Source of the DNA: Flavobacterium marginilacus
Lineage (GTDB): Bacteria > Bacteroidota > Bacteroidia > Flavobacteriales > Flavobacteriaceae
DNA length: 64,000 bases
Reading direction: 5' to 3'
Assembly: GCF_026870155.1 (NCBI RefSeq)
Contig: NZ_CP113975.1
Span: 2,604,001-2,668,000 of the forward strand
The translations under genes and the position numbers were made by a program. Every line of letters starts with the position of its first letter. Positions within the stretch are counted from its first letter, which is position 1. Below, in pieces: positions 1 through 64,000 of this stretch. The notes below the pieces were generated by a model. It saw only the letters and a list, made by a program, of their open reading frames with translations. It was not told the DNA's origin and did not search any database.

Positions 1-108
1 GGGCATTTGGCTAAATTTAAAAATGGTCTTGTATTTGGGAAGTTTAGGCAAATCCGAAGATAAGGCTTAATTTAATCCCAAACCTCTTGTAGCAAGGGGA
101 CGTTATGC
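1..108 (+). other. attC-like site A (partial at window edge)
   Basis: Right part of a cassette recombination site, cut by the window start. It shares the block GGCAAATCCGAA..AAGGCTTAATTTAA..CCCAAACC with sites at 699, 4497/5147 and 5866. It ends in an R'-type core GTTATGC at 102-108, and the next cassette's R'' box is the exact reverse complement, GCATAAC at 699-705. That reciprocity is the hallmark of integron cassettes. No integrase gene is in view. Confidence 0.75.
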
Positions 109-140
109 GTCAGCCAAGAGCAAATACCCCTAAAAGTTAT

Positions 141-689
141 ATGAAAAAAATAAGCTTAATTTTACTTATACTCGTTCCATTTTTTTGCTATCCACAATTC
201 GAAAAAGCTAATAATGAAATGATAAAAGATACAAACCCAGACTTTGAAAATTATGAAAATTTATTACTTCAAGCAACAGATTATATTTTGAGTAACACTC
301 TTGATGTAAAAGACCCAGACTTTATTGGTGCTTCTAAAATCGTTGCTTTTTGGATGGATAGAGATACTTGGTTTGGAATACCGATAGGCACAAAATTTCA
401 TCAAACATTAAGTAAAGATAAGAATCAAAAATTCCTTAATATTATTTCAATGATTAATTATATTTTGCATCAAAAAGAATCAAATCAAAGGTCACTAAAG
501 AATAAACCTGTCAAAGGGCAAATTTATAAAGACCAAGATGATGTCCGAGAAGTACAACTTGAAGGTGCCAAAATATTTTTAACATATGCCATAAAGCCTG
601 AAAACAAAATTACTTTGAGCACAGAAACCCAAATTTATTTGGAAGCATATAAAAATGGAAGCTTAAAAGAAGAGTTATTGAAAAACTAA
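141..689 (+). CDS. Cassette-borne secreted protein of unknown function
   Basis: 182 residues from ATG 141. An upstream ATG at 105 overlaps the R' core of attC A and would add a non-signal extension, so the inner start is preferred. The first ~20 residues (MKKISLILLILVPFFCYPQF) form a typical signal peptide ending near residue 18-20, so the product is probably periplasmic or surface exposed. The rest is a mixed alpha/beta soluble protein with many Lys, Asn and Asp, and I recognise no family. It is the only gene in this cassette, and its stop lies 10 bases before the R'' box of the next attC site, as expected for a single-gene cassette. No own promoter is obvious. Confidence 0.7.
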   Translation: MKKISLILLILVPFFCYPQFEKANNEMIKDTNPDFENYENLLLQATDYILSNTLDVKDPDFIGASKIVAFWMDRDTWFGIPIGTKFHQTLSKDKNQKFLNIISMINYILHQKESNQRSLKNKPVKGQIYKDQDDVREVQLEGAKIFLTYAIKPENKITLSTETQIYLEAYKNGSLKEELLKN

Positions 690-698
690 AGGCCGAAC

Positions 699-830
699 GC
701 ATAACAGCTACTACAACGGATTTGGGCAATTGGCTTAATCGAAAGATGGTTTTGTATTTGAATGATTTGGCAAATCCGAAGAATGAGCTTAATTTAGTCC
801 CAAACCCGCTGTAGTAGCAACACGTTAGCC
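699..830 (+). other. attC-like site B
   Basis: 132 bp imperfect palindrome. R'' GCATAAC (699-705) and R' GTTAGCC (824-830) bracket arms GCTACTACAACGGATTTGGG and CCCAAACCCGCTGTAGTAGC, which pair at about 18 of 20 positions. R'' matches the reverse complement of the preceding cassette's first bases (GTTATGC at 102). The R' core predicts an R'' of GGCTAAC for the next cassette, which is found once the intron at 4502-5146 is removed. Confidence 0.8.
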
Positions 831-874
831 GTCATTGCAGAGCAACACTGTACACGTAGATATCTTATCAAAAA

Positions 875-1639
875 ATGAACTTCAAAACTTTAAACCCTGA
901 TAAATCAATTGCTCTTTTTGTAAAGAGTATTTTGGTATTTGAAGAAGCTGAACCGAATCTAAAAACAGTGCTTCCATTTTTTGCTGACGGTTATCCCGGA
1001 TTAATGTTACAAGATACCGAAAATGGGTTATTTGTAAACCCATACAATAAACAAATGCCTTTTTTATTCCTTTACGGACAAACCATAAAGCCAATAGAAT
1101 TAGTCATAAATGGATCATATAATCTCATAATTTTTCAATTATATCCATTTGTTCTAAAAAGTTTTTTCAATGTTACAGCAAAAGATATTAATGACGGTTG
1201 CTATGACTTGCAACAATTAGAGAGTGCCAGCAAAATAACAAGACAACTCATTGAAAGTAAGGGACATGAAAAAAGAATTACTATTTTATCAAATCTGCTT
1301 TTCAAAATCTTCCAAGACAAAAAAGAAACACTTGATTTTCAAATCAAACAAGCCGTTCAAATTATTATCGAAAACAAAGGACAAATTGCAATAGGAAGCA
1401 TTTGTAAGCAAATAAATTTGACAGAACGAACTTTTGAAAGAAGATTTAAAGAAGAAGTTGGAGTTCCACCGAAGCAATTCTCTTCCATTATTCAATTCCA
1501 ACTTTCAATGGAACAATTAACTCAAAAGGATTTTTCTAAACTAACTGATGTCGTTTACAAAAATGGTTATGCCGATCAGTCTCATTTTGTGAAGGTTTTT
1601 AAATCATTCACAGGCAAAACGCCAAAGGCTTTTAAGTAG
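875..1639 (+). CDS. AraC-family transcriptional regulator
   Basis: 254 residues with an N-terminal ~150-residue sensor-like domain of the DUF6597/AraC type seen in Bacteroidota. The C-terminal AraC double helix-turn-helix runs from about residue 165 to 254: first HTH IGSICKQINLTERTFERRF, second around VVYKNGYADQSHFVKVFK, ending in the usual TGKTPKAFK. It is the first gene of a four-gene module in cassette 2 and probably controls the NmrA / DUF1772 / cytochrome c genes behind it. The start lies 45 bases after the R' core at 824-830. The effector is unknown. Confidence 0.9.
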   Translation: MNFKTLNPDKSIALFVKSILVFEEAEPNLKTVLPFFADGYPGLMLQDTENGLFVNPYNKQMPFLFLYGQTIKPIELVINGSYNLIIFQLYPFVLKSFFNVTAKDINDGCYDLQQLESASKITRQLIESKGHEKRITILSNLLFKIFQDKKETLDFQIKQAVQIIIENKGQIAIGSICKQINLTERTFERRFKEEVGVPPKQFSSIIQFQLSMEQLTQKDFSKLTDVVYKNGYADQSHFVKVFKSFTGKTPKAFK

Positions 1640-1687
1640 AAAAACCACTTTGTCGGTTTTATACAATTCTATGACTTAACCCTATCT

Positions 1688-1695
1688 TAATTTTG
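1688..1695 (+). promoter_or_regulatory. Bacteroidota -7 promoter element upstream of the NmrA gene
   Basis: TAATTTTG matches the TAnnTTTG consensus and lies 26 bases before the ATG at 1721. No well-spaced -33 element is clear (TTTG at 1649-1652 is too far). It suggests that this large cassette carries its own promoter. Confidence 0.45.
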
Positions 1696-1720
1696 CATCA
1701 TACTTTTAAACAATAAAAAT

Positions 1721-2545
1721 ATGAGCAATTCCATTTTAGTTTTAGGTAGTACAGGTAAAACAGGCAAACGAGTTGCCGAGCGTTTACAAAATCTTCAATT
1801 ACCCATTCGTTTAGGTTCAAGAAACGGACAACCATCTTTTAATTGGGATGAACCGAGCAATTGGCACGAAGTCCTTACTGGAATTCAAAGTGTTTACATC
1901 ACCTTTCAACCTGATTTAGCCGTACCGCAATCCATAGAAAAAATCAAACAATTTACTGAAATTGCCAAACAACACAATGTAAAGCAATTGGTGCTTTTGT
2001 CTGGTAGAGGCGAAAAAGAAGCAGAAGCTTGTGAACAAATAGTTATTCAATCAGGACTGAACTGGACAATTATTAGAGCAAGTTGGTTCATGCAAAATTT
2101 TAGCGAAAACTTTTTACTCGATTCTATTTTAAGTAATAAAGTTGTTCTCCCTACTATCAAAGCATTAGAACCTTTTGTTGATGCAGACGACATTGCAGAC
2201 GTTGCAGTAGCGGCATTAACGGACAGTAAGCATTCTAACAAAATCTACGAACTTACTGGTACAGACCTATTGTCTTTTCAATCGACAACCAACCAAATCG
2301 CAACAGCATTAAACAAACCAATTGCTTACCAAGAAATAGAAATGTACGACTATGTGGCTGCATTGCAATCCTACCAATTACCAGAAGATTTTATTTGGTT
2401 AGTGCAGTATTTATTTACCGAAGTGCTTGACGGAAGAAACGAATCCTTGAGCAATGACATAGAAACTGTTTTAGGCAGAAAGCCTACATCGTTTCACGAA
2501 TACATATCAAAAACTTTAAAAACTGGAATATGGAAAGTTCAATAA
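1721..2545 (+). CDS. NmrA-like / NAD(P)-binding oxidoreductase
   Basis: 274 residues with an N-terminal Rossmann dinucleotide-binding motif (LVLGSTGKTGKRVAERL, GxTGxxG type) and the NmrA/atypical SDR layout: VYITFQPD, VKQLVLLSGRGE, WTIIRASWFMQNF and FVDADDIADVAVAAL. Relatives are NAD(P)H-dependent quinone reductases or redox sensors (QorB type). The typical SDR Tyr-x3-Lys is not evident, as in the NmrA group. The 3' end overlaps the DUF1772 gene start by 16 bases, so the two are probably translationally coupled. It follows the AraC gene in cassette 2. Confidence 0.88.
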   Translation: MSNSILVLGSTGKTGKRVAERLQNLQLPIRLGSRNGQPSFNWDEPSNWHEVLTGIQSVYITFQPDLAVPQSIEKIKQFTEIAKQHNVKQLVLLSGRGEKEAEACEQIVIQSGLNWTIIRASWFMQNFSENFLLDSILSNKVVLPTIKALEPFVDADDIADVAVAALTDSKHSNKIYELTGTDLLSFQSTTNQIATALNKPIAYQEIEMYDYVAALQSYQLPEDFIWLVQYLFTEVLDGRNESLSNDIETVLGRKPTSFHEYISKTLKTGIWKVQ

Positions 2546-2725
2546 ATCTAAATTTCTTCCAACTCATTCAATTTATTGCAATTGTACTGACGGGTTTATT
2601 GGCAGGACTTTTTTACGGTTACAACTGTTCCGTAATAAAAGGTTTGGGAAACTTACAAGATGAATTTTATTTACAATCATTCCAATCAATCAACAAAGCA
2701 ATACAAAATCCTTATTTCTTTTTAA

Positions 2726-3735
2726 CCTGAACTCGATTAATAATTTTGGTTGAAAATTTTGTAGAAAAAGGTAAAATTTAGTATATTTAAATTTCTGACA
2801 ATTAAATATTTAACTAAACTCTACCTTATGATTTGTTTTGATAAAATTACAGATATTTTTTCTATTGTTGATGAATTTTGCAAAGATTTTGATAAAACCA
2901 CACAGTCTTTTCTGCTAGGAAAACCTTCCAAACGTCCTTCGATTATGTCAAAATCAGAAGTAATTACAATTTATTTACTTTTTCATTTGAGTGGTTTTCG
3001 CTGTTTCAAGCATTATTACATTTTTTATGTCCAAAAGCATATGCAAAATGAATTTCCTAATACAGTTTCTTATAATCGCTTTTTAGAACTAATGCAAAGT
3101 GTTCTTTTGCCAATGACAATTTTTGCCAAAACCTGTTGCTTAGGCAATTGCACAGGCATTTCGTTTGTAGACTCAACACCAATTAGAGTTTGTAAAAACA
3201 AACGAATCAGTAGAAACAAAGTTTTTAAAGGTATTGCCACTACAGGGAAATCTACAATGGGCTGGTTTCATGGGTTTAAACTCCACATCATCATTAATGA
3301 CAAAGGAGAATTGTTAAGTTTTGCTGTAACTCAAGCCAACGTAGATGATAGAGAGCCACTGAAAAATGAGGGCTTTTTGAATGCTATTTTCGGAAAACTA
3401 TTTGGTGATAAAGGATATATAAGCGAGAAACTCTCTCAATTATTATTTGTTGATGGAATCCAATTAATTACAAGTATTCGAAATAATATGAAAAATAGTT
3501 TGATGGAAATGAGTGATAAAATTTTACTCCGTAAACGTTCAATAATAGAAACGGTTAACGATGAACTTAAAAATATTTGCCAAGTTGAACATTCTAGACA
3601 TCGTTCATTTACCAACTTTTTGTCAAATCTTATCGCTGGAATAATTGCTTATAATTTTCTGCCTAAAAAACCTTCTTTGAAATACGAAACGATTAAAACT
3701 AACCAATTGGCTGTATTTTATTAATCGAGTTCAGG
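2726..3735 (+). mobile_element. IS982-family insertion sequence, complete
   Basis: 1010 bp element with perfect 18 bp terminal inverted repeats (CCTGAACTCGATTAATAA at 2726 and its reverse complement ending at 3735). It is flanked by a 7 bp direct repeat TTTTTAA (2719-2725 and 3736-3742), consistent with the 7-9 bp duplications of IS982 elements. It carries one full transposase gene and disrupts the DUF1772 gene. The perfect ends and clean duplication suggest a recent insertion. Confidence 0.93.
2828..3724 (+). CDS. IS982-family transposase
   Basis: 298 residues, full length for the family. It has the DDE core with DSTPIRVCKNKRISRNKVFKG around the first Asp, GWFHGFKLHIIINDKGELLSF, FGDKGYIS for the second Asp, and the C-terminal RSIIETVNDELKNICQVEHSRHRS segment containing the catalytic Glu. 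All key motifs are present without frameshift, so it is probably active. It fills almost the whole element, and the stop lies within the right inverted repeat region. Confidence 0.93.
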   Translation: MICFDKITDIFSIVDEFCKDFDKTTQSFLLGKPSKRPSIMSKSEVITIYLLFHLSGFRCFKHYYIFYVQKHMQNEFPNTVSYNRFLELMQSVLLPMTIFAKTCCLGNCTGISFVDSTPIRVCKNKRISRNKVFKGIATTGKSTMGWFHGFKLHIIINDKGELLSFAVTQANVDDREPLKNEGFLNAIFGKLFGDKGYISEKLSQLLFVDGIQLITSIRNNMKNSLMEMSDKILLRKRSIIETVNDELKNICQVEHSRHRSFTNFLSNLIAGIIAYNFLPKKPSLKYETIKTNQLAVFY

Positions 3736-4062
3736 TTTTTAAGTTTTATGGGTAGCTTTATTGTATTGCCTTTGGCAACTTGGTTGAGTTCATCCAACTC
3801 AACAGCAATATCATTTTATTTTTTTTTATCAGCTACTTGTGTTTATACTATTGGTGTTTTGGGAGTTACCATTTTAGGTAATGTTCCACTCAATGAGCAA
3901 TTAGCCAACTTATCCATTATAAATGCTTCAAAAACTGAAGTTTCTCAAATGAGAGTACTTTTTGAAAACACTTGGAACAAATACCACACCATAAGAACAG
4001 TTGCTGCTATTATTACATTCTGTTTGACAATTTTGGCATTGATAAAAAATAAAATCTAACTT

Positions 4063-4458
4063 ATGAAATTCATAAAATTAATTTCTTTGAGCTTGATAAC
4101 AATTTTGCAGTTCTCCTGTAACCGACAAATTTTTTCTACAAATGGGGAAACCATCTACAAAACAGGCAAAAACTTAAAAGGTGAAAAAATGCTTGATAAA
4201 AAAGCTTCAAGAATAACAATCGTAAATAGTTGTAAAACCTGTCACGGAAAAAATGGCGATGCAATGCAAAAAGTTTCTATAAAGTTTAGCTATCTTTCTA
4301 ATCGAAACAATTTTACTATTCCATATACCGATAGTTTATTGTATCGTTTTCTTGATAACGACATAAAAAGTGACGGGACAAAAGCTAACATTGGTGTAAT
4401 TTGGAAAATGAATGACCAAGACAAAAAAGACCTTTTAGAATATTTGAAAACTTTGTAA
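4063..4458 (+). CDS. c-type cytochrome, lipoprotein
   Basis: 131 residues. The signal sequence MKFIKLISLSLITILQFSC has a lipobox Cys at residue 19, so the protein is probably anchored in a membrane facing the periplasm. A single haem-binding motif CKTCH (residues ~56-60) with following GKNGD and a late Met (VIWKM) as likely sixth ligand define a small monohaem class I cytochrome. It is the last gene of the AraC / NmrA / DUF1772 module in cassette 2, 3 bases after the DUF1772 remnant. It probably takes part in electron transfer linked to the oxidoreductase, which is inference. Confidence 0.85.
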   Translation: MKFIKLISLSLITILQFSCNRQIFSTNGETIYKTGKNLKGEKMLDKKASRITIVNSCKTCHGKNGDAMQKVSIKFSYLSNRNNFTIPYTDSLLYRFLDNDIKSDGTKANIGVIWKMNDQDKKDLLEYLKTL

Positions 4459-4501
4459 ATTTAGGAATGCCAAAACCAAATCGAAAAGCAACGAACGGCT
4501 A

Positions 4502-5146
4502 ATCGAGTAGACGGCTCCGCCCCAAACGGAACGGAGTGCGCCTCTCACACCACCGAGCGTACGGGTCACGTACTCGGCGGTTCGCAAATCATCATCCAAA
4601 AGCTCTTTACACCTTTTGGGCTATCCATAATTTACTTTAAGATTAGGCTAAGTAAACTTTCCTAATCGAATTTCTTGGAGATTTGCGTTCAGTCCTTCCT
4701 TGTTTGTGAGTCCTGTGCGGTATCTATTCGCAACTCGTTGCCCCAAGTACTATGACCTCTGCTGACTTCTCTTTCTAATGTTCTCGACATTCAAGAGACC
4801 TCCCCTGGTAAGAGCTTTTTCCTTCATCCAATTCCTGCGCCATCTACAAATCAACGATTTTGGTAATCTTCGGACGTTGCGTTGGTGTGGACGCTTATCC
4901 CCTGTCAAATGCCTCGTATACAGTTTCTGTTCGTCAGTACCGGATTTTGCCGGTTCGCTTCCTTCAATTCTAGCTTCACAGCTAACAACCTTGCGACGTG
5001 CTAATGGTTCGGGTTTTCAATCCGCCCATAAGGGACTTGCACCCTCTGGAAAAATAACACGCTGTAAGATTTGTTTTCTAATTGGAAATTTGTATTTTTC
5101 AATTTTTATCAAAGCTTACAGCGTGTGTCCTGCTCATGCAGGGCAC
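4502..5146 (-). mobile_element. ORF-less group II intron (IIC-attC type) inserted in an attC R'' box
   Basis: 645 bp on the minus strand. The 5' end is GTGCCC (5146-5141) and the 3' end is CTACTCGAT (to 4502). Domain V is recognisable at about 4549-4585 (the CCGAGCGTACG / CGTACTCGG hairpin) with the D6 hairpin at about 4508-4545. Upstream intron landmarks seen on the minus strand are GGGTGCAAGTCCC, GCGAACCGG, and GAGAAGTCAGCAGAGGTC near 4750, the segment that normally lies near the reverse-transcriptase gene; that gene is missing. Removing 4502-5146 rebuilds GGCTA+AC, the exact R'' box predicted for cassette 2. The splice target therefore matches group IIC-attC introns. It depends on a maturase from elsewhere. 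No protein is called inside it. Confidence 0.85.
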
Positions 5147-5276
5147 ACACACTTGCTACAATAGATTTGGGCAATTGGCTTAATTTGAAAATGGTCTTGT
5201 ACTTGGGAAGTTTAGGCAAATCCGAAAATAAGGCTTAATTTAACCCCAAACCTCTTGTAGCAAGGGAACGTTATGC
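5147..5276 (+). other. attC-like site C (R'' box split by group II intron)
   Basis: With the intron removed, the site runs from GGCTA (4497-4501) joined to ACACACTTGCTACAA (5147 on) to the R' core GTTATGC at 5270-5276. The arms CTTGCTACAA and TTGTAGCAAG pair. The central block is shared with sites A, B and D. R'' GGCTAAC is the reverse complement of the R' core at 824-830, closing cassette 2 (825-5270). Confidence 0.8.
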
Positions 5277-5279
5277 CTC

Positions 5280-5480
5280 ATGCTAAAAAACCGAAAGATG
5301 AGCGAAAGAAAAAATCGTAAACGAAATAAAGAAATAAAAGCTGAAGACGTTGAATTTGATAGCGATGAAAATTTTGCTTTTATTGTGGGATACACTTCTG
5401 GTGGTGCACCGTATGGATTGACACACGAAGAGATGAATGATATTGAAAAAGAAAACCACGAAACTGACTATATAATATAA
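5280..5480 (+). CDS. Small cassette protein, unknown function
   Basis: 66 residues from ATG 5280; an alternative ATG at 5298 gives 60. The first ATG is only 3 bases after the attC R' core, so any ribosome-binding signal for it would have to lie in the attC site. The product is highly basic at the N-terminus (SERKNRKRNK) and acidic afterwards, with a segment FIVGYTSGGAPYGLTHEEM that I recall from small proteins often paired with a second small gene. The next gene starts 10 bases downstream. A toxin-antitoxin or similar pair is possible, but I have no direct proof. Confidence 0.6.
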   Translation: MLKNRKMSERKNRKRNKEIKAEDVEFDSDENFAFIVGYTSGGAPYGLTHEEMNDIEKENHETDYII

Positions 5481-5490
5481 AAGAAAATAA

Positions 5491-5871
5491 ATGTCAACTG
5501 GAGAAGCGCATACAATTTGGTTTCCTGAATTAAAACAGCTTTTAAAAGAAAATTGGAAAGAAAATTTGACAATTACAAAACAGTTTAAACTTGTAGCTGA
5601 ATTAGATAATAAACTGAATCAAATTAGAGCCGAAAAAAATATTCAAGCTCCAATGATGTGGTGTCCAAAATGCCAAGAAAGACATCGCTCAAAGCTTAGG
5701 TCAATTTCTATAACCGCAATGTATTTTGCTTTAAAAAAATTTGATAATTGTACCGAAATTCAGTTTGTTGAATTAATAAAGAATTGGAAAATATATTCCA
5801 AAGAGAAAAACCTTGACATTTATGGAAAGGAAGTGAATAAAACCAATATAGAAGAAAGCACGAAGGCATAA
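5491..5871 (+). CDS. Small cassette protein with CxxC motif
   Basis: 126 residues, 10 bases after the previous gene and clearly in the same cassette. It has a CPKC pair (WCPKCQERHRSKLRSISITAM, residues ~57-75) with a nearby His that could bind zinc or a nucleic acid, followed by a helical stretch (ALKKFDNCTEIQFVELIKNWKIY). I recognise no family. The stop codon lies inside the R'' box of attC D (5866-5872), a common arrangement where the cassette is as short as possible. It probably works with the 5280 gene. Confidence 0.65.
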   Translation: MSTGEAHTIWFPELKQLLKENWKENLTITKQFKLVAELDNKLNQIRAEKNIQAPMMWCPKCQERHRSKLRSISITAMYFALKKFDNCTEIQFVELIKNWKIYSKEKNLDIYGKEVNKTNIEESTKA

Positions 5872-5998
5872 CAGCTACTACAACGGATTTGGGCATTAGG
5901 CTTAATGGAAAGTTGGTTTTGTATCTGGAATTATTTGGCAAATCCGAAAATAAGGCTTAATTTAACCCCAAACCCGCTGTAGTAGCAACACGTTAGCA
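5866..5998 (+). other. attC-like site D
   Basis: 133 bp. R'' GCATAAC (5866-5872) is the reverse complement of the R' core at 5270-5276, which closes cassette 3. R' GTTAGCA (5992-5998) predicts TGCTAAC for the next cassette, and TGCTA is found at 6674-6678 directly followed by another intron end. The arms are GCTACTACAACGGATTTGGG and CCCAAACCCGCTGTAGTAGC, nearly identical to site B. Confidence 0.8.
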
Positions 5999-6034
5999 GG
6001 CAGTTTAAAGAACCGAAACAGAAATGATAAATAT

Positions 6035-6559
6035 ATGAACATTAACGATTTTAAGTATTCATACAATAGATTTTATAAAATCTATCGAGTAAAATTATTT
6101 GAACACGGTAAATGGCAAAAATGTACGTATGATAAAAAGAACTTTGAATTTCTCATAAATAACAATTTAAAAAATAATGACGAAATAAAAAACTTTCCTT
6201 ACAAGCCATACTTATTTTTTATAATTAAATGGTGGCTTATGAATTTGTGGAAGTGGATAAAAATAAATGACCCGAAAATTAAAAACATACAGGACAGTGG
6301 AACCTTATGGGTTTTAGGTTTGTTATGTACAATTTTTATCTCAAACAGTTGGATAAACAGCAAAGAAAACAATGAAACAACCAAAGATGAAAAGGAAATG
6401 CAATTAAAAGAGCAAACCATCCAGAATTATAAAGTTTTGACAGATTCTCTTTTGATAGAAATAAAGCAAAAGGAATCAATAATAAAGGATTTCGTATTAG
6501 CTCATCAAAAAGACAGTATTTTAAAGAGTAAAAACGATTCTTTAAAAACAAAACAATAA
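6035..6559 (+). CDS. Cassette membrane-anchored protein, unknown function
   Basis: 174 residues. The N-terminal half is soluble and basic (FKYSYNRFYKIYRVKLFEHGKWQKC), followed by hydrophobic segments around residues 65-78 (FFIIKWWLMNLW) and 96-110 (LWVLGLLCTIFISNSW). A long charged coiled-coil-like tail follows (KEMQLKEQTIQNYKVLTDSLLIEIKQKESII, to the end). No known domain is recognised. It is the only gene of cassette 4, which begins at 5993 and whose R'' box (TGCTA..) at 6674 is broken by intron sequence. Whether it is expressed is unknown. Confidence 0.65.
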   Translation: MNINDFKYSYNRFYKIYRVKLFEHGKWQKCTYDKKNFEFLINNNLKNNDEIKNFPYKPYLFFIIKWWLMNLWKWIKINDPKIKNIQDSGTLWVLGLLCTIFISNSWINSKENNETTKDEKEMQLKEQTIQNYKVLTDSLLIEIKQKESIIKDFVLAHQKDSILKSKNDSLKTKQ

Positions 6560-6678
6560 AATGAAGAAATTTATATTTAATTTTATTTTTTAGCATAATG
6601 TTTAATTTAAAAATGTATTTCCAACTTAAACGGTGCGGAAACTAAACCGAAAATATTGTGGTTAAAAAACCGCTGCTA

Positions 6679-6970
6679 ATCGAGTAGACGGCTCCGCCCC
6701 TAAAGGAACGGAGTGCGCCTTTCACACCACCGAGCGTCACGTACTCGGCGGTTCGCAAAGAGATGGGTTGAGTTCGATGTAAACATCGGTTAAGGATTGA
6801 TAACCACGCTGTTTTAAGCGTTTCAAAGTGATGGTGGTACTCAGAATCGAACTCTGTACAATTGCCCAGCCCCCTTTTCTCGTTCGGCTAAATGCATAGG
6901 CGTGGTCTTGGTCAACTCCAAGCCGAATCAGGTTTTTTCTTTTCCGTTCGGGTTTCTTCCAATCGTGCAA
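6679..6970 (-). mobile_element. Remnant of a second group IIC-attC intron (3' part)
   Basis: The minus strand carries the 3' end of an intron: the end of the maturase gene, then D5/D6, then the intron end CTACTCGAT at 6679, directly against TGCTA (6674-6678), the partial R'' box of cassette 4. The D5 hairpin lacks six bases (ACGGGT) present in the copy at 4553-4577, so it is probably dead. The 5' half of the intron and the rest of the attC site are gone, and the break lies near 6970. Confidence 0.8.
6737..6970 (-). pseudogene. Group II intron reverse transcriptase/maturase, C-terminal fragment
   Basis: About 77 residues remain. The fragment has the conserved end of intron maturases: a WKKP segment with basic residues (ERKRKNLIRLGV), DHAYAFSRTRKGGWAI, and the terminal LKQRGYQSLTDVYIEL. 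These correspond to the thumb/X-domain tail of LtrA-type proteins. The reverse-transcriptase palm with YxDD is absent, so the fragment is inactive. The ATG at 6970 is probably just an internal Met. Confidence 0.82.
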
Positions 6971-7011
6971 TAAAAAAAGTAATAATATTAATTTTTAGTG
7001 GAATCGTAATT

Positions 7012-7794
7012 ATGGGGTTATTTAGTTTTTTTAGTAAAGAAAAAAAATCAGAAACAAGTAAAAATATTTTAGGAATGATTCTTTTAAAAGAACCAAATTC
7101 TATGGATATAAAAAAAGTAGTTTCTGAGTTGAGAGAAAAATGGAATATAGAAATTGATGATAAAGAATCAAATAATGAAACTTCGGTTTTAGAAATTGAT
7201 GGTTACAAAATTGCAATTGCAAATATGAATATTGCAATTCCTGGAGACGAAATTGAAACAACTGCTGAATATAATTACTTCTGGGAAAACGGAAAAGAAG
7301 AAGCTACAAAACATAAAGGACATATAATTTTGTCTATTATGAATGCTGGTAAAAATCCAATTAAAGAAAATTTACTTTATAATAAAATTGCTTCATCTAT
7401 TTTAAATAACAGTAAATCATTAGGAATTTATATTGGAGGCAGAACACTTTTATTGAAAAAAGACTTCTATCAATCGCAGACTAAAGAAATGAATGATGAA
7501 AATTTACCATTATATAATTGGATTTATTTTGGAATCAGAACTGATAACAGAAAAAACTCAATGTACACTTATGGACTTGCAGATTTCAACAAAACAGAAA
7601 TTGAAATTATAGAAACGAAACATTCAGTTGAAGAAGTAAACGAAATGTTACTAAATTTAGTCAATTACATTTTAGTTTCTGATGTAACATTAAAAAATGG
7701 AGAAACAATCGGATTTACTGAAGAGCAAAAACTTAAAATAAGTATTTCTAAAGGTAAATTTATTGACGGAAAAACTATAAAAGTAGCATTCTAA
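7012..7794 (+). CDS. DUF4261-like protein
   Basis: 260 residues from ATG 7012. A longer frame from 6892 runs back through intron remnant sequence and is not credible. The segments MILLKEPNSMDIKKVVSELREKWNIEI, IAIANMNIAIPGDEIETTAEYNYFW and the C-terminal HSVEEVNEMLLNLVNYILVSDVTLKNGETIGFTEEQKLKI resemble the DUF4261 family, whose biochemical role is not known to me. No signal peptide and no clear membrane segment. The gene stands alone after the intron remnant, in an area where cassette borders have been lost. Confidence 0.7.
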   Translation: MGLFSFFSKEKKSETSKNILGMILLKEPNSMDIKKVVSELREKWNIEIDDKESNNETSVLEIDGYKIAIANMNIAIPGDEIETTAEYNYFWENGKEEATKHKGHIILSIMNAGKNPIKENLLYNKIASSILNNSKSLGIYIGGRTLLLKKDFYQSQTKEMNDENLPLYNWIYFGIRTDNRKNSMYTYGLADFNKTEIEIIETKHSVEEVNEMLLNLVNYILVSDVTLKNGETIGFTEEQKLKISISKGKFIDGKTIKVAF

Positions 7795-7825
7795 AAAAAC
7801 GATAAATATTTTGCCGAACGCACAA

Positions 7826-7888
7826 TTGAGTAAAACGGCTTCATCTCCTAATAGAACGGAGTACACCTCATACACCACTGAACATATA
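7826..7888 (-). mobile_element. Decayed group II intron 3' end (third copy)
   Basis: On the plus strand, GCACA followed by ATTGAGTAAAACGGCTTC..GAACGGAGTACACCTCATACACCAC lines up base for base with the two clearer intron ends at 4502 and 6679 (GGCTA and TGCTA followed by ATCGAGTAGACGGCTCC..GAACGGAGTGCGCC..CACACCACCGAG). Only the D6 part and the edge of D5 survive. GCACA would be the leftover of an R'' box GCACAAC, so a further cassette probably ended here. Confidence 0.6.
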
Positions 7889-7891
7889 GAA

Positions 7892-8293
7892 ATGAAAAAA
7901 TGGTTTTTAAAGTACAGACATCATCAAAGTATCTCAGAAAAACCACTTATTCTGGCGAAATATATCATTTCTTTTTTTAATAATTTGCGTAAATACCATA
8001 GCTTTACTTATGCAGAATACAACAAAATAAATGAGTGGGAAAATAGCGTTTGGAGTGATGAATATAAAAGAACAGAGTTAAAACAATATTGTTACAATTG
8101 CCATAAAGAAATAAGTTATTACGGACGATATTCTAAGTATATTTGCAGAGAATGTGCTACGAAAGATAAATTAGATAAGAATGGAAATTTAGTTGACGAC
8201 ACTAAAAATGAATATGAATGTATTATTGACGGCAAAGAATATTTTGCACAAGAAGCGAGGTTTGGAGGAACTGTAATTCAGAGGAAAGAATAA
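7892..8293 (+). CDS. Small zinc-ribbon-like protein
   Basis: 133 residues from ATG 7892. The longer frame from 7811 begins inside the decayed intron end and is rejected. The protein has one zinc-ribbon-like arrangement, CYNCHKEI..YICREC (CxxC-x15-CxxC, residues ~70-90), between a basic N-terminus (MKKWFLKYRHHQS) and an acidic C-terminus. No enzymatic motif is visible. It may bind nucleic acid or act as an adaptor; no family is recognised. It precedes the ABC transporter genes by 45 bases, but there is no sign that it belongs with them. Confidence 0.65.
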   Translation: MKKWFLKYRHHQSISEKPLILAKYIISFFNNLRKYHSFTYAEYNKINEWENSVWSDEYKRTELKQYCYNCHKEISYYGRYSKYICRECATKDKLDKNGNLVDDTKNEYECIIDGKEYFAQEARFGGTVIQRKE

Positions 8294-8338
8294 CTACGAC
8301 ACCAGAACGCTCCAAACCATTTTAGCGCACCAAAAATA

Positions 8339-9256
8339 ATGAAAGAATATTTTATCTTACAATTCAAAATGATAAACAGGCAATTAACCGAATGGGGAAT
8401 TGAACCAATAATTGGATATGTTGTTGGTCTTTTTGCATGTATTGGTATTTCGTTGAAATTATTTGAAAAAACTCAATTTGCTGAATATATTTATATTGTA
8501 TTGGCTTTAAGTTTAGTACTAAAATTGAATGAAATAAACAGAAACAATTTCTTGAAACTTTGTTATTCTAAAACAGAGTATATTAAAATAAGAATAATCG
8601 AAAACATAATTGTTTCAATAGTATTTATAGCCTTTTTGTTATTTCAAGAAAAATATTTGAGCTCGATTTTACTTTTTATTTCGGCTTGTCTTTTTTCTCT
8701 AATAGATTTAAAAAACAAATCAAGCTTTACATTACCAACTCCTTTTTATAAGTATCCGTTTGAGTTTATAGTAGGATTTAGGTCAAATTATTTCATCTAT
8801 TTATTTGCTTATTTTTTGACATTTATGTCAATTAGTGTTAATAATTTCAATTTGGGTATTTTTTCATTAATTCTGACTTTACTTTCTTGTCTTAATTATT
8901 ATACAAATTCAGAAAATGAATTTTATGTTTGGATATTTTCTTTGACCCCAAAAGAATTTATAAGGTATAAATTAAAAAACATTATCCAATATTCAACCAT
9001 TTTATGCTTACCAATAATTATAAGTTTATCTCTATTTTTCTATACAAAAATTGATATAATATTAGGTTTTCAATTTTTAGGATATTTATTTATTTTCACA
9101 ACTATGTTAGCAAAATATTCCGTTTTTCCTGAAAAATTAAATATTAGATTTGGAATTATATTTGCTTTAACATTGTGGCTTCCTCCATTATTATTGCTAA
9201 TTATTCCTTATTTATACATTCAAACAACGAAAAAATTAAAAGAAATATTACAATGA
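8339..9256 (+). CDS. ABC exporter permease subunit
   Basis: 305 residues, almost entirely hydrophobic with about eight predicted membrane helices in the inner membrane. It has no recognisable enzymatic motif. Its stop overlaps the start of the ATP-binding gene in an ATGA junction (9253-9256), showing that the two are co-translated. Such dedicated permease/ATPase pairs in Bacteroidota export small hydrophobic compounds or peptides, and the substrate here is unknown. It lies at the right end of the accessory region. Confidence 0.75.
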   Translation: MKEYFILQFKMINRQLTEWGIEPIIGYVVGLFACIGISLKLFEKTQFAEYIYIVLALSLVLKLNEINRNNFLKLCYSKTEYIKIRIIENIIVSIVFIAFLLFQEKYLSSILLFISACLFSLIDLKNKSSFTLPTPFYKYPFEFIVGFRSNYFIYLFAYFLTFMSISVNNFNLGIFSLILTLLSCLNYYTNSENEFYVWIFSLTPKEFIRYKLKNIIQYSTILCLPIIISLSLFFYTKIDIILGFQFLGYLFIFTTMLAKYSVFPEKLNIRFGIIFALTLWLPPLLLLIIPYLYIQTTKKLKEILQ

Positions 9257-9933
9257 TCAGCATTGAAAACTTGTCAAAATCATACGGTTCTAAAGTAGTC
9301 TTGAAAAACATTAACTTAAACTTTGAAAAAGGAAAAGTTTATGGAATTGTTGGCGAAAATGGGGCAGGAAAAACTACATTGTTCAAATGCATTGCCGGAT
9401 TAGAAAAACATAACGGAGTAATCAATTGTGAATATGGAAAACCTAAAGATTTTCTGGGCTATTTACAAACAGAACCTTATTTCTTTTCAAAAATAACAGG
9501 TAATGAGTATATTCAATTATTAAGCAATGCTAGAAATGTAACAAATACCGATTTAAATGAAAAAAACATTTTTGATTTACCATTGAATGAATATGTAATA
9601 AAATACTCGACGGGAATGAGAAAAAAACTTGCATTTACAGCAATATTATTGCAGGAAAATAAATTATTCATTTTAGACGAGCCTTTTAATGGTGTTGATA
9701 TTCATAGTAATATATTAATTACCGAAATAATTCAAAAATTGAAAGAAATGGGGAAATCAATTATAATTTCTTCTCATATTTTTTCGACACTAAACGACAC
9801 TTGCGATGAAATATTTTTATTGAAAAATGGGGAAATTATTAAGAGCGTTTTAAAAGATGAATTTAGCAATTTAGAAAGTGAAATGAAAGCATTTACAATT
9901 GGAAATAAAATAGAAAAATTAAACTTAAAATAA
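9253..9933 (+). CDS. ABC transporter ATP-binding protein
   Basis: 226 residues from ATG 9253; a longer frame from 9175 is out of place because it overlaps the permease gene. It has a Walker A motif GENGAGKTTL (residues ~35-44), an ABC signature in the variant form YSTGMRKKL (~118-126), Walker B KLFILDEPFNGVD (~137-149) and the switch His in ISSHIF. This is the single-domain ATPase of bacterial export systems of the CcmA/NatA type. The start overlaps the permease stop by four bases. The two probably form an exporter of two ATPases plus two permeases. Confidence 0.9.
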   Translation: MISIENLSKSYGSKVVLKNINLNFEKGKVYGIVGENGAGKTTLFKCIAGLEKHNGVINCEYGKPKDFLGYLQTEPYFFSKITGNEYIQLLSNARNVTNTDLNEKNIFDLPLNEYVIKYSTGMRKKLAFTAILLQENKLFILDEPFNGVDIHSNILITEIIQKLKEMGKSIIISSHIFSTLNDTCDEIFLLKNGEIIKSVLKDEFSNLESEMKAFTIGNKIEKLNLK

Positions 9934-9952
9934 AAAACGGCTGGTAAAAGAC

Positions 9953-9968
9953 TTGGCAATATTGCCAA
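9953..9968. terminator. Bidirectional terminator-like palindrome
   Basis: TTGGCAATATTGCCAA is a perfect 16 bp palindrome between two convergent genes (ABC ATPase on plus, esterase on minus), with AAAA on one side and TTTT on the other. It marks the right edge of the accessory region. Confidence 0.55.
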
Positions 9969-9983
9969 TTTTGTGATAATTTT

Positions 9984-11288
9984 TTACTCCCCATCAGGTT
10001 TATCAATTCCAAATCGGGCGCTCATTGGCACCGTCCAATCACTTGGTTTGCCTGGGTTTTTAAAAATATAATGAGGAACTGTAGGTTTTATTTTTTTAGC
10101 AAGATCCAAACCTGCATTTTTAATATTCTGTACTATACATCGAGCCACTTCATTGGCACCAAAACTATTAAAATGGGTATTATCAGCCAAAGCACTTATT
10201 TGTCCGGGAAAGGTGTTCTCTGGATAATGAACGAAGGCCTTTTTTGAAAGTTCATTACCCCAGCTTTGGTATAAAGAAGTTGTCATTTTAGTAACATCTA
10301 TCAAAGGAACCTGCATCTCTTGAGCCACTTTTCGCATTGCATCTGGAAACTCACCGTGAGTAGGCTTTAATGTCCCATTTGGATTAAAAATACGTCTTTG
10401 TATTGGAGTTACCAATATTGGAGAACCTCCTTTATTTCTGGTTTTTACAATAATATCTTTTAATAAAGCTGTATACACTCCCGAAGCTGCTTTTCCGTCT
10501 CCTGTTGCTTTTTCGTCATTGTGGCCAAACTCAATAAAAAGATAATCACCCGGCTCCATTAAGTATAAAATTTTCTCTAACCGATATGTGGATTCAAAAG
10601 ACCTGAGCGTCAAGCCTGAATAAGCATAATTAGCAATCACGACATCTGTCGTCAGGTAATTTTGAAAAAACTGCGGCCAGGATGCCCACGGCTCCAGATC
10701 ATGTTCCATCACAGTAGAATCTCCGGCCATATAAATTGTTGTAATTTTGGAAACAGGAGTGACTTTGATGCTTTGAACAATTGATGTTCCTAAAAACTCC
10801 AAAGTTAATTTCTCATCCCAGTTCAGTCCTTTAATTTCAGCAGGTTTAAGAGTAATGGTATTGTTAATATCAAATTTTGCAGTTCTGACATTGACCATAA
10901 AACGCATTGTTTTAGTTTCATTGGCGGCAGTTTTAATTTCCCGCAGCATCAGTCTTCTGGACTCGGCCTTCACAGTTGTAATACCGCTGTTACTGCCACC
11001 CAAAACGACCTCTACACTATAATTACCTTCTGGCAGCTTCATTGAAAAATAGAACGGACTCTTAGCCGATATTGATTTTTCGTCAAACACCACATTTTTA
11101 TCCGATTGTAAATCAAATCCGTATCCAGCAGCTTTAGTATAAGCAACAGTTTTATTTATGACTGTACCAGTTTTTTTATCAGTATTTGCACCAAAATTAA
11201 ATTCTTTAATAGGGGCGTTTTCTTGGGCATTAGCAATGAAAAAGTGGGTTATGCATAGAAATAAAAAAATGCTTTTAAAGTGTTTCAT
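9984..11288 (-). CDS. SGNH/GDSL-family rhamnogalacturonan acetylesterase-like protein
   Basis: 434 residues with a signal peptide (MKHFKSIFLFLCITHFFIANAQ). The N-terminal ~160 residues form a beta-rich carbohydrate-binding-like domain (EFNFGANTDKKTG.., LPEGNYSVEVVLGG). The C-terminal SGNH hydrolase domain has block I YMAGDSTV (Ser nucleophile), the block III region FGHND and block V DNTHFNSFGA with catalytic Asp and His. This domain order is that of rhamnogalacturonan acetylesterases, which remove acetyl groups from pectin. The enzyme is probably periplasmic or secreted. It is a lone gene without pectinase neighbours in view, so the exact substrate is uncertain. Confidence 0.85.
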   Translation of the reverse strand: MKHFKSIFLFLCITHFFIANAQENAPIKEFNFGANTDKKTGTVINKTVAYTKAAGYGFDLQSDKNVVFDEKSISAKSPFYFSMKLPEGNYSVEVVLGGSNSGITTVKAESRRLMLREIKTAANETKTMRFMVNVRTAKFDINNTITLKPAEIKGLNWDEKLTLEFLGTSIVQSIKVTPVSKITTIYMAGDSTVMEHDLEPWASWPQFFQNYLTTDVVIANYAYSGLTLRSFESTYRLEKILYLMEPGDYLFIEFGHNDEKATGDGKAASGVYTALLKDIIVKTRNKGGSPILVTPIQRRIFNPNGTLKPTHGEFPDAMRKVAQEMQVPLIDVTKMTTSLYQSWGNELSKKAFVHYPENTFPGQISALADNTHFNSFGANEVARCIVQNIKNAGLDLAKKIKPTVPHYIFKNPGKPSDWTVPMSARFGIDKPDGE

Positions 11289-11409
11289 AATGTGTGTTTC
11301 TTAAAAAATTATTCGATATAAAGGGATTGCTAATGTACAATGATTGCTGTTATTTTTATGAAATTTGATAGTCCTTTTTTCGAAGTTCTGAAAAAATATT
11401 AATAGGATT

Positions 11410-12639
11410 TTAATGCCCAATCACAATCTCATCATCACCAGTATTCACAATGGTTTCTTTAATTCTTCTTTTGCCAATATTTAAAACAATAAAAGCAAGA
11501 ATCGTGGTGCAGGTCATAATTGCAACCATCGGAACCATAGAATCTTTTACAAAAATCCCAACTGCAAACGATGACAAAGCACCAATTCCTAATTGAGTCG
11601 CACCCATCAATGCTGAAGCACTTCCAGTATTTTTGGCAAAAGGAGCGAGGGTCAATCCTGCAGTATTGGGATTAGAAATCCCCAAACAGGCCAAAAATAG
11701 AAACAGCAGTGTCATTGTTCCATACAATCCCAGATCATCATTTATTGCCAAAATCAAAAAGATAACACTGATCGTTATTTGGACGGTCAAAGCTCCAAAA
11801 ATCATCTGCTCACTGGAAAATCTTCTCAGTAATATAGAATTCAATTGGCTGGAACCAATAAAACTCACCGACATAAAAGCAAAAATCCATCCGTAAACCG
11901 TGGCATCAACTTTTAAAATATCCATAAACAAAATTGGAGAAGCGGCAACATAAGTGAACAATCCAGAGAATGCAATAGATCCCGTCAATGCATATGTATA
12001 AAACTGTGGCACCTTGATGATTGATACAAAATTAGCAATGATTGGTTTGGGTTTCAGCGAAATATCAGGATCTGGTTTATGGCTGTCCGGCAGACCCAAT
12101 TGTGATGCAATCAGTACAAAAGTTCCTAGGAACATTAAGATATAAAAAATTGGATGCCAGCCATAATAAGTGGTTACATAACTTCCAATGGTTGGTGCCA
12201 GCATTGGCGAAAGCCCAAGAACCAGCATTAATTTAGACAAAACATTTGGTATTTCCTTTACTGGAAACAAATCCCGAACCATGGCAACCGCTGCAACTGT
12301 AGCCGCACAGCTCCCAACAGCCTGAATAAAGCGAAGCCCTATAAACACATGAATATCAGCCACCACAGCACAGCCCAAAGAAGCCAGAATATACACCAAC
12401 AGTCCTATAAACAAAGGTTTTTTTCGGCCAAAACGATCCAATAACGGTCCATAAAGCAGCTGTCCGAATGAAATTCCGATAAAATAACTGGAAAGTGATT
12501 CTGAAACCAAAGTTACCGAAGTGTGAAGATCTTTGGCAATGCCCGAAAAACTGGGCAAATACATATCAATTGAAAATGGCCCGAGAGCCGTCATAGAACC
12601 CAAAATCAGTATCAGCTGAATATATTTTCCTTTTGTCAT
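11410..12639 (-). CDS. Bcr/CflA-type MFS multidrug transporter
   Basis: 409 residues from ATG 12639. A longer frame starting with TTG at 12660 overlaps the -7 promoter element, so the inner start is chosen. Twelve membrane helices, with the drug:H+ antiporter-1 motif FGQLLYGPLLDRFGRKKPLFIG between helices 2 and 3 and the DHA1-type FSIDMYLPSFSGIAKDLHTS segment at the first periplasmic loop. It belongs to the Bcr/CflA group, which exports bicyclomycin, chloramphenicol or other small molecules. The substrate cannot be read from the sequence. It is a single gene. Confidence 0.9.
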   Translation of the reverse strand: MTKGKYIQLILILGSMTALGPFSIDMYLPSFSGIAKDLHTSVTLVSESLSSYFIGISFGQLLYGPLLDRFGRKKPLFIGLLVYILASLGCAVVADIHVFIGLRFIQAVGSCAATVAAVAMVRDLFPVKEIPNVLSKLMLVLGLSPMLAPTIGSYVTTYYGWHPIFYILMFLGTFVLIASQLGLPDSHKPDPDISLKPKPIIANFVSIIKVPQFYTYALTGSIAFSGLFTYVAASPILFMDILKVDATVYGWIFAFMSVSFIGSSQLNSILLRRFSSEQMIFGALTVQITISVIFLILAINDDLGLYGTMTLLFLFLACLGISNPNTAGLTLAPFAKNTGSASALMGATQLGIGALSSFAVGIFVKDSMVPMVAIMTCTTILAFIVLNIGKRRIKETIVNTGDDEIVIGH

Positions 12640-12657
12640 AATCTTTTTTGTCTTTTG

Positions 12658-12665
12658 CAAAGATA
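12658..12665 (-). promoter_or_regulatory. -7 promoter element of the MFS gene
   Basis: On the minus strand TATCTTTG matches TAnnTTTG and lies 18 bases before the chosen ATG at 12639. It overlaps the TTG that a longer reading frame would use, which decides the start. Confidence 0.6.
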
Positions 12666-12785
12666 GTATTTTGAAATCTCTTATGTAATAATTGTACTTT
12701 GCTTTGAACTGTAATATTCAGCGTATCTTTAGTATCTTTAACTTTAAAATTTAAACAGATCAGATTCAATCTTTTAACCCAAAAA

Positions 12786-13539
12786 ATGAAAAATAAACTA
12801 AAAGGTGTTTGTTTCGGAGAAATTCTTTTTGATGTTTTTCCGCACCAGAAAAAAATTGGCGGAGCACCGCTGAATGCTGCCTCAAGACTAAGCTCTTTGG
12901 CCGTAGATATTGCTGTAATCAGCGGAATTGGAAACGATGAAGATGGAAATTGAATTAACGGCAGAGAATATACTCATGGTCAAAAATGCCGATTTCTTTG
13001 TCTACGGAAGTTTATCCTCGAGAGATTCCGTTTCTGAAAACACACTAAAACAGCTTTTAAACGCTGCTAAATATAAAATTTTTGATGTCAATTTAAGAGC
13101 GCCATATTATAACATAAAAACTATAATAAATTTAGCACTTGAATCTGATTTACTGAAACTTAACGATGATGAATTAAATGAAATCTGCGCAGCTTTAAAT
13201 TCAGATAAAAATTCTTTGGAACAGAATATTAAATTTATTGCTGAAAAAACCAATACAAAAACTGTTTGCGTGACTTTGGGAGCTCATGGAGCAATTTTAT
13301 ATTTTGAAAATAAATTTTACCATAATCATGGATTCAAAGTAAATGTTGTCGATACTGTTGGTTCAGGAGATTCATTTTTGGCTTCATTAATTTTTAAACT
13401 GCTTAATGAAAATAATCCGCAGCATGCTGTAGATTTTGCATGTGCTGTTGGATCTATTGCCGCACAAAGCGAAGGAGCTAATCCTGTAATAACACTGTCT
13501 GAAATAAATGATTTTTTACACAAAAACGCTAAAACCTAA
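12786..13539 (+). pseudogene. PfkB-family carbohydrate (fructokinase-like) kinase with internal deletion
   Basis: The N-terminal frame (12786-12953) reads MKNKLKGVCFGEILFDVFP..IGGAPLNAASRLSSL..GIGNDEDGN and then stops. The second frame (12928-13539) resumes with IELTAENILMVKNADFFVYGSL and has the PfkB signature DTVGSGDSFLASLIF with the catalytic Asp. Compared with intact ribokinase-type sugar kinases, about 50 residues (the lid and substrate region) are missing and the frames no longer match. One internal deletion explains both. The product is almost certainly non-functional. A protein could be started at 12928, but it lacks the substrate-binding half. Confidence 0.85.
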
Positions 13540-13580
13540 GACTGACAGCCATTTCTAGCCAAAATTAACAGCATATATTT

Positions 13581-13608
13581 TTGAACTATAATTTATAGTA
13601 TGTTCGAA
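13581..13608 (+). other. dif-like site, left end of prophage
   Basis: 28 bp with XerC-like arm TTGAACTATAA (13581-13591), 6 bp centre TTTATA and XerD-like arm GTATGTTCGAA (13598-13608). The core TGAACTATAATTTATA is repeated at 20264-20279, where the XerD-like arm is TTATGTAAAAT, one mismatch from the E. coli dif arm as I remember it. The two copies bracket the phage genes, as expected for an element that enters the dif site using host XerCD. Confidence 0.7.
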
Positions 13609-13648
13609 AATTTTGTTTATATTTGCCATAGATTATTTTTCTATTAAG

Positions 13649-13686
13649 AGCCGAGGGATTGCAGTCCCGCTTGAGGCTCTTTTTGT
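13649..13686. terminator. Hairpin, likely terminator
   Basis: AAGAGCC pairs with GGCTCTT, with an inner GGGATTGCAGTCCC stem, followed by TTTTTG on the plus strand. It lies just inside the left dif-like site and downstream of the kinase pseudogene. Confidence 0.55.
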
Positions 13687-13742
13687 TTATATTAAGTTTG
13701 CAAACTCTGCCCCTACTCTAGGGGTAAGAGATAAAAAAAAAA

Positions 13743-13994
13743 TTACCATCCTGTTTTGACACGCCCACGAGTAGTAAAATTTGGGAACATGTCTATTAAA
13801 TCGCCTTTCTTATAGTAGCATAAAACCTGCCTTGAACGCCTTACATAGATTAAAATGTAATCCCATTCAATAGATTTCTGCTCAAGCCATTTTGTATAAT
13901 TATAAACGGAGTGGACAAATTCTGTAAATAGTCTTTTTTCTTTATTAAGATAGACTGTAACGGAGTAATCATTTTTCTTTTTAAAATCTTCCAT
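13743..13994 (-). CDS. Small prophage protein, unknown
   Basis: 83 residues, Lys/Tyr/Trp rich, with segments MEDFKKKNDYSVTVYLNKEKRLF and WDYILIYVRRSRQVLCYYKKGDLIDMFP. No signal peptide, membrane segment or known domain. It is the last gene of the prophage and is separated from the structural genes by a strong terminator. It lies between two identical 22 bp direct repeats (13722-13743 and 14009-14030), so it may be a separately acquired accessory gene. Function unknown; a host-takeover or exclusion role is possible but unsupported. Confidence 0.6.
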   Translation of the reverse strand: MEDFKKKNDYSVTVYLNKEKRLFTEFVHSVYNYTKWLEQKSIEWDYILIYVRRSRQVLCYYKKGDLIDMFPNFTTRGRVKTGW

Positions 13995-14019
13995 AACTCA
14001 AAAGAATAGGGTAAGAGAT

Positions 14020-14058
14020 AAAAAAAAAATAGTGTACCCCAAATGAAAGGAGTACACT
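14020..14058 (-). terminator. Terminator of the prophage structural operon
   Basis: On the minus strand AGTGTAC and GTACACT pair around a ~16-base loop, followed by ATTTTTTTTTT. It lies about 130 bases after the stop of the spike-like gene (14190). Confidence 0.7.
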
Positions 14059-14189
14059 TATTAGGGTGTAGTTTTTATATATCATATCAGATTATTTACT
14101 AATAAGAGCCTTGCAGAGCTTACTTATTTTCTATTATTTTCCAAATATACATAAAAATTTGATTTTTAAATTATTATTGAAAAAAAAAC

Positions 14190-15245
14190 TTAAGGAGCAA
14201 CGTAATGACCATCATTACTATATGTAACTGCTTGATAAGGGATTGACTCTTGACCGCTAGACAAGTCTTTAATTTTTATATGATTCCAATTAACTGCTGA
14301 ATCACCAAAAACAAAAGGATCTATAACTACCAGAGATTGTCCTGCATCAGAACCGTCAGTAAGAAGATTCTGAGTAAATACAGTAGGATACAAAACCCAA
14401 GGGTCTGTTAAATTATTACAATGATATATCTGGAAAGTTTTATTTCCTGATAAAGCACTTAAAAACAAGAAACTTAATCTTTGCTGATTGTCAGCACGAT
14501 ACCAAGTTAAATGTGGTGTATTTACAAGCATTGGTATTGCTGGCAATGGTTCAACTGGAACAACAACGGGAAGCTGTCTTATAATTAATAAACAAATTAA
14601 TTTAACAGCATTATTAGGAACTGAAAGGATATTACTATAAGTAGAATTTTGCATAACTTCTGTTGTAATAGTATTTGAACTAGTAGTTGATCCGTCTAAA
14701 AGTACAAAAGAATATGTAAAATCAAACATAACACTAGATAAAAAAGATGCTTGAGTATCTAAAAAAACGGCATTAGAGAAAGAAACATTAAGATTCGAAG
14801 TAGTTGTATAGTCTGTATCTCGAAAGGAAGAACCATTAACTACACAACTGAAATTAGCATCAGAACCGTCTTTAGTTATGCGAAGATAACCCGAAGAAGA
14901 ATGAGCAGTTAAATTTTGAGCTACAGCAGTACCCTCAATGCGAAATAAGACAGGCGGTGGTGGAACTATAACAGGTTCATCAATTTGGCATAATGGTGTT
15001 AAATAGGTGTTCTGCTTTCTAAATTCGCCTTGCTTTACTAGTTCAGTATCAAAGAACTCTGAATTTATTATCAATCGTTCCATATCGGTAAAATTAATAC
15101 ATTCGTGAGGCTCTTTTATAAAGTGTATTCCCTTTCTAAGATTAGTAAAAATTAAATCTTCTGGAATGAGAATTGGAGTATCCAAACTGGGAGCTTTTAG
15201 GCAGTCCATTTGTAAATTTTTGTTTAAATAATATAGTGTATACAT
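14190..15245 (-). CDS. Prophage spike/receptor-binding-like structural protein
   Basis: 351 residues. The first ~100 residues contain a conserved-looking peptide (FIKEPHECINFTDMERLIINSEFFDTELVKQGEF), then a Pro-rich hinge (EPVIVPPPP, residues ~88-98). A long Ser/Thr/Asn-rich beta region (residues ~100-225) follows, then a second Pro-rich hinge (VVPVEPLPAIP) and a C-terminal ~115-residue beta domain. Two Pro hinges separating beta-rich domains are typical of viral spike or fibre proteins. No signal peptide or membrane segment. Last of the structural genes, by position a host-recognition protein. No family match is recognised. Confidence 0.6.
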   Translation of the reverse strand: MYTLYYLNKNLQMDCLKAPSLDTPILIPEDLIFTNLRKGIHFIKEPHECINFTDMERLIINSEFFDTELVKQGEFRKQNTYLTPLCQIDEPVIVPPPPVLFRIEGTAVAQNLTAHSSSGYLRITKDGSDANFSCVVNGSSFRDTDYTTTSNLNVSFSNAVFLDTQASFLSSVMFDFTYSFVLLDGSTTSSNTITTEVMQNSTYSNILSVPNNAVKLICLLIIRQLPVVVPVEPLPAIPMLVNTPHLTWYRADNQQRLSFLFLSALSGNKTFQIYHCNNLTDPWVLYPTVFTQNLLTDGSDAGQSLVVIDPFVFGDSAVNWNHIKIKDLSSGQESIPYQAVTYSNDGHYVAP

Positions 15246-15283
15246 ATTGTATAAGTTTTATGCTACATGCAGGCTTTTCCTTC

Positions 15284-15859
15284 TTAAAACCACGTGTAAC
15301 CTTTTGATTTATAATAAGTTCGCATTTTCTGAATTTGTGCATCTGATAAATATTTCAAAATATCAGATATTAAATTCCTTGAACGTGTGGCGGTTTTGTA
15401 ATATAATTCCTCCAATACTGGGAATGTACCTGTATGCTTTTTTAATAAGCGCATGGCTTCGGTTTCGTCTTCATTCCAAGCATTGACATTGAATAATTCT
15501 ACTGTACCGCCAAAAATAATATGATTGTCTTCTACATTAGTGCCAAATGCACTAGCAATACCTCGGGCAGATGCTACAAGGGTTGCCATAGTTTTAGTAT
15601 CTATTTTTGGATATTTCTTAGCGACTTCCTCAGTTTTCTTTTTGGTAATTTGAGGGTCTGCTTTTGCATTTTCGTTTGTATTTGCTGTTTGTTCCGCTTG
15701 CATTTTCGAGTTGTTTACACTCTCAATCATTAACTTATAATATTTATAAGCATATGGGAACACCACAAATAAGCCTATAATAAAAATCCCATACTTTTTA
15801 ATGAATGGGATAATTTTACTATCTAAGAAATTTTGCTTTTGATTTCTTCGGATTGACAT
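15284..15859 (-). CDS. Prophage membrane-anchored protein
   Basis: 191 residues. A basic start (MSIRRNQKQNF) precedes one membrane helix at residues ~20-42 (YGIFIIGLFVVFPYAYKYYKLMI), followed by a charged linker rich in Ala, Asn and Lys. A soluble C-terminal domain covers ~95-191, with LVASARGIASAFGT and a DAQIQKMRTYYKSKGYTWF end. It could be a virion membrane protein or vertex component of a lipid-containing phage. It lies between the 39-residue membrane protein and the spike-like gene. Confidence 0.62.
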   Translation of the reverse strand: MSIRRNQKQNFLDSKIIPFIKKYGIFIIGLFVVFPYAYKYYKLMIESVNNSKMQAEQTANTNENAKADPQITKKKTEEVAKKYPKIDTKTMATLVASARGIASAFGTNVEDNHIIFGGTVELFNVNAWNEDETEAMRLLKKHTGTFPVLEELYYKTATRSRNLISDILKYLSDAQIQKMRTYYKSKGYTWF

Positions 15860-15861
15860 GA

Positions 15862-15981
15862 CTATTTTTTATTATTCATTTTTTTGTAAATGAAAAATCC
15901 AAGAAGTAAAGCACATGCACCAAGAACTACTGTTTTGTGTTCGGTGTAAAAATTCTTTAATTTATCGATAATTGCTTGCAT
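15862..15981 (-). CDS. 39-residue prophage membrane protein
   Basis: Reads MQAIIDKLKNFYTEHKTVVL, then GACALLLGFFIYKKMNNKK: an amphipathic N-terminus, one hydrophobic helix (residues ~17-32) and a basic tail. Such tiny single-helix proteins are abundant virion membrane proteins in small lipid-containing and filamentous phages. It fits tightly between its neighbours (stop 3 bases before the next gene). Confidence 0.6.
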   Translation of the reverse strand: MQAIIDKLKNFYTEHKTVVLGACALLLGFFIYKKMNNKK

Positions 15982-15996
15982 AATTTCTTTTGTTTT

Positions 15997-16557
15997 TTAA
16001 ATTAGAATTTGAGTTGCGTAGGTATAAAAAAAAAGACCTACAGTTAATAAAATTGGAATCATGAATTTTTTAAAAAAAGACACATTAGTATCTACTTTTA
16101 GAATTGAGGTCGAAACTTCTCCAAGATTTGATATTGCCTCTAAGATATCGCTATCTGCAACCTCAATATTGGATTGTCCCAATTCGACTTTTAAAATTGC
16201 TCTAACAAGGCGTAACATAAAATTAGCATTGATAGAGGTAATCTTTTGAGTAGGCTTATAACCTAATGTTTTCGAAACGGAATTAATATAAGCATTCGTG
16301 TCATTTTCAATAGGAGGTGCGTACTCACGGATTAAAAGCTGTACAGTATTTTTGCCTTTATTAATATCGTTTATGAGGTCTTTGAGCATTGCTCTAAGGC
16401 CGTACGATAAGGTTGTAAACTGTTCAAATTTTGGGTCTTCACTTTGCGTAAAAGGAACTTTACCAAGCCATGTAATAGATGTTCTAATAAGATTGCCCGG
16501 ATTATTATTTCTAAGACCTCTTACTTTACTCGGATTGTTCAGAAAGCTTTTGCTCAT
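15997..16557 (-). CDS. Phage lysin/structural protein with RNNNPGN motif
   Basis: 186 residues. The N-terminal ~125 residues carry RGLRNNNPGNLIRTSITWLG, FEQFTTLSYGLRAML and the IREYAPPIENDTNAYINSVSKTLGY block. This is the peptidoglycan-degrading domain annotated as structural protein P5 or lysozyme in PM2-like and related tailless phages. A C-terminal membrane helix (FMIPILLTVGLFFYTYATQI, residues ~164-183) would anchor it in the viral or host membrane. It probably opens the cell wall during entry or release. The first 32 bases overlap the end of the 58-residue gene. Confidence 0.78.
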   Translation of the reverse strand: MSKSFLNNPSKVRGLRNNNPGNLIRTSITWLGKVPFTQSEDPKFEQFTTLSYGLRAMLKDLINDINKGKNTVQLLIREYAPPIENDTNAYINSVSKTLGYKPTQKITSINANFMLRLVRAILKVELGQSNIEVADSDILEAISNLGEVSTSILKVDTNVSFFKKFMIPILLTVGLFFYTYATQILI

Positions 16558-16702
16558 TGTCTACGTTTTTTGGTTGCTGACTGGCTAAATAAGCTTCATA
16601 TTCATCATGCGCAAATTGTGCGACTTTTACCACTAAAGCGATAATTGCACCAAACTTGACAACAAACTTAAGTGCATTAGGGATATATGATAATAATTTC
16701 AT
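16526..16702 (-). CDS. 58-residue prophage membrane protein
   Basis: Starts MKLLSYIPNALKFVVKFGAI and continues with a hydrophobic helix to about residue 30 (IALVVKVAQFA), then a charged tail (HDEYEAYLASQQPKNVDNEQ..). Its end overlaps the lysin gene start by 32 bases and its start is 2 bases from the upstream small gene's stop, typical of compact phage genomes. Unknown function; a holin-like or virion membrane role is possible. Confidence 0.55.
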   Translation of the reverse strand: MKLLSYIPNALKFVVKFGAIIALVVKVAQFAHDEYEAYLASQQPKNVDNEQKLSEQSE

Positions 16703-16704
16703 AA

Positions 16705-16818
16705 TTAAGTTTTTAAAGATTGTTTTCTTTCACGATTTTTCTTAATTGCTTCTTTTACAACTTCCGCTATTTCGTGAATGAATAACGGAAGTAAAGAATA
16801 AAGACCTTTCCGAAACAT
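16705..16818 (-). CDS. 37-residue prophage protein
   Basis: Starts MFRKGLYSLLPLFIHEIAEV and ends with a basic tail (VKEAIKKNRERKQSLKT): an amphipathic or weakly hydrophobic N-terminus and a very basic end. Its start codon overlaps the previous gene's stop by one base (TAATG), so it is probably translated by re-initiation. Function unknown. Confidence 0.5.
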   Translation of the reverse strand: MFRKGLYSLLPLFIHEIAEVVKEAIKKNRERKQSLKT

Positions 16819-17036
16819 TACATTGAGGAATGAGTAGGTCTCTTTTTGATAGCTGTAACTTTTATCCAATCAGTTACACCGTCTTTCTTTGAGGGGCTAG
16901 GTTCTAGCTTATAGAGCTGTCCTTTCAACTCAATATAACCAACTCCATAACCTGTACCTTTTTTATCTTTACAGCCGATTAGCTGATAAGGATTGCCAAA
17001 TTTGTCTGTGTTAATTCTAGCTTGATTTTGTGCCAT
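16818..17036 (-). CDS. Small basic prophage protein
   Basis: 72 residues, strongly basic with alternating Gly/Tyr/Lys (DKFGNPYQLIGCKDKKGTGYGVGYIELKGQLYKL), predicted mostly beta. No membrane segment. The size and composition would suit a single-stranded DNA-binding or minor capsid protein, but no motif proves it. It is separated from the upstream 155-residue gene by 118 bases that contain a hairpin. Confidence 0.55.
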   Translation of the reverse strand: MAQNQARINTDKFGNPYQLIGCKDKKGTGYGVGYIELKGQLYKLEPSPSKKDGVTDWIKVTAIKKRPTHSSM

Positions 17037-17090
17037 TTTTTAATGTATTAAATGAATTATTAATGTTTTAATTAAATCTAATTTCTTAAG

Positions 17091-17145
17091 TATTAGCACT
17101 ACGGTATCTAATATAAAAATCAATTTACAGACACCGTAGTAACTA
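17091..17145 (-). terminator. Hairpin between prophage gene blocks
   Basis: ACTACGGTGTC pairs with GATACCGTAGT across a ~23-base loop in the gap between the 155-residue and 72-residue genes. There is no long T-run on the exit side, so it may be an attenuator, an RNA processing site or a secondary structure used in ssDNA replication or packaging. Confidence 0.45.
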
Positions 17146-17154
17146 AACTTTTTT

Positions 17155-17622
17155 TTACCTTCTCCTTCTTGCACCAGAACTATGGCTTTTTGTAAGCATC
17201 CAGATTGCACCGAAAAAAGCAGTAACTCCAAGGGAAACGGCTAACCAGTGTTCCTTAAACCATTGAGATATAGTCATATCTGCAACCGTTGCACCATACT
17301 TAGCTGTAGTAAGTTTTGCGCTGTTTGACATACCGTCAAAAGTTCCTTGAACTAAAGCGTCACCAAGTGTCTGAGTAGTCGCTTGAGCCAATGCTTGCGC
17401 TGTCTGCTGAGCGATTTGGTTTTGTTGTTGCTGAGCCACTTGGGAATCGTACTCTTTTTGTGCTTTTTTAGCAGCGTGTGCATCAACTGCCCCCTGAGTA
17501 ATGTTCTGAAGCAAACCGCCTGCAACTGGAATCATAGACATTAAGGGTGTAGCTATTTTCAACACGTTCTTTAGGTTGACGTTTTTCTTAACGGCTGTAC
17601 CTATTTTTTTAAAGAAACCCAT
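17155..17622 (-). CDS. Prophage membrane protein with Arg tail
   Basis: 155 residues. N-terminal segment MGFFKKIGTAVKKNVNLKNV and a Gly/Pro-rich hydrophobic part (ATPLMSMIPVAGGLL), then a long Ala/Gln-rich helix (residues ~50-90, SQVAQQQQNQIAQQTAQAL). A membrane helix lies at ~128-146 (LAVSLGVTAFFGAIWML), and the terminal RRRR tail could touch DNA. Four bases after the candidate capsid gene's stop. By layout it may link the inner virion membrane to the genome, or be a minor coat protein. Confidence 0.6.
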   Translation of the reverse strand: MGFFKKIGTAVKKNVNLKNVLKIATPLMSMIPVAGGLLQNITQGAVDAHAAKKAQKEYDSQVAQQQQNQIAQQTAQALAQATTQTLGDALVQGTFDGMSNSAKLTTAKYGATVADMTISQWFKEHWLAVSLGVTAFFGAIWMLTKSHSSGARRRR

Positions 17623-17625
17623 TTC

Positions 17626-18363
17626 TTAAATATGATTTCTTAATAATAAATTGACAACAGACCCCTGTGTTTTTCGAATGTTCAAATTCGAAACAGCGAT
17701 AAGAGGTAACTGTACAAAATTCTGGAAAGAAGATTTTAGAGTCCCATTCTTTTTAACATAAGCTACAGGGTCAATGCTTCTGGACATCGAACGAAGTTCA
17801 AACAAATCATACTTAATAATTTTTGAAGAACCGCCTGACAATGCAACGGTATAGGAAATTTCCGTGATGTCAGAGTTAATATCCAAAACCGCAATATCAT
17901 AACCCTCAACGTTAAAATCCTTATTGGTGTCATCGCTTGCCATAGATTTAGACTCATAAGAATAAACCTCTAAACTAGTGGTTGGTTCTTCGATACCTCT
18001 AATTTCATAAGAAACGGTAGGTTTGAGATTCTTAAGATTAACCTTAAGTACATCTTTTTCAAAAAGATGGATAGAACCTTCACGGCAAATTTCACAAAGA
18101 GCAATAGTCTGATAATTGTCATCAGAAACTATAGCATCGTCACCGTAAGTAGTGGCTAGCATAAAACGCTGTAAAGAAACTGCTCCTTTCGTAATTTCAA
18201 AATTTGAGCCGTTAGCACGTTCAATTTCGACTTGAATAGTTTCATCTTGAAGAATTTCGTAGTCCGCACTACACGCAATTAAAAGAGTCCCGATACTCTT
18301 TGAAACTTGCAATTTTACTTCTGTAGGGTTATCAGCCCCAGCAACTTGCTTAAATATTTCCAT
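17626..18363 (-). CDS. Candidate prophage major capsid protein
   Basis: 245 residues, beta-rich throughout with no membrane segment or signal peptide. Examples of strands are TEVKLQVSKSIGTLLIACSA and VSYEIRGIEEPTTSLEVYS; the end is SNLNIRKTQGSVVNLLLRN. Its length suits a jelly-roll capsid protein of a small icosahedral phage, and it is the first gene of the structural block with its own upstream region. The capsid assignment rests on position, size and beta content and needs structure prediction. Confidence 0.5.
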   Translation of the reverse strand: MEIFKQVAGADNPTEVKLQVSKSIGTLLIACSADYEILQDETIQVEIERANGSNFEITKGAVSLQRFMLATTYGDDAIVSDDNYQTIALCEICREGSIHLFEKDVLKVNLKNLKPTVSYEIRGIEEPTTSLEVYSYESKSMASDDTNKDFNVEGYDIAVLDINSDITEISYTVALSGGSSKIIKYDLFELRSMSRSIDPVAYVKKNGTLKSSFQNFVQLPLIAVSNLNIRKTQGSVVNLLLRNHI

Positions 18364-18410
18364 ATTAATTAATTTAGGTCAGTTTTTATCCGACAATTAT
18401 TTTTTTACAT

Positions 18411-18448
18411 GACAAATATTACTATAAAAAAACCCTCAAATTTGAGAT
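18411..18448 (-). terminator. Terminator between HTH gene and capsid block
   Basis: On the minus strand CTCAAATTTGAG (palindrome) is followed by GGTTTTTTT. It separates the early small genes from the structural block. Confidence 0.6.
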
Positions 18449-18474
18449 TTAAGGAAATAGGGGTATATTTGCCG

Positions 18475-18636
18475 TTATAGTTTGAAATAGTCATTAAAAT
18501 GTTTCATACAAACGACTTTTAAATTCTTTTCTCGCTTTATATCTGTTAGATGCTTTTGGGCTGTCTTTTCGGAAACATTTAATAATCTGGCTACATCTTT
18601 ATGTGTAATTACATTTGTTAAGGCGATTGTATTCAT
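18475..18636 (-). CDS. Small helix-turn-helix protein of prophage
   Basis: 53 residues. It begins MNTIALTNVITHKDVARLLN and contains a clear HTH pattern (HKDVARLLNVSEKTAQKHLT), ending MKHFNDYFKL. This is the size and shape of an excisionase/MerR-like or small phage repressor DNA-binding protein. It probably controls the switch between early (rep) and structural genes or lysogeny. Confidence 0.6.
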   Translation of the reverse strand: MNTIALTNVITHKDVARLLNVSEKTAQKHLTDIKREKNLKVVCMKHFNDYFKL

Positions 18637-18684
18637 ATTGGTTTTGGTTAGAGATAATAGGAGGGAGGCACCCCTCCTATTTAG

Positions 18685-18873
18685 TTAATAAAATAATGTC
18701 ATTTGATTAGGGTTTCCTTTTTGCTGTACTTTGTTACCTGTCGGGAACTCTTTACTTTCAAATTCTAAATAAGTACCGTTTGACAGTTTGTACATGTAAT
18801 TTTTTTCCTTTTCCGTTTTAATTACCATACTTGGAGTAAGGGCTTTTTTTTGTTGGTGGGTTGTTGCTTTCAT
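18685..18873 (-). CDS. Small prophage protein, unknown
   Basis: 62 residues from ATG 18873 (MKATTHQQKKALTPSMVIKT); a longer frame from 18897 has a poor start. Basic first half, then a short beta-like region (YKLSNGTYLEFESKEF). No known domain. It lies between the rep gene and the HTH gene and could be an ssDNA-binding or regulatory early protein. Confidence 0.55.
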   Translation of the reverse strand: MKATTHQQKKALTPSMVIKTEKEKNYMYKLSNGTYLEFESKEFPTGNKVQQKGNPNQMTLFY

Positions 18874-18997
18874 AGTTTCGCTTTTTAAAAAAATCAATCA
18901 AAATTGAAATTAGTTCAGTTAAAAAAAAAGGATTAAACATTTTGTAAGAATTTAAAGTTTAGCTTGTAAGAAGAAATTAACATATTTGATAAGAATA

Positions 18998-19021
18998 GTC
19001 GACTATCATAGGTCGACTATC
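18998..19021. repeat. Duplicated palindromic motif, possible phage origin
   Basis: Two direct copies of GTCGACTAT, at 18999-19007 and 19013-19021, each containing the palindrome AGTCGACT or GTCGAC, lie in the 200-base gap just downstream of the rep gene. A rolling-circle nick site or Rep-binding iteron is plausible. Confidence 0.4.
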
Positions 19022-19101
19022 TGCGAGACACATAAATTTTGAAAATCCAAAAGTTTAGCGTCCAAATGTTATACATTTTTTGTAAGGTTTTTTTCATAGT
19101 T

Positions 19102-20235
19102 TTAAAGTTTGAAGTTTATAAATTTTAAATATTCTAAAACGTGTGCGTTGTGTCTTGCTTGAGATTCAATTTTTAAATCTTTATGAATGAGTAAATCAAA
19201 TAAATCTTTAATTTTTTTCCTCATTCGAGATTGTGCTACCTCAGTAGCTTCCTTTGAACTGCCTTTAAATGTCAAAGCGATTGCTTGAAGTGTTTTGAAA
19301 TCATAACCGCTCTGTATGCAGTTTTGAATCAATTCATAAATTATATGGTCTGTAGGGGATAATTGCGGGGCTTTTTGTCTTACTTTATTTTCTATATAAG
19401 CATTAATCGAAAAGACTACAACATTATACAAATCGGGTCCAGGGATATCAAGATATTCTCTTAAAGTTTTGAATTGTGGACATATGCCATATTTTTGAAG
19501 TCTTTTTTTATGGTCATAATTTTTGATAGTGACCTCAATACGAGTTAAATTTTTTATCGCATGGTAGTATTCGGGAAATAAATAAGTATTATAAAATTCA
19601 ACTGATTTACTCATTAACTCAAACTCTTTATGATATAGTTTAATAAATGGTAATGAGGGTTTGGCGTAATCACGTTTATTAAATGCTAATCCCAAATTGA
19701 AAGCTTCTGAAACTTTATGTGTATATTTCTCTTTATTGCCAGTTTGACTAATAAGAGCGTCTAGGGCATCACTAAAGATTTGAGGAGTATCTGCGTAACG
19801 ATTAACACATATGTCTACATCTGATATATAACCGTCTAAAAATGCCTCAAAAGAGCATTTAAATACATTGAAATTTAAAAATTCCTCATATAAGAGTTTT
19901 ATGTTTGACTTATTAATTCCCTCAAAATATCGAGATTTTAACAATTTAGAAGAAACTGTAAGACTTATAAATTTAGTTTTAGTCTGTTCTTTTGTTTCAT
20001 GATTAAATAACGGAATTTCAGCAAGTCCAATCCTTACAGTAATTCCATTTTGAACAATCATTAACGGTTTCGGAGGATGCAATTCACAATCAACAGCATC
20101 CAAACTTTCATAATAAATTGCTGTTTGAGAAGTTAAACGCTGGTCAATAACTTCACAATCAGCAAATAAAAGTTTTAAGCTGAACGAATCCGTTAAGGGA
20201 ACATTAACGGGAATTGTTTTAAAAGAACTAAGCAT
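19102..20235 (-). CDS. Phage replication initiation protein
   Basis: 377 residues, no signal or membrane segment. The central part (FLDGYISDVDICVNRYADTP) and the NLTRIEVTIKNYDHKKRL segment are typical of the phage/plasmid Rep group (Phage_CRI / Rep_trans-like), where acidic residues bind metal and a Tyr nicks the origin. No HUH motif is visible. The C-terminal ~100 residues look like a DNA-binding helical domain. It is the first gene in the prophage, 28 bases from the right dif-like site, so it is probably made early and drives rolling-circle replication. Confidence 0.72.
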   Translation of the reverse strand: MLSSFKTIPVNVPLTDSFSLKLLFADCEVIDQRLTSQTAIYYESLDAVDCELHPPKPLMIVQNGITVRIGLAEIPLFNHETKEQTKTKFISLTVSSKLLKSRYFEGINKSNIKLLYEEFLNFNVFKCSFEAFLDGYISDVDICVNRYADTPQIFSDALDALISQTGNKEKYTHKVSEAFNLGLAFNKRDYAKPSLPFIKLYHKEFELMSKSVEFYNTYLFPEYYHAIKNLTRIEVTIKNYDHKKRLQKYGICPQFKTLREYLDIPGPDLYNVVVFSINAYIENKVRQKAPQLSPTDHIIYELIQNCIQSGYDFKTLQAIALTFKGSSKEATEVAQSRMRKKIKDLFDLLIHKDLKIESQARHNAHVLEYLKFINFKL

Positions 20236-20262
20236 TTGACTTACAAATGTTTAGATATTGTA

Positions 20263-20290
20263 GTGAACTATAATTTATATTATGTAAAAT
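20263..20290 (+). other. dif-like site, right end of prophage
   Basis: XerC-like arm GTGAACTATAA (20263-20273), centre TTTATA (20274-20279), XerD-like arm TTATGTAAAAT (20280-20290). It shares the 16-base core TGAACTATAATTTATA with the left site. The XerD-like arm differs from E. coli dif, as I remember it, at one of 11 positions. Confidence 0.72.
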
Positions 20291-20429
20291 AGAATTTTTA
20301 TAAACCCATACTGCTTTATACTTTGACCTACATCAAATTCTAATTTAGATTCAAAAACAAACTGCAATTATAATCCTTATAGAAACTCTGCCTCTTTCCC
20401 GAACAATACTAATGAGAGTTCAAAAAAAA

Positions 20430-22211
20430 GAGGCTGTCCAAAAAGTAAGGACAGCCTTTTTTTTGCTGTTTTTAATCTAAAATAGTATCTTAGAGTTGCA
20501 CAAAAAACGAGCAATGGCTAAAGTAATATTTAAATCGCAATCGATCAATACACCGGAACTTTTTCCGATAAATATTTTTGATAAAATTTCAGAAAACCAT
20601 CCTGTCCGCTTAGTGGATAAGATTGTCAATTCATTGGATATAAGTCATATACTTAAAATATATAAAGGAGGAGGCACCTCGGCCTATCATCCCAGAATGA
20701 TGCTTAAGGTTTTGTTTTACAGTTATTTAAGCAACACTTATTCCTGCCGAAAAATAGCAAAGGCACTTACTGAGAACATTCATTTTATGTTTATTTCAGG
20801 CAACTCAACTCCTGATTTTAGAACCATTAACGATTTTAGAGGAAAGATTTTAAAAGAAAACATCAAAGATTTATTTGCAGAGGTGGTCAAAATGCTTGTG
20901 GAAATGGGCTATGTCAGTCTGGATATCCAATACATTGATGGAACAAAAATAGAAGCCAAATCCAATAAATACACCTTTGTCTGGCGGGGTTCTATAGAGA
21001 AATACAAAGAAAAGCTCGAAGTAAAAATCAACAGTATCTTATCCGACATTGAAAACAGTATTTTATCAGATAATCAAGAAGTCAACAAGGAAGAATTACC
21101 AAAAAAAATAAACTCGGAAGAGCTGAAAGAAAAATTATCAGAACTCAATAAAAAACTCAAAGAGCCCAACAAGAAGATAACCAAAGAGCTTGAAAAGCTT
21201 CAGGAAGAGCACCTGCCAAAGCTTGAAAAATACGAAAAAGATTTAGTGATTTTAGGCAATAGAAACTCCTACAGTAAGACAGATCCTGACGCTACCTTTA
21301 TGAGAATGAAGGAAGACCATATGAAAAACGGACAGTTAAAACCTGCATACAATCCTCAGATTTCTACTGAAAATCAATTCATTACCAACGTAACCATTCA
21401 TCAGACACCTAACGACACTACGACTTTAAAATCCCATTTGGAGGAATTTGAAAAAATGTATCAAAAACAAAGCAAAACAGTTGTAGCCGATGCTGGTTAT
21501 GGAAGCGAAGAAAACTACGAAATGCTTGAAAATAAAGACATAACGGCCTATGTAAAGTATAATTATTTTCACAAAGAACAGAAGAAAAAAATGAAGGACA
21601 ATCCGTTTCTTGTCCAGAATTTGTTCTACAATATACAGCAGGATTTTTATGTGTGTCCAATGGGACAAAGAATGGAAAACATTGGCAGTGGAAAACGGAC
21701 ATCGGCCAACGGATACGAATCACAAGTATCTTATTATCAAGCAAAAAGATGTGATGGATGTCCACTTAGAAGTTTGTGCCATAAAGCCAAAGGAAACAGA
21801 ACAATAGAAGTAAACCACCGCCTGAACCAATTAAGGGCTCAAGCCAAAGAGCTGCTCATGAGCGAAAAAGGACTCGAACACCGAAGCAAACGCCCAATAG
21901 AAGTTGAAGCAGTATTCGGACAGCTAAAAAACAACAATAAATTCAGCCGGTTTACTTTCACAAGCATCGAAAAAGTGGAAATGGAATTTCTATTGATGGC
22001 TATCGGGCATAATTTCAGAAAAATGATAGCAAAGAACAATGATGCGTCGAAAACTCATCTAAAAATCTCCTTCAGAGTTCTAAATAGAGCTATAAAAGTC
22101 GAAATTCACTTTTTAAATACTGTAACAGAATATTTTTTCATTAATCAACCAACCCAAAATCGATTCCTGAAATTTGCAGCATAAAAAAAGCTGTCCTTTT
22201 CGGACAGCCTC
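20430..22211 (+). mobile_element. IS1182-family insertion sequence, copy 1
   Basis: 1782 bp with related ends GAGGCTGTCC..GGACAGCC (left) and GGACAGCCTC (right). Both ends form hairpins followed inward by T-runs. It is nearly identical to the copy at 33818-35599 and has the same length. Inserted between the prophage's right dif site and the MFS gene. No clear target duplication is visible. Confidence 0.92.
20496..22184 (+). CDS. IS1182-family transposase (copy 1)
   Basis: 562 residues, full length. N-terminal domain with ENHPVRLVDKIV and HPRMMLKVLFYSYLSNTYSCRKI, then the DDE core: YIDGTKIEAKSNKYTFVWRG, VVADAGYGSEENYE and RPIEVEAVFGQLKNNNKFSRF. A Cys cluster (CPMGQRM..KRCDGCPLRSLCHKA) lies between the second Asp and the Glu, as in this family. 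No frameshift. The second ATG at 20514 (MAKVIFKSQS) is the more likely start. It differs from copy 2 at DITAYVK versus DITSYVK. Confidence 0.93.
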   Translation: MHKKRAMAKVIFKSQSINTPELFPINIFDKISENHPVRLVDKIVNSLDISHILKIYKGGGTSAYHPRMMLKVLFYSYLSNTYSCRKIAKALTENIHFMFISGNSTPDFRTINDFRGKILKENIKDLFAEVVKMLVEMGYVSLDIQYIDGTKIEAKSNKYTFVWRGSIEKYKEKLEVKINSILSDIENSILSDNQEVNKEELPKKINSEELKEKLSELNKKLKEPNKKITKELEKLQEEHLPKLEKYEKDLVILGNRNSYSKTDPDATFMRMKEDHMKNGQLKPAYNPQISTENQFITNVTIHQTPNDTTTLKSHLEEFEKMYQKQSKTVVADAGYGSEENYEMLENKDITAYVKYNYFHKEQKKKMKDNPFLVQNLFYNIQQDFYVCPMGQRMENIGSGKRTSANGYESQVSYYQAKRCDGCPLRSLCHKAKGNRTIEVNHRLNQLRAQAKELLMSEKGLEHRSKRPIEVEAVFGQLKNNNKFSRFTFTSIEKVEMEFLLMAIGHNFRKMIAKNNDASKTHLKISFRVLNRAIKVEIHFLNTVTEYFFINQPTQNRFLKFAA

Positions 22212-22349
22212 TAAGTTGAGTAAAACTAAATTATAGAGAATTCAAATTTTTTCAAATCTGTATTTTGGTAAATACATTTTAAGATTGTTAGATTTTATAT
22301 TTTTTCACTTTTTTAAACAAAAGAATTGTTTTTATTTGAAAACAGTTGT

Positions 22350-23678
22350 TTATTTTGATACAGCGTCATTTTTTGGAACTCTATTCAAAAGCAAAACACC
22401 TATTACAAAAAATACTGCCAAAAAAACAATTGCTAATCTTGGGCTTCCTGTAATTTGATCAATAATGCCATACACACACATTCCTATTACAATTCCAATT
22501 TTTTCAGTTACATCATAAAAGCTAAAAAAAGAAGCTGTATCCTCAGTTTCTGGTAATAGCTTGGAATAAGTAGAACGTGATAATGCCTGAATGCCCCCCA
22601 TTACAAGACCTACCAATGCTGCCATTACATAAAACTGTTCAGGAGTGACAATAAAATAAGCAGCAGAACAAAGTAAGCACCAAAAACAATTGATTACGAT
22701 AAGTGTTGGTAAGTTTCCGAATTTAGCAGATGCTTTTGAAGTTAGAATTGCCCCAGCTACGGCTACCAGCTGAATTAATAAAATACATATAATTAGTCCT
22801 ATCTGACTTTGACTGCTCGATTCCCATGCTATTTCCTGCGAACCAAAATAAGTTGCAATTAACATTACTGTCTGAACAGCCATACTGTAAACAAAAAAGC
22901 TAATTAGATATCTTTTTAACGGAATATTGGCTTCTAATTGCCCCCAAACTTTTTTGAGTTCTTTAAAACCATTAAACACTACAGCTTTGGTTACTTTTCT
23001 ATCGGTGTTTTTATTTCCTTTAGGCAAATAATAATAAGTATATTGGCTGAAAAGTATCCACCAGATTCCAACCATAACAAAGGAATATTTCATTGCTTTC
23101 ATGGCTGCTTCTCCTTTACTTCCTGTAATTCCAAAAGTATCCGGCATCATTACCATTGCTAAATTTAGAATTAATAAAATAACACTGCCGATGTAGCCCA
23201 AAGAATAGCCCTTGGCACTCACTCCATCCTGCTGTTCAGTGTAAGCTATATCTGGCAGATAAGAGTTATAAAATACTAAACTCCCCCAAAATCCTATTAA
23301 ACCAAAAAAATAGAAAAATAAGCCAACATAAATGTTCTCTAAACTAAACCAATTTAAACCGATACAGGAACAAGCACCTACATAACAAAAAAACTTCATG
23401 AAAGATTTTTTATTTCCTACATAATCAGCTATTCCTGATAATAATGGAGAAAAAATTGCAACCATTAAAAAAGCTGCTGCTGTAACAAAACTAATTAACG
23501 CAGAGTTTTTTAAATGAAGACCAAAAACGTCTATATAATGATCTCTTTCTGAAAATAATGCTTCGTAAAAAATTGGAAATATTGCTGAAGAAATCACCAA
23601 TGGATATACTGAATTTGCCCAATCGTAAAATGCCCATGCGTTTAATAATTTTTTACTGCCTTTTGCTAAGTCTGCCAT
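22350..23678 (-). CDS. UMF1-type MFS transporter
   Basis: 442 residues, about twelve membrane helices. The start motif LNAWAFYDWANSVYPLVISSAIFPIFYE and the SRSTYSKLLPETEDTASFFSFYDVTEKIG segment mark the UMF1/Atg22-like transporters, which in bacteria are often coded next to glycogen genes and are thought to move sugars or amino acids. It is the last gene downstream of the glgA-glgC-glgE-maltokinase-glgB operon, 140 bases after glgB, and may be co-transcribed. The substrate is not known. Confidence 0.85.
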   Translation of the reverse strand: MADLAKGSKKLLNAWAFYDWANSVYPLVISSAIFPIFYEALFSERDHYIDVFGLHLKNSALISFVTAAAFLMVAIFSPLLSGIADYVGNKKSFMKFFCYVGACSCIGLNWFSLENIYVGLFFYFFGLIGFWGSLVFYNSYLPDIAYTEQQDGVSAKGYSLGYIGSVILLILNLAMVMMPDTFGITGSKGEAAMKAMKYSFVMVGIWWILFSQYTYYYLPKGNKNTDRKVTKAVVFNGFKELKKVWGQLEANIPLKRYLISFFVYSMAVQTVMLIATYFGSQEIAWESSSQSQIGLIICILLIQLVAVAGAILTSKASAKFGNLPTLIVINCFWCLLCSAAYFIVTPEQFYVMAALVGLVMGGIQALSRSTYSKLLPETEDTASFFSFYDVTEKIGIVIGMCVYGIIDQITGSPRLAIVFLAVFFVIGVLLLNRVPKNDAVSK

Positions 23679-23817
23679 GTTTGTCTTTTTTGTTTATTCT
23701 GCGAATGTATTTATTTTTAATTTGTAATAATCTAAATTGAAGTAATCGCAGTATTATTTTTTAAATATTATATCTTATCGTTTAGTTATCAGTAGTATCT
23801 GTTTTTTATAATTGAAC

Positions 23818-25725
23818 TCATTCTATTTTAAAAATGATTACTCCCAATGGCGGAAGTGTAATTACTGCAGAATATGCTTTTCCATCATACGGAGTATTAT
23901 TTATTACTGGTTCTTTATTAGATTTTACACCGCTGCCGCCAAAAGCGGTATCATCACTATTAAATATTTCGCTTAATTTTCCTGATTTAGTAACACCTAT
24001 CTGATAATTTTCTCTTACTACCTGTGTAAAATTCAGTACAATGATTAAATCGTCTTTAGGATTGTTTCCTTTTCGGATGAATGACATTACAGCATTTTCA
24101 TGGTCTGAATAATTAATCCATTCAAAACCTTCAGGGCTAAACTGTTTTTCATACAAAGCTGGCTCCGTTTTGTATAATTGGTTGAGTTTTGTAATTGTCT
24201 TTTTTATTCCATTGTGAAAATCATATTGAAGCAAGTGCCAATCCAGACTATTTTGAAAATCCCACTCCCTGCTTTGCCCAAATTCTGCTCCCATAAACAG
24301 TAATTTGGTTCCGGGATGTGCAAACATATAACCATAAAGTAAGCGCAGATTTGCAAATCGCTGCCATTCATCACCAGGCATTCTTCCTAGAATAGATCTT
24401 TTTCCATATACTACTTCATCGTGTGAAAGAGGAAGCATAAAATTTTCAGTATAGGTATAAGTCATTGAGAACGTTAAATCGTTTTGATGGTATTTTCGAT
24501 ACACGGTTTCTTTTTGAAAATACTGAAGTGTATCGTGCATCCAGCCCATCATCCATTTCATTCCAAAACCTAATCCTCCAGCGTAAGCAGGCCTTGAAAC
24601 CATAGGGAACGAAGTGCTTTCTTCGGCAATAGTCTGTACTCCTTCATAATTGCCATAAACGGCTTCATTAAAGTCTTTTAAAAAGCTGATAGTATCCAGA
24701 TTTTCTCTTCCGCCATAAATATTTGGCTCCCACTCACCTTCTTCTCTGGAATAATCCAAATACAGCATAGAAGCCACTGCGTCTACTCTAAGACCGTCAA
24801 TATGATAATGATGCAGCCAAAACAGCGCATTACTTATTAAAAAGGAACGGACTTCATTTCGCCCATAATTAAAAACTAAGCTTTTCCAGTCAGGATGATA
24901 TCCTTTTCTTCTATCTGGATGCTCAAATAAATTAGAACCGTCAAAAAAGCCCAGACCATGAGCATCTTCTGGAAAATGTGACGGAACCCAGTCTAAAATC
25001 ACACCAATACCAGCCTGATGAAGTTTATCTACCAATGTCATAAAATCCTGAGGATTCCCAAAACGGGAGGTAGGTGCAAAATAGCCGACCAATTGATAAC
25101 CCCACGAAGGATCATACGGATACTCCATAACAGGCATAAATTCCACATGAGTAAAGCCTGTTTCTTTGACATATTTTACTAAATCTTCAGCATATTCCAG
25201 ATAAGTTAAAAAACGGTTTTCTTCGCCATGCCTTTTCCATGAGCCCAAATGAACTTCATAAACAGAATATGGTTTGTCTAAATCGTTATGCTCTTTTCGG
25301 GTCTGCATCCATTTTTTATCATCCCACTTATAATCAAGATCCCAGATAACAGAAGCAGTATGCGGTGGTTTTTCGCAGTAAAAAGCAAATGGGTCTGCTT
25401 TTTCTGTAATAATTTCCTCATTATGGGATTGTATTTTATATTTGTATGTGGTTCCCTGCTCTATCCCTGGAATAAAACCTTCCCATATTCCTGATGAATC
25501 CCATCGTACCTGTAAAGGATGTTCTCCCTGTATCCAATAATTAAAATCTCCTACAACCGAAACCGTTCTTGCTGATGGCGCCCATACTGCAAAATAAACA
25601 CCTTTCACTCCATCCACTTCGATAAGATGAGCTCCTAATTTTTCGTAAAGTCTGAAATGTTTGCCGGCTTTGAATAAATCAATGTCGAAATCTGTAAAAA
25701 GGGAATAGGTTTGTACTTTGTTCAT
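23818..25725 (-). CDS. glgB: 1,4-alpha-glucan branching enzyme
   Basis: 635 residues. N-terminal CBM48 domain (~30-120, GVYFAVWAPSARTVSVVGDFNYW), then the GH13 barrel: MPVMEYPYDPSWGYQ, DWVPSHFP, DGLRVDAVASMLYLDYSREEGEWEPN with the nucleophile Asp, AEESTSFPMVSRP with the acid Glu and LSHDEVVYGK with the transition-state Asp. The all-beta C-terminal domain ends near residue 635. It transfers alpha-1,4 segments to make alpha-1,6 branches in glycogen. Length is normal. It follows the maltokinase gene by 34 bases. Confidence 0.96.
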   Translation of the reverse strand: MNKVQTYSLFTDFDIDLFKAGKHFRLYEKLGAHLIEVDGVKGVYFAVWAPSARTVSVVGDFNYWIQGEHPLQVRWDSSGIWEGFIPGIEQGTTYKYKIQSHNEEIITEKADPFAFYCEKPPHTASVIWDLDYKWDDKKWMQTRKEHNDLDKPYSVYEVHLGSWKRHGEENRFLTYLEYAEDLVKYVKETGFTHVEFMPVMEYPYDPSWGYQLVGYFAPTSRFGNPQDFMTLVDKLHQAGIGVILDWVPSHFPEDAHGLGFFDGSNLFEHPDRRKGYHPDWKSLVFNYGRNEVRSFLISNALFWLHHYHIDGLRVDAVASMLYLDYSREEGEWEPNIYGGRENLDTISFLKDFNEAVYGNYEGVQTIAEESTSFPMVSRPAYAGGLGFGMKWMMGWMHDTLQYFQKETVYRKYHQNDLTFSMTYTYTENFMLPLSHDEVVYGKRSILGRMPGDEWQRFANLRLLYGYMFAHPGTKLLFMGAEFGQSREWDFQNSLDWHLLQYDFHNGIKKTITKLNQLYKTEPALYEKQFSPEGFEWINYSDHENAVMSFIRKGNNPKDDLIIVLNFTQVVRENYQIGVTKSGKLSEIFNSDDTAFGGSGVKSNKEPVINNTPYDGKAYSAVITLPPLGVIIFKIE

Positions 25726-25759
25726 TGTGTATTTTTATTTTTTTCTTGTGAAATTGTAA

Positions 25760-27397
25760 TCAATTAATTGTATTAAACCCCATTATACTGGCAACTCCTG
25801 TTAATGGAATTACTGACCATCTGGGACGGGAATTTAATTCATAACCCAATTCGTAGATTGCTTTTTCAAGAAGACAGTATTTTAGTAAAAAATCAATTTC
25901 TTTTTGATAGCCAATATTTAAATTACCAGATTGAACCACTTCAGTATAGGTATTTAGAAAAACGCCTACAAAATATTTGTATAAAATTTCTCCTGCCTGA
26001 AAAAGTTCTTCCTGCGTATAAGGATATTTATCATTGCTGTTGAATATAGTGGCATAAATTGCATAATGAAAGGATCGGAACATCCCTGCTACATCTTTTA
26101 ACGGCGGCTGTTTTACTTTTCGATCCCTGATCGTACTTTCCGGTTCTCCTTCAAAATCAAGAATGCAAAAATCATCACCATTCATTAAAACCTGGCCTAA
26201 ATGATAGTCACCATGAATGCGGATCCGTTCCGATTTCATCTGAGTCCAGTCAAAATCAAGGAAAACTTTTCTGATTTCTTTTTTATTGTCCAAAAATTTA
26301 TTAGCTAACTCTAATTCTAAACCATCTAATTTGTGCAGATTATTTTCTAAGATATTCAATCTGTTTTGAAATTGATAAGTCAATCTGTTTTTTAGCCAAA
26401 CAGAATAATCACCATTATAAGTAAGAGGTGTAAAAGCGGTTTCATGAATATCGCTTCCAAGTGCTATATGCATTTCGGCGGTTCGGGAAGCTAAAGTCTG
26501 AATTCTTAAAAAAATACTCAGTCCAGCCCAATCAATTATTTCATGGGGTACATCTTTTAACGGAAGCCTTTTAAATAATTCTATTTCCGGAAGTCTGCTC
26601 ACTATGATCTTTTTAGTGCTCAGATTTTCAAAAATCCGGTCAGCTTCTTCAAGCATATATTTCCATGCATCTCCCTGATTGGGAACCAATTCCTGCATTA
26701 GTCCCAACGTAATATTTCCTTCCGAAAAGACAATGCTGATACTTCCGGTATAGGCTGGCGAATGCTTAAAGTTCATTCTTTCAGTAAGAAAACGGCTGAT
26801 TTCATAATCCGGATTCATGCTGATATATATTCTTCTAAAAATTTTCAACACTAAATTGTCATTAAAAACTATTGAAGTATTGCTTTGTTCTACCCCCATA
26901 AAATGAGAGGAAATATATTCTTTGGCATGCAGTTTTTTTCCTTTGTGAAAGCTTACTTTGGTTTCTTCATCTTTTTTGGAATGAATAATTTTTTCAAAAA
27001 GTAATTTTCTGAAATCTTCCTGATGCAAAGCATCTACAAGATAACCTTCTTTTTCATTCATTACTACCGGAGCAATGATAGTATTAGTATCTAAATCCTT
27101 TTGCGGTAAAAAAGCCAATGGCATAAAGTAATGCTGGTAAAAAGCTTCTTTAAAATTAACTTCTAATAAAACACCGTAATATGTATTGTCTGCTGAAGTG
27201 ATTTTGAAAGAATGTACAATTTCAATGTATTTTAATGTACTGGCTTTGCCTCCATACCACCTTTTGTTGATAATGTAATTTTCTAAAATATCGGAAGCAA
27301 AAATTTTAATAAAACTTTCGTCTTCAAAAGCATTTCCCCAGTCTGTATGAAATACAAGCGGGTTTTTATATTCGGCTTCGTTAATTTTATCAACCAT
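25760..27397 (-). CDS. mak: Maltokinase-like protein (Mak/Pep2 type)
   Basis: 545 residues. The N-terminal cap lies around NKRWYGGKASTLKYIEIV. The kinase-like C-terminal lobe has SNTSIVFNDNLVLKIFRRI (phosphate-binding Lys), RIHGDYHLGQVLMNGDDFCILDFEGEP (catalytic HGDxHxGQ and metal-binding DFEGEP) and DVAGMFRSFHYAIYA. This is the APH-like maltokinase that makes maltose 1-phosphate from maltose and ATP, the substrate of GlgE directly upstream. The stop of glgE and the ATG of this gene overlap by one base. No trehalose synthase fusion or separate treS is seen. Confidence 0.9.
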   Translation of the reverse strand: MVDKINEAEYKNPLVFHTDWGNAFEDESFIKIFASDILENYIINKRWYGGKASTLKYIEIVHSFKITSADNTYYGVLLEVNFKEAFYQHYFMPLAFLPQKDLDTNTIIAPVVMNEKEGYLVDALHQEDFRKLLFEKIIHSKKDEETKVSFHKGKKLHAKEYISSHFMGVEQSNTSIVFNDNLVLKIFRRIYISMNPDYEISRFLTERMNFKHSPAYTGSISIVFSEGNITLGLMQELVPNQGDAWKYMLEEADRIFENLSTKKIIVSRLPEIELFKRLPLKDVPHEIIDWAGLSIFLRIQTLASRTAEMHIALGSDIHETAFTPLTYNGDYSVWLKNRLTYQFQNRLNILENNLHKLDGLELELANKFLDNKKEIRKVFLDFDWTQMKSERIRIHGDYHLGQVLMNGDDFCILDFEGEPESTIRDRKVKQPPLKDVAGMFRSFHYAIYATIFNSNDKYPYTQEELFQAGEILYKYFVGVFLNTYTEVVQSGNLNIGYQKEIDFLLKYCLLEKAIYELGYELNSRPRWSVIPLTGVASIMGFNTIN

Positions 27398-29328
27398 TAT
27401 TTCTGAATTTTAAATAGATGAAAAGGCAATTCTGGAGGGAGTTCAGCATAATTCCATTCATTATTCCATGAATAGGTATTTCCGGTAATCAAATCATCAA
27501 TCTGGATGTTATGGCTCTCAAGTTGTGATGGAAGTTTTATCATTGCTTTGCCGGTATGATACGGATCAAGACTGACAATCATCAGTGTTTCATTTTGTTT
27601 ATTATCATCGAATTTATAATAAGCGATCACTTGATCATTATTGGTTTCGCAAAAAACAATATTATTGGTCTGCTGTAATGAAATTTGTTCTTTTCTGATT
27701 GTGTTTATTCTTGCTATCAGCGTAGTGAGTTTGTTTTGTATGTTCCAGTCCCAGGTATAGCATTGGTATTTTTCAGAATGCAGGTATTCTTCTTTTCCAG
27801 GAGCCATAGGTGTGCTGACCATATATTCAAAAACGGGTCCGTAAATTCCAATATTTGAACTTAATGTGGCTGCGAGGAAATATTTTTGCAAATGGACAGA
27901 TTCGTTTCCATTCTGTAGAGCAAAAGGGTTAATGTCTGGTGTGTTTGGCCAAAAATTGGGGCGGTAAAATTCTTTTTGCACAGTTTTGGTCAATTCTTCA
28001 ACATATTCGGTTAATTCCTGTTTGGTATTTCTCCATGTAAAATAAGTGTAAGACTGGCTGAAGCCTTGTTTGGCCAGCTCATTCATTATTTTAGGACGTG
28101 TAAAAGCTTCTGCCAAAAATAAAACATCTGGATGCTTCTTTTTGATTTCGGCAATTAACCAGCCCCAAAAATAAAATGGCTTGGTATGCGGATTATCAAC
28201 TCTGAATATTTGAATACCGCATTCTTCAATCCAAAATAAAGCAACATCAAGCAGTTCTTTCCAAAGATTCTTCCAGTCAGAACTCTCAAAATAAATAGGC
28301 TGAATATCCTGGTATTTTTTTGGAGGGTTTTCGGCATACTGTACGGTTCCGTCAGGCCTCCATTTGAACCATTGCGGAAAATCTTTTACATAAGGATGAT
28401 CCGGTGCGGCCTGCAGGGCATAATCCATTGCGACTTCAATTCCTAAATCTTTAGCTTTTTGTACCAATTCTTTAAAATCTTCGATAGAACCTAATTCAGG
28501 ATGTGTTGATTTATGTCCGCCGTGATGGGAACCAATTCCCCAAGGAGAGCCTACATCACCATATTCAGCATTTGTAGCGTTGTTTTTGCCTTTTCGGTTT
28601 ACTTCCCCAATAGGATGAATCGGCGGAAAATAAAGCGTATCAAATCCCATTTCAGCAACTCTGGGAAGGAGTCTTTCGCAGTCTTTGAAAGTTCCGTGTT
28701 TTCCTTCTTCAGAAGAAGCTGACCGCGGAAAAAATTCATACCAAGTACTGAAAAGCGCTTTTTTTCGGTCAACATATATTTCTAAATCAATTGATTTATT
28801 TTCTAAAAATCGGACAGGATATTTTTTGAAAATACTGATAAGCCTTTCTGACTTTGTTTCTCTTACAGCGTTATCGTATTCTGATTCAGTTGTGAAATAA
28901 TATACCAGCTGATTAAGGTATTCATTGTCAGAAGCATCAACTGCACTAAGGATTTCACGGATATACTCTGCTCCTTCCAGCAGTTCAGATTTTACATATT
29001 GATTGTCATTGATTTTTCGTTCAGTACCATGCTGCCAGTTTAGTGCATAATCTACCCAGCCTTCTACAAAATAAGTATATTTTCCCTGTTTTTCTACGTG
29101 GAATTCCGCTGACCATTCATCATTCTGATTATGAACCATTCGGACTTCATTCCAGCTTTTATCAAATTCGTGTTTGAACTTAACACAGCATTCTATGACA
29201 TCATGACCATCTGAAAAAACTTCGGCTGTTACAGATACTTTTTGGTCAACGATTCTTTTAATGGCAAAACTGCCGCTATTAAGCTGCGGCAAAACATTTT
29301 CTATTATGATACGGGTTTGATTCTGCAT
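27397..29328 (-). CDS. glgE: Alpha-1,4-glucan:maltose-1-phosphate maltosyltransferase
   Basis: 643 residues, GH13_3. The order is an N-terminal beta domain, the catalytic barrel with HPIGEVNRKGKNN, GSPWGIGSHHGGHKSTHPELG, QIFRVDNPHTKPFYFW (nucleophile Asp) and FLAEAFTRPKIM (Glu), then the C-terminal domain. It elongates glucan chains using maltose 1-phosphate. It lies between glgC and the maltokinase gene, with a 1-base overlap to the latter. Length is normal for GlgE. The 200 bases upstream, after glgC, hold a hairpin (29430-29476). Confidence 0.95.
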   Translation of the reverse strand: MQNQTRIIIENVLPQLNSGSFAIKRIVDQKVSVTAEVFSDGHDVIECCVKFKHEFDKSWNEVRMVHNQNDEWSAEFHVEKQGKYTYFVEGWVDYALNWQHGTERKINDNQYVKSELLEGAEYIREILSAVDASDNEYLNQLVYYFTTESEYDNAVRETKSERLISIFKKYPVRFLENKSIDLEIYVDRKKALFSTWYEFFPRSASSEEGKHGTFKDCERLLPRVAEMGFDTLYFPPIHPIGEVNRKGKNNATNAEYGDVGSPWGIGSHHGGHKSTHPELGSIEDFKELVQKAKDLGIEVAMDYALQAAPDHPYVKDFPQWFKWRPDGTVQYAENPPKKYQDIQPIYFESSDWKNLWKELLDVALFWIEECGIQIFRVDNPHTKPFYFWGWLIAEIKKKHPDVLFLAEAFTRPKIMNELAKQGFSQSYTYFTWRNTKQELTEYVEELTKTVQKEFYRPNFWPNTPDINPFALQNGNESVHLQKYFLAATLSSNIGIYGPVFEYMVSTPMAPGKEEYLHSEKYQCYTWDWNIQNKLTTLIARINTIRKEQISLQQTNNIVFCETNNDQVIAYYKFDDNKQNETLMIVSLDPYHTGKAMIKLPSQLESHNIQIDDLITGNTYSWNNEWNYAELPPELPFHLFKIQK

Positions 29329-29429
29329 GATATTGGTAAAATTGGATATATAATTGGATATTTATTTAGGGTAACTAATTTAAATAAATTTGGATATTTA
29401 TGCAATTGTTTGTGTCTATAAAATACCTT

Positions 29430-29476
29430 TTACACCAAACCGAAGTCCAATAAATTGTACTGTCTATTTGGTGTAA
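29430..29476 (-). promoter_or_regulatory. Long-loop hairpin between glgC and glgE
   Basis: TTACACCAAA pairs with TTTGGTGTAA over a 27-base loop in the 200-base gap. There is no T-run on the minus-strand exit side, so it could be an operator, attenuator or mRNA processing site rather than a terminator. Confidence 0.4.
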
Positions 29477-29528
29477 TCAGTTTTAGTAGTAGAAAAAATA
29501 TAACTTGTTAATGCTTATTTACTTGAAG

Positions 29529-30809
29529 TTATTTAACGGTAAAGTTGTTTGGAATTATAGCTCCTTTTCGAATTACAACAATTCCTTCTTTAACACAATA
29601 CAATTCGGTTACTGTGTCAGCGAGATGAGTACCTCCTTTAATATACACATCATCCCCTATTCTGCAGTTTTTGTCTACGATTGCATTATGAATAAAACAT
29701 CTTTCACCAATACCAATTAATGGGATCTTGTTCTGAATGTTTTCATTAATATCCTCTATACTTTGGTATAAATCATTACCCATTACATAACTGTGCTGGA
29801 TTACAGTACCCTCGCCTATTCTAGAGCGGTTACCTATAACAGATTTGGTAATCTCTTTGGCATGAATAATACATCCCTCCGAAATTAAAGATCTTTCGAC
29901 TAATGTATTATGAAATTTGGATGGAGATAATAAACGAGGTCTGGTGTAGATTCTATTGTCATTATCAAATAAATTAAATTGAGGAATATCGTCTGTTAAT
30001 CCAATATTTGCTTCAAAAAAAGAATCAATATTTCCTATATCAGTCCAATAGCCTTCGTATTGATAACTTAAGAGCTTGTTGTTTGCTACAGCTTGCGGAA
30101 TAATTTCTTTTCCAAAATCTTTAGTTTCAGGGTCAGACATCAATTCAATTAATAGCTTTCTATTAAAAATATAAATCCCCATAGAAGCCAGATAGAGTTT
30201 TCCCTGCCTTTTCATTTCATCGCTTACTTCTGATGTCCAATCAGGTAATAATTCCTTGGCAGGTTTTTCTATAAAGGATTGAATTGTGCTGTCTGAATTC
30301 GTTTTTAAAATTCCAAATTCAGGAGCATCTTTGTCATTTACAGGCAATGTGGCAATAGTAATATCTGCTTCGGCTACAATATGGGCTTCAATCATTTCAT
30401 TAAAATCCATTTGATATAATTGGTCACCGGATAATATTAGTGCATAATCAAATTCATGGTTTAAAAAGTGCGGCATACATTGTCGTACTGCATCAGCAGT
30501 TCCCTGAAACCATGTGGGATTGTCTGGAGTCTGTTCTGCAGCTAAAATATCAACAAATGAATTACTGAAAAATCCAAAATTATAAGTATTTTTAATATGC
30601 GCATTTAGAGAAGCCGAATTAAATTGTGTCAATACAAACATTTTGTATATATCAGAATTAATGCAGTTTGAAATAGGAATATCTACTAATCTGTATTTTC
30701 CGCCAATTGGTACAGCAGGTTTTGATCTTCTTGCAGTTAAGGGAAATAATCTAGAACCCTGACCGCCTCCTAAAATAATAGCGATAACATTTTTCTTTTT
30801 AGTTTTCAT
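29529..30809 (-). CDS. glgC: Glucose-1-phosphate adenylyltransferase
   Basis: 426 residues from ATG 30809, or 430 from 30821. Nucleotidyltransferase signature AIILGGGQGSRLFPLTARRSKPAVPIGG near the N-terminus, the VDIPISNCINS block, GTADAVRQ, LSGDQLYQMDF and the EGYWTDIGNIDSF substrate segment. The C-terminal left-handed beta-helix gives allosteric control. It makes ADP-glucose for GlgA. The start overlaps the end of glgA by 11-23 bases. Confidence 0.95.
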   Translation of the reverse strand: MKTKKKNVIAIILGGGQGSRLFPLTARRSKPAVPIGGKYRLVDIPISNCINSDIYKMFVLTQFNSASLNAHIKNTYNFGFFSNSFVDILAAEQTPDNPTWFQGTADAVRQCMPHFLNHEFDYALILSGDQLYQMDFNEMIEAHIVAEADITIATLPVNDKDAPEFGILKTNSDSTIQSFIEKPAKELLPDWTSEVSDEMKRQGKLYLASMGIYIFNRKLLIELMSDPETKDFGKEIIPQAVANNKLLSYQYEGYWTDIGNIDSFFEANIGLTDDIPQFNLFDNDNRIYTRPRLLSPSKFHNTLVERSLISEGCIIHAKEITKSVIGNRSRIGEGTVIQHSYVMGNDLYQSIEDINENIQNKIPLIGIGERCFIHNAIVDKNCRIGDDVYIKGGTHLADTVTELYCVKEGIVVIRKGAIIPNNFTVK

Positions 30810-32229
30810 GTCTTTTTCCAATAATTAAATTATATAATTCTATATATTCCTGGCTTACGTGTTCCCAGGAATGGTCTGTATTCATTCCTTTAATTCTAAT
30901 TTGGCCGATCGCATCTTTATCTGAATATAGATTTACGGCTCTTTGTATAGCATCACAAATGTCTTCTGCAGATGCCTGATCGTGGCAAATACCATTTCCA
31001 TTATCTTCAAAATCAATAATAGTATCTCTTAGTCCGCCGGTTCTTCTTACTATTGGAATTGTTCCATAGCGCATTGCATACATTTGATTTAATCCGCAGG
31101 GCTCAATGCGTGAAGGGATTAAAAGAAAATCAGATCCGGCATAAGTTTTATGGGCTAATTCTTCATTATAACCTATATGAACATGATAGTTTTCTTTATA
31201 TACTTCCAATAATTGCTTAAGCTGATTTTCTATTTCAATATCTCCATATCCTAAAATTAAGAAATTTATTTCATTTTTATATGTAGTCAAAGCTGATGAT
31301 ATGGTTTTAGCCAATAAATCGGCTCCTTTTTCATTATATAATCTTCCAATAAAACTAAAAAGGGGTTTATCTGGATTCATCTTAAAAAGAGAACACAAAT
31401 GCTCTTTGTTTTTTTGTTTTCCTTCACTAAAGTCAGTCACTGAGTAATTCATTTCTAACATTGTATCTCTGCTTGGATCCCAAACATCCATATCAATTCC
31501 ATTAAGTATACCTCTTGACTTGTTTCTTACCCGCTGAAATAATGTTTCAAGACCATTGTCAGAATAATTTATTTCGTTCAGATAAGTTGTTGACACAGTT
31601 GTGATTTCGTCCGAACATTTTATCGCTGACGCCAATGAATTAATGCAGTTTCCCCATTCTAATTCTTTTATGTGTATTAAATCAAATTCAGGCAGATAAT
31701 ATAATTTGTTAAACGTGAATATTCCTTGATACAATCCGTTATGAATTGTAATAATTGCAGCAACATTTTTTAATTTTTCATATTTGCAGCAATAATTCTT
31801 CATAAAAGGTATTAACCCTGTATGATGATCGTGACAATGAATAATGTCCGGTATCGAGCTTCGCCCGGAAATCCAGTCTAAGACAGCAATTTGAAAAGAT
31901 AAAAACCGCTCGATATCATCTCTATAGCTGTAAACATTTGGCCGGTCAAAGAGTTCAGGTATTTCAATTAAATAAAGCTCAAATCCCAGTTTATCTGTTG
32001 TTTCTTTTAGTACGCTGTAAGGAAAATTAAACTGCCCTAATTTTAATTTTCCCCAATGAATGCATTCAAAATTATTTTCTAACCTAAATACTGTCTGGTA
32101 ACATGGAATAGCCACGCTAACATTATTGTTTTTATTGTTTTGATATTTTGGTAATGAACCAATTACATCAGCTAATCCCCCCACTTTTGCAACTGGGTAA
32201 CATTCTGCACCCACGTGAAGTATTTCCAT
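30799..32229 (-). CDS. glgA: Glycogen synthase
   Basis: 476 residues, GT5. N-terminal AECYPVAKVGGLADVIGSLPK (ADP-glucose-binding KxGGL), central IHNGLYQG and NGIDMDVWDP, C-terminal IPSRIEPCGLNQMYAMRYGTIPIVRRTGGLRDTI with the GT-B Glu. First gene of the minus-strand glycogen operon. The GlgE pathway downstream leaves open that this enzyme makes maltose 1-phosphate (GlgM activity) rather than only extending glycogen; the sequence alone does not decide. Confidence 0.94.
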   Translation of the reverse strand: MEILHVGAECYPVAKVGGLADVIGSLPKYQNNKNNNVSVAIPCYQTVFRLENNFECIHWGKLKLGQFNFPYSVLKETTDKLGFELYLIEIPELFDRPNVYSYRDDIERFLSFQIAVLDWISGRSSIPDIIHCHDHHTGLIPFMKNYCCKYEKLKNVAAIITIHNGLYQGIFTFNKLYYLPEFDLIHIKELEWGNCINSLASAIKCSDEITTVSTTYLNEINYSDNGLETLFQRVRNKSRGILNGIDMDVWDPSRDTMLEMNYSVTDFSEGKQKNKEHLCSLFKMNPDKPLFSFIGRLYNEKGADLLAKTISSALTTYKNEINFLILGYGDIEIENQLKQLLEVYKENYHVHIGYNEELAHKTYAGSDFLLIPSRIEPCGLNQMYAMRYGTIPIVRRTGGLRDTIIDFEDNGNGICHDQASAEDICDAIQRAVNLYSDKDAIGQIRIKGMNTDHSWEHVSQEYIELYNLIIGKRHEN

Positions 32230-32355
32230 CCAATTATTTATTTAAATTCTCTTAAAAAAAGGCTTATATTTTCAGACGTTTCAATAGTTTACTAAATTTA
32301 AAAAACTGCAAACTTTATTGCGAAAAACTAAATTATATTAACATTAAATTTATAG

Positions 32356-32363
32356 TACTTTTG
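32356..32363 (+). promoter_or_regulatory. -7 promoter element of the alpha/beta hydrolase gene
   Basis: TACTTTTG matches TAnnTTTG and lies about 60 bases before the ATG at 32424, in the 194-base divergent gap between glgA and the hydrolase gene. No well-spaced -33 element is obvious. Confidence 0.5.
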
Positions 32364-32423
32364 TGTTTTTTAAATTTAGTTAAAAAAAGTTAACATTTAA
32401 AGACTTTTAATAATTTTATCAAT

Positions 32424-33293
32424 ATGACAAAAAATGCTTCAAATCATACTAAGCCTTTAAAAATTCCAAAAATTATCTTACTATCTAGTAAGGTTATTGC
32501 GTTTCTGTCTACAAAATGGGCTGTTGTGTATGCTTCGAAATTGTTCATTACACCAATAAAACATAAGATTCCAAAACGAGAAATTGAAATGGATGAAAAA
32601 AGTATACAGCAAATGATTACAGTTCCATCAATAAACAGAAAAATAAATATTTACGAATACGGAAAAAACGATTCAAGCAAAAAAGTGCTTTTAGTTCATG
32701 GCTGGTCCGGAAGAGGCACTCAGCTGTGTAAGATTGCAAAAGAAATGGTTAATCTTGGTTACCAAACAGTAAGTTTTGACGCTCCTGCGCATGGAAAATC
32801 ACCTGGAAATTCTACAATTATGATTGACTTTATTGCATCTATTATTGAAATTGACAAGCAGTTCGGGCCTTTTGAAATTGCTGTTGGCCATTCATTGGGA
32901 GGAATGTCTGTTATGAATGCGATAAAAGAAGGATTAAAGGTTGATAAAGCTGTTATTATTGGAAGCGGAGATATTGTCCAGGATATTACTGATGATTTTG
33001 TAGCTAAATTGGGTTTAAAACCAATTATAAGCAAACTGTTATGTGAGCGTTTTGAGCACAAATATGGCGGAAAGATGAATGATTACAGTGCTTATAAAGC
33101 AGCAGAAATAACTTTGATTCCTACATTGGTTATTCACGACAAAAATGATCCTGAAGTATCAGTAAAAGCTGGAATACATATTCATAAGCATCTTAAAAAC
33201 GGAGAATTAATGCTGACTGAGAAACTTGGTCACAGAAAAATACTGGCAGATCATCAAGTGATTGAAAAAATAATTAATTTTATTAAAAAATAA
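32424..33293 (+). CDS. Alpha/beta hydrolase
   Basis: 289 residues with hydrophobic N-terminal sequence around residues 10-45 (LKIPKIILLSSKVIAFLSTKWAVVY), possibly a membrane association rather than a classical signal peptide. The fold motifs are KVLLVHGWSGRGTQ (oxyanion HG), the nucleophile elbow VGHSLGGMSV with Ser, IHDKNDPEVS with the Asp and KLGHRKILAD with the His. Substrate unknown; the family includes esterases, lipases and peptidases. It is divergent from glgA and followed by msrB after 100 bases. Confidence 0.85.
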   Translation: MTKNASNHTKPLKIPKIILLSSKVIAFLSTKWAVVYASKLFITPIKHKIPKREIEMDEKSIQQMITVPSINRKINIYEYGKNDSSKKVLLVHGWSGRGTQLCKIAKEMVNLGYQTVSFDAPAHGKSPGNSTIMIDFIASIIEIDKQFGPFEIAVGHSLGGMSVMNAIKEGLKVDKAVIIGSGDIVQDITDDFVAKLGLKPIISKLLCERFEHKYGGKMNDYSAYKAAEITLIPTLVIHDKNDPEVSVKAGIHIHKHLKNGELMLTEKLGHRKILADHQVIEKIINFIKK

Positions 33294-33394
33294 TAATCAT
33301 GAAATCGCCATTAACCATAAGTTTGCGTTAGCAAAATACCAATAAAAAAAGGCGATAATATATATGATAACTAAAAAAAAAAATTTCACCTACT

Positions 33395-33787
33395 ATGAAT
33401 TATCCTTTTGTAAAATCAGAGAAAGAATGGGAAGAAGAATTAGGTTCTGAACGGTATAGAATTCTTCGTCAGAAAGGAACTGAATATCCGCATACAGGAA
33501 AATATAATCTGCATTTTGAGAATGGTCATTATTGCTGCGGTGGCTGCGGTACTCCCCTCTTTGAAAGCAATTCAAAGTTTGATGCTCATTGCGGATGGCC
33601 TTCATTTGATGAATCAATACCAGGAAAAGTAGAATATATACCTGATGCAACACATGGAATGACTCGAACCGAAATTGTCTGTGCAAATTGCGGCGGGCAT
33701 TTAGGTCATGTTTTTGAGGATGGCCCGACAAAAACAGGACAGCGGTATTGTGTGAATTCTTTATCAGTGGATTTTAAAGAAAAATAA
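33395..33787 (+). CDS. msrB: Peptide methionine (R)-S-oxide reductase
   Basis: 130 residues, a complete single-domain MsrB. Two CxxC zinc pairs (CCGGCG and CANCGG), GWPSF, the RTEIVCANCGGHLGHVFEDGP block and the active-site Cys in RYCVNSLSVDF. It repairs oxidised methionine in proteins with thioredoxin as reductant. No signal peptide, so cytoplasmic. The IS1182 copy 2 begins 31 bases after its stop and may have replaced its terminator. Confidence 0.95.
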   Translation: MNYPFVKSEKEWEEELGSERYRILRQKGTEYPHTGKYNLHFENGHYCCGGCGTPLFESNSKFDAHCGWPSFDESIPGKVEYIPDATHGMTRTEIVCANCGGHLGHVFEDGPTKTGQRYCVNSLSVDFKEK

Positions 33788-33817
33788 AGCTTTCATTTAA
33801 AAAACCGATAAAAAAAA

Positions 33818-35599
33818 GAGGCTGTCCAAAAAGTAAGGACAGCCTTTTTTTTGCTGTTTTTAATCTAAAATAGTATCTTAGAGTTGCACAAAAAACGAGC
33901 AATGGCTAAAGTAATATTTAAATCGCAATCGATCAATACACCGGAACTTTTTCCGATAAATATTTTTGATAAAATTTCAGAAAACCATCCTGTCCGCTTA
34001 GTGGATAAGATTGTCAATTCATTGGATATAAGTCATATACTTAAAATATATAAAGGAGGAGGCACCTCGGCCTATCATCCCAGAATGATGCTTAAGGTTT
34101 TGTTTTACAGTTATTTAAGCAACACTTATTCCTGCCGAAAAATAGCAAAGGCACTTACTGAGAACATTCATTTTATGTTTATTTCAGGCAACTCAACTCC
34201 TGATTTTAGAACCATTAACGATTTTAGAGGAAAGATTTTAAAAGAAAACATCAAAGATTTATTTGCAGAGGTGGTCAAAATGCTTGTGGAAATGGGCTAT
34301 GTCAGTCTGGATATCCAATACATTGATGGAACAAAAATAGAAGCCAAATCCAATAAATACACCTTTGTCTGGCGGGGTTCTATTGAGAAATACAAAGAAA
34401 AGCTCGAAGTAAAAATCAACAGTATCTTATCCGACATTGAAAACAGTATTTTATCAGATAATCAAGAAGTCAACAAGGAAGAATTACCAAAAAAAATAAA
34501 CTCGGAAGAGCTGAAAGAAAAATTATCAGAACTCAATAAAAAACTCAAAGAGCCCAACAAGAAGATAACCAAAGAGCTTGAAAAGCTTCAGGAAGAGCAC
34601 CTGCCAAAGCTTGAAAAATACGAAAAAGATTTAGTGATTTTAGGCAATAGAAACTCCTACAGTAAGACAGATCCTGACGCTACCTTTATGAGAATGAAGG
34701 AAGACCATATGAAAAACGGACAGTTAAAACCTGCATACAATCCTCAGATTTCTACTGAAAATCAATTCATTACCAACGTAACCATTCATCAGACACCTAA
34801 CGACACTACGACTTTAAAATCCCATTTGGAGGAATTTGAAAAAATGTATCAAAAACAAAGCAAAACAGTTGTAGCCGATGCTGGTTATGGAAGCGAAGAA
34901 AACTACGAAATGCTTGAAAATAAAGACATAACGTCCTATGTAAAGTATAATTATTTTCACAAAGAACAGAAGAAAAAAATGAAGGACAATCCGTTTCTTG
35001 TCCAGAATTTGTTCTACAATATACAGCAGGATTTTTATGTGTGTCCAATGGGACAAAGAATGGAAAACATTGGCAGTGGAAAACGGACATCGGCCAACGG
35101 ATACGAATCACAAGTATCTTATTATCAAGCAAAAAGATGTGATGGATGTCCACTTAGAAGTTTGTGCCATAAAGCCAAAGGAAACAGAACAATAGAAGTA
35201 AACCACCGCCTGAACCAATTAAGGGCTCAGGCCAAAGAGCTGCTCATGAGCGAAAAAGGACTCGAACACCGAAGCAAACGCCCAATAGAAGTTGAAGCAG
35301 TATTCGGACAGCTAAAAAACAACAATAAATTCAGCCGGTTTACTTTCACAAGCATCGAAAAAGTGGAAATGGAATTTCTATTGATGGCTATCGGGCATAA
35401 TTTCAGAAAAATGATAGCAAAGAACAATGATGCGTCGAAAACTCATCTAAAAATCTCCTTCAGAGTTCTAAATAGAGCTATAAAAGTCGAAATTCACTTT
35501 TTAAATACTGTAACAGAATATTTTTTCATTAATCAACCAACCCAAAATCGATTCCTGAAATTTGCAGCATAAAAAAAGCTGTCCTTTTCGGACAGCCTC
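33818..35599 (+). mobile_element. IS1182-family insertion sequence, copy 2
   Basis: 1782 bp, same length and ends as copy 1 (20430-22211), with only a few base differences noticed (for example near 34384, 34934 and 35230). It lies between the convergent msrB and GIY-YIG-like genes. A-run on the left and T-run on the right suggest insertion into or next to a terminator. Both ends form hairpins with inward T-runs. Confidence 0.92.
33884..35572 (+). CDS. IS1182-family transposase (copy 2)
   Basis: 562 residues, differing from copy 1 at one residue (Ser for Ala in DITSYVK). All DDE motifs and the Cys cluster are present. The likely start is ATG 33902 (MAKVIFKSQS), as in copy 1. Because both genes are intact and almost identical, the element has transposed recently or the copies are kept equal by gene conversion. 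Confidence 0.93.
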   Translation: MHKKRAMAKVIFKSQSINTPELFPINIFDKISENHPVRLVDKIVNSLDISHILKIYKGGGTSAYHPRMMLKVLFYSYLSNTYSCRKIAKALTENIHFMFISGNSTPDFRTINDFRGKILKENIKDLFAEVVKMLVEMGYVSLDIQYIDGTKIEAKSNKYTFVWRGSIEKYKEKLEVKINSILSDIENSILSDNQEVNKEELPKKINSEELKEKLSELNKKLKEPNKKITKELEKLQEEHLPKLEKYEKDLVILGNRNSYSKTDPDATFMRMKEDHMKNGQLKPAYNPQISTENQFITNVTIHQTPNDTTTLKSHLEEFEKMYQKQSKTVVADAGYGSEENYEMLENKDITSYVKYNYFHKEQKKKMKDNPFLVQNLFYNIQQDFYVCPMGQRMENIGSGKRTSANGYESQVSYYQAKRCDGCPLRSLCHKAKGNRTIEVNHRLNQLRAQAKELLMSEKGLEHRSKRPIEVEAVFGQLKNNNKFSRFTFTSIEKVEMEFLLMAIGHNFRKMIAKNNDASKTHLKISFRVLNRAIKVEIHFLNTVTEYFFINQPTQNRFLKFAA

Positions 35600-35625
35600 T
35601 TTTTTGTTTTTAAAAGATAATGTAT

Positions 35626-36054
35626 TTAAAAAGCTATATTCCATCTTGGAAGTTTTCCGGTTTCGTCTAAGAAATTTTGCAAAACCTGTCCTTCAACACT
35701 AGTAGGTATTGATTTTACAGTATCATTAAAAGTTTCAAACCAATAAACTTCAAGCGTATCAATACTTTCTTTTTTCATTTGTGCAGGCCAAGAATATTTT
35801 CTTCCTGTTTTTGCAAATTGATGTCCATTTACAATTTTGTCATAAAGACCTCCGTTTTTACTTTTTAAAGTCCCGTCATTCTGAACGGTTCCTGTAGAAC
35901 CAGCCATTATTAATTCTTTAGTATCATTTGCCACAGCATAAACAATAAAAACGCCGCTTCCAGTTTGTGAAGCATTACAAACTGCTTCTAAATTATCTTC
36001 CTGTGTAAATGTAAAATTTCCATTTACAGTAAACTTTTCTAATTCTTTGTACAT
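35626..36054 (-). CDS. Conserved small protein, possibly GIY-YIG-like
   Basis: 142 residues, no signal or membrane segment. It has GVFIVYAVANDTKELIMAGSTGTV, GGLYDKIVNGHQFAKTGRKYSWPAQM and SIDTLEVYWFETFND followed by a Glu. The order of a VYxV strand, a xxGSTG turn and a conserved Glu recalls the GIY-YIG nuclease fold, but the canonical GIY and YIG triplets are not exact. Function unknown. It lies between the IS and the sucD terminator. Confidence 0.6.
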   Translation of the reverse strand: MYKELEKFTVNGNFTFTQEDNLEAVCNASQTGSGVFIVYAVANDTKELIMAGSTGTVQNDGTLKSKNGGLYDKIVNGHQFAKTGRKYSWPAQMKKESIDTLEVYWFETFNDTVKSIPTSVEGQVLQNFLDETGKLPRWNIAF

Positions 36055-36134
36055 ATTTTAATTTTTTAAGCAACAAGATTCTTATAGTCTGAATTGCTAA
36101 GTTTTTGATTATTTTCCAGACATTTTAAAAATGT

Positions 36135-36168
36135 AAAAAAGTCTCAACAAAATATTGAGACTTTTTTT
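36135..36168. terminator. Bidirectional terminator
   Basis: AAAAAAGTCTCAA and TTGAGACTTTTTTT pair with a short loop. It lies after the stop of sucD (36197, minus) and upstream of the 36054 start, and ends the lpx/efp/sucD transcription unit. Confidence 0.8.
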
Positions 36169-36196
36169 GGAATTTATTATTTAAATAAATTGGAGA

Positions 36197-37069
36197 TTAT
36201 CCAAGTACTTCTTTAACTTTCTTTCCTATTTCAGCAGGAGAATCAACAACGTGAATTCCGTTGTCTTTCATAATTTGTTTTTTAGCAGCAGCTGTATCAT
36301 CAGATCCTCCAACTATAGCACCAGCATGTCCCATTGTACGTCCTGCAGGAGCAGTTTCACCAGCGATAAAACCAATAACTGGTTTGCGGTTACCATCAGC
36401 TTTAATCCATTTAGCAGCATCAGCCTCTAATTGACCTCCAATTTCACCAATCATGATGATGCACTCAGTTTCAGGGTCGTTCATTAATAACTCTACAGCT
36501 TCTTTGGTAGTTGTTCCAATGATTGGGTCACCGCCAATTCCGATAGCAGTAGTGATTCCTAACCCTTGTTTTACAACCTGATCAGCTGCTTCGTAAGTTA
36601 AAGTTCCAGATTTTGAAACGATTCCAACAGTTCCTTTTTTGAAAACGAAACCTGGCATAATTCCAACTTTAGCTTCACCTGGAGTAATAACTCCTGGACA
36701 GTTTGGTCCGATTAATCTAGCATTTCTTTGTTTAACATAGCTGTTTGCTTTAATCATATCAGCAACAGGAATTCCTTCTGTAATTGCAATAATTACTTTA
36801 ATTCCTGCATCAGCAGCTTCCATAATAGCATCTGCAGCAAAAGCAGGCGGTACAAAAATAATTGAAGTATCAGCTCCAGCTTGAACAACTGCATCTTTTA
36901 CTGTATTGAAAACCGGTAAATCTAGATGTGTAGTTCCTCCTTTTCCTGGAGTAACACCGCCAACAACATTTGTACCGTACTCAATCATTTGAGTAGCGTG
37001 GAATGTTCCTTCGCTTCCCGTGAATCCTTGAACAATTATTTTTGAATCTTTATTAACTAAAACACTCAT
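36197..37069 (-). CDS. sucD: Succinyl-CoA synthetase alpha subunit
   Basis: 290 residues, full length. N-terminal CoA-binding Rossmann domain ([36 protein letters not shown]), then [27 protein letters not shown], the [10 protein letters not shown] segment and the phospho-His in [17 protein letters not shown]. It works with the beta subunit (not in the window) in the TCA cycle, making ATP or GTP from succinyl-CoA. A -7 element lies at 37105-37112. Confidence 0.96.
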
Positions 37070-37104
37070 GATATATTTTTTATGTAGTTTTTAAAATTGT
37101 TTCG

Positions 37105-37112
37105 CAAAAGTA
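37105..37112 (-). promoter_or_regulatory. -7 promoter element of sucD
   Basis: TACTTTTG on the minus strand, 35 bases before the sucD ATG at 37069, fits TAnnTTTG. It suggests sucD has its own promoter in addition to any read-through from the lpx genes. Confidence 0.55.
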
Positions 37113-37158
37113 AGTCTTTTGTAATTATTTTAAACTTATTTATAATAAAAATAATTAA

Positions 37159-37518
37159 CTAAATTTGACTCATTTGATAACCTCTGTATAATTTATTGTC
37201 TTTTATTTCCCATATAATCATCATATGAGCCAAAAACATTTCTTCTCTGGGATTCTCTATTGTTTTTACATAATGTGTAAAACGAACTGAAACCGTATTT
37301 CCTTCTTCTACAATATGACTGATTCTTGCTTTAGTCCGTACATAAGCTCTGCTAATATCGTAAGTTAAACTTAGTATAGCTTCATAATCCATTTGAATAA
37401 AACCTTTGCTGCTATTCCAATCCAAAATACATTCCGGATGCAAATATTCTTTCATTATCTCAGGGTTAATGAAGGCATCTGATTTATAAAAATTTTTTAC
37501 AATTTCCTTAGCAGACAT
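37159..37518 (-). CDS. NTF2/SnoaL-like protein
   Basis: 119 residues with the cone-like alpha+beta pattern of the NTF2 superfamily: helical start (MSAKEIVKNFYKSDAFINPEIMKEYLHPEC), a central segment ISHIVEEGNTVSVRFTHYVKTIENP and MMIIWEIKDNKLYRGYQMSQI at the end. Such domains bind small hydrophobic ligands or act as scaffolds. No catalytic set is certain. It starts 2 bases after lpxD2's stop, so it is in the same operon. Confidence 0.75.
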   Translation of the reverse strand: MSAKEIVKNFYKSDAFINPEIMKEYLHPECILDWNSSKGFIQMDYEAILSLTYDISRAYVRTKARISHIVEEGNTVSVRFTHYVKTIENPREEMFLAHMMIIWEIKDNKLYRGYQMSQI

Positions 37519-37520
37519 AA

Positions 37521-38450
37521 TTATTTCAATTTATTTAAAATCTCAGGAATCTTCTTAATATTTGCTAATTGCTTTAATTTTTCTCTTGATTCTTCAATTG
37601 GTGTGCCAAAATAACTTTTTCCGCCCTCAATTGATTTTGTTACTCCTGTCTGTCCCATAATGACAGCATTGGCACCTATAGTAATACCGCTCGTAGTTCC
37701 AACTTGTCCCCAAATTGTAACTTCATCTTCAATAATTACACAGCCTGCAATACCTGTCTGAGAAGCAATTAAACATTTTTTACCAATTATCGTATCGTGG
37801 CCGACATGTACCTGATTATCAATTTTTGTGCCTTCGCCAATAATTGTATCTCCAGTAACTCCTTTGTCAATTGTACAAAGGGCTCCAATTCCAACATTAT
37901 CTTTTATGACAACACGGCCTCCTGACAGCAATTGGTCATAGCCTTCGGCTCTTTTTTTGTAATAAAAAGCATCAGCTCCAAGGACAGATCCGGAATGAAT
38001 AATCACGTTGTTACCTATAATTGTATGGTCATAAATTGAAACATTAGCATGAATCAGACAATTTTCACCGATAGTGACATTGTTTCCAATGAAAGCGTTT
38101 GGCTGGATAACGGTTCCTTTGCCAATTTTTGAAGAAGGAGAAACTATAGCATTTGCCTGCGCGAAAGGTTTGAAATGCTTAGTTAAAATATTGAAATCTC
38201 TAAAAGGATCATCAGAAATCAATAATGCTTTGCCTTCAGGACATTCCACTTTTTTGTTTATTAAAACAATCGTAGCTGCAGAGTTTAAAGCTTTTTCGTA
38301 ATATTTTGGATGGTCAACAAAAACAATATCACCAGGTTCAACAACATGAATTTCATTCATACCTTGGATTGGAAATGCTGCATCTCCTACAAATTCACAT
38401 TCAAGTAAATCTGCAATAAATTGTAGAGAATAAACTTTTGGGAATTTCAT
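37521..38450 (-). CDS. LpxD-like UDP-3-O-acylglucosamine N-acyltransferase (second copy)
   Basis: 309 residues. N-terminal uridine-binding domain (QFIADLLECEFVGDAAFPIQGMNEI) followed by many hexapeptide repeats (IGKGTVIQPNAFIGNNVTIG.., IGEGTKIDNQVHVGHDTIIG) of a left-handed beta-helix and a C-terminal helix. It is shorter than the LpxD at 41445-42488 and differs in detail. Many Bacteroidota carry two such genes. It may acylate a different intermediate or act as a partner. It lies between efp and the NTF2-like gene. Confidence 0.85.
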   Translation of the reverse strand: MKFPKVYSLQFIADLLECEFVGDAAFPIQGMNEIHVVEPGDIVFVDHPKYYEKALNSAATIVLINKKVECPEGKALLISDDPFRDFNILTKHFKPFAQANAIVSPSSKIGKGTVIQPNAFIGNNVTIGENCLIHANVSIYDHTIIGNNVIIHSGSVLGADAFYYKKRAEGYDQLLSGGRVVIKDNVGIGALCTIDKGVTGDTIIGEGTKIDNQVHVGHDTIIGKKCLIASQTGIAGCVIIEDEVTIWGQVGTTSGITIGANAVIMGQTGVTKSIEGGKSYFGTPIEESREKLKQLANIKKIPEILNKLK

Positions 38451-38546
38451 CTTTTTAATTAGATAATTTGAAAATTAGAAAATGTGATAATTAGGTAATT
38501 TGTTAACTGACTAATTATCACATTGATTCATTGTCTAATTGACAAA

Positions 38547-39113
38547 CTACTCTTTCACTCGTTCCATGTAAGAACCAGTAGCAGTATCAATTTTTATTTT
38601 GTCTCCTTCGTTAATAAACAATGGAACGTTTACAGTTGCTCCTGTTTCAACAGTTGCAGGTTTTGTAGCATTGGTTGCTGTATTTCCTTTAACTCCTGGT
38701 TCAGCATAAGTTACTTCCAAAATCACTGATGGAGCCATATCTACAGATAATGGTAAATCAGTTTCTGTATTGATCTGGATCATTACATTTTCACCTTCTT
38801 TCAATAAATCTGGAGAATCTAGAACATTTCTGTTTAAAGTAATCTGCTCAAAAGTTTCAGCATTCATGAAATGGAAATCATTCCCTTCTGGGTATAAAAA
38901 TTGGAAAGTATGAGTTTCTACTCTTACTGTGTCGATTTTATGTCCTGCAGAAAAAGTATTATCCAGCACTTTTCCATTTGTCAAAGACTTTAATTTAGTT
39001 CTTACAAATGCAGGTCCCTTTCCTGGTTTCACATGAAGGAACTCAATGATTTTGTAAATATCGTGATTGTGCTTTATGCAAAGCCCGTTTTTAATATCTG
39101 ATGTAGATGCCAT
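38547..39113 (-). CDS. efp: Translation elongation factor P
   Basis: 188 residues, three beta domains. The KOW-like N-domain holds VKPGKGPAFVRTKLKSL, where the Lys of PGKGP is the usual modified residue. The OB-like domains follow, ending ..FINEGDKIKIDTATGSYMERVKE. It relieves ribosome stalling at polyproline, for instance PPP in the phage spike protein and TPP in a RiPP core in this window. It lies between lpxA and lpxD2. Confidence 0.97.
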   Translation of the reverse strand: MASTSDIKNGLCIKHNHDIYKIIEFLHVKPGKGPAFVRTKLKSLTNGKVLDNTFSAGHKIDTVRVETHTFQFLYPEGNDFHFMNAETFEQITLNRNVLDSPDLLKEGENVMIQINTETDLPLSVDMAPSVILEVTYAEPGVKGNTATNATKPATVETGATVNVPLFINEGDKIKIDTATGSYMERVKE

Positions 39114-39207
39114 TTTTGTGTTTTTTTGTTAATTCGTTTTTTTTGTTAATCTTTTATTTATTTGCCGATTAAACGATTTGATAAATAAACGATTAACCGA
39201 CTTTTTT

Positions 39208-39993
39208 TTAATAATTTCCAGTGTATCCTTTCATAACGCCACGAGATGAATTTCGGATAAAATCTAATATTTCATCACGTTCAGTCGTAGCTTCCATTTC
39301 GGCTTCAATAATACCGATTGCCTGAGTTGTATTGTAGTTCTTTTGATAAAGAATGCGGTATATGTCCTGGATTTCTCTTATTTTTTCTGTTGAGAATCCT
39401 CTTCTTCTTAGTCCTATGGAATTGATTCCTACATATGATAAAGGCTCTTTTGCTGCTTTTGTATAAGGAGGAACATCTTTTCTTAATAAAGATCCTCCGG
39501 AAATCATAGCGTGATCTCCAACACTTATGAATTGATGAACAGCTGAAAGACCTCCGATAACTGCGTAATTTCCAATTGTAACGTGACCTCCAAGTAAAAC
39601 ACCGTTTACAATGATTGCGTTGTCACCTACATGACAGTCGTGAGCAATATGCGCGGCAGCCATAATCAGGCAGTTGTTTCCGATAGTGGTCTGTCCAGAA
39701 GCTATAGTTCCTCTGTTTATGGTAACACATTCTCTGATAGTACAGTTATCACCTATAATGGCTAGAGAGTCTTCTCCGCCAAATTTTAAATCCTGCGGTA
39801 CAGCAGCAATTACTGCCCCAGGGAAAATGTTACAATTTTTGCCAATTCGTGCGCCTTCCATTATAGTAACATTAGAACCTATCCAAGTTCCGTCTCCGAT
39901 AATAACATTGTTATGTATCGTTGTAAAAGGTTCAATTACAACATTTTTGGCGATTTTTGCACCTGGATGAACGTATGCTAACGGTTGATTCAT
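39208..39993 (-). CDS. lpxA: UDP-N-acetylglucosamine acyltransferase
   Basis: 261 residues: a left-handed beta-helix of hexapeptide repeats (IGDGTWIGSNVTIMEGARIGKNCNIFPG..) with the catalytic His region AAHIAHDCHVGDNAII and a C-terminal helical domain (FSTEKIREIQDIYRILYQKNYN). It catalyses the first committed acyl transfer of lipid A synthesis. Full length. 70 bases after the lpxC-fabZ fusion. Confidence 0.96.
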   Translation of the reverse strand: MNQPLAYVHPGAKIAKNVVIEPFTTIHNNVIIGDGTWIGSNVTIMEGARIGKNCNIFPGAVIAAVPQDLKFGGEDSLAIIGDNCTIRECVTINRGTIASGQTTIGNNCLIMAAAHIAHDCHVGDNAIIVNGVLLGGHVTIGNYAVIGGLSAVHQFISVGDHAMISGGSLLRKDVPPYTKAAKEPLSYVGINSIGLRRRGFSTEKIREIQDIYRILYQKNYNTTQAIGIIEAEMEATTERDEILDFIRNSSRGVMKGYTGNY

Positions 39994-40063
39994 ATATTTT
40001 GTTTAGTCGTTTAACTTGCTGATTGATTAATCGGATAAACGATTAATCAAATCAGCAAAAAAA

Positions 40064-41461
40064 TTATTGTTTTCTGGCAATCTGTGCCATTAGTTCGGCT
40101 TGAGCTACTAATCGCCCATTTGCGTATGCATTTGCCTGCATGTGACAGATTCCTCTGCGTATTGGAGTTATCAGATCACATTTAAAAATAAGTGTATCTC
40201 CAGGTAATACTTTTTGTTTGAATTTTACATTATCAATTTTCATGAAAAAAGTCAGATAATTTTCTGGGTCTGGAACTGTGCTTAAGACTAGGATACCTCC
40301 TGTCTGCGCCATTGCTTCTACAATCAGTACTCCTGGCATTACCGGTGCATTAGGAAAGTGTCCAACAAAGAAATTTTCATTCATTGTAACATTTTTCATT
40401 CCTACTACGTGGCTGTCAGACATTTCGATAATTCTGTCAATCAGTAAAAACGGAGGTCTATGCGGTAACATAGCCATAATTTTATGAATATCCATCAAAG
40501 GCTCCTGATTCAAATCATAAGTTGGAACATAATTTCTTTGTTCGTTTTTGATGATTTTTGACATTTTTTTTGCAAATTGAGTATTTACAAAATGTCCAGG
40601 TTTATTAGCGATGATTTTTCCTTGAATTTTTGTTCCGATTAAAGCTAAATCACCAATTACATCTAATAATTTATGTCTTGCAGCTTCGTTTGGATAATGC
40701 AGTGTAAGATTATCTAAGATACCATTTGGTTTTACAGTAATCTCGTCTTTGCCAAAGGCTTTTTTCAGGCTTTCCATTGTAGACTCCGAAATATCTTTAT
40801 CTACATATACAATGGCATTATTTAAATCACCGCCTTTAATCAATCCGTTTTCTAATAAAGCTTCTAGTTCATGCAGAAAACTAAATGTTCTTGCATTAGA
40901 AATTTCATTTTTGAAATCGTCAATTGTTTTTAAAGTGGCATTTTGTGTTCCTAATATTTTTGTACCAAAATCAACCATAGTCGTTACACTGTAATGATCA
41001 CTCGGCATTACCATAATTTCACTTCCGGAAGCTTCATCAGTAAATGAAATTACTTCTTTAACTACATATATATTACGGTTTAATTCCTGTTCTTCAATAC
41101 CTGCTTGATCAATTGCTTCCATGAAAAATTTTGAAGAGCCGTCCATAATTGGAAGTTCAGAAGCATCTAACTCGATGATAATATTATCCAGATCAGAACC
41201 CATCAAGGCTGCCAAAACATGCTCAGGTGTCTGAATTTTTACACCCAATTTTTCTAAATTAGTACCGCGTTGTGTATTAACTACATAATTAGCATCAGCT
41301 TCAATAACAGGATGTCCTTCAAGATCTACACGAACAAATGTAAATCCATTGTTTACTGGAGCAGGTTTAAAAGTCATTTTTACTTCTTTTCCAGTATGCA
41401 GTCCAACTCCTGTCAGCGAAATTTCTGTTTTGATGGTCTTTTGTTTAACCATTGTTTCCAT
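40064..41461 (-). CDS. lpxC/fabZ: LpxC-FabZ fusion (UDP-3-O-acyl-GlcNAc deacetylase / 3-hydroxyacyl-ACP dehydratase)
   Basis: 465 residues, two enzymes in one chain. Residues ~1-310 are Lpx[11 protein letters not shown], zinc ligands in [16 protein letters not shown] and [22 protein letters not shown]. Residues ~325-465 are Fab[15 protein letters not shown], the catalytic [22 protein letters not shown] and [22 protein letters not shown]. It couples lipid A and fatty acid synthesis, a fusion common in Bacteroidota. It overlaps lpxD by 17 bases. Confidence 0.96.
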
Positions 41462-42488
41462 TTTTTTGGTTTAATATTTGTTTTTTTAACTCTTCTATTT
41501 CTTTTACCATTTTAGGTAAATTCTTAAAATAAACATACGATTTACTAAAATCAGAATATCCAAATGTTGGGCTTCCCTGAAGAACTTCGTTGTCTTTTAT
41601 ATTACTTGCTACTCCGGACTGAGCCTGAATACGGACGTTATTTCCTATTGTTAAATGCCCTACAATCCCTACCTGACCTCCTATCATACAGTTGCCTCCT
41701 ACTTTTGTAGAACCGGCTATTCCTGTTTGAGCAGCAATAACTGTGTTGTTACCGATTTCGACATTATGGGCAATCTGTACTTGGTTGTCTATTTTTACAC
41801 CAGCTCTGATAACAGTAGATCCTAATGTTGCCCTGTCTATAGTAGAATTGGCACCAATATCCACATTGTCTTCAATAATTACATTTCCTATCTGCGGAAT
41901 TTTATCATAAGTGCCGTCTTCGTTTGGAGCATAGCCAAAACCGTCAGCACCTATAATTGCTCCTGAATGAATGGTGCAGTTATTTCCAATTACAGTTTCT
42001 GAATAAATTTTAGAGCCAGCGAAAATAATCACATTGTTTCCAATAGAGACATTGTCTCCAATGAAACTCCCAGGATATATTTTTACATTATTCCCCAATT
42101 TCACATTGTCGCTTATGTAGCTAAAACTTCCTAAATATAGATTTTCGCCATAAACAGCACTTTCAGAAATAAAGGAAGGTGTTTCGATACCGTTTTTATT
42201 TAATTTTACCTGATTGTAAAATTCAAGCAGTTTCGAAAATGCCTTATAAGCATCTGCTACTTTTATAAGTGTTGTACTTATTGGAGTTTCGGGAACAAAA
42301 GAATCATTAACAATCGTAATTGATGCTTTTGTGGTATAAATAAAGTTTGTGTATTTTGGATTGGATAAAAAAGTAAGTGAGCCTTCTGTTCCTTCTTCGA
42401 TCTTGGATAAACGGGATACTTCAGCATTGGCATTACCAACAATCTCTCCTTCTAAAATCCCTGCTATTTGTTCAGCTGTAAATTTCAT
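41445..42488 (-). CDS. lpxD: UDP-3-O-(3-hydroxyacyl)glucosamine N-acyltransferase
   Basis: 347 residues. N-terminal uridine-binding domain ([25 protein letters not shown]), hexapeptide beta-helix with [30 protein letters not shown] and the catalytic His in [14 protein letters not shown], then a C-terminal helix ending in coiled-coil-like [10 protein letters not shown]. It makes the third step of lipid A synthesis. First gene of the operon and overlaps lpxC-fabZ by 17 bases. Confidence 0.95.
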
Positions 42489-42619
42489 CTTATTGTATTG
42501 TATTTTTAAAAAGTATAAGATGGAACAGACTAAAAGTTAGTTCTCACACTATATAATAAAAATAGATTAGCTTGATTCATGGCGACAAAAATATGAAAAA
42601 TAGGTTTTAAATGTTAATT

Positions 42620-43849
42620 TTAAAGCAGTTGTTTTGGAAAACAAATGTAATACTTAGTTATCAGTCTTGATAACGACTTCAAATTCAGCTGGTCAGATGC
42701 CTCTACAACATCTTCGATAGTAGCATCTTTATTTAAAATCCTTATAGGTTCAGCTAGTTTGTTATATGCCTGGCTTTTTATTTTTCCTTTAAATATGAAA
42801 TAGCCTGCCTCAGTCAAAGAAATTTTATTTTGAGAAGCGAAACGCTCTTTCTGGTCCTGTAATTCTTCGAGTGACACTTTATCATTGGTTAATTTGATTT
42901 TTAATAAATCTCTATTGATAATCATTCGGCTCAATGAAGAGAGTATAAAATCATCATGGCTTTCCCATTCTTTTAAAGCACTGATAATATCAAAATCATC
43001 AAGTTTGGTAAAGAGTTTTACTGTTTTTTGATCAAAAGTTTCTAAGGTTACCTTGTTTTGCATAAAAAATAATAATGACTTACTGCAGGGCAAAACCATT
43101 CCTCTTTCGGTCAGTTCTTTGGCACGTTTCAGTACTTTGGTCAATATCAATTCGGCTGCTAGACTGGTTTTGTGTAAATAAACCTGCCAATACATCAATC
43201 GTCTTGACATTAAAAACTTTTCGACTGAGTATATTCCTTTTTCTTCAATAACCAGAACATCATCTACAACATTCATCATCTGAATCAATCTTTCGGAATT
43301 AATATTTCCTTCTGAAACCCCAGAATAAAAACTATCCCTTTTTAAATAATCCATTCGGTCCATATCAAGCTGGCTTGAAATCAGCTGCAGCATGAATTTT
43401 CGATGATATTCTCCCTTAAAAACCTGAATAGCCAGACTCAATTTACCACTGAATTCAATATTGAGCTGATTCATTAATAATAAGGATATTTCCTCGTGAT
43501 GAACATCTTCGACAATACTGCTTTCCATGGCATGAGAAAATGGACCATGACCAATATCATGCAGTAAAATAGCTATGTATAAAGCATTCTCTTCCTCAGG
43601 GCTGACGTTTACTTCTTTAAAACGGAGAACATCGACAGCTTTCTGCATTAAGTGCATGCATCCCAGCGCATGATGGAAACGAGTGTGATTAGCTCCCGGA
43701 TATACGAGATAAGACAATCCCATTTGTGAAATACGTCTCAGCCTTTGAAAATAAGGGTGCTGAACTAAATCGTAAATTAAAGGATTGGGTATTGTGATAA
43801 ATCCATAAATTGGATCATTGAATATTTTGAGTTTATTTATTTGAGACAC
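42620..43849 (-). CDS. HD-domain phosphohydrolase
   Basis: 409 residues from GTG 43849 (MSQINKLKIFNDPIYGFITI). A longer frame from TTG 43873 overlaps the -7 promoter element and is unlikely. The N-terminal HD domain has HHALGCMHL, AILLHDIGHGPFSHAME with the metal-binding HD and a distal Asp in SSQLDMDRMDYLKRD. These are close to SAMHD1/dNTPase-like HD proteins of Bacteroidota. Substrate unproven. It stands alone, 130 bases upstream of lpxD. Confidence 0.9.
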   Translation of the reverse strand: MSQINKLKIFNDPIYGFITIPNPLIYDLVQHPYFQRLRRISQMGLSYLVYPGANHTRFHHALGCMHLMQKAVDVLRFKEVNVSPEEENALYIAILLHDIGHGPFSHAMESSIVEDVHHEEISLLLMNQLNIEFSGKLSLAIQVFKGEYHRKFMLQLISSQLDMDRMDYLKRDSFYSGVSEGNINSERLIQMMNVVDDVLVIEEKGIYSVEKFLMSRRLMYWQVYLHKTSLAAELILTKVLKRAKELTERGMVLPCSKSLLFFMQNKVTLETFDQKTVKLFTKLDDFDIISALKEWESHDDFILSSLSRMIINRDLLKIKLTNDKVSLEELQDQKERFASQNKISLTEAGYFIFKGKIKSQAYNKLAEPIRILNKDATIEDVVEASDQLNLKSLSRLITKYYICFPKQLL

Positions 43850-43870
43850 TGTCAGATGATTTAAGGAAAA

Positions 43871-43878
43871 CAAATATA
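43871..43878 (-). promoter_or_regulatory. -7 promoter element of the HD-domain gene
   Basis: TATATTTG on the minus strand, perfect to TAnnTTTG, 22 bases before the GTG start at 43849. It overlaps the TTG of a longer frame, deciding the start. Confidence 0.6.
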
Positions 43879-43901
43879 GTCAAAATAGTATATAGTATTA
43901 G

Positions 43902-44103
43902 GAATCGAATCACGGCATTCGCTTTTAAAAGTTTCTGACACGAATTACACTAATCTGCACGAATTAAGATTGCTGTTTAATTACACAAAATATTCGAAAC
44001 TGTAAAAGTTGTAAAATTTGATTTCAATTTTGATAAGAATTAGTGTTAATTGGTGAAATTCGTGTTTATCTTTTTTTAAATGCGAATGCCGTGGAATCGA
44101 ATT
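43902..44103. repeat. Imperfect long inverted repeat, intergenic
   Basis: CACGGCATTCGC (43912-43923) pairs with GCGAATGCCGTG near the other end (about 44080), and CACGAATTACACTAAT pairs with an ATTAGTGTTAATT..AATTCGTG block inside. It fills about half of the 437-base gap between the HD gene and the GntR gene, has no ORF and looks like a dispersed non-coding repeat. Confidence 0.55.
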
Positions 44104-44310
44104 TGTGATCTAAGTGCAAAAGCTTTGTTACTTGTCTTCTGCTTGTCAAGATTACAAATTTTATACCAAAAGAAGTTTCTGCATAATTCTTCTTTAACTT
44201 TCTGATATGTTATTTTAAATTAAAAATCATTTTGAAGTATATTGTTGTACTGTCTGTGTCGTATGGAAACTGCTTCTATTGCAATACAATTGTAAATCAG
44301 TTTTTAGGGA

Positions 44311-45360
44311 TCATAATGAACTGCGTTCAATATATTTAAACTCATTTTTAATTATTTCTTTTTTATTCGATAATATCAGATCAGCAGTAAGCACACCCAT
44401 CGCTTTAAAGTCAGTGCTGATAACGGTTATGTCAAGCAATGATTTCAACGGAGTTTCATTGTATGAAACGACACCTACATCCTTACCTAGTACAAGATGT
44501 TTGGCTTTGGTCTGCTGGACTAAATCAACCAAATCCGATTCCTCAATTACTATGTAAGCATCTTTGCTTTCAAAACTTATACAATCATCAATGGTATCTA
44601 TAACCTCAAAATTAAAATTGTAAGAACTACAGAATGCTTTAAATCCAGTTATGATAGGTTCTGGATATGGAAATACAGCATTTTTCGGGTATATTAAAAT
44701 GATCTTATCGTACTTTTCAAGTTTATCTGAAGCTTGTTCCAATGCATGGAAAATATCATTTTTAAAGTCCTGACATACTGCACCATAATTTCCAGTAATC
44801 CCCTCTTTTACGGTATCCAGTAAAATTAGCTTGTCTTTGGGCATATTTTGAAGCGCTTCAAAGGCTTTATCTGTATAACTGACATGATTGTTGCTTTCGT
44901 TTTTAAAATGTGGCATAATTACGTAGTAATCAAACATGCCCAAACTTTTTTTTAGTCCATCAATAAAAAGATTTTCATCACAATAATAAAAAGATACTGC
45001 GATATTACCTTTGTCCCCTATTGTATCTACAAAAGCATTACATATCTCCATCTTGTAAGAACTTGGTTTATTAATAAGGAAAAAGATATTGAGTTTATCT
45101 GAGGATTTTTTTATATTGATAAAATTACCAACGCCTTTAACGGAAATAATTAGATTTTTATTCCGCAAATATTTATAAGCCTTTTGAATTGTATCGCGCG
45201 ACAGAGAGCTTGAATGGCTTAACTCATTAATTGAAGGTATTTGATGGCCTGCTTCCAGTGTTCCTGAATTTATATCATTCATGATACATTCTGCTACCTG
45301 CTTGTATTTTGGCACGCTTGAACGTGAACTGACGTTTAGTTTTAACTTTTGATGCTGCAT
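44311..45360 (-). CDS. GntR-family transcriptional regulator with LacI-like ligand domain
   Basis: 349 residues. An N-terminal GntR winged helix (VPKYKQVAECIMNDINSGTLEAGHQIPSINELSHSSSLSRDTIQKAYKYLRNKNLI, residues ~17-75) is followed by a periplasmic-binding-like domain (~85-345) as in LacI/AraR-type sugar regulators, with VVSYNETPLKSLLDITVISTDFKAMG near the end. It probably responds to a sugar. No sugar-use genes are next to it; its targets may be elsewhere. The start is near a 1.1 kb gap. Confidence 0.88.
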   Translation of the reverse strand: MQHQKLKLNVSSRSSVPKYKQVAECIMNDINSGTLEAGHQIPSINELSHSSSLSRDTIQKAYKYLRNKNLIISVKGVGNFINIKKSSDKLNIFFLINKPSSYKMEICNAFVDTIGDKGNIAVSFYYCDENLFIDGLKKSLGMFDYYVIMPHFKNESNNHVSYTDKAFEALQNMPKDKLILLDTVKEGITGNYGAVCQDFKNDIFHALEQASDKLEKYDKIILIYPKNAVFPYPEPIITGFKAFCSSYNFNFEVIDTIDDCISFESKDAYIVIEESDLVDLVQQTKAKHLVLGKDVGVVSYNETPLKSLLDITVISTDFKAMGVLTADLILSNKKEIIKNEFKYIERSSL

Positions 45361-45847
45361 TTACACTTGTAATCTTAATAATGCTTTAATCCTTGAAATA
45401 AGAGAAGATTTTAATACTCTTATATGTTTTTAACAATATTGAGCATAATCTAAAGCTTTTAAATTTTATTTATTTTAAAGCATGTTAAATCTGCTAAATA
45501 ATGGTTCAAAAATAATAAAATTCTAGTCTCAAAATATAACCTTGGTTATTTATAATCAATAAGGCTAGTCTTTAATTATTGCTGATTTTAATTGAATTGA
45601 ATGGCTGCTTATTTTTTTTACATAAGAATTTATCTGATCGTTTGATTTGGTAATTGTCGAATGCTTCTGCGGAATTTTTCAATCCTATAAATAAAAGCGT
45701 TCAGATCAAAGTTCAGAGGTGTACGAAATGTTGAATATTTTCTTTTTAGGCTAACTAATATTTATGCGTAATTTTTGCTAATCCACAGATTTACGACTTG
45801 ATCCCCGTTTTGTTACGTTACTAAGTCTCAATATCAGGGTTAAAAAA

Positions 45848-45874
45848 GGCTGTCCTTACTTTTTGGACAGCCTC
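45848..45874 (-). repeat. Solo IS1182-type left end
   Basis: The reverse complement of the left end of the IS at 20430 and 33818, including the preceding A-run: GGCTGTCCTTACTTTTTGG then ACAGCCTC. The rest of the element is missing, so this is a scar, or a terminator-like hairpin of the same sequence. Confidence 0.65.
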
Positions 45875-46387
45875 CTCTTTGTCTTTCTGTGGGCTGTCAG
45901 GGACTGCAATAGAATACTTGATCCTATTTTGATTTTTTTTGATAATATAAAGGAAACTATTTTATGAAGCAAAAAGTACATTAACGTTTCGGATTTAACT
46001 TAGAGTTGCGTGTCAAAGGGGCTAAGATCTCTCTATTAAGATAGAATATCTTAGTGAAAACCAAAGGCAATTTACAGAAATCTCCTGATTGTGGTTACGG
46101 GCTGTTAAGCCTGATTCTTATGAAATTTCTGCTCTTTTACTTGTGGATTGGTAAGTAAACTACATTTACTTTGAAATGTTTTGACAAAAATGTTTACTAT
46201 TTGAGGTTTTATTTTTTCAGAATCTTCAGTATCAATTTCATACAACACCCCATCATGTAATGGAATTAACAATCTCTTTTTTTTGATCTTTTAAAATGTT
46301 TCAATGATAGCTTTCTTGAAAATATAAGATGCATTTGATTGTATAATTCCATAAAATTATCTTAAAATAAATTATTTTGTCAGCGCA

Positions 46388-46397
46388 TTTGGCAATT
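46388..46397 (+). promoter_or_regulatory. TTTGGCAATT motif upstream of precursor 1
   Basis: The same ten bases recur at 49051, 49184 and 49318 before precursor 2 and at 55054. Position 61 bases before the ATG at 46458. Likely an operator or promoter part of the RiPP locus. Confidence 0.5.
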
Positions 46398-46457
46398 CTA
46401 TACCTAAAAATGACGCTAATTTCCCTAATGTAAAATCTAATTAAATACATACGAAAA

Positions 46458-46784
46458 ATGGAATTAACTAATGACCAAAAAATTTTAGATGTACTTGTTA
46501 AAAAAGCATGGAAAGATCCAACTTTTAAGAACGATTTAATAACTAGACCCGTCGCAACTATAGAAAATTTCTTAGGCCGTCCAATTCATCTGCCTGAAGG
46601 TAAAAGTATTACCTTTGTTGACCAAACAGACTCTTCAACCATTTTTATTAATATTCCTGCTGAAATCAATATGGAGGATGTGGAATTGAGTGAAGAACAG
46701 CTTGATACAGTTTCTGGCGGAGATGGAGATATAACCCCGCCAATAATTATTAAGCCTACTAATTCTTCTAGCACTATCTTTTAA
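46458..46784 (+). CDS. NHLP-leader RiPP precursor 1 (Cys-free core)
   Basis: 108 residues. The leader (1-88) has the nitrile-hydratase-alpha-like pattern: VLVKKAWKDPTFKNDLITRP, LPEGKSITFVDQTDS, IFINIPAE and a C-terminal ELSEEQLDTVSGG cleavage site. The core after GG (89-108) has the segments ITPPIIIKPT and NSSSTIF and is rich in Ser and Thr, with no Cys. This fits the NHLP/proteusin precursor family, whose export and leader removal are done by NHLM transporters. The lack of Cys excludes lanthionine formation within this core. Followed by a terminator hairpin (46816-46854). Confidence 0.88.
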   Translation: MELTNDQKILDVLVKKAWKDPTFKNDLITRPVATIENFLGRPIHLPEGKSITFVDQTDSSTIFINIPAEINMEDVELSEEQLDTVSGGDGDITPPIIIKPTNSSSTIF

Positions 46785-46815
46785 TAAAATTTAAGTTATA
46801 GGTAATTTAAAGATT

Positions 46816-46854
46816 AAAAAACGTACCTGTTCTCCATTTGAATATGTACGTTTT
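46816..46854 (+). terminator. Terminator after precursor 1
   Basis: AAAACGTAC pairs with GTACGTTTT with a ~20-base loop, about 30 bases after the precursor stop. Confidence 0.65.
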
Positions 46855-46862
46855 GATATTTA

Positions 46863-47022
46863 GAGCCTGTTTAAGTTTTATTTATTGGCTCTCTTATGAT
46901 GATTTTTTGTTACAACTTCGTTAAATTTTCATACAATAGCTCTGCTATTTTATAAAAATTTGCCTTGTTTCACTCAAAAATCCTCTAATAATAAATCTCA
47001 AAAATAAAATTTAAACAGGCTC
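46863..47022. mobile_element. 160 bp MITE-like element
   Basis: Near-palindromic ends GAGCCTGTTTAAGTTTTATT and its counterpart AATAAAATTTAAACAGGCTC, flanked by TTA on both sides (46860-46862 and 47023-47025). No ORF. The ends and the 3-base TNA-type duplication recall IS5/IS1031-type elements, so this is probably a non-autonomous derivative. Confidence 0.65.
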
Positions 47023-47041
47023 TTATTAAAACAACATATTC

Positions 47042-49015
47042 ATGAGAACGAGCATAAATACCGTTTTCTCTATATTTCTATTATTGAATGTAATATCGTT
47101 TTTTGGACAATCAAAAATAGAGAGAAAAGAAATCGTGACAAGTAAAAATAGTAAGGATGCAGATTCCATTCTCAATTTAGGTATGAAAAGTCAGGATGCT
47201 GGGAATTATGCGCAGTCACTATTGTATTTTGATAAAAGCCTAATCTTGTATAATTCTTTAGGTAAAAGCCGAAAAGTAGGTGATTGCTATAGTTATAAAG
47301 CAGTAACTTATTATTATCAGGGAGATTATTCAAATGCTCTAATCTTTTTTAAAAAAAGTACTGAAGAATATAAAAAAACAAAATATAGAAAAGGAATTTC
47401 TTCAATATTAAATAATATAGGAGGTGTTTATTATTATTTAGGAAATTATTTAAATGCTTTAAACTATTACAAACAAGCTATTGTTATTCAAGAAGAATTA
47501 AACGATACGAAAATGATTGCGGCAACTTCACAAAATATTGGGGGCATATATTCACAAGTTGAAGATTACACAAATGCATTGAAATACTATGATAGATCGT
47601 ATTTAATTTATAAAAAAAGTACAGATATAAAAGCTATTTCTCAAAATTTAAATGCTTCTGGGATAGTATATGTAAAATTAGGTAATTACACAAAAGCTCA
47701 AAAAAATCTTAACCAAGCGCTAGTTAATGCAGATAAAATAAATGATAAACAATTAAAAATCGAAGTATTATCTAGTTTAGGAGAATTGTTTTTTAGACAA
47801 TCTAATTTTGAGAGAGCATTATATTACTATAATCTGTCACTTGAATATTCTACTAAAATTAATAGTCTTCAATATATAAGTATTACAGAAGTTGCCCTTG
47901 GCAAAATATTGAATAAGTTAAATAAAAACAAACAAGCAATTACAAAATGTTTAAAAGGATATAATAATGCTGAAAAAATAGGCGCTACATCGGTTAAAAA
48001 AGATGCTTGTGATTGTCTTTATAATGCTTATAAGTTTACTAAAAACGACAAATTGGCTCTGTATTTTTATGAAAAATCAATTAATTTCAAGGACAGCTTA
48101 AAATCTGGAGAAACTTCTAATAAAATGATGAATATGGAGTTTCAACATCAACAATTACTAGATAGTATATCTCATGTAAGGAAAGAACATGTTATTGAAA
48201 CCAAACATAAAGAAGAAGTTCAAAAAAAGGAAAGACAGCAAAATATTATTATTATCTCTCTGTGTTTTATAGTTCTTATAGCTTTAGGATTATGGAATAG
48301 ATTAAACTACACACGAAAGTCTAAAATAGCTTTAAAAATAGAAAAGGATCTATCCGATGAACTATTACTAAATATATTACCTGAGGAAATAGCACAAGAA
48401 CTAAAACAAAAAGGTTTTGTTAATGCGCGAAATTTCACTTTAGTTTCGGTACTTTTTTCAGATTTTAAATGCTTTACTCAAACCGCTGAGAAAATGTCTC
48501 CTCAAAATTTAGTAGAAGAAATAAATACCTGTTTCAAAGCTTTTGATTTAATCACTGAAAAATACAATATAGAGAAAATTAAAACAATTGGAGATTCTTA
48601 TATGGCAGCTGGTGGTATCCCAAAACCAGATAAAGAATCTTTAAAAAATATTGTATTGGCAGGATTAGAAATGCAGGATTTTATGGCTGAAAGAAAAATT
48701 AACAATGACGCCAATAATAATCCTGCTTTTGAGATGCGATTAGGTATTCACGCAGGCCCAATAGTTGCGGGAATTGTAGGGGTTAAAAAATTCCAATATG
48801 ATGTTTGGGGAGATACTGTGAATACTGCAAGCCGAATAGAAAGCAACGGAATTGTAGGTAAAGTTAACATCAGTGAATCGCTTTATCATCTCATAAAAAA
48901 TGAAGAATGCTTTAGGTTTGAATATCGAGGAAGTATTCAAGCAAAGGGAAAGGGAGAACTAAAGATGTATTTCGTGGAAAGAAACCCTCATATTCTAAAT
49001 AATTTACAATATTAA
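47042..49015 (+). CDS. Membrane TPR-adenylate cyclase (class III)
   Basis: 657 residues. Signal peptide (MRTSINTVFSIFLLLNVISFFGQ), about six to seven TPR-like repeats (residues ~45-330, e.g. GNYLNALNYYKQAI), one membrane helix (~400-420, IIIISLCFIVLIALGLW) and a cytoplasmic class III cyclase domain (~440-650). Metal Asp residues lie in FSDF (D474) and IKTIGDSYMA (D518). Lys before TIGDSY and Asp in FQYDVWGDTVN are the pair that selects ATP, so cAMP is the likely product. The TPRs are exported. It lies between precursor 1 and precursor 2 and may supply the ligand of the cNMP-binding protein at 60673. Confidence 0.88.
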   Translation: MRTSINTVFSIFLLLNVISFFGQSKIERKEIVTSKNSKDADSILNLGMKSQDAGNYAQSLLYFDKSLILYNSLGKSRKVGDCYSYKAVTYYYQGDYSNALIFFKKSTEEYKKTKYRKGISSILNNIGGVYYYLGNYLNALNYYKQAIVIQEELNDTKMIAATSQNIGGIYSQVEDYTNALKYYDRSYLIYKKSTDIKAISQNLNASGIVYVKLGNYTKAQKNLNQALVNADKINDKQLKIEVLSSLGELFFRQSNFERALYYYNLSLEYSTKINSLQYISITEVALGKILNKLNKNKQAITKCLKGYNNAEKIGATSVKKDACDCLYNAYKFTKNDKLALYFYEKSINFKDSLKSGETSNKMMNMEFQHQQLLDSISHVRKEHVIETKHKEEVQKKERQQNIIIISLCFIVLIALGLWNRLNYTRKSKIALKIEKDLSDELLLNILPEEIAQELKQKGFVNARNFTLVSVLFSDFKCFTQTAEKMSPQNLVEEINTCFKAFDLITEKYNIEKIKTIGDSYMAAGGIPKPDKESLKNIVLAGLEMQDFMAERKINNDANNNPAFEMRLGIHAGPIVAGIVGVKKFQYDVWGDTVNTASRIESNGIVGKVNISESLYHLIKNEECFRFEYRGSIQAKGKGELKMYFVERNPHILNNLQY

Positions 49016-49046
49016 TAATCTTTACTTTAAAATTATATTTTACCAG

Positions 49047-49375
49047 TTTATTTGGCAATTTCATCACAAACCAACGGGTTAATTTTACATTAACAAAAAG
49101 AGCGGTTATGAAGCTAAAGCAAAAATAAAGTTCTTGATTTATGATTTTTAAAGAATACAGCCAGAATATTTTTTGTCAGTTTATTTGGCAATTTCATAAC
49201 AAACTGACTCACTAATTTTACATTAATAATGAGATCGGTTTAAGATGCAAACGTAAAATAAAACTTATGATCTATGATTTTTAAAGATTACAACTAGAAT
49301 GTTTTTTTGACGGTTTATTTGGCAATTTAGTCATTAATAGATCAACTAATTTTACATTAATTAAGAGATTGAATC
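49047..49375 (+). repeat. Three tandem ~133 bp upstream repeats
   Basis: TTTATTTGGCAATTT starts at 49047, 49180 and 49314, each followed by a TTAATTTTACATTAA-like block, GAG..GG/TT and an ATG-like trinucleotide. The last unit runs into the ATG of precursor 2 at 49376. The first two end in degenerate ATG..AAA..TAAA sequences without an ORF. They may be multiplied promoters/operators or scars of lost precursor genes. This 360-base stretch has no other gene. Confidence 0.7.
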
Positions 49376-49711
49376 ATGGAACAAAGAAAAAATAAAGAAG
49401 AAGTTTTACGATTGATAATTTCAAAAGCATGGGAAGATATTGAGTTTAGAAAAAAATTAATATCTGATCCAATAATAGCAATTGAAAATCTTACAGGAGC
49501 AAAAATCATATTGCCAGAAGGTAAAACACTAGTGGTGAATGATCAGACGGATAAATCAAAGGTGTACATGAATATTCCGAGTGAACCCGATATTGAGGAT
49601 ATTGAACTTACAGAAGATCAATTAGAAATTATCGCAGGAGGAGGACAAACGGTATGGACAGATTTGTTAAATAACTTGTTCCCAACAATTAGAGATTTTA
49701 TAAAAATTTAA
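49376..49711 (+). CDS. NHLP-leader RiPP precursor 2 (Cys-free core)
   Basis: 111 residues. The leader (1-89) is related to that of precursor 1: LIISKAWEDIEFRKKLISDP, LPEGKTLVVNDQTDKS, VYMNIPSEPDIEDIELTEDQ and LEIIAGG. The core after GG starts GQTVWTDLLNN and ends FPTIRDFIKI. It holds three Thr, no Ser and no Cys, and looks amphipathic. A dehydratase could at most make dehydrobutyrines here. It is preceded by the triple upstream repeat. Confidence 0.87.
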   Translation: MEQRKNKEEVLRLIISKAWEDIEFRKKLISDPIIAIENLTGAKIILPEGKTLVVNDQTDKSKVYMNIPSEPDIEDIELTEDQLEIIAGGGQTVWTDLLNNLFPTIRDFIKI

Positions 49712-49822
49712 ATAATTATTAAATTAAAATAGTGGTGTAGTTAAAAACAATTTAAGAATTATTTATTAAAAGCAGTGAAGGATTTAATAAGTAAACAAAT
49801 AACATTTAAAACATTTAAAATC

Positions 49823-50149
49823 ATGAACAATTCAGAAAAAATTAGAAAAAATCTAATTAACAATCAAGCATTTTTGTATTCAGTTGTAGCAAAAGCTAAT
49901 CAAGATTCATCATTTAAAGCTAGTTTATTAGCTGATTCAGAAAAAACACTTAAAGCATTTAATCCAAAATTTAATGTTCCAAGTGGATATGAACTTATCG
50001 TTGAGGATCAACCAGAATTAAATACTATTTATGTTGATCTTATCAAAACTAGTAATGTTGAACTTACTGAGCAAGAGTTAGAGCTAGTTGCTGGAGGAGC
50101 ATTAGAAGCAGCTGGTTCAAATGGTTGTATTTGTATTATTACTTGGTAA
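49823..50149 (+). CDS. NHLP-leader RiPP precursor 3 (Cys-containing core)
   Basis: 108 residues from ATG 49823; the earlier ATG at 49775 is upstream of a repeat shared with the next two genes and is less likely. The leader (1-92) has AFLYSVVAKANQDSSFKASL, NPKFNVPSGYELIVEDQPEL, YVDLIKTSNVELTEQELEL and VAGG. The core after GG is ALEAAGSNGCICIITW with Ser99, Cys102, Cys104 and Thr107. This core lacks the extra AAT of the next two copies. SNGC could give a small lanthionine ring or, without a cyclase, a dehydroalanine. Confidence 0.9.
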   Translation: MNNSEKIRKNLINNQAFLYSVVAKANQDSSFKASLLADSEKTLKAFNPKFNVPSGYELIVEDQPELNTIYVDLIKTSNVELTEQELELVAGGALEAAGSNGCICIITW

Positions 50150-50235
50150 TAAGAAATTCTAATTTCAATAAAATAAGTTGTTTTGATAAAAAACATATAA
50201 AAATTAATTAATAATCATTTAAAACATTTAAAATC

Positions 50236-50571
50236 ATGAACAATTCAGAAAAAATCAGAAAAAATCTAGTTAACAATCAAGCTTTTTTGTATTCAGTTGT
50301 AGCAAAAGCTAATCAAGATTCATCTTTTAAAGCTAGTTTATTAGCTGATTCAGAAAAAACACTTAAAGCATTTAATCCAAAATTTAATGTTCCAAGTGGA
50401 TATGAACTTATCGTTGAGGATCAACCAGAATTAAATACTATTTATGTTGATCTTATCAAAACTAGTAATGTTGAACTTACTGAGCAAGAGTTAGAGCTGG
50501 TTGCTGGAGGAGCAGCAACAGCATTAGAAGCAGCTGGTTCAAATGGTTGTATTTGTATTATTACTTGGTAA
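50236..50571 (+). CDS. NHLP-leader RiPP precursor 4
   Basis: 111 residues, nearly identical to precursor 3 in the leader (Val for Ile near residue 12). The core AATALEAAGSNGCICIITW is three residues longer. Even synonymous positions are mostly identical between copies 3, 4 and 5, pointing to recent duplication or gene conversion. Each unit of about 420 bp includes the upstream AATTAATAATCATTTAAAA block that acts as ribosome-binding and spacer sequence. Confidence 0.9.
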   Translation: MNNSEKIRKNLVNNQAFLYSVVAKANQDSSFKASLLADSEKTLKAFNPKFNVPSGYELIVEDQPELNTIYVDLIKTSNVELTEQELELVAGGAATALEAAGSNGCICIITW

Positions 50572-50656
50572 TAAAAAATTCTAATTTCAATAAAATAAGT
50601 TGTTTTGATAAAAAACACATAAAATTAATTAATAATCATTTAAAATATTTAAAATT

Positions 50657-50992
50657 ATGAGTAATTCAGAAAAAATAAGAAAAAATCTAGTTAACAATCA
50701 AGCATTTTTGTATTCAGTTGTAGCAAAAGCTAATCAAGATTCATCATTTAAAGCTAGTTTATTAGCTGATTCAGAAAAAACACTTAAAGCATTTAATCCA
50801 AAATTTAATGTTCCAAGTGGATATGAACTTATCGTTGAGGATCAACCAGAATTAAATACTATTTATGTTGATCTTATCAAAACTAGTAATGTTGAACTTA
50901 CTGAGCAAGAGTTAGAGCTGGTTGCTGGAGGAGCAGCAACAGCATTAGAAGCAGCTGGTTCAAATGGTTGTATTTGTATTATTACTTGGTAA
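50657..50992 (+). CDS. NHLP-leader RiPP precursor 5
   Basis: 111 residues, with the same protein as precursor 4 apart from Ser for Asn at position 2, and the same core. Followed by the terminator at 51023-51056, after which the dehydratase gene starts at 51153. Precursors 3 to 5 form one tandem array, so the peptide ending SNGCICIITW is expected to be the main product of the locus. Confidence 0.9.
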   Translation: MSNSEKIRKNLVNNQAFLYSVVAKANQDSSFKASLLADSEKTLKAFNPKFNVPSGYELIVEDQPELNTIYVDLIKTSNVELTEQELELVAGGAATALEAAGSNGCICIITW

Positions 50993-51022
50993 TAATAAAG
51001 ATATTAAGAAAACTATAATCAT

Positions 51023-51056
51023 AAAATGCAACCATTTTTTTCTTTGGTTGCATTTT
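51023..51056 (+). terminator. Terminator after the precursor array
   Basis: AAAATGCAACC pairs with GGTTGCATTTT, followed by ATTTTTC. It would allow high precursor expression with limited read-through to the dehydratase. Confidence 0.7.
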
Positions 51057-51152
51057 ATTTTTCTGCCCACTGATTAATTTTTAGATTTAATAACTATTAG
51101 TGGTGTAATCCTTTATAAATTATTAATGCAAAATCTTTAATCTACTAATACA

Positions 51153-52625
51153 ATGGATAATCTTACAATATTAGAATCTCTGCAGCAAACAGAAATTAAA
51201 AATAAAGTTACAAATTTTCTATGTTCTGTTAATGAGAATGTGTTGGTAGAACATCTTACATCCAGTAGGATCAAACAAACTAACTTTTCTTTTGATGAAT
51301 ATTTCAAAAAGCTGGAGGAAAGTAATTGGCAGGATATTAGAGAACAATTTCCTGTAATGGACGAAAATTTTATGTTTCACAAAAAAAATATAGAGAGTTT
51401 ATTTTATGATATAACAAATTCTTTTTATGAAGATAAAATTTTTCTTCAGGAAAAAAGTATCATTCAGGATCAATATTTAGAAGATATAAATATTGGTGAA
51501 GGAGATCAGCATAATGGAAAATCAACTGCAATATTAATATTATCAGAAAATCAAAAATTAATTTTCAAACCTACAGATGCTGGAATTTCAGAATCATATT
51601 TCATACTTTTGGATTGGGTTGGTCAGCATTTGGATATGGGTAATAGTATGTATCAAATTCACAATAAAAAAAATTACCATTGGCAAGAATTTGTCTCTGA
51701 ACAACATTGCAATACTTCAAAAGATTTACAAACCTACTACAAAAGAGCGGGATATTTGTTAGGTATTTTGTATGTAATTAATGCTACAGATTACCATGCA
51801 GAAAATCTTATTGCTCATGGAGACACTCCTGTACTGATAGATCACGAAACAGTTATTTTACCCAAAATATCTACTCATTTCAAAGAGTACTACAGACAAT
51901 TTAATGAGGGGAAAAAAGATACGGTTCTCAATACTTTTTTACTTCCTAATAATGGAGCTAAAGGAGATTTTCCGGTAGGAGCATGTGGTTTAGGATGTTC
52001 TAAAGAAACCCACGGTTACAGAGATAAAAAATTAGGGGTTAACCGTTTTACTAAATATTGGAGAATGGTTACCAAGTTAGCAGAAGAAGATTATATCAAA
52101 TGTAATGTACCTACGTTAAATGGTAAAAAGGTTTTTGTAGAAGAGTACTTGGAAGACTTCATAAGCGGATTTGAAGGCTGCTATCAATTATTATTAAAAA
52201 ACAAGGATTTTTTATTATCTAAAGATTCTCCTATACAACATTTTAATAATGTACCAATACGATATATTTGGCGATCTACTAGCGCATATCGAATAATTAT
52301 CAATTTTATGAAGGAGCCTAGAAACCTGATAGATAAAACACAGTATGAATATAAAGTAAGAAAATATTTATCTGTAGCTTATAACGATTTTCCACAAAAT
52401 TCTCCCTTGCTAAAAATTTTAGAACACGAAATAACTCAAGTATTAAGGGGCGACATTCCTTACTTTGAGGTAAATTCTTCATCCAGGGATTTGAAAACGG
52501 AATTTGGAACAATTAAAGATTTTTTCGAACTCAATGCGGTAGAAAATATAGAAAGAAAATTAAAAAAACTTTCATTAGAAGATCAGGAATTCCAAAAAGC
52601 AATAATTCTGGAAAGTCTTACATAA
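51153..52625 (+). CDS. LanM-type lanthipeptide dehydratase without cyclase domain
   Basis: 490 residues, covering only the DUF4135 dehydratase part of class II lanthipeptide synthetases (usual LanM is ~900-1100). Conserved residues are present: GDQHNGKS (D118, H120), LIFKP (K139), the ATP/activation loop NATDYHAENL (D213, H215, N218), LIDHET (D230) and R370/R374/T376/Y379 in IRYIWRSTSAYR, needed for phosphate elimination. The reading frame ends cleanly at 52625 with no LanC zinc motif afterwards. It would phosphorylate and eliminate Ser/Thr of the cores. No separate LanC gene is in the window. It follows the precursor array and precedes the S9 peptidase by 21 bases. Confidence 0.85.
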   Translation: MDNLTILESLQQTEIKNKVTNFLCSVNENVLVEHLTSSRIKQTNFSFDEYFKKLEESNWQDIREQFPVMDENFMFHKKNIESLFYDITNSFYEDKIFLQEKSIIQDQYLEDINIGEGDQHNGKSTAILILSENQKLIFKPTDAGISESYFILLDWVGQHLDMGNSMYQIHNKKNYHWQEFVSEQHCNTSKDLQTYYKRAGYLLGILYVINATDYHAENLIAHGDTPVLIDHETVILPKISTHFKEYYRQFNEGKKDTVLNTFLLPNNGAKGDFPVGACGLGCSKETHGYRDKKLGVNRFTKYWRMVTKLAEEDYIKCNVPTLNGKKVFVEEYLEDFISGFEGCYQLLLKNKDFLLSKDSPIQHFNNVPIRYIWRSTSAYRIIINFMKEPRNLIDKTQYEYKVRKYLSVAYNDFPQNSPLLKILEHEITQVLRGDIPYFEVNSSSRDLKTEFGTIKDFFELNAVENIERKLKKLSLEDQEFQKAIILESLT

Positions 52626-52646
52626 GGACCAATAATCAACTACTAC

Positions 52647-54911
52647 ATGAAACTAATCTTATTTATTTTACTTTTTAGTATGAGCATTTATGGTTTTGCA
52701 CAAGAGTTTACCGGTGACTGGAAAGGCACAATAGATAGGCGGGGTAACAAATTGGATTTAATTTTCCATATAGTAAATGACAGGGGCAAATTAGCTACTA
52801 CCTTAGACCTTCCTATACAAGAAAAAAAAGGGATTTTGTTTGACAATACCGTAATCAATGCCAAGGAAATCACTATTTCTTCCAGTAAAATGAGTATAAC
52901 TTATGTGGGTGTACTTGAAAATGACCAGTTGGTTGGATCTTACAAACAATCCGGAATGGAATCGCCTTTGACCTTATCTAAACTTGAAAACAAATTACCA
53001 GGAAATAAAGCTTTGCCTAGTTCTGAAGAAGAGTTACAAGCATTAGCTGCAAAAGACAATGGTAACTACAAATACAAAGTAGAAGATTATTTTGCTAAGC
53101 CAAAAGCATCTTCTTTTCAGCTTTCTCCTGATGGAAAATATATGTCTTATCAAGAAAAAGATGCCAATCTTAAAAATCACGTGTATGTAAAAAATATAAA
53201 AACACGAGAAGTAAAAAGAGTGATAGAAGAAAAAGGAGAATTGATCCGCAGATATGCTTGGGTAAACAACAATCATTTAATTTACATAATGGATAAAGGC
53301 GGAAACGAAAATTATCACTTGTTTTCTGTAAAAATTGATGGTAGTGCTAATAAAGAGCTGACTCCGTTTGATGGTGTAAAAGCAGATATTTTAGCCCTTC
53401 TTAAAGAAGATCCTGACCATATCATTATTTCAATGAACAAAAATAAACCTCAAATTTCTGATCCTTATCAATTAAATATCGTAACTGGAGAATTTCAGCA
53501 ACTCTATAAAAATGAAAATGTTGAAACCCCAATTGTAGATTATGATTTTGACAAAGACGGAAATTTAAGAGGTTATACAAAAATTAAAGATGGCGTTATT
53601 ACGCAATACTTTTACACAAAAGACGGAGGTGAAACCTTTAGCCTAATAAAGGAATATGGGATGGAAGATACCTTTGAGGTTTTGCAGTATAACTATTCTT
53701 CTAAAAATCCTGATGATGCTTATGTTTTAACAAATTTGGAGTCTGACAAAGCTGAAATTCAATTATATGATTTAAAATTAAATAAACCCATTAAATCAAT
53801 TTTCTCAAATGATGATTATGACGTCAGTGATATAAGTTTATCCAGAAAAAGAGGCTATGAAATAGATTGCTTTATTTACGAAGGTGATAAAAAAGAGATT
53901 GTTCCTCAAAGTAAATTCTTTAAAAATTTAGATCAAAATATAAGAAAACAATTTACGGGTTACCAATATAGAATCATTGGTGTAACGGACGATGAATCAA
54001 TGTATTTAGTTGTTGTTACAAGCGATAAAGTGGTCGGGAAATATTATACGTATGATCCCGAAAAAAACGAATTCAGCTTTCTGTATGATTTAATGCCTCA
54101 ATTGAAAGAGGAAGATATGGCAGAGATGCGCCCAATCATCTTTAAAAGCAGAGACGGAAAAACGATACATGGCTATATTACATTACCAAAAGCAACATCA
54201 GAAGTTAAAAAATTCCCTTTAATTGTAAATCCACACGGTGGTCCGCAAGGTGTTAGAGATCATTGGAGTTTTAATCCGGAAACTCAATTGTTTGCTAGCA
54301 GGGGCTATGCTACTTTACAGGTCAATTTCAGAATTTCTGGCGGGTATGGAAAAGAATTCTTTAAGTCAGGTTTTAAACAAATTGGAAGAAAACTGATGGA
54401 CGATGTGGAAGATGGTTTGCAATATGTAATTAATGAAGGTCTTGTCGATAAAACTAAAGTTGCTATTTATGGAGCAAGTCATGGTGGTTATGCTGTTTTG
54501 AGAGGGATGGAAAAAACCCCGGATTTATATGTTTGTGGTGTCGATTACTGTGGAGTCTCCAATATTTTTACTTTTATGAGTTCTATACCGGCTTATTGGA
54601 AACCTTACATAAAAATTATTAAAGGCTATTGGTATGATGTTGATGATCCAGAAGAGAAAATAATTGCCCAAGAAGTTTCTCCTGTTTTTCATATTGATAA
54701 AATTAAAAAGCCATTATTTGTGATACAGGGAGGAAACGATCCCAGAGTAAACATAAACGAGTCAGACCAAATAGTTGAAGCACTACGTAAAAAAGGATTT
54801 GTTGTTCCTTATATGGTAAAATATGATGAAGGACACGGATTTCACAAAGAAAAAAATCAAATAGAATTGTACCAAACAATGCTGGGTTTTTTAATCGAAA
54901 ATTTAAAATAA
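52647..54911 (+). CDS. Secreted prolyl oligopeptidase-family (S9) peptidase
   Basis: 754 residues. Signal peptide (MKLILFILLFSMSIYGFAQ), a ~110-residue beta domain (FTGDWKGTIDRRGNKLDL..), a beta-propeller-like region and the C-terminal alpha/beta hydrolase with GASHGG (S611), GGNDPR (D698) and DEGHGFH (H730). It is exported to the periplasm or cell surface. It starts 21 bases after the dehydratase gene, so it is in the same operon. It could trim exported peptides or protect the producer, but S9 enzymes are also general peptidases. Confidence 0.85.
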   Translation: MKLILFILLFSMSIYGFAQEFTGDWKGTIDRRGNKLDLIFHIVNDRGKLATTLDLPIQEKKGILFDNTVINAKEITISSSKMSITYVGVLENDQLVGSYKQSGMESPLTLSKLENKLPGNKALPSSEEELQALAAKDNGNYKYKVEDYFAKPKASSFQLSPDGKYMSYQEKDANLKNHVYVKNIKTREVKRVIEEKGELIRRYAWVNNNHLIYIMDKGGNENYHLFSVKIDGSANKELTPFDGVKADILALLKEDPDHIIISMNKNKPQISDPYQLNIVTGEFQQLYKNENVETPIVDYDFDKDGNLRGYTKIKDGVITQYFYTKDGGETFSLIKEYGMEDTFEVLQYNYSSKNPDDAYVLTNLESDKAEIQLYDLKLNKPIKSIFSNDDYDVSDISLSRKRGYEIDCFIYEGDKKEIVPQSKFFKNLDQNIRKQFTGYQYRIIGVTDDESMYLVVVTSDKVVGKYYTYDPEKNEFSFLYDLMPQLKEEDMAEMRPIIFKSRDGKTIHGYITLPKATSEVKKFPLIVNPHGGPQGVRDHWSFNPETQLFASRGYATLQVNFRISGGYGKEFFKSGFKQIGRKLMDDVEDGLQYVINEGLVDKTKVAIYGASHGGYAVLRGMEKTPDLYVCGVDYCGVSNIFTFMSSIPAYWKPYIKIIKGYWYDVDDPEEKIIAQEVSPVFHIDKIKKPLFVIQGGNDPRVNINESDQIVEALRKKGFVVPYMVKYDEGHGFHKEKNQIELYQTMLGFLIENLK

Positions 54912-54961
54912 TTAAACATTGCCAAAAAAATATTAGAAAGATAGTATCTCTTGTGACTTTA

Positions 54962-55010
54962 TAATAATAAGATTTCCTTTTCATGATTAAAAAAGGAAAT
55001 CTTATTATTA
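54962..55010. terminator. Strong terminator after the peptidase gene
   Basis: ATAATAAGATTTCCTTTT pairs with AAAAGGAAATCTTATTAT around a short loop, about 50 bases after the stop. Confidence 0.75.
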
Positions 55011-55053
55011 CATACATTGTATCTGAATAAATATATAAAATTCCTATTTACTT

Positions 55054-55063
55054 TTTGGCAATT
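55054..55063 (+). promoter_or_regulatory. TTTGGCAATT motif
   Basis: Fifth copy of the motif found upstream of precursors 1 and 2, here ~480 bases before the small lipoprotein gene, in a 618-base gap without other genes. Confidence 0.4.
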
Positions 55064-55150
55064 TTCTATTGTCATCGTGTTCCTTTATCATCTTTATTAT
55101 TATTTTGGCGCTGCTTTATTATAAGATGAGGTAGAAAAAAACTTCTAAAT

Positions 55151-55212
<62 letters not shown>

Positions 55213-55529
55213 TAAAAGAGAATGTAATATTACTAATGAAATGATTCCGTTTTATTGGTGATTTAGCAATTCAAAGCGAAACTCTTATCGCAAGATGATT
55301 CTGTTTTTAACTGAAATCGTCAGATTATTTTCAAAAAGACAAACCATTAAAAGTAAGAATTTTAACATTTTTTACACTTTTAGTCTAAAATCAAATCCTA
55401 AAAACGATATAGATTTGTCATGTAATATTACAAGTACAAGGAATTCCTGAAAAGCATTTTTTTAATAATCCAACGACTATTATAAAGCTGTTGCTCAAAC
55501 AAATATTTTCTAACAAAACCAAAAACGTC

Positions 55530-55679
55530 ATGAAACATTTTTATTATATTATCGCGATTATATCATTACTAGCCACTTTAAACTCTTGTACTGCAGACGA
55601 AATAGAAACTGACAAACCTAAAGTTCAAGCTGAAGTTGACCCAAATAATTCTGGCAGCATAATCCCACCAAAAAAATAA
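55530..55679 (+). CDS. Small lipoprotein-like peptide
   Basis: 49 residues from ATG 55530. The signal sequence MKHFYYIIAIISLLATLNSC has a lipobox-like Cys at residue 20, followed by a short acidic part (TADEIETDKPKVQAEVDP) and NNSGSIIPPKK. Probably a membrane-anchored peptide or a precursor of a peptide signal; the following sensor kinase is also a lipoprotein, so they may work together. No known family. Confidence 0.6.
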   Translation: MKHFYYIIAIISLLATLNSCTADEIETDKPKVQAEVDPNNSGSIIPPKK

Positions 55680-55765
55680 CCTTTTTAATTTTTTTAGTAT
55701 TATTTTTTTTGCATATTAAAAAGTCTGAAAAAATGTACTTTTACACTTATTTTAATTAAAAACGA

Positions 55766-57820
55766 TTGAAACAATTTACAACAATATTTATTTTTAGTAT
55801 TTTTTTTATTGGATGCGAGCGTAAAAATCAAAATTCTTACACTTCAAATGCTAATAATTTAGATTCGTTGATTTCAACTTCTACATATAAAAACATAACT
55901 AAAGAAGAAAGGTTAGAAAAGGCGTTATTAGCTTCTGAAATTATTCAAAATAATGACACTTTAGTGATATCATCTGACTATTATTTTGAATTGGCAGATT
56001 CATTTTTTCAACTTGGCGAGACTGAGAAATGTATACACTTACTGCAAAAGCTGTATCGAAAATCAATTTTATTAAATGATAACGAAGGTATTCAGAATGC
56101 AAGTTACAGTATTGCAATTGTTTATAATAAAGAAACAAAATATGATTCGGCTTATTATTACTTTACAAAATCAGAGAAAATCCATTTAAAAAAAAAGAAT
56201 GATAATTTATTGGGTAATTTAAAGATATGGAAAGCAGAAATATTATCTTTTAAAAATGACTATGTAGGAGCTGAAAAATTAGCGATTGAAGCATTAAAAC
56301 TGGGTATTGAAAAAGATAACAACCTGCTGATTTACAATTGTTATCTCACTTTAGGAAGTACACTTGTGGGGCTAGATAATTATGAAAAAGCTGTAGATTA
56401 TTATAATAAAGCTATTAGAATTTGTGAAAAATTAAAAACAAATTCTAATTATTTATCTTACAAATGCCAGCCCTACAATCATATTGCTAATATATATGTA
56501 AAAACTCAAAAATATAAAAAAGCTATTGCATTTGCAGAACAAGGGTTAGCTATAGCAGATTTCAAAAAAATAGATCCTCCTATTTATTGTTATCTTACTA
56601 ATAAACTGGCTTATTCTAAATTTAAACTGGGTAACAAATCGTCATTAAAACAATTTGAAGAAAATTTAAAAATGGGTAAAAGTATTAGTAACATTCCCGT
56701 TCAAATTACTTCCAAAACTTATTTAGGTGAATATCATTTAAATCAAAAAAACAATTTAAGAGCCAACTACTATTTAAAGGATGCGCAATTACAAGCACAT
56801 AAAAATAATCTTTTTGAAGACGAACTCAGAATTCTTAAATTATTATCTTCAGCAAATCCTCAAAAAAAATTCTATTATACGAATAAATACATACATCTTA
56901 ATGATAGTCTTCAAGATGTAGAACGTACTTCTCGTAATAAATATGCCCGTATAGAGTTTGAAACCGACCAAATAATCCAAGAAAAAAAAATAGTTGAGAA
57001 TAAAAAAAATGAAATCTCTAAACAATTTATTCTATATGCTGTCATAAGTAGCTTAGCTTTATTATTATTATCAATTATTTTATATCACAAAAACAAGAAT
57101 ATCAAACTTGAAAAATTGTTTCGCAAACAAGAACAAGCTCTAAACGATTCGCAAATTTATAATTTAATGCTTTCAAATCAGCAAAAGATGGAAGAAGGCA
57201 GGCTTATTGAAAAACAACGAATTTCTAGAGATCTCCATGATGGGATAATTGGGAAATTGTCAGCAATACGTATGAACTTATACGAAATAAAACACAGTCA
57301 ATCGCCGGAATCGATAAAAAAGCATTTAGAACATATTGCTTGTATGAAAGATATTGAGGAAGAAATTAGGAATCTAACACACGAACTAAACACTACAGTT
57401 TTTTCAGGTTCTGATGATTTTGAAGCCATTATTAAAGCGTTATTTAGTGAGTTAAATATTAATCCATTAGCTAAAATAAGCATAGAAGTTGACCCGAGAA
57501 TAGTATGGTCAGTTATTGATAAAAATGTAAAAATGAATCTTTACAGAATTTTTCAAGAAGCATTACAGAACATTAATAAATATGCAGATGCTAATTTAAT
57601 AACGATTGCAATTGCTAAAAATGAAACAAGTATAAGTATTCAAATTGCAGATAATGGTAAAGGTTTTGATGTAACGCATACAAAAAAAGGAATTGGATTA
57701 AAAAATATGAATCATCGCACAATGGAGCTTAAGGGACAATTCTCTATAGAATCGAAACAAAATATAGGAACAAAAATAAATTTGTCAATTCCAATAGAAT
57801 TTAATAGCTTTGAGTTTTAA
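55766..57820 (+). CDS. TPR lipoprotein sensor histidine kinase
   Basis: 684 residues from TTG 55766 (MKQFTTIFIFSIFFIGC, lipobox Cys at 17); no better ATG was seen. TPR-like repeats occupy ~40-410 on the outside, a membrane helix lies at ~423-445 (FILYAVISSLALLLLSIILY), then comes a HisKA_3 domain with the phospho-His in RISRDLHDG (H491) and a HATPase domain (QEALQNINKYADAN, IADNGKGFD, GIGLKNMNHR). This is the NarL-type kinase partner of the response regulator that starts 7 bases downstream. The TPRs suggest it senses a peptide or protein outside the inner membrane. Confidence 0.88.
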   Translation: MKQFTTIFIFSIFFIGCERKNQNSYTSNANNLDSLISTSTYKNITKEERLEKALLASEIIQNNDTLVISSDYYFELADSFFQLGETEKCIHLLQKLYRKSILLNDNEGIQNASYSIAIVYNKETKYDSAYYYFTKSEKIHLKKKNDNLLGNLKIWKAEILSFKNDYVGAEKLAIEALKLGIEKDNNLLIYNCYLTLGSTLVGLDNYEKAVDYYNKAIRICEKLKTNSNYLSYKCQPYNHIANIYVKTQKYKKAIAFAEQGLAIADFKKIDPPIYCYLTNKLAYSKFKLGNKSSLKQFEENLKMGKSISNIPVQITSKTYLGEYHLNQKNNLRANYYLKDAQLQAHKNNLFEDELRILKLLSSANPQKKFYYTNKYIHLNDSLQDVERTSRNKYARIEFETDQIIQEKKIVENKKNEISKQFILYAVISSLALLLLSIILYHKNKNIKLEKLFRKQEQALNDSQIYNLMLSNQQKMEEGRLIEKQRISRDLHDGIIGKLSAIRMNLYEIKHSQSPESIKKHLEHIACMKDIEEEIRNLTHELNTTVFSGSDDFEAIIKALFSELNINPLAKISIEVDPRIVWSVIDKNVKMNLYRIFQEALQNINKYADANLITIAIAKNETSISIQIADNGKGFDVTHTKKGIGLKNMNHRTMELKGQFSIESKQNIGTKINLSIPIEFNSFEF

Positions 57821-57826
57821 ATACTA

Positions 57827-58489
57827 ATGACAAGAAAAATACTAATAGTTGAAGACCATCCTTCAATGATTACTGGATATCAAACTATTCTGTCTCACAA
57901 TAACTTAGGACATCAGTTAGAGTTCTATTCTGCAAACAATTGTAAAGCTGCTTACGATTTTATTTCAAATGAAATTCAATCAATTCCTTTTGATTTGGTA
58001 ATGCTAGATTATAGTTTACCATCTTTTCCCGAAAAGGACATTTTTGATGGTGGTGATTTAGCACTTTTGGTTCATGAGTTTATTCCTACTGCAAAAACAT
58101 TAATTATAACTTCGCATTTTGAAAGTGTTATTTTGTACAATATTTATCAAAAAACACATGTCAACGGAATTATGGTCAAAACTGATTTCGACGATGAAGA
58201 ATTGTTGCTGGCTTATGAAAAAGTCATGACTGGTGAAAACTATTTTAGTAAAACTGCCAAAAAAGCGAAAACGGAACGTTTGTTAGCCGAAGGTCATTTT
58301 GATACTATTGATCGCCAAATTATAACACTTATTTCCAATGGATGTCAAATAAAAACCATTGCAAGTACTATAAAAGTTTCGGAAGATACTGTTAAAAAAC
58401 GCAAAAGTAAGATAAAGGATATTTTAGGTATTGATAAAGGCAATGACGAAGATATTTTGCGTGAGTGTAGATTATTACGAATGATATAG
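57827..58489 (+). CDS. LuxR/NarL-type response regulator
   Basis: 220 residues. Receiver domain (1-~130) with acidic pocket EDHPS and phospho-acceptor D61 in MLDYSLP, the conserved Thr/Ser in IITSHF and Lys in IMVKTDF. C-terminal LuxR HTH (IDRQIITLISNGCQIKTIASTIKVSEDTVKKRKSKIKDIL). It starts 7 bases after the kinase. Its DNA targets could be the motifs in the RiPP locus (TTTGGCAATT or TTTTACACTT), which is inference. Confidence 0.92.
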   Translation: MTRKILIVEDHPSMITGYQTILSHNNLGHQLEFYSANNCKAAYDFISNEIQSIPFDLVMLDYSLPSFPEKDIFDGGDLALLVHEFIPTAKTLIITSHFESVILYNIYQKTHVNGIMVKTDFDDEELLLAYEKVMTGENYFSKTAKKAKTERLLAEGHFDTIDRQIITLISNGCQIKTIASTIKVSEDTVKKRKSKIKDILGIDKGNDEDILRECRLLRMI

Positions 58490-59808
58490 AAAAAGTTAAA
58501 TGTTTTTTTTTGTTATATAATTACGTCATTCTACAAGGATAAAATTTATTATAAACACTTTTATGCTGTCTACTTAAAAGTACGTAAATGTTTAGCTAGC
58601 TGCTAAATTTATTGATTACAGAACTTGATACAGACAAACCTTTTCTATTTGAAAAAACTTTATTTCACAACAAATCATACGGAGATTAATCCTTTTAGCT
58701 ACAAAAAAAGGTTGCAATGTTTAAGAAGAAGCAATAAAAATCGGGATGCATAATCTTAATCTCTCCTTCTTTTATCTGGATAGAAAACTCTTTTTTTCAA
58801 CAGACTTATGCTAAATTAATTGCAAATGACTATAGGTTTAGATATTTTTATCTTTGGTTTCAGATAAATTTTCATTGTTGATATAGCTTCTCAAGATTAT
58901 TATGCAAATCCTTTAGCGATGATCATTTTTTTTTTGAAATTATTTTCTTATATATTTGAAATTTGGTATTTCTCTTTTAGATGTTTTTCGTCATAAAAGA
59001 TGCTATAAGATTACTTTTTTGATTTGCTTCACAATTTATATTTTGGGTATATTCATATCTAATATTTGTATTAGTCCCCTCTTTTACTATTAAAAAAAAT
59101 CGTTGCCTAATGCTAATTTACATTGGTCTATTTATTCTTATATAATTTTTGTGGTGCCGATATAGTCTTGGTATATGTTTTTTATTAAATAAATTATGAT
59201 TTTTTGTAACCATTTAGTTTGTTAAAGATTTGTTTTTACTGATTTTAAGATTAATAAATATGAATTATTTATATTTAAATTTACGGATGTAAAGCTGAAT
59301 TTTTTTTTTACTCTTTGTAAAAAAACTAAAAAGAGCCAGAATGATATCATTGTGACTTTGCAGTGTTTTTTTATGACTAAATATGTACTTTTCTCTTCTT
59401 TATAAAAACGACCTAAATAACTTTAAACATCACTACAGATTGAAGTAATACGAGGTTTTTTTCTTGTAAGTTGACCGATTTCATAGATGTTCACTCCCAT
59501 ACATCGAGCTGAATAGTTAGTAATTTTTAACTTTTTTTACACTTAAAGTGTAAAAAAACAAAAAAATCTTACAGTAGTTTTGACATATCAAATTGCTTTA
59601 GAATTATTTATAACTAAAATTTTAGAGTTTAGAAAAGCTGATAAAACAGAATGATAATTTAAGTAATAAAAGCGTATAAGTCGTTTTAAGAATCTGTTTT
59701 TGAGAGTCTTGAAAATAAAAATCAAATGACTTTAAATCTGCTTAAAAAGATATTAGTACTCGATTTTTGAAAATTAGTAATCAATAGAATTAATTACCAT
59801 TACAAATC
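58490..59808. other. 1.3 kb AT-rich gap
   Basis: No ORF with a credible start or conserved look was seen on either strand. Near the right end is a palindrome TTTTTACACTTAAAGTGTAA (59534-59553), matching TTTTACACTT sites at 55368-55380 and 55739-55748. Otherwise nothing recognised; it could hold a regulatory RNA or decayed genes. Confidence 0.5.
59532..59557. promoter_or_regulatory. TTTTACACTT palindrome
   Basis: ACACTT and AAGTGT face each other with flanking T and A runs, 250 bases before the AraC-type gene. Single half-sites TTTTACACTT occur before the small lipoprotein (55368) and the kinase (55739). Possible operator of the two-component system, or a terminator. Confidence 0.4.
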
Positions 59809-60462
59809 ATGAATACAACAGCAAAGAAAACTGCAATAGATTGGTCTTCACCAGATATTTTAAATCATTTATTCTCACATATAAAGAGTCCATTAGATTC
59901 TATTATTACAGCTAGTACAGCTGGCACACCTGGGAACGAGATTAAAAATGAGATTATTTTTTCTAGCAGTAATGAAATTAATGATCTTATAGAGGAAATA
60001 TTAAATGAAATGAAATCTAAATCAGTAAGCTTAACAATACGAAGTCGGCCTGATATTTTTGAGATTTATGAATCAAATAAGAATGTTCAGCATTTATGCT
60101 CAAATAAGATCACTCCTGAAAAAGTTACAAAAAACGACCAAAATTGGTTAATAAACTTAGAGAAAGAAATTTATAATTCCATTTCTAAGGATGATCTTGA
60201 TTTGTATTATTTATCGTGTAAAATGGCTGTAAGTGAAAGACAGCTTCATAGAAAAATTGCAAATTTAGTTTACTTAACTCCTAATAAATACATACGCATA
60301 CTAAGGCTGCATAAAGCAAAGCAACTAATAGATAACTATATTCAAGATTCCATTTCTCAAGTTTCTTATTCTGTTGGATATAATGATTCTCATTATTTTT
60401 CAAAATTGTTCAGTAATCAATATGATATATCCCCCAAAGCATTAATAAACTCACTAGCCTAA
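59809..60462 (+). CDS. AraC-type regulator with kinase-dimerisation-like N-terminus
   Basis: 217 residues. C-terminal AraC HTH pair (~120-217: DLDLYYLSCKMAVSERQLHRKIANLVYLTPNKYIRILRLHKAK and ISQVSYSVGYNDSHYFSKLFSNQYDISPKALI). The N-terminal ~90 residues are not a typical sensor: LNHLFSHIKSPLDSII and EINDLIEEILNEM look like the two helices of a histidine kinase DHp region, without a catalytic ATPase domain. It may be a cut-down hybrid sensor. It lies upstream of the export genes and is probably their regulator. Confidence 0.82.
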   Translation: MNTTAKKTAIDWSSPDILNHLFSHIKSPLDSIITASTAGTPGNEIKNEIIFSSSNEINDLIEEILNEMKSKSVSLTIRSRPDIFEIYESNKNVQHLCSNKITPEKVTKNDQNWLINLEKEIYNSISKDDLDLYYLSCKMAVSERQLHRKIANLVYLTPNKYIRILRLHKAKQLIDNYIQDSISQVSYSVGYNDSHYFSKLFSNQYDISPKALINSLA

Positions 60463-60672
60463 AAGAGTCTGATAAAAAAGTATTAATTAAATGCAGAATT
60501 TCTTTAAATCCACTTTAAAAGATTTTGAATTAAACGAAAATAATTTAGGCTGTATTAATGTAACGTTGTTGAGCAGTGTACAATTATTACTGATTATCAA
60601 AGGCTGTAAGATTCTTTAATGAATTTTTAAATAAAGCATAATTAAATAACCATAACCTTAAAAATATATATT

Positions 60673-61212
60673 ATGAAACGAGTGCTTTTTTTCTTAGGTC
60701 AATTAGATGACAGAGATGTGGAATGGATGATCCAGAATGGACAAAAAATAGAATTAAAAACTGGCGAGAAACTGATCCAGAAAGGAAATTATGTTGATAG
60801 TTTATTCATTTTACTATCAGGTCAATTGTCAATTTTTTCAGATGAGACTGGTGGTGAAGAAATTGCGCTGCTGGGAGCTGGAGAAGTTGTAGGTGAAATG
60901 TCTTTTTTAGAATCTAGGCCTCCTTCGGTTTCTGTCATTTCAAAAAATGCATCCGTTGTCTATAAAATATCTCGTAATGCAATAGACTCAAGGCTTTCTT
61001 CAAATCCAGATTTTAAAGCTAATTTTTATTACTCATTGGCATTATTTCTTTCTAATAGATTAAGAAAAACAACAGATCGTTTAGGATATGGGGTTCCTGA
61101 AGAAGAGGATTTAATTGATACAAAAGTATTAGATGTGCTTTCTCAAGCTGGTGCTCGTTTTAGTCAAATATTAAATAAATTTTCCGAGGTTAAATTAAGC
61201 GTTAATTATTAA
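60673..61212 (+). CDS. Bacteriocin-transport-associated cyclic-nucleotide-binding protein
   Basis: 179 residues. It has the full pattern of the small cNMP-binding proteins found beside NHLM export genes (TIGR03896 type): MKRVLFFLGQLDDRDVEWMI, GEKLIQKGNYVDSLFILLSGQLSIF, GEEIALLGAGEVVGEMSFLESRPPSVSV with the phosphate-binding Glu-x-Ser..Arg region, FYYSLALFLSNRLRKTTDRLGYG. No DNA-binding domain. It would respond to cAMP or cGMP. The TolC-like gene starts 10 bases downstream. The membrane cyclase at 47042 is a candidate source of its ligand. Confidence 0.9.
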   Translation: MKRVLFFLGQLDDRDVEWMIQNGQKIELKTGEKLIQKGNYVDSLFILLSGQLSIFSDETGGEEIALLGAGEVVGEMSFLESRPPSVSVISKNASVVYKISRNAIDSRLSSNPDFKANFYYSLALFLSNRLRKTTDRLGYGVPEEEDLIDTKVLDVLSQAGARFSQILNKFSEVKLSVNY

Positions 61213-61221
61213 GGTTCAAAT

Positions 61222-62787
61222 ATGAGGAGTTACTTTTTGTTTTATATTTTATTGACTACAAGTAATATTTTATATTGTCAGTCTAAAATTAAATGTGATT
61301 TAATAGAGGTCTCAAGTATTGCATTTAATAAAAATCCAACGATAAAAAGCGCTAATTACTCTATCCAAAATGCCGAAGCTAATTTTCAACTTCAAAAAAG
61401 TATATTTGATTTTAACTTAAATTCAGAAATTGCATATAAAAATGATAAATACAATCTTTTTGATGCCGATTCTAGAAATAAATACGTCGATAAAGCCCTA
61501 AAAAATAATTCATTTGATGTTTCAACGGGCTTACAAAAAACATTACGTTCCGGACAAATAGTAAATGTAAGTTTAAATTATAATTATAATAATAGTAATT
61601 ATCCCTATAATTCCTTTGCTGAATATGTTGGCGCTTTTTATGGTAATCATTCTAGCAATGTTAATCTTACATTAACCCAGCCTCTTTTAAGAGGAAGAGG
61701 AGGAAAGGTAACTACAGCATCAGAAAAAGCATCAGTTTTTTATATCAATAAAAGTAAACATGATTATGAATTTGCAAATTCTTATGAAATTGAGCAAATT
61801 GGTATTGCCTATTGGAGTTACTATACTGCATATAAGAGTTTATCCATTTATATTCAAAATGAAAATAGGGTAAGAGAAGTGTTAAATATGACTATTGAGC
61901 TTGTAAAAGCTGATAAAAAACCACAAAGTGATTTAGATCAGGTTAATGCCGATTTAAGTAATCAAGAAAGGCTAACCGCTCTTGCAAAACAAGATCTATT
62001 TAATGCAAGATTAAATTTAGGACGAGTTATTGGTCTAAGCGATGACGAAAGTCAAAGATTGGATACCCCTATTAATGACTTTCCAACTATTTCAGAATCT
62101 GGATATTATAGTGATATTGATAAAAATGCACTTATTAAAATTGCTAAGAATAATAGAGGTGACGTAAAGGCAATTGGAGAAGAATATAAAGCAATAGAGC
62201 TTCAATACCTATTAGCAGCAAACAATCTAGAGCCTCAATTAAATTTAGTAGCATTTGCTTTTTATGGAAGTGCAAGCATTGGGAATGGTCTTGATAAATC
62301 TTGGTCTTCTCTTACTAACAATCAAGGTCAGGATATTGGAGCTGGAGCTAAACTAATATTCTCTTTTCCACTCAATAACAATCTGGCAAAAGGGAATTAT
62401 TCAAGAAGTAAAATCGCTTTACAAAATCAATCCACAATAAATGAAAACACTAATAGAAATATTGAATTGAATATTGATTTAGCAGTTAATAATTTGATTA
62501 ATAGCGTTTTGGTTCTTATAAAATCAAAGGAAGCTTTTGATTTTTCTCAAAATGCTTTTAATAATGAACAGATAAAGTTTCAATCAGGTTTAACTACTCT
62601 CTTAAATTTAATGATATTTCAAGAAAGGCTTACTTCTTCAGAATTACAGAATTTAAACGCACAGCAGCAGTTTTCAAATGCAATCATAATTCTTAGACAT
62701 GAAACAGGAACTCTTATTTATAAAGAAGATCTTGGGTTTAAGATTACTCAAAATGCATTTTATACTATTCCTAATACGGAAAATTAA
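61222..62787 (+). CDS. TolC-like outer membrane efflux protein
   Basis: 521 residues. Signal peptide (MRSYFLFYILLTTSNILYC) and the two structural repeats of outer membrane efflux proteins: long helices with QNAEANFQLQKS and AVNNLINSVLVLIKSKEAFDFSQNAFNNEQIKFQSG, and beta segments TLTQPLLRGRGG and KLIFSFPLNN. It forms the outer membrane channel of a type I-like exporter. 10 bases after the cNMP gene, 14 before the HlyD gene, clearly one operon. Confidence 0.88.
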   Translation: MRSYFLFYILLTTSNILYCQSKIKCDLIEVSSIAFNKNPTIKSANYSIQNAEANFQLQKSIFDFNLNSEIAYKNDKYNLFDADSRNKYVDKALKNNSFDVSTGLQKTLRSGQIVNVSLNYNYNNSNYPYNSFAEYVGAFYGNHSSNVNLTLTQPLLRGRGGKVTTASEKASVFYINKSKHDYEFANSYEIEQIGIAYWSYYTAYKSLSIYIQNENRVREVLNMTIELVKADKKPQSDLDQVNADLSNQERLTALAKQDLFNARLNLGRVIGLSDDESQRLDTPINDFPTISESGYYSDIDKNALIKIAKNNRGDVKAIGEEYKAIELQYLLAANNLEPQLNLVAFAFYGSASIGNGLDKSWSSLTNNQGQDIGAGAKLIFSFPLNNNLAKGNYSRSKIALQNQSTINENTNRNIELNIDLAVNNLINSVLVLIKSKEAFDFSQNAFNNEQIKFQSGLTTLLNLMIFQERLTSSELQNLNAQQQFSNAIIILRHETGTLIYKEDLGFKITQNAFYTIPNTEN

Positions 62788-62801
62788 AAACATATAAAAT
62801 T

Positions 62802-64000
62802 ATGTCAGCACCTTTTTTTAGAAAATCGGCATTAGAGAAACTTTCTACTCCAGAAAAACTAGATCAATTGATTAAGGTTACTGGCACAAAAGCCTGGATA
62901 GCTCTAATTACAATTGCGGTCGCAATTTTTACAGCATTAATATGGTCATTTATGGGTACCGTAAAAACAAAATTAGATGTAGTTGGGGTTGTATTAGGTG
63001 GTGACGTTCATGAGGTAGTAGCTACTGCACAAGGACAATTAGTGGAGTTAAAAGCAGCTATCGGTAATAAAGTCAAAAAAGGAGATATTATAGCTACAAT
63101 ACGACAACCGGAACTATTTCAGCAAATAGAAGATGCAAAAGTGATATTGTCAGACAGAAAATTTGAAATGGAAAAGTTATTGTCTTACGGAAATCAAGGT
63201 GCTCAATTACAAGGTAAAATAATTATTCAGTCACGCATAAGTGTTACAGGCGAAATCGAATCAGAAAAAAAGAAGATCGTATTTCTGAATAATCAATTGG
63301 AATCAGAGAATGTACTACTTGAAAAAAGTTTAATAACTAAATCGCAAGTTGCAAATACAAAACAGCAGATTGAGGCTTCAAAAAACACAATCGAAAGATT
63401 AAAAGGACAAATCGCAGAAACATCCCGTCAACAAAATGATTTGATATTTGATATACAGCAGAAAGTTACATTACAAAGACAGAGAATTGCAGAAGCTGAA
63501 AGAAATCTTCAGTTTTTAACTGAAAAATATGACAATCAAAGAAATGTGAAAAGTCCTTATGATGGAGAAGTAGTTGAAGTTTTAACCGATGCTGGAATTG
63601 TAGTATCAGCTGGATCTCCATTATTTAAACTTAAGAATACATTTAACACAAAACAGTCACAGCTAAGAGGAATTCTATATATTCCTTCAAAAGATGGAAA
63701 AAAAATTAAAAAAGGAATGGAAGCTTTAATTGTTCCTTCGACTGTGCAGCCTGAAGAATATGGTTTTATAAAAGGGAAAGTAACTTATGTGTCTGATTTT
63801 CCGATAACCCAGCAAGGAATGCTAACCTCTGTTAAAAATGATCAGCTTACAAAGCAGCTTTTAGTAGGTGGCCCTTTGTTTGAAGTTTATGTCGATTTTG
63901 AAAAGGACCCTGTATCGTATAGTGGTTATAAATGGACTTCTGCTAAAGGACCCGATATTTTTCTGAAAGAAGGGACATCATGTTTGGGTAAAATTACTAT
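62802..64000 (+). CDS. NHLM-type HlyD-family secretion adaptor (runs off window)
   Basis: At least 399 residues, no stop before 64000. The start FFRKSALEKLSTPEKLDQLIKVTG followed by one membrane helix (~30-50, AWIALITIAVAIFTALIWSF) is the signature of the NHLM bacteriocin secretion protein (TIGR03794-type HlyD). Then a lipoyl-like barrel (GQLVELKAAIGNKVKKGDIIA), a long coiled coil (~110-225) and beta domains (SPYDGEVVEVLTDAGIVVSAGSPLF). It bridges the inner-membrane ABC transporter, expected just downstream, and the TolC channel. Confidence 0.9.
   Translation, partial: MSAPFFRKSALEKLSTPEKLDQLIKVTGTKAWIALITIAVAIFTALIWSFMGTVKTKLDVVGVVLGGDVHEVVATAQGQLVELKAAIGNKVKKGDIIATIRQPELFQQIEDAKVILSDRKFEMEKLLSYGNQGAQLQGKIIIQSRISVTGEIESEKKKIVFLNNQLESENVLLEKSLITKSQVANTKQQIEASKNTIERLKGQIAETSRQQNDLIFDIQQKVTLQRQRIAEAERNLQFLTEKYDNQRNVKSPYDGEVVEVLTDAGIVVSAGSPLFKLKNTFNTKQSQLRGILYIPSKDGKKIKKGMEALIVPSTVQPEEYGFIKGKVTYVSDFPITQQGMLTSVKNDQLTKQLLVGGPLFEVYVDFEKDPVSYSGYKWTSAKGPDIFLKEGTSCLGKIT

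Follow-up and report, generated by a model that had tools for sequence, protein, structure and literature searches.

A strain-specific NHLP (proteusin-like) peptide island in Flavobacterium marginilacus with a LanM-type dehydratase that has no LanC domain

The locus described here is a strain-specific island of Flavobacterium marginilacus that encodes NHLP (proteusin-like) peptides. The window, by which we mean the whole stretch of 64,000 nucleotides that was analysed, contains five NHLP precursor genes, a nucleotide cyclase gene between the first two of them and, after the last, a gene for a LanM-type enzyme. This enzyme keeps its catalytic residues and gives no LanC match, and its short relatives form one clade. 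Its sequence supports an intact-looking dehydratase without a cyclase.

Boundaries of the island

The F. marginilacus genome consists of two contigs and is 100% complete. A conspecific genome, G919, matches it at about 99% to the left of position 45666 and to the right of 70443. Between the two, the pair of G919 stretches compared gave no match, and a search of the G919 genome returned neither an NHLP nor an enzyme match. Since the similarity ends at 45665 and restarts at 70444, the island measures about 24.8 kb (45666-70443 in window numbering). It extends from just before the first precursor gene to just after a gene for a DUF7005 protein; 45666..64000 lies in the window and the right end is past it. 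In 2-kb steps, the G+C content is 0.27-0.32 within the island and 0.30-0.36 outside. The span singled out in an earlier note on this DNA (46458..52625) is a quarter of the system, which runs on past the window; that note left out the adenylate cyclase gene inside its own span, the exporters, the cNMP-binding protein and the island boundaries.

Five precursor peptides

The five NHLP precursors proposed in the earlier note were borne out by the positions of the open reading frames and by matches to TIGR03793. All are encoded on the + strand. Precursor A (46458..46784, 108 aa; core DGDITPPIIIKPTNSSSTIF) contains no Cys in its core and scores 47.8 bits, under the TIGR03793 cut-off of 50.9. Precursor B (49376..49711, 111 aa; core GQTVWTDLLNNLFPTIRDFIKI), the first NHLP after the nucleotide cyclase gene, likewise has a Cys-free core and scores 52.9 bits, above the cut-off. 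Precursor C1 (49823..50149, 108 aa from ATG; core ALEAAGSNGCICIITW) lies in a frame that is open from a GTG at 49775, and the ATG at 49823 is the likely start. Precursor C2 (50236..50571, 111 aa) has the core AATALEAAGSNGCICIITW, which is the same in C3 (50657..50992, 111 aa). The C1-C3 cores end ALEAAGSNGCICIITW and contain two Cys each. As had been claimed, two of the five cores (A and B) are thus free of Cys, which is confined to C1-C3 with their SNGCICIITW end. C1-C3 are near-identical tandem copies, a point absent from the earlier note.

One of the five precursors passes the TIGR03793 cut-off; the other four are under it (47.8, 35.3, 35.3 and 35.2 bits), all with E values of 4.7e-8 or better. 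A whole-genome search with this model at E up to 1 returned these five NHLPs and no others; at this loose threshold, sub-cut-off matches also appeared in 5 of 14 control genomes. The leader type of a proteusin or PoyF-type system is present (one of five above the cut-off), and the variable cores after Gly-Gly resemble those of the NHLP family (Haft, Basu and Mitchell 2010).

A dehydratase without LanC

The enzyme (51153..52625, + strand, 490 aa) matches PF13575 (DUF4135) over residues 84-440 with 257 bits. The LanM model TIGR03897 is matched over positions 67-519 of 932 only (317 against a cut-off of 304), and the match stops at enzyme residue 489 of 490. PF05147 gives no match in the protein, in agreement with the earlier view that the enzyme stops where LanC would begin; the C-terminal LanC domain with zinc ligands of a full LanM is absent. 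The residues D118, H120, K139, D213, H215, N218, D230, R370 and T376, reported as kept in the earlier note, are indeed invariant in a 28-row alignment, and all nine align with catalytic residues of CylM. Passages of PMC4550811 assign CylM D347, H349, N352, D364 and K274 to phosphorylation (H349A and K274A retain slight activity) and D252, H254, R506 and T512 to elimination, and they describe efficient dehydration by CylM 1-625, which is without the cyclase. Of 137 homologues shorter than 700 aa, 132 have all nine residues; five, all incomplete frames, have only some of them (P0096, P0100, two fragments of a single L025 gene and a fragment of a LanM in L047). This set of 137 includes near-duplicates, repeated entries of the same gene with different ids, and L060, a LanM truncated where its contig ends. 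The enzyme therefore has a DUF4135 dehydratase domain with the phosphorylation and elimination residues of a LanM, in the stand-alone form of a proteusin or PoyF-type system. Conservation of residues is no proof of elimination, and two further points count against this assignment: residues 212-239, the catalytic loop, have pLDDT values below 50 in the predicted enzyme model, and the LanM-model match starts only at position 67.

A cyclase could be encoded elsewhere, as the earlier note had considered. A search for a free-standing LanC beyond position 64000, which it had proposed, gave no PF05147 match in the whole complete genome, window and remainder alike. Twelve of 17 genomes with a short enzyme have no LanC above the cut-off (among the twelve, G1104 shows two matches that narrowly miss it); the other five carry LanC genes outside the NHLP locus. 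The stretches retrieved around 31 short enzymes gave no LanC either. That the search works is seen from G179, whose genome encodes a full-length LanM as well. With no LanC above the cut-off in 12 of the 17 genomes, supply from elsewhere is not the general answer.

The earlier note had also proposed a DUF4135 tree as a check. A quick DUF4135 tree with 62 rows (unrooted, from a short search, with long branches among the full-length rows flagged by the program) places all 30 short enzymes on one side of one branch, which has an SH-aLRT value of 100. The labels short and full-length require one change, and none of 500 shuffles gave a count as low. This branch adjoins LanMs that include the NHLP-associated L039, L049 and L063; in L063, from a MAG, PF05147 matches only over its first 47 of 350 positions, the start of LanC. 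The 111 homologues listed are 295-769 aa long, most near 490, and the relatives from the scan of genome contigs are the best 80 of 131. The enzyme was detected in 12 of 398 sampled genomes of the genus (nine with open frames of 494-648 aa, three with 916-1014 aa) and in 9 of 395 sampled genomes of the order. The set of 31 loci used below omits L025 and counts L164, which is absent from the tree; near copies were retained (L011/L012/L024 and L019/L020). Duplicates are L004, inferred to be the place of L020; L003 and L005-L009, which are the window itself; and L162 and L165, which repeat L028 and L024.

A nucleotide cyclase within the precursor array

Between precursors A and B lies a gene (47042..49015, + strand) for a 657-aa protein with TPR repeats and a class III nucleotide cyclase domain (PF00211, 182.7 bits), whose closest solved relative is adenylate cyclase type 8. 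Class III adenylate cyclases are marked by two metal-binding Asp, an adenine-type Lys/Asp pair, and an Asn/Arg pair. Aligned with adenylate cyclase type 8, the window protein shows the motifs LFSDFK, EKIKTIGDSYMA and QYDVWGDTVNTASR and has these residues, so that adenylate cyclase activity is predicted. Among 29 such cyclases, LF[ST]DFK and EKIKTIGD occur in all 29 and the strict QYDVWGDTVN.ASR pattern in 23.

In 28 of 31 loci, an NHLP gene is followed by the TPR class III cyclase gene, a second NHLP, more NHLPs and the enzyme, with at most one other gene between the cyclase and the next NHLP. The three exceptions are L010 and L164, whose contigs end early, and L022, a Saprospiraceae locus. 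A cNMP-binding gene is present in 19 of the 31 loci, and a GAF-PAS cyclase in eight others, within the stretch seen. In the window, the cNMP-binding protein (60673..61212, + strand, 179 aa) matches PF00027 with 62.1 bits and resembles about half of TIGR03896 (115.5, under the cut-off of 161.05). The recurrence of this neighbour, an adenylate cyclase gene between the first and second precursor (28/31 loci), suggests that cyclic nucleotides control these peptides. Passages of PMC8939145 name adenylate cyclases in passing for some ATP-grasp RiPP (graspetide) loci; in the open-access literature we found neither a nucleotide cyclase described within an array of NHLP genes nor cyclic-nucleotide control reported for NHLP loci.

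Exporter and other neighbouring genes

Next to the cNMP-binding gene, the + strand encodes an outer membrane efflux protein of the TolC type (61222..62787; PF02321, 94.6 bits) and an NHLM HlyD adaptor (62802..64064, past the window end at 64000; TIGR03794, 308 against a cut-off of 156). Beyond the window are NHLM ABC1 with a C39 peptidase domain (64074-66272; TIGR03796, 1035, cut-off 853), NHLM ABC2 (66283-69180; TIGR03797, 847, cut-off 709) and the DUF7005 protein (69183-70337; PF22541, 398 bits), in which H240, E241 and H244 of an HExxH motif are invariant in 8 rows. All three components of an NHLM export system are thus found above cut-off at or just past the window end.

The enzyme gene is followed after 22 bases by a gene for an S9 (prolyl oligopeptidase family) peptidase (52647..54911, + strand; PF00326, 146 bits) with an N-terminus that by eye is signal-like. 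Among the loci read, this gene occurs only here and in L010, and its product is a candidate trimming protease. Regulatory genes on the same strand encode a TPR sensor histidine kinase (55766..57820; PF07730, PF02518), a response regulator (57827..58489; PF00072, 30.6 against a cut-off of 30.2) and an AraC-type regulator (59809..60462; PF12833, 58.2 bits); the histidine kinase and response regulator are also present in L013, L016, L018, L155 and L157. Of the 17 island genes listed (ORFs of at least 90 aa), 15 were scanned and gave no radical SAM Pfam domain of the kind used in the polytheonamide system; the other two are near-copies of a scanned precursor.

Likely substrates and products

All 30 readable cores of the precursor nearest the enzyme contain Ser/Thr, and 21 contain Cys. 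These come from 33 rows (23 with Cys, 32 with Ser/Thr), from which L164, with an unreadable core, and L049 and L063, in which part of LanC is present, were excluded. Cores at the A position have Cys in 0 of 29 and Thr/Ser in 27 of 29; at the B position the counts are 9 and 26 of 29. By eye, neither the A cores (with TPP or DPP, depending on the core) nor the B cores have a Ser/Thr position that is constant. One genome, G320, has an NHLP, cyclase, NHLPs array with exporter, DUF7005 and GAF-PAS cyclase and is without a DUF4135 gene; in the sampled genomes of the family, DUF4135 was found in 3 of 397, G320 not among them, and NHLP in 4 of 397. In its congener G1060 (L160), an array of this kind includes the enzyme. 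A and B belong to the constant part of the island; with A- and B-like precursors present in G320, the sole enzyme-free locus to speak for this, they are probably not substrates of the dehydratase. The G320 genome has one LanC gene elsewhere. Modification of all five NHLPs would fit their common leader type, their single array and the frequent Thr/Ser in A and B, but G320 and the lack of a constant Ser/Thr position make it unlikely.

The position of Ser/Thr relative to Cys bears on the products. In 11 of 18 enzyme-adjacent Cys cores (from a non-redundant set of 27 of 50 rows), Ser/Thr stands at -3 of Cys, against 3.4 expected and with none of 5000 shuffles as high; in the other precursors it does so in 3 of 23, against 3.0 expected from shuffled cores. 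The C-type core of the window shows this spacing too (SNGC). Because several of the cores are homologous and the 18 are not independent, we take the enrichment as a hint, not proof, that a lanthionine spacing has been kept in enzyme-adjacent cores. C1-C3 could then be dehydrated and their Cys added to Dha/Dhb without LanC, be it spontaneously, aided by the enzyme or through an unrecognised protein, to give (methyl)lanthionine rings. This outcome is doubtful: ten offsets were tried, of which +4 is weakly enriched as well (7 against 3.3; 25/1000 shuffles) and -1, -2, -4, -5, -6, 1, 2 and 3 are not; 9 of 30 enzyme-adjacent precursors are Cys-free; L028 has Ser in place of the Cys of its sister core in L160, with the Thr retained; and LanC is missing above cut-off from most short-enzyme genomes (12/17). 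The proposal in the earlier note of peptides with Dha/Dhb rather than lanthipeptides thus stands as far as it builds on a dehydratase without LanC, while its argument from Cys is weakened by the G320 array and the -3 spacing.

Two further readings concern the enzyme itself. It might act as a kinase only, with phospho-Ser/Thr as the end product, as does EmbM of the phospeptin pathway, likewise a LanM dehydration domain without cyclase, which according to passages of PMC9259500 and PMC9505594 gives a diphosphorylated peptide. In those passages, however, the elimination residues of EmbM are mutated and its precursor has a Nif11-type leader, whereas here D118, H120, R370 and T376 are kept and the leaders are NHLP, and we think such a role improbable. 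That the enzyme is the decaying remnant of a full-length LanM would agree with the missing C-terminal half and with L063, where only the start of LanC is left, but an open frame and a C-terminus and catalytic residues conserved across a branch spanning many genera make this the least credible of all.

We favour, with moderate confidence, a PoyF-like stand-alone dehydratase that makes Dha/Dhb on C1-C3 and does not act on A and B, followed by C39 cleavage and export, with production or export tied to cAMP. Computation shows the gene arrangement, the conserved residues, the lack of a LanC match, the clade and the island; dehydration, substrate choice, order of processing and the cAMP link are what we infer from them. 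The 490-aa enzyme would bind ATP and phosphorylate Ser/Thr of the adjoining C1-C3 precursors, where Ser and Thr in SNGCICIITW are possible sites; elimination of the phosphate would then leave Dha/Dhb. In the absence of a dedicated cyclase, LanC would play no part in any thioether formed with a Cys close by. Next, the NHLM transporter would cut the peptides after Gly-Gly with its C39 domain and export them, and they might be trimmed by the S9 and DUF7005 peptidases. The adenylate cyclase encoded between A and B, together with the cNMP-binding protein whose gene adjoins the exporter, would probably tie their production or export to cAMP.

Relation to known systems

LanM enzymes without a cyclase are already known (PoyF, EmbM), and dehydrated Cys-free NHLPs were foreseen by Haft et al. 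PoyF, from the proteusin pathway to polytheonamide, is described in passages of PMC9505594 as a LanM dehydratase domain that dehydrates an NHLP precursor. We liken the present pair of cyclase-less dehydratase and NHLP precursor to it by this description, not by sequence. The polytheonamide pathway differs in its radical SAM enzymes, methyltransferase and oxygenase, none of which is among the island genes scanned, and the island differs in its several precursors, NHLM exporter and adenylate cyclase. With EmbM the island shares a LanM dehydration domain as the sole maturase (passages of PMC9259500), and with class II LanMs such as CylM and LicM2 the dehydratase fold and active-site residues; unlike the latter, its enzyme has no LanC domain and matches the LanM model from position 67. 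The exporter corresponds to the NHLM export systems of TIGR03794, TIGR03796 and TIGR03797.

Passages of Haft et al. 2010 (PMC2887384) state that Cys-free NHLPs beside LanM presumably remain dehydrated; the paper makes no mention of Bacteroidetes, Flavobacter, Chryseobacterium or Kordia, and the word 'cyclase' appears in it twice, in the reference list only. A genome note on Flavobacterium sp. SLB02 reports, in the passage concerned, a bacteriocin cluster with LanM and NHLP (PMC7317107), which is very likely our locus L013. PMC10734526 presents a proteusin cluster of Kordia, which may or may not coincide with a locus of our set. Neither of these two passages remarks on the missing LanC domain or on a nucleotide cyclase gene. 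In the open-access literature, we found no description of the cyclase-less clade as such.

Significance

A possible, still tentative scheme is that a constant core (adenylate cyclase, cNMP-binding protein or second GAF-PAS cyclase, A and B) senses and exports, while tailoring of the variable precursors falls to an exchangeable slot, filled by a cyclase-less LanM, a glycosyltransferase, a JmjC oxygenase or nothing. A and B would then be signalling or immunity-type peptides and the variable peptides would carry stable Dha/Dhb, in what may be a cAMP-wired weapon or signal island. Peptides with stable Dha/Dhb are useful electrophiles. The family is compact and lends itself to separating dehydration from cyclization in LanM enzymes, as each enzyme in the loci read has precursors of its own next to it, and L160 and L028 offer sister cores with and without Cys. 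Its chief interest lies in the constant cyclase module and in these sister cores.

Genes that accompany the dehydratase and the NHLP precursors

At several related loci, the array that holds the cyclase-less LanM dehydratase also holds a glycosyltransferase-like or JmjC-like gene (L019, L020, L021, L112 and L159; L017, L022, L023 and L161), as if the array had a slot for tailoring enzymes. The Pfam check of these genes covered L017 and L004, which is the same place as L020. The gene at L112 and L159 has no Pfam match and was named by its appearance. An additional type of NHLP precursor, with a conserved SLYDSL end following the Gly-Gly motif, is encoded at L026, L028, L029, L112, L156, L158 and L159, where its gene lies between the AraC gene and the cNMP-binding gene.

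A similar island with NHLP, nucleotide cyclase and exporter genes is present in a relative's genome (L111, G320:C1:655001-675000), where the LanM-like enzyme is absent and the precursors are adjoined by a 1123-amino acid protein without a Pfam match. The NHLP-associated LanMs of L049 and L063 are 830 and 828 amino acids long, and the match of the latter to the LanC model PF05147 is limited to the first 47 of its 350 positions. This is possibly an intermediate stage toward loss of the LanC domain.

The island and its chromosomal site

The island's last gene, beyond the window (69183-70337), encodes a DUF7005 protein; an HExxH motif is invariant in the eight aligned sequences, and the protein is probably a metallopeptidase. 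A repeat of about 184 bases in the window (43909-44094) has some 40 further copies or pieces, 79-99% identical, in the conspecific genome G919. At the chromosomal place that corresponds to the island, G919 carries about 47 kb of DNA (G919:C5:134403-181510) that differs in the stretches compared. The site may be a hot spot for islands of accessory genes.
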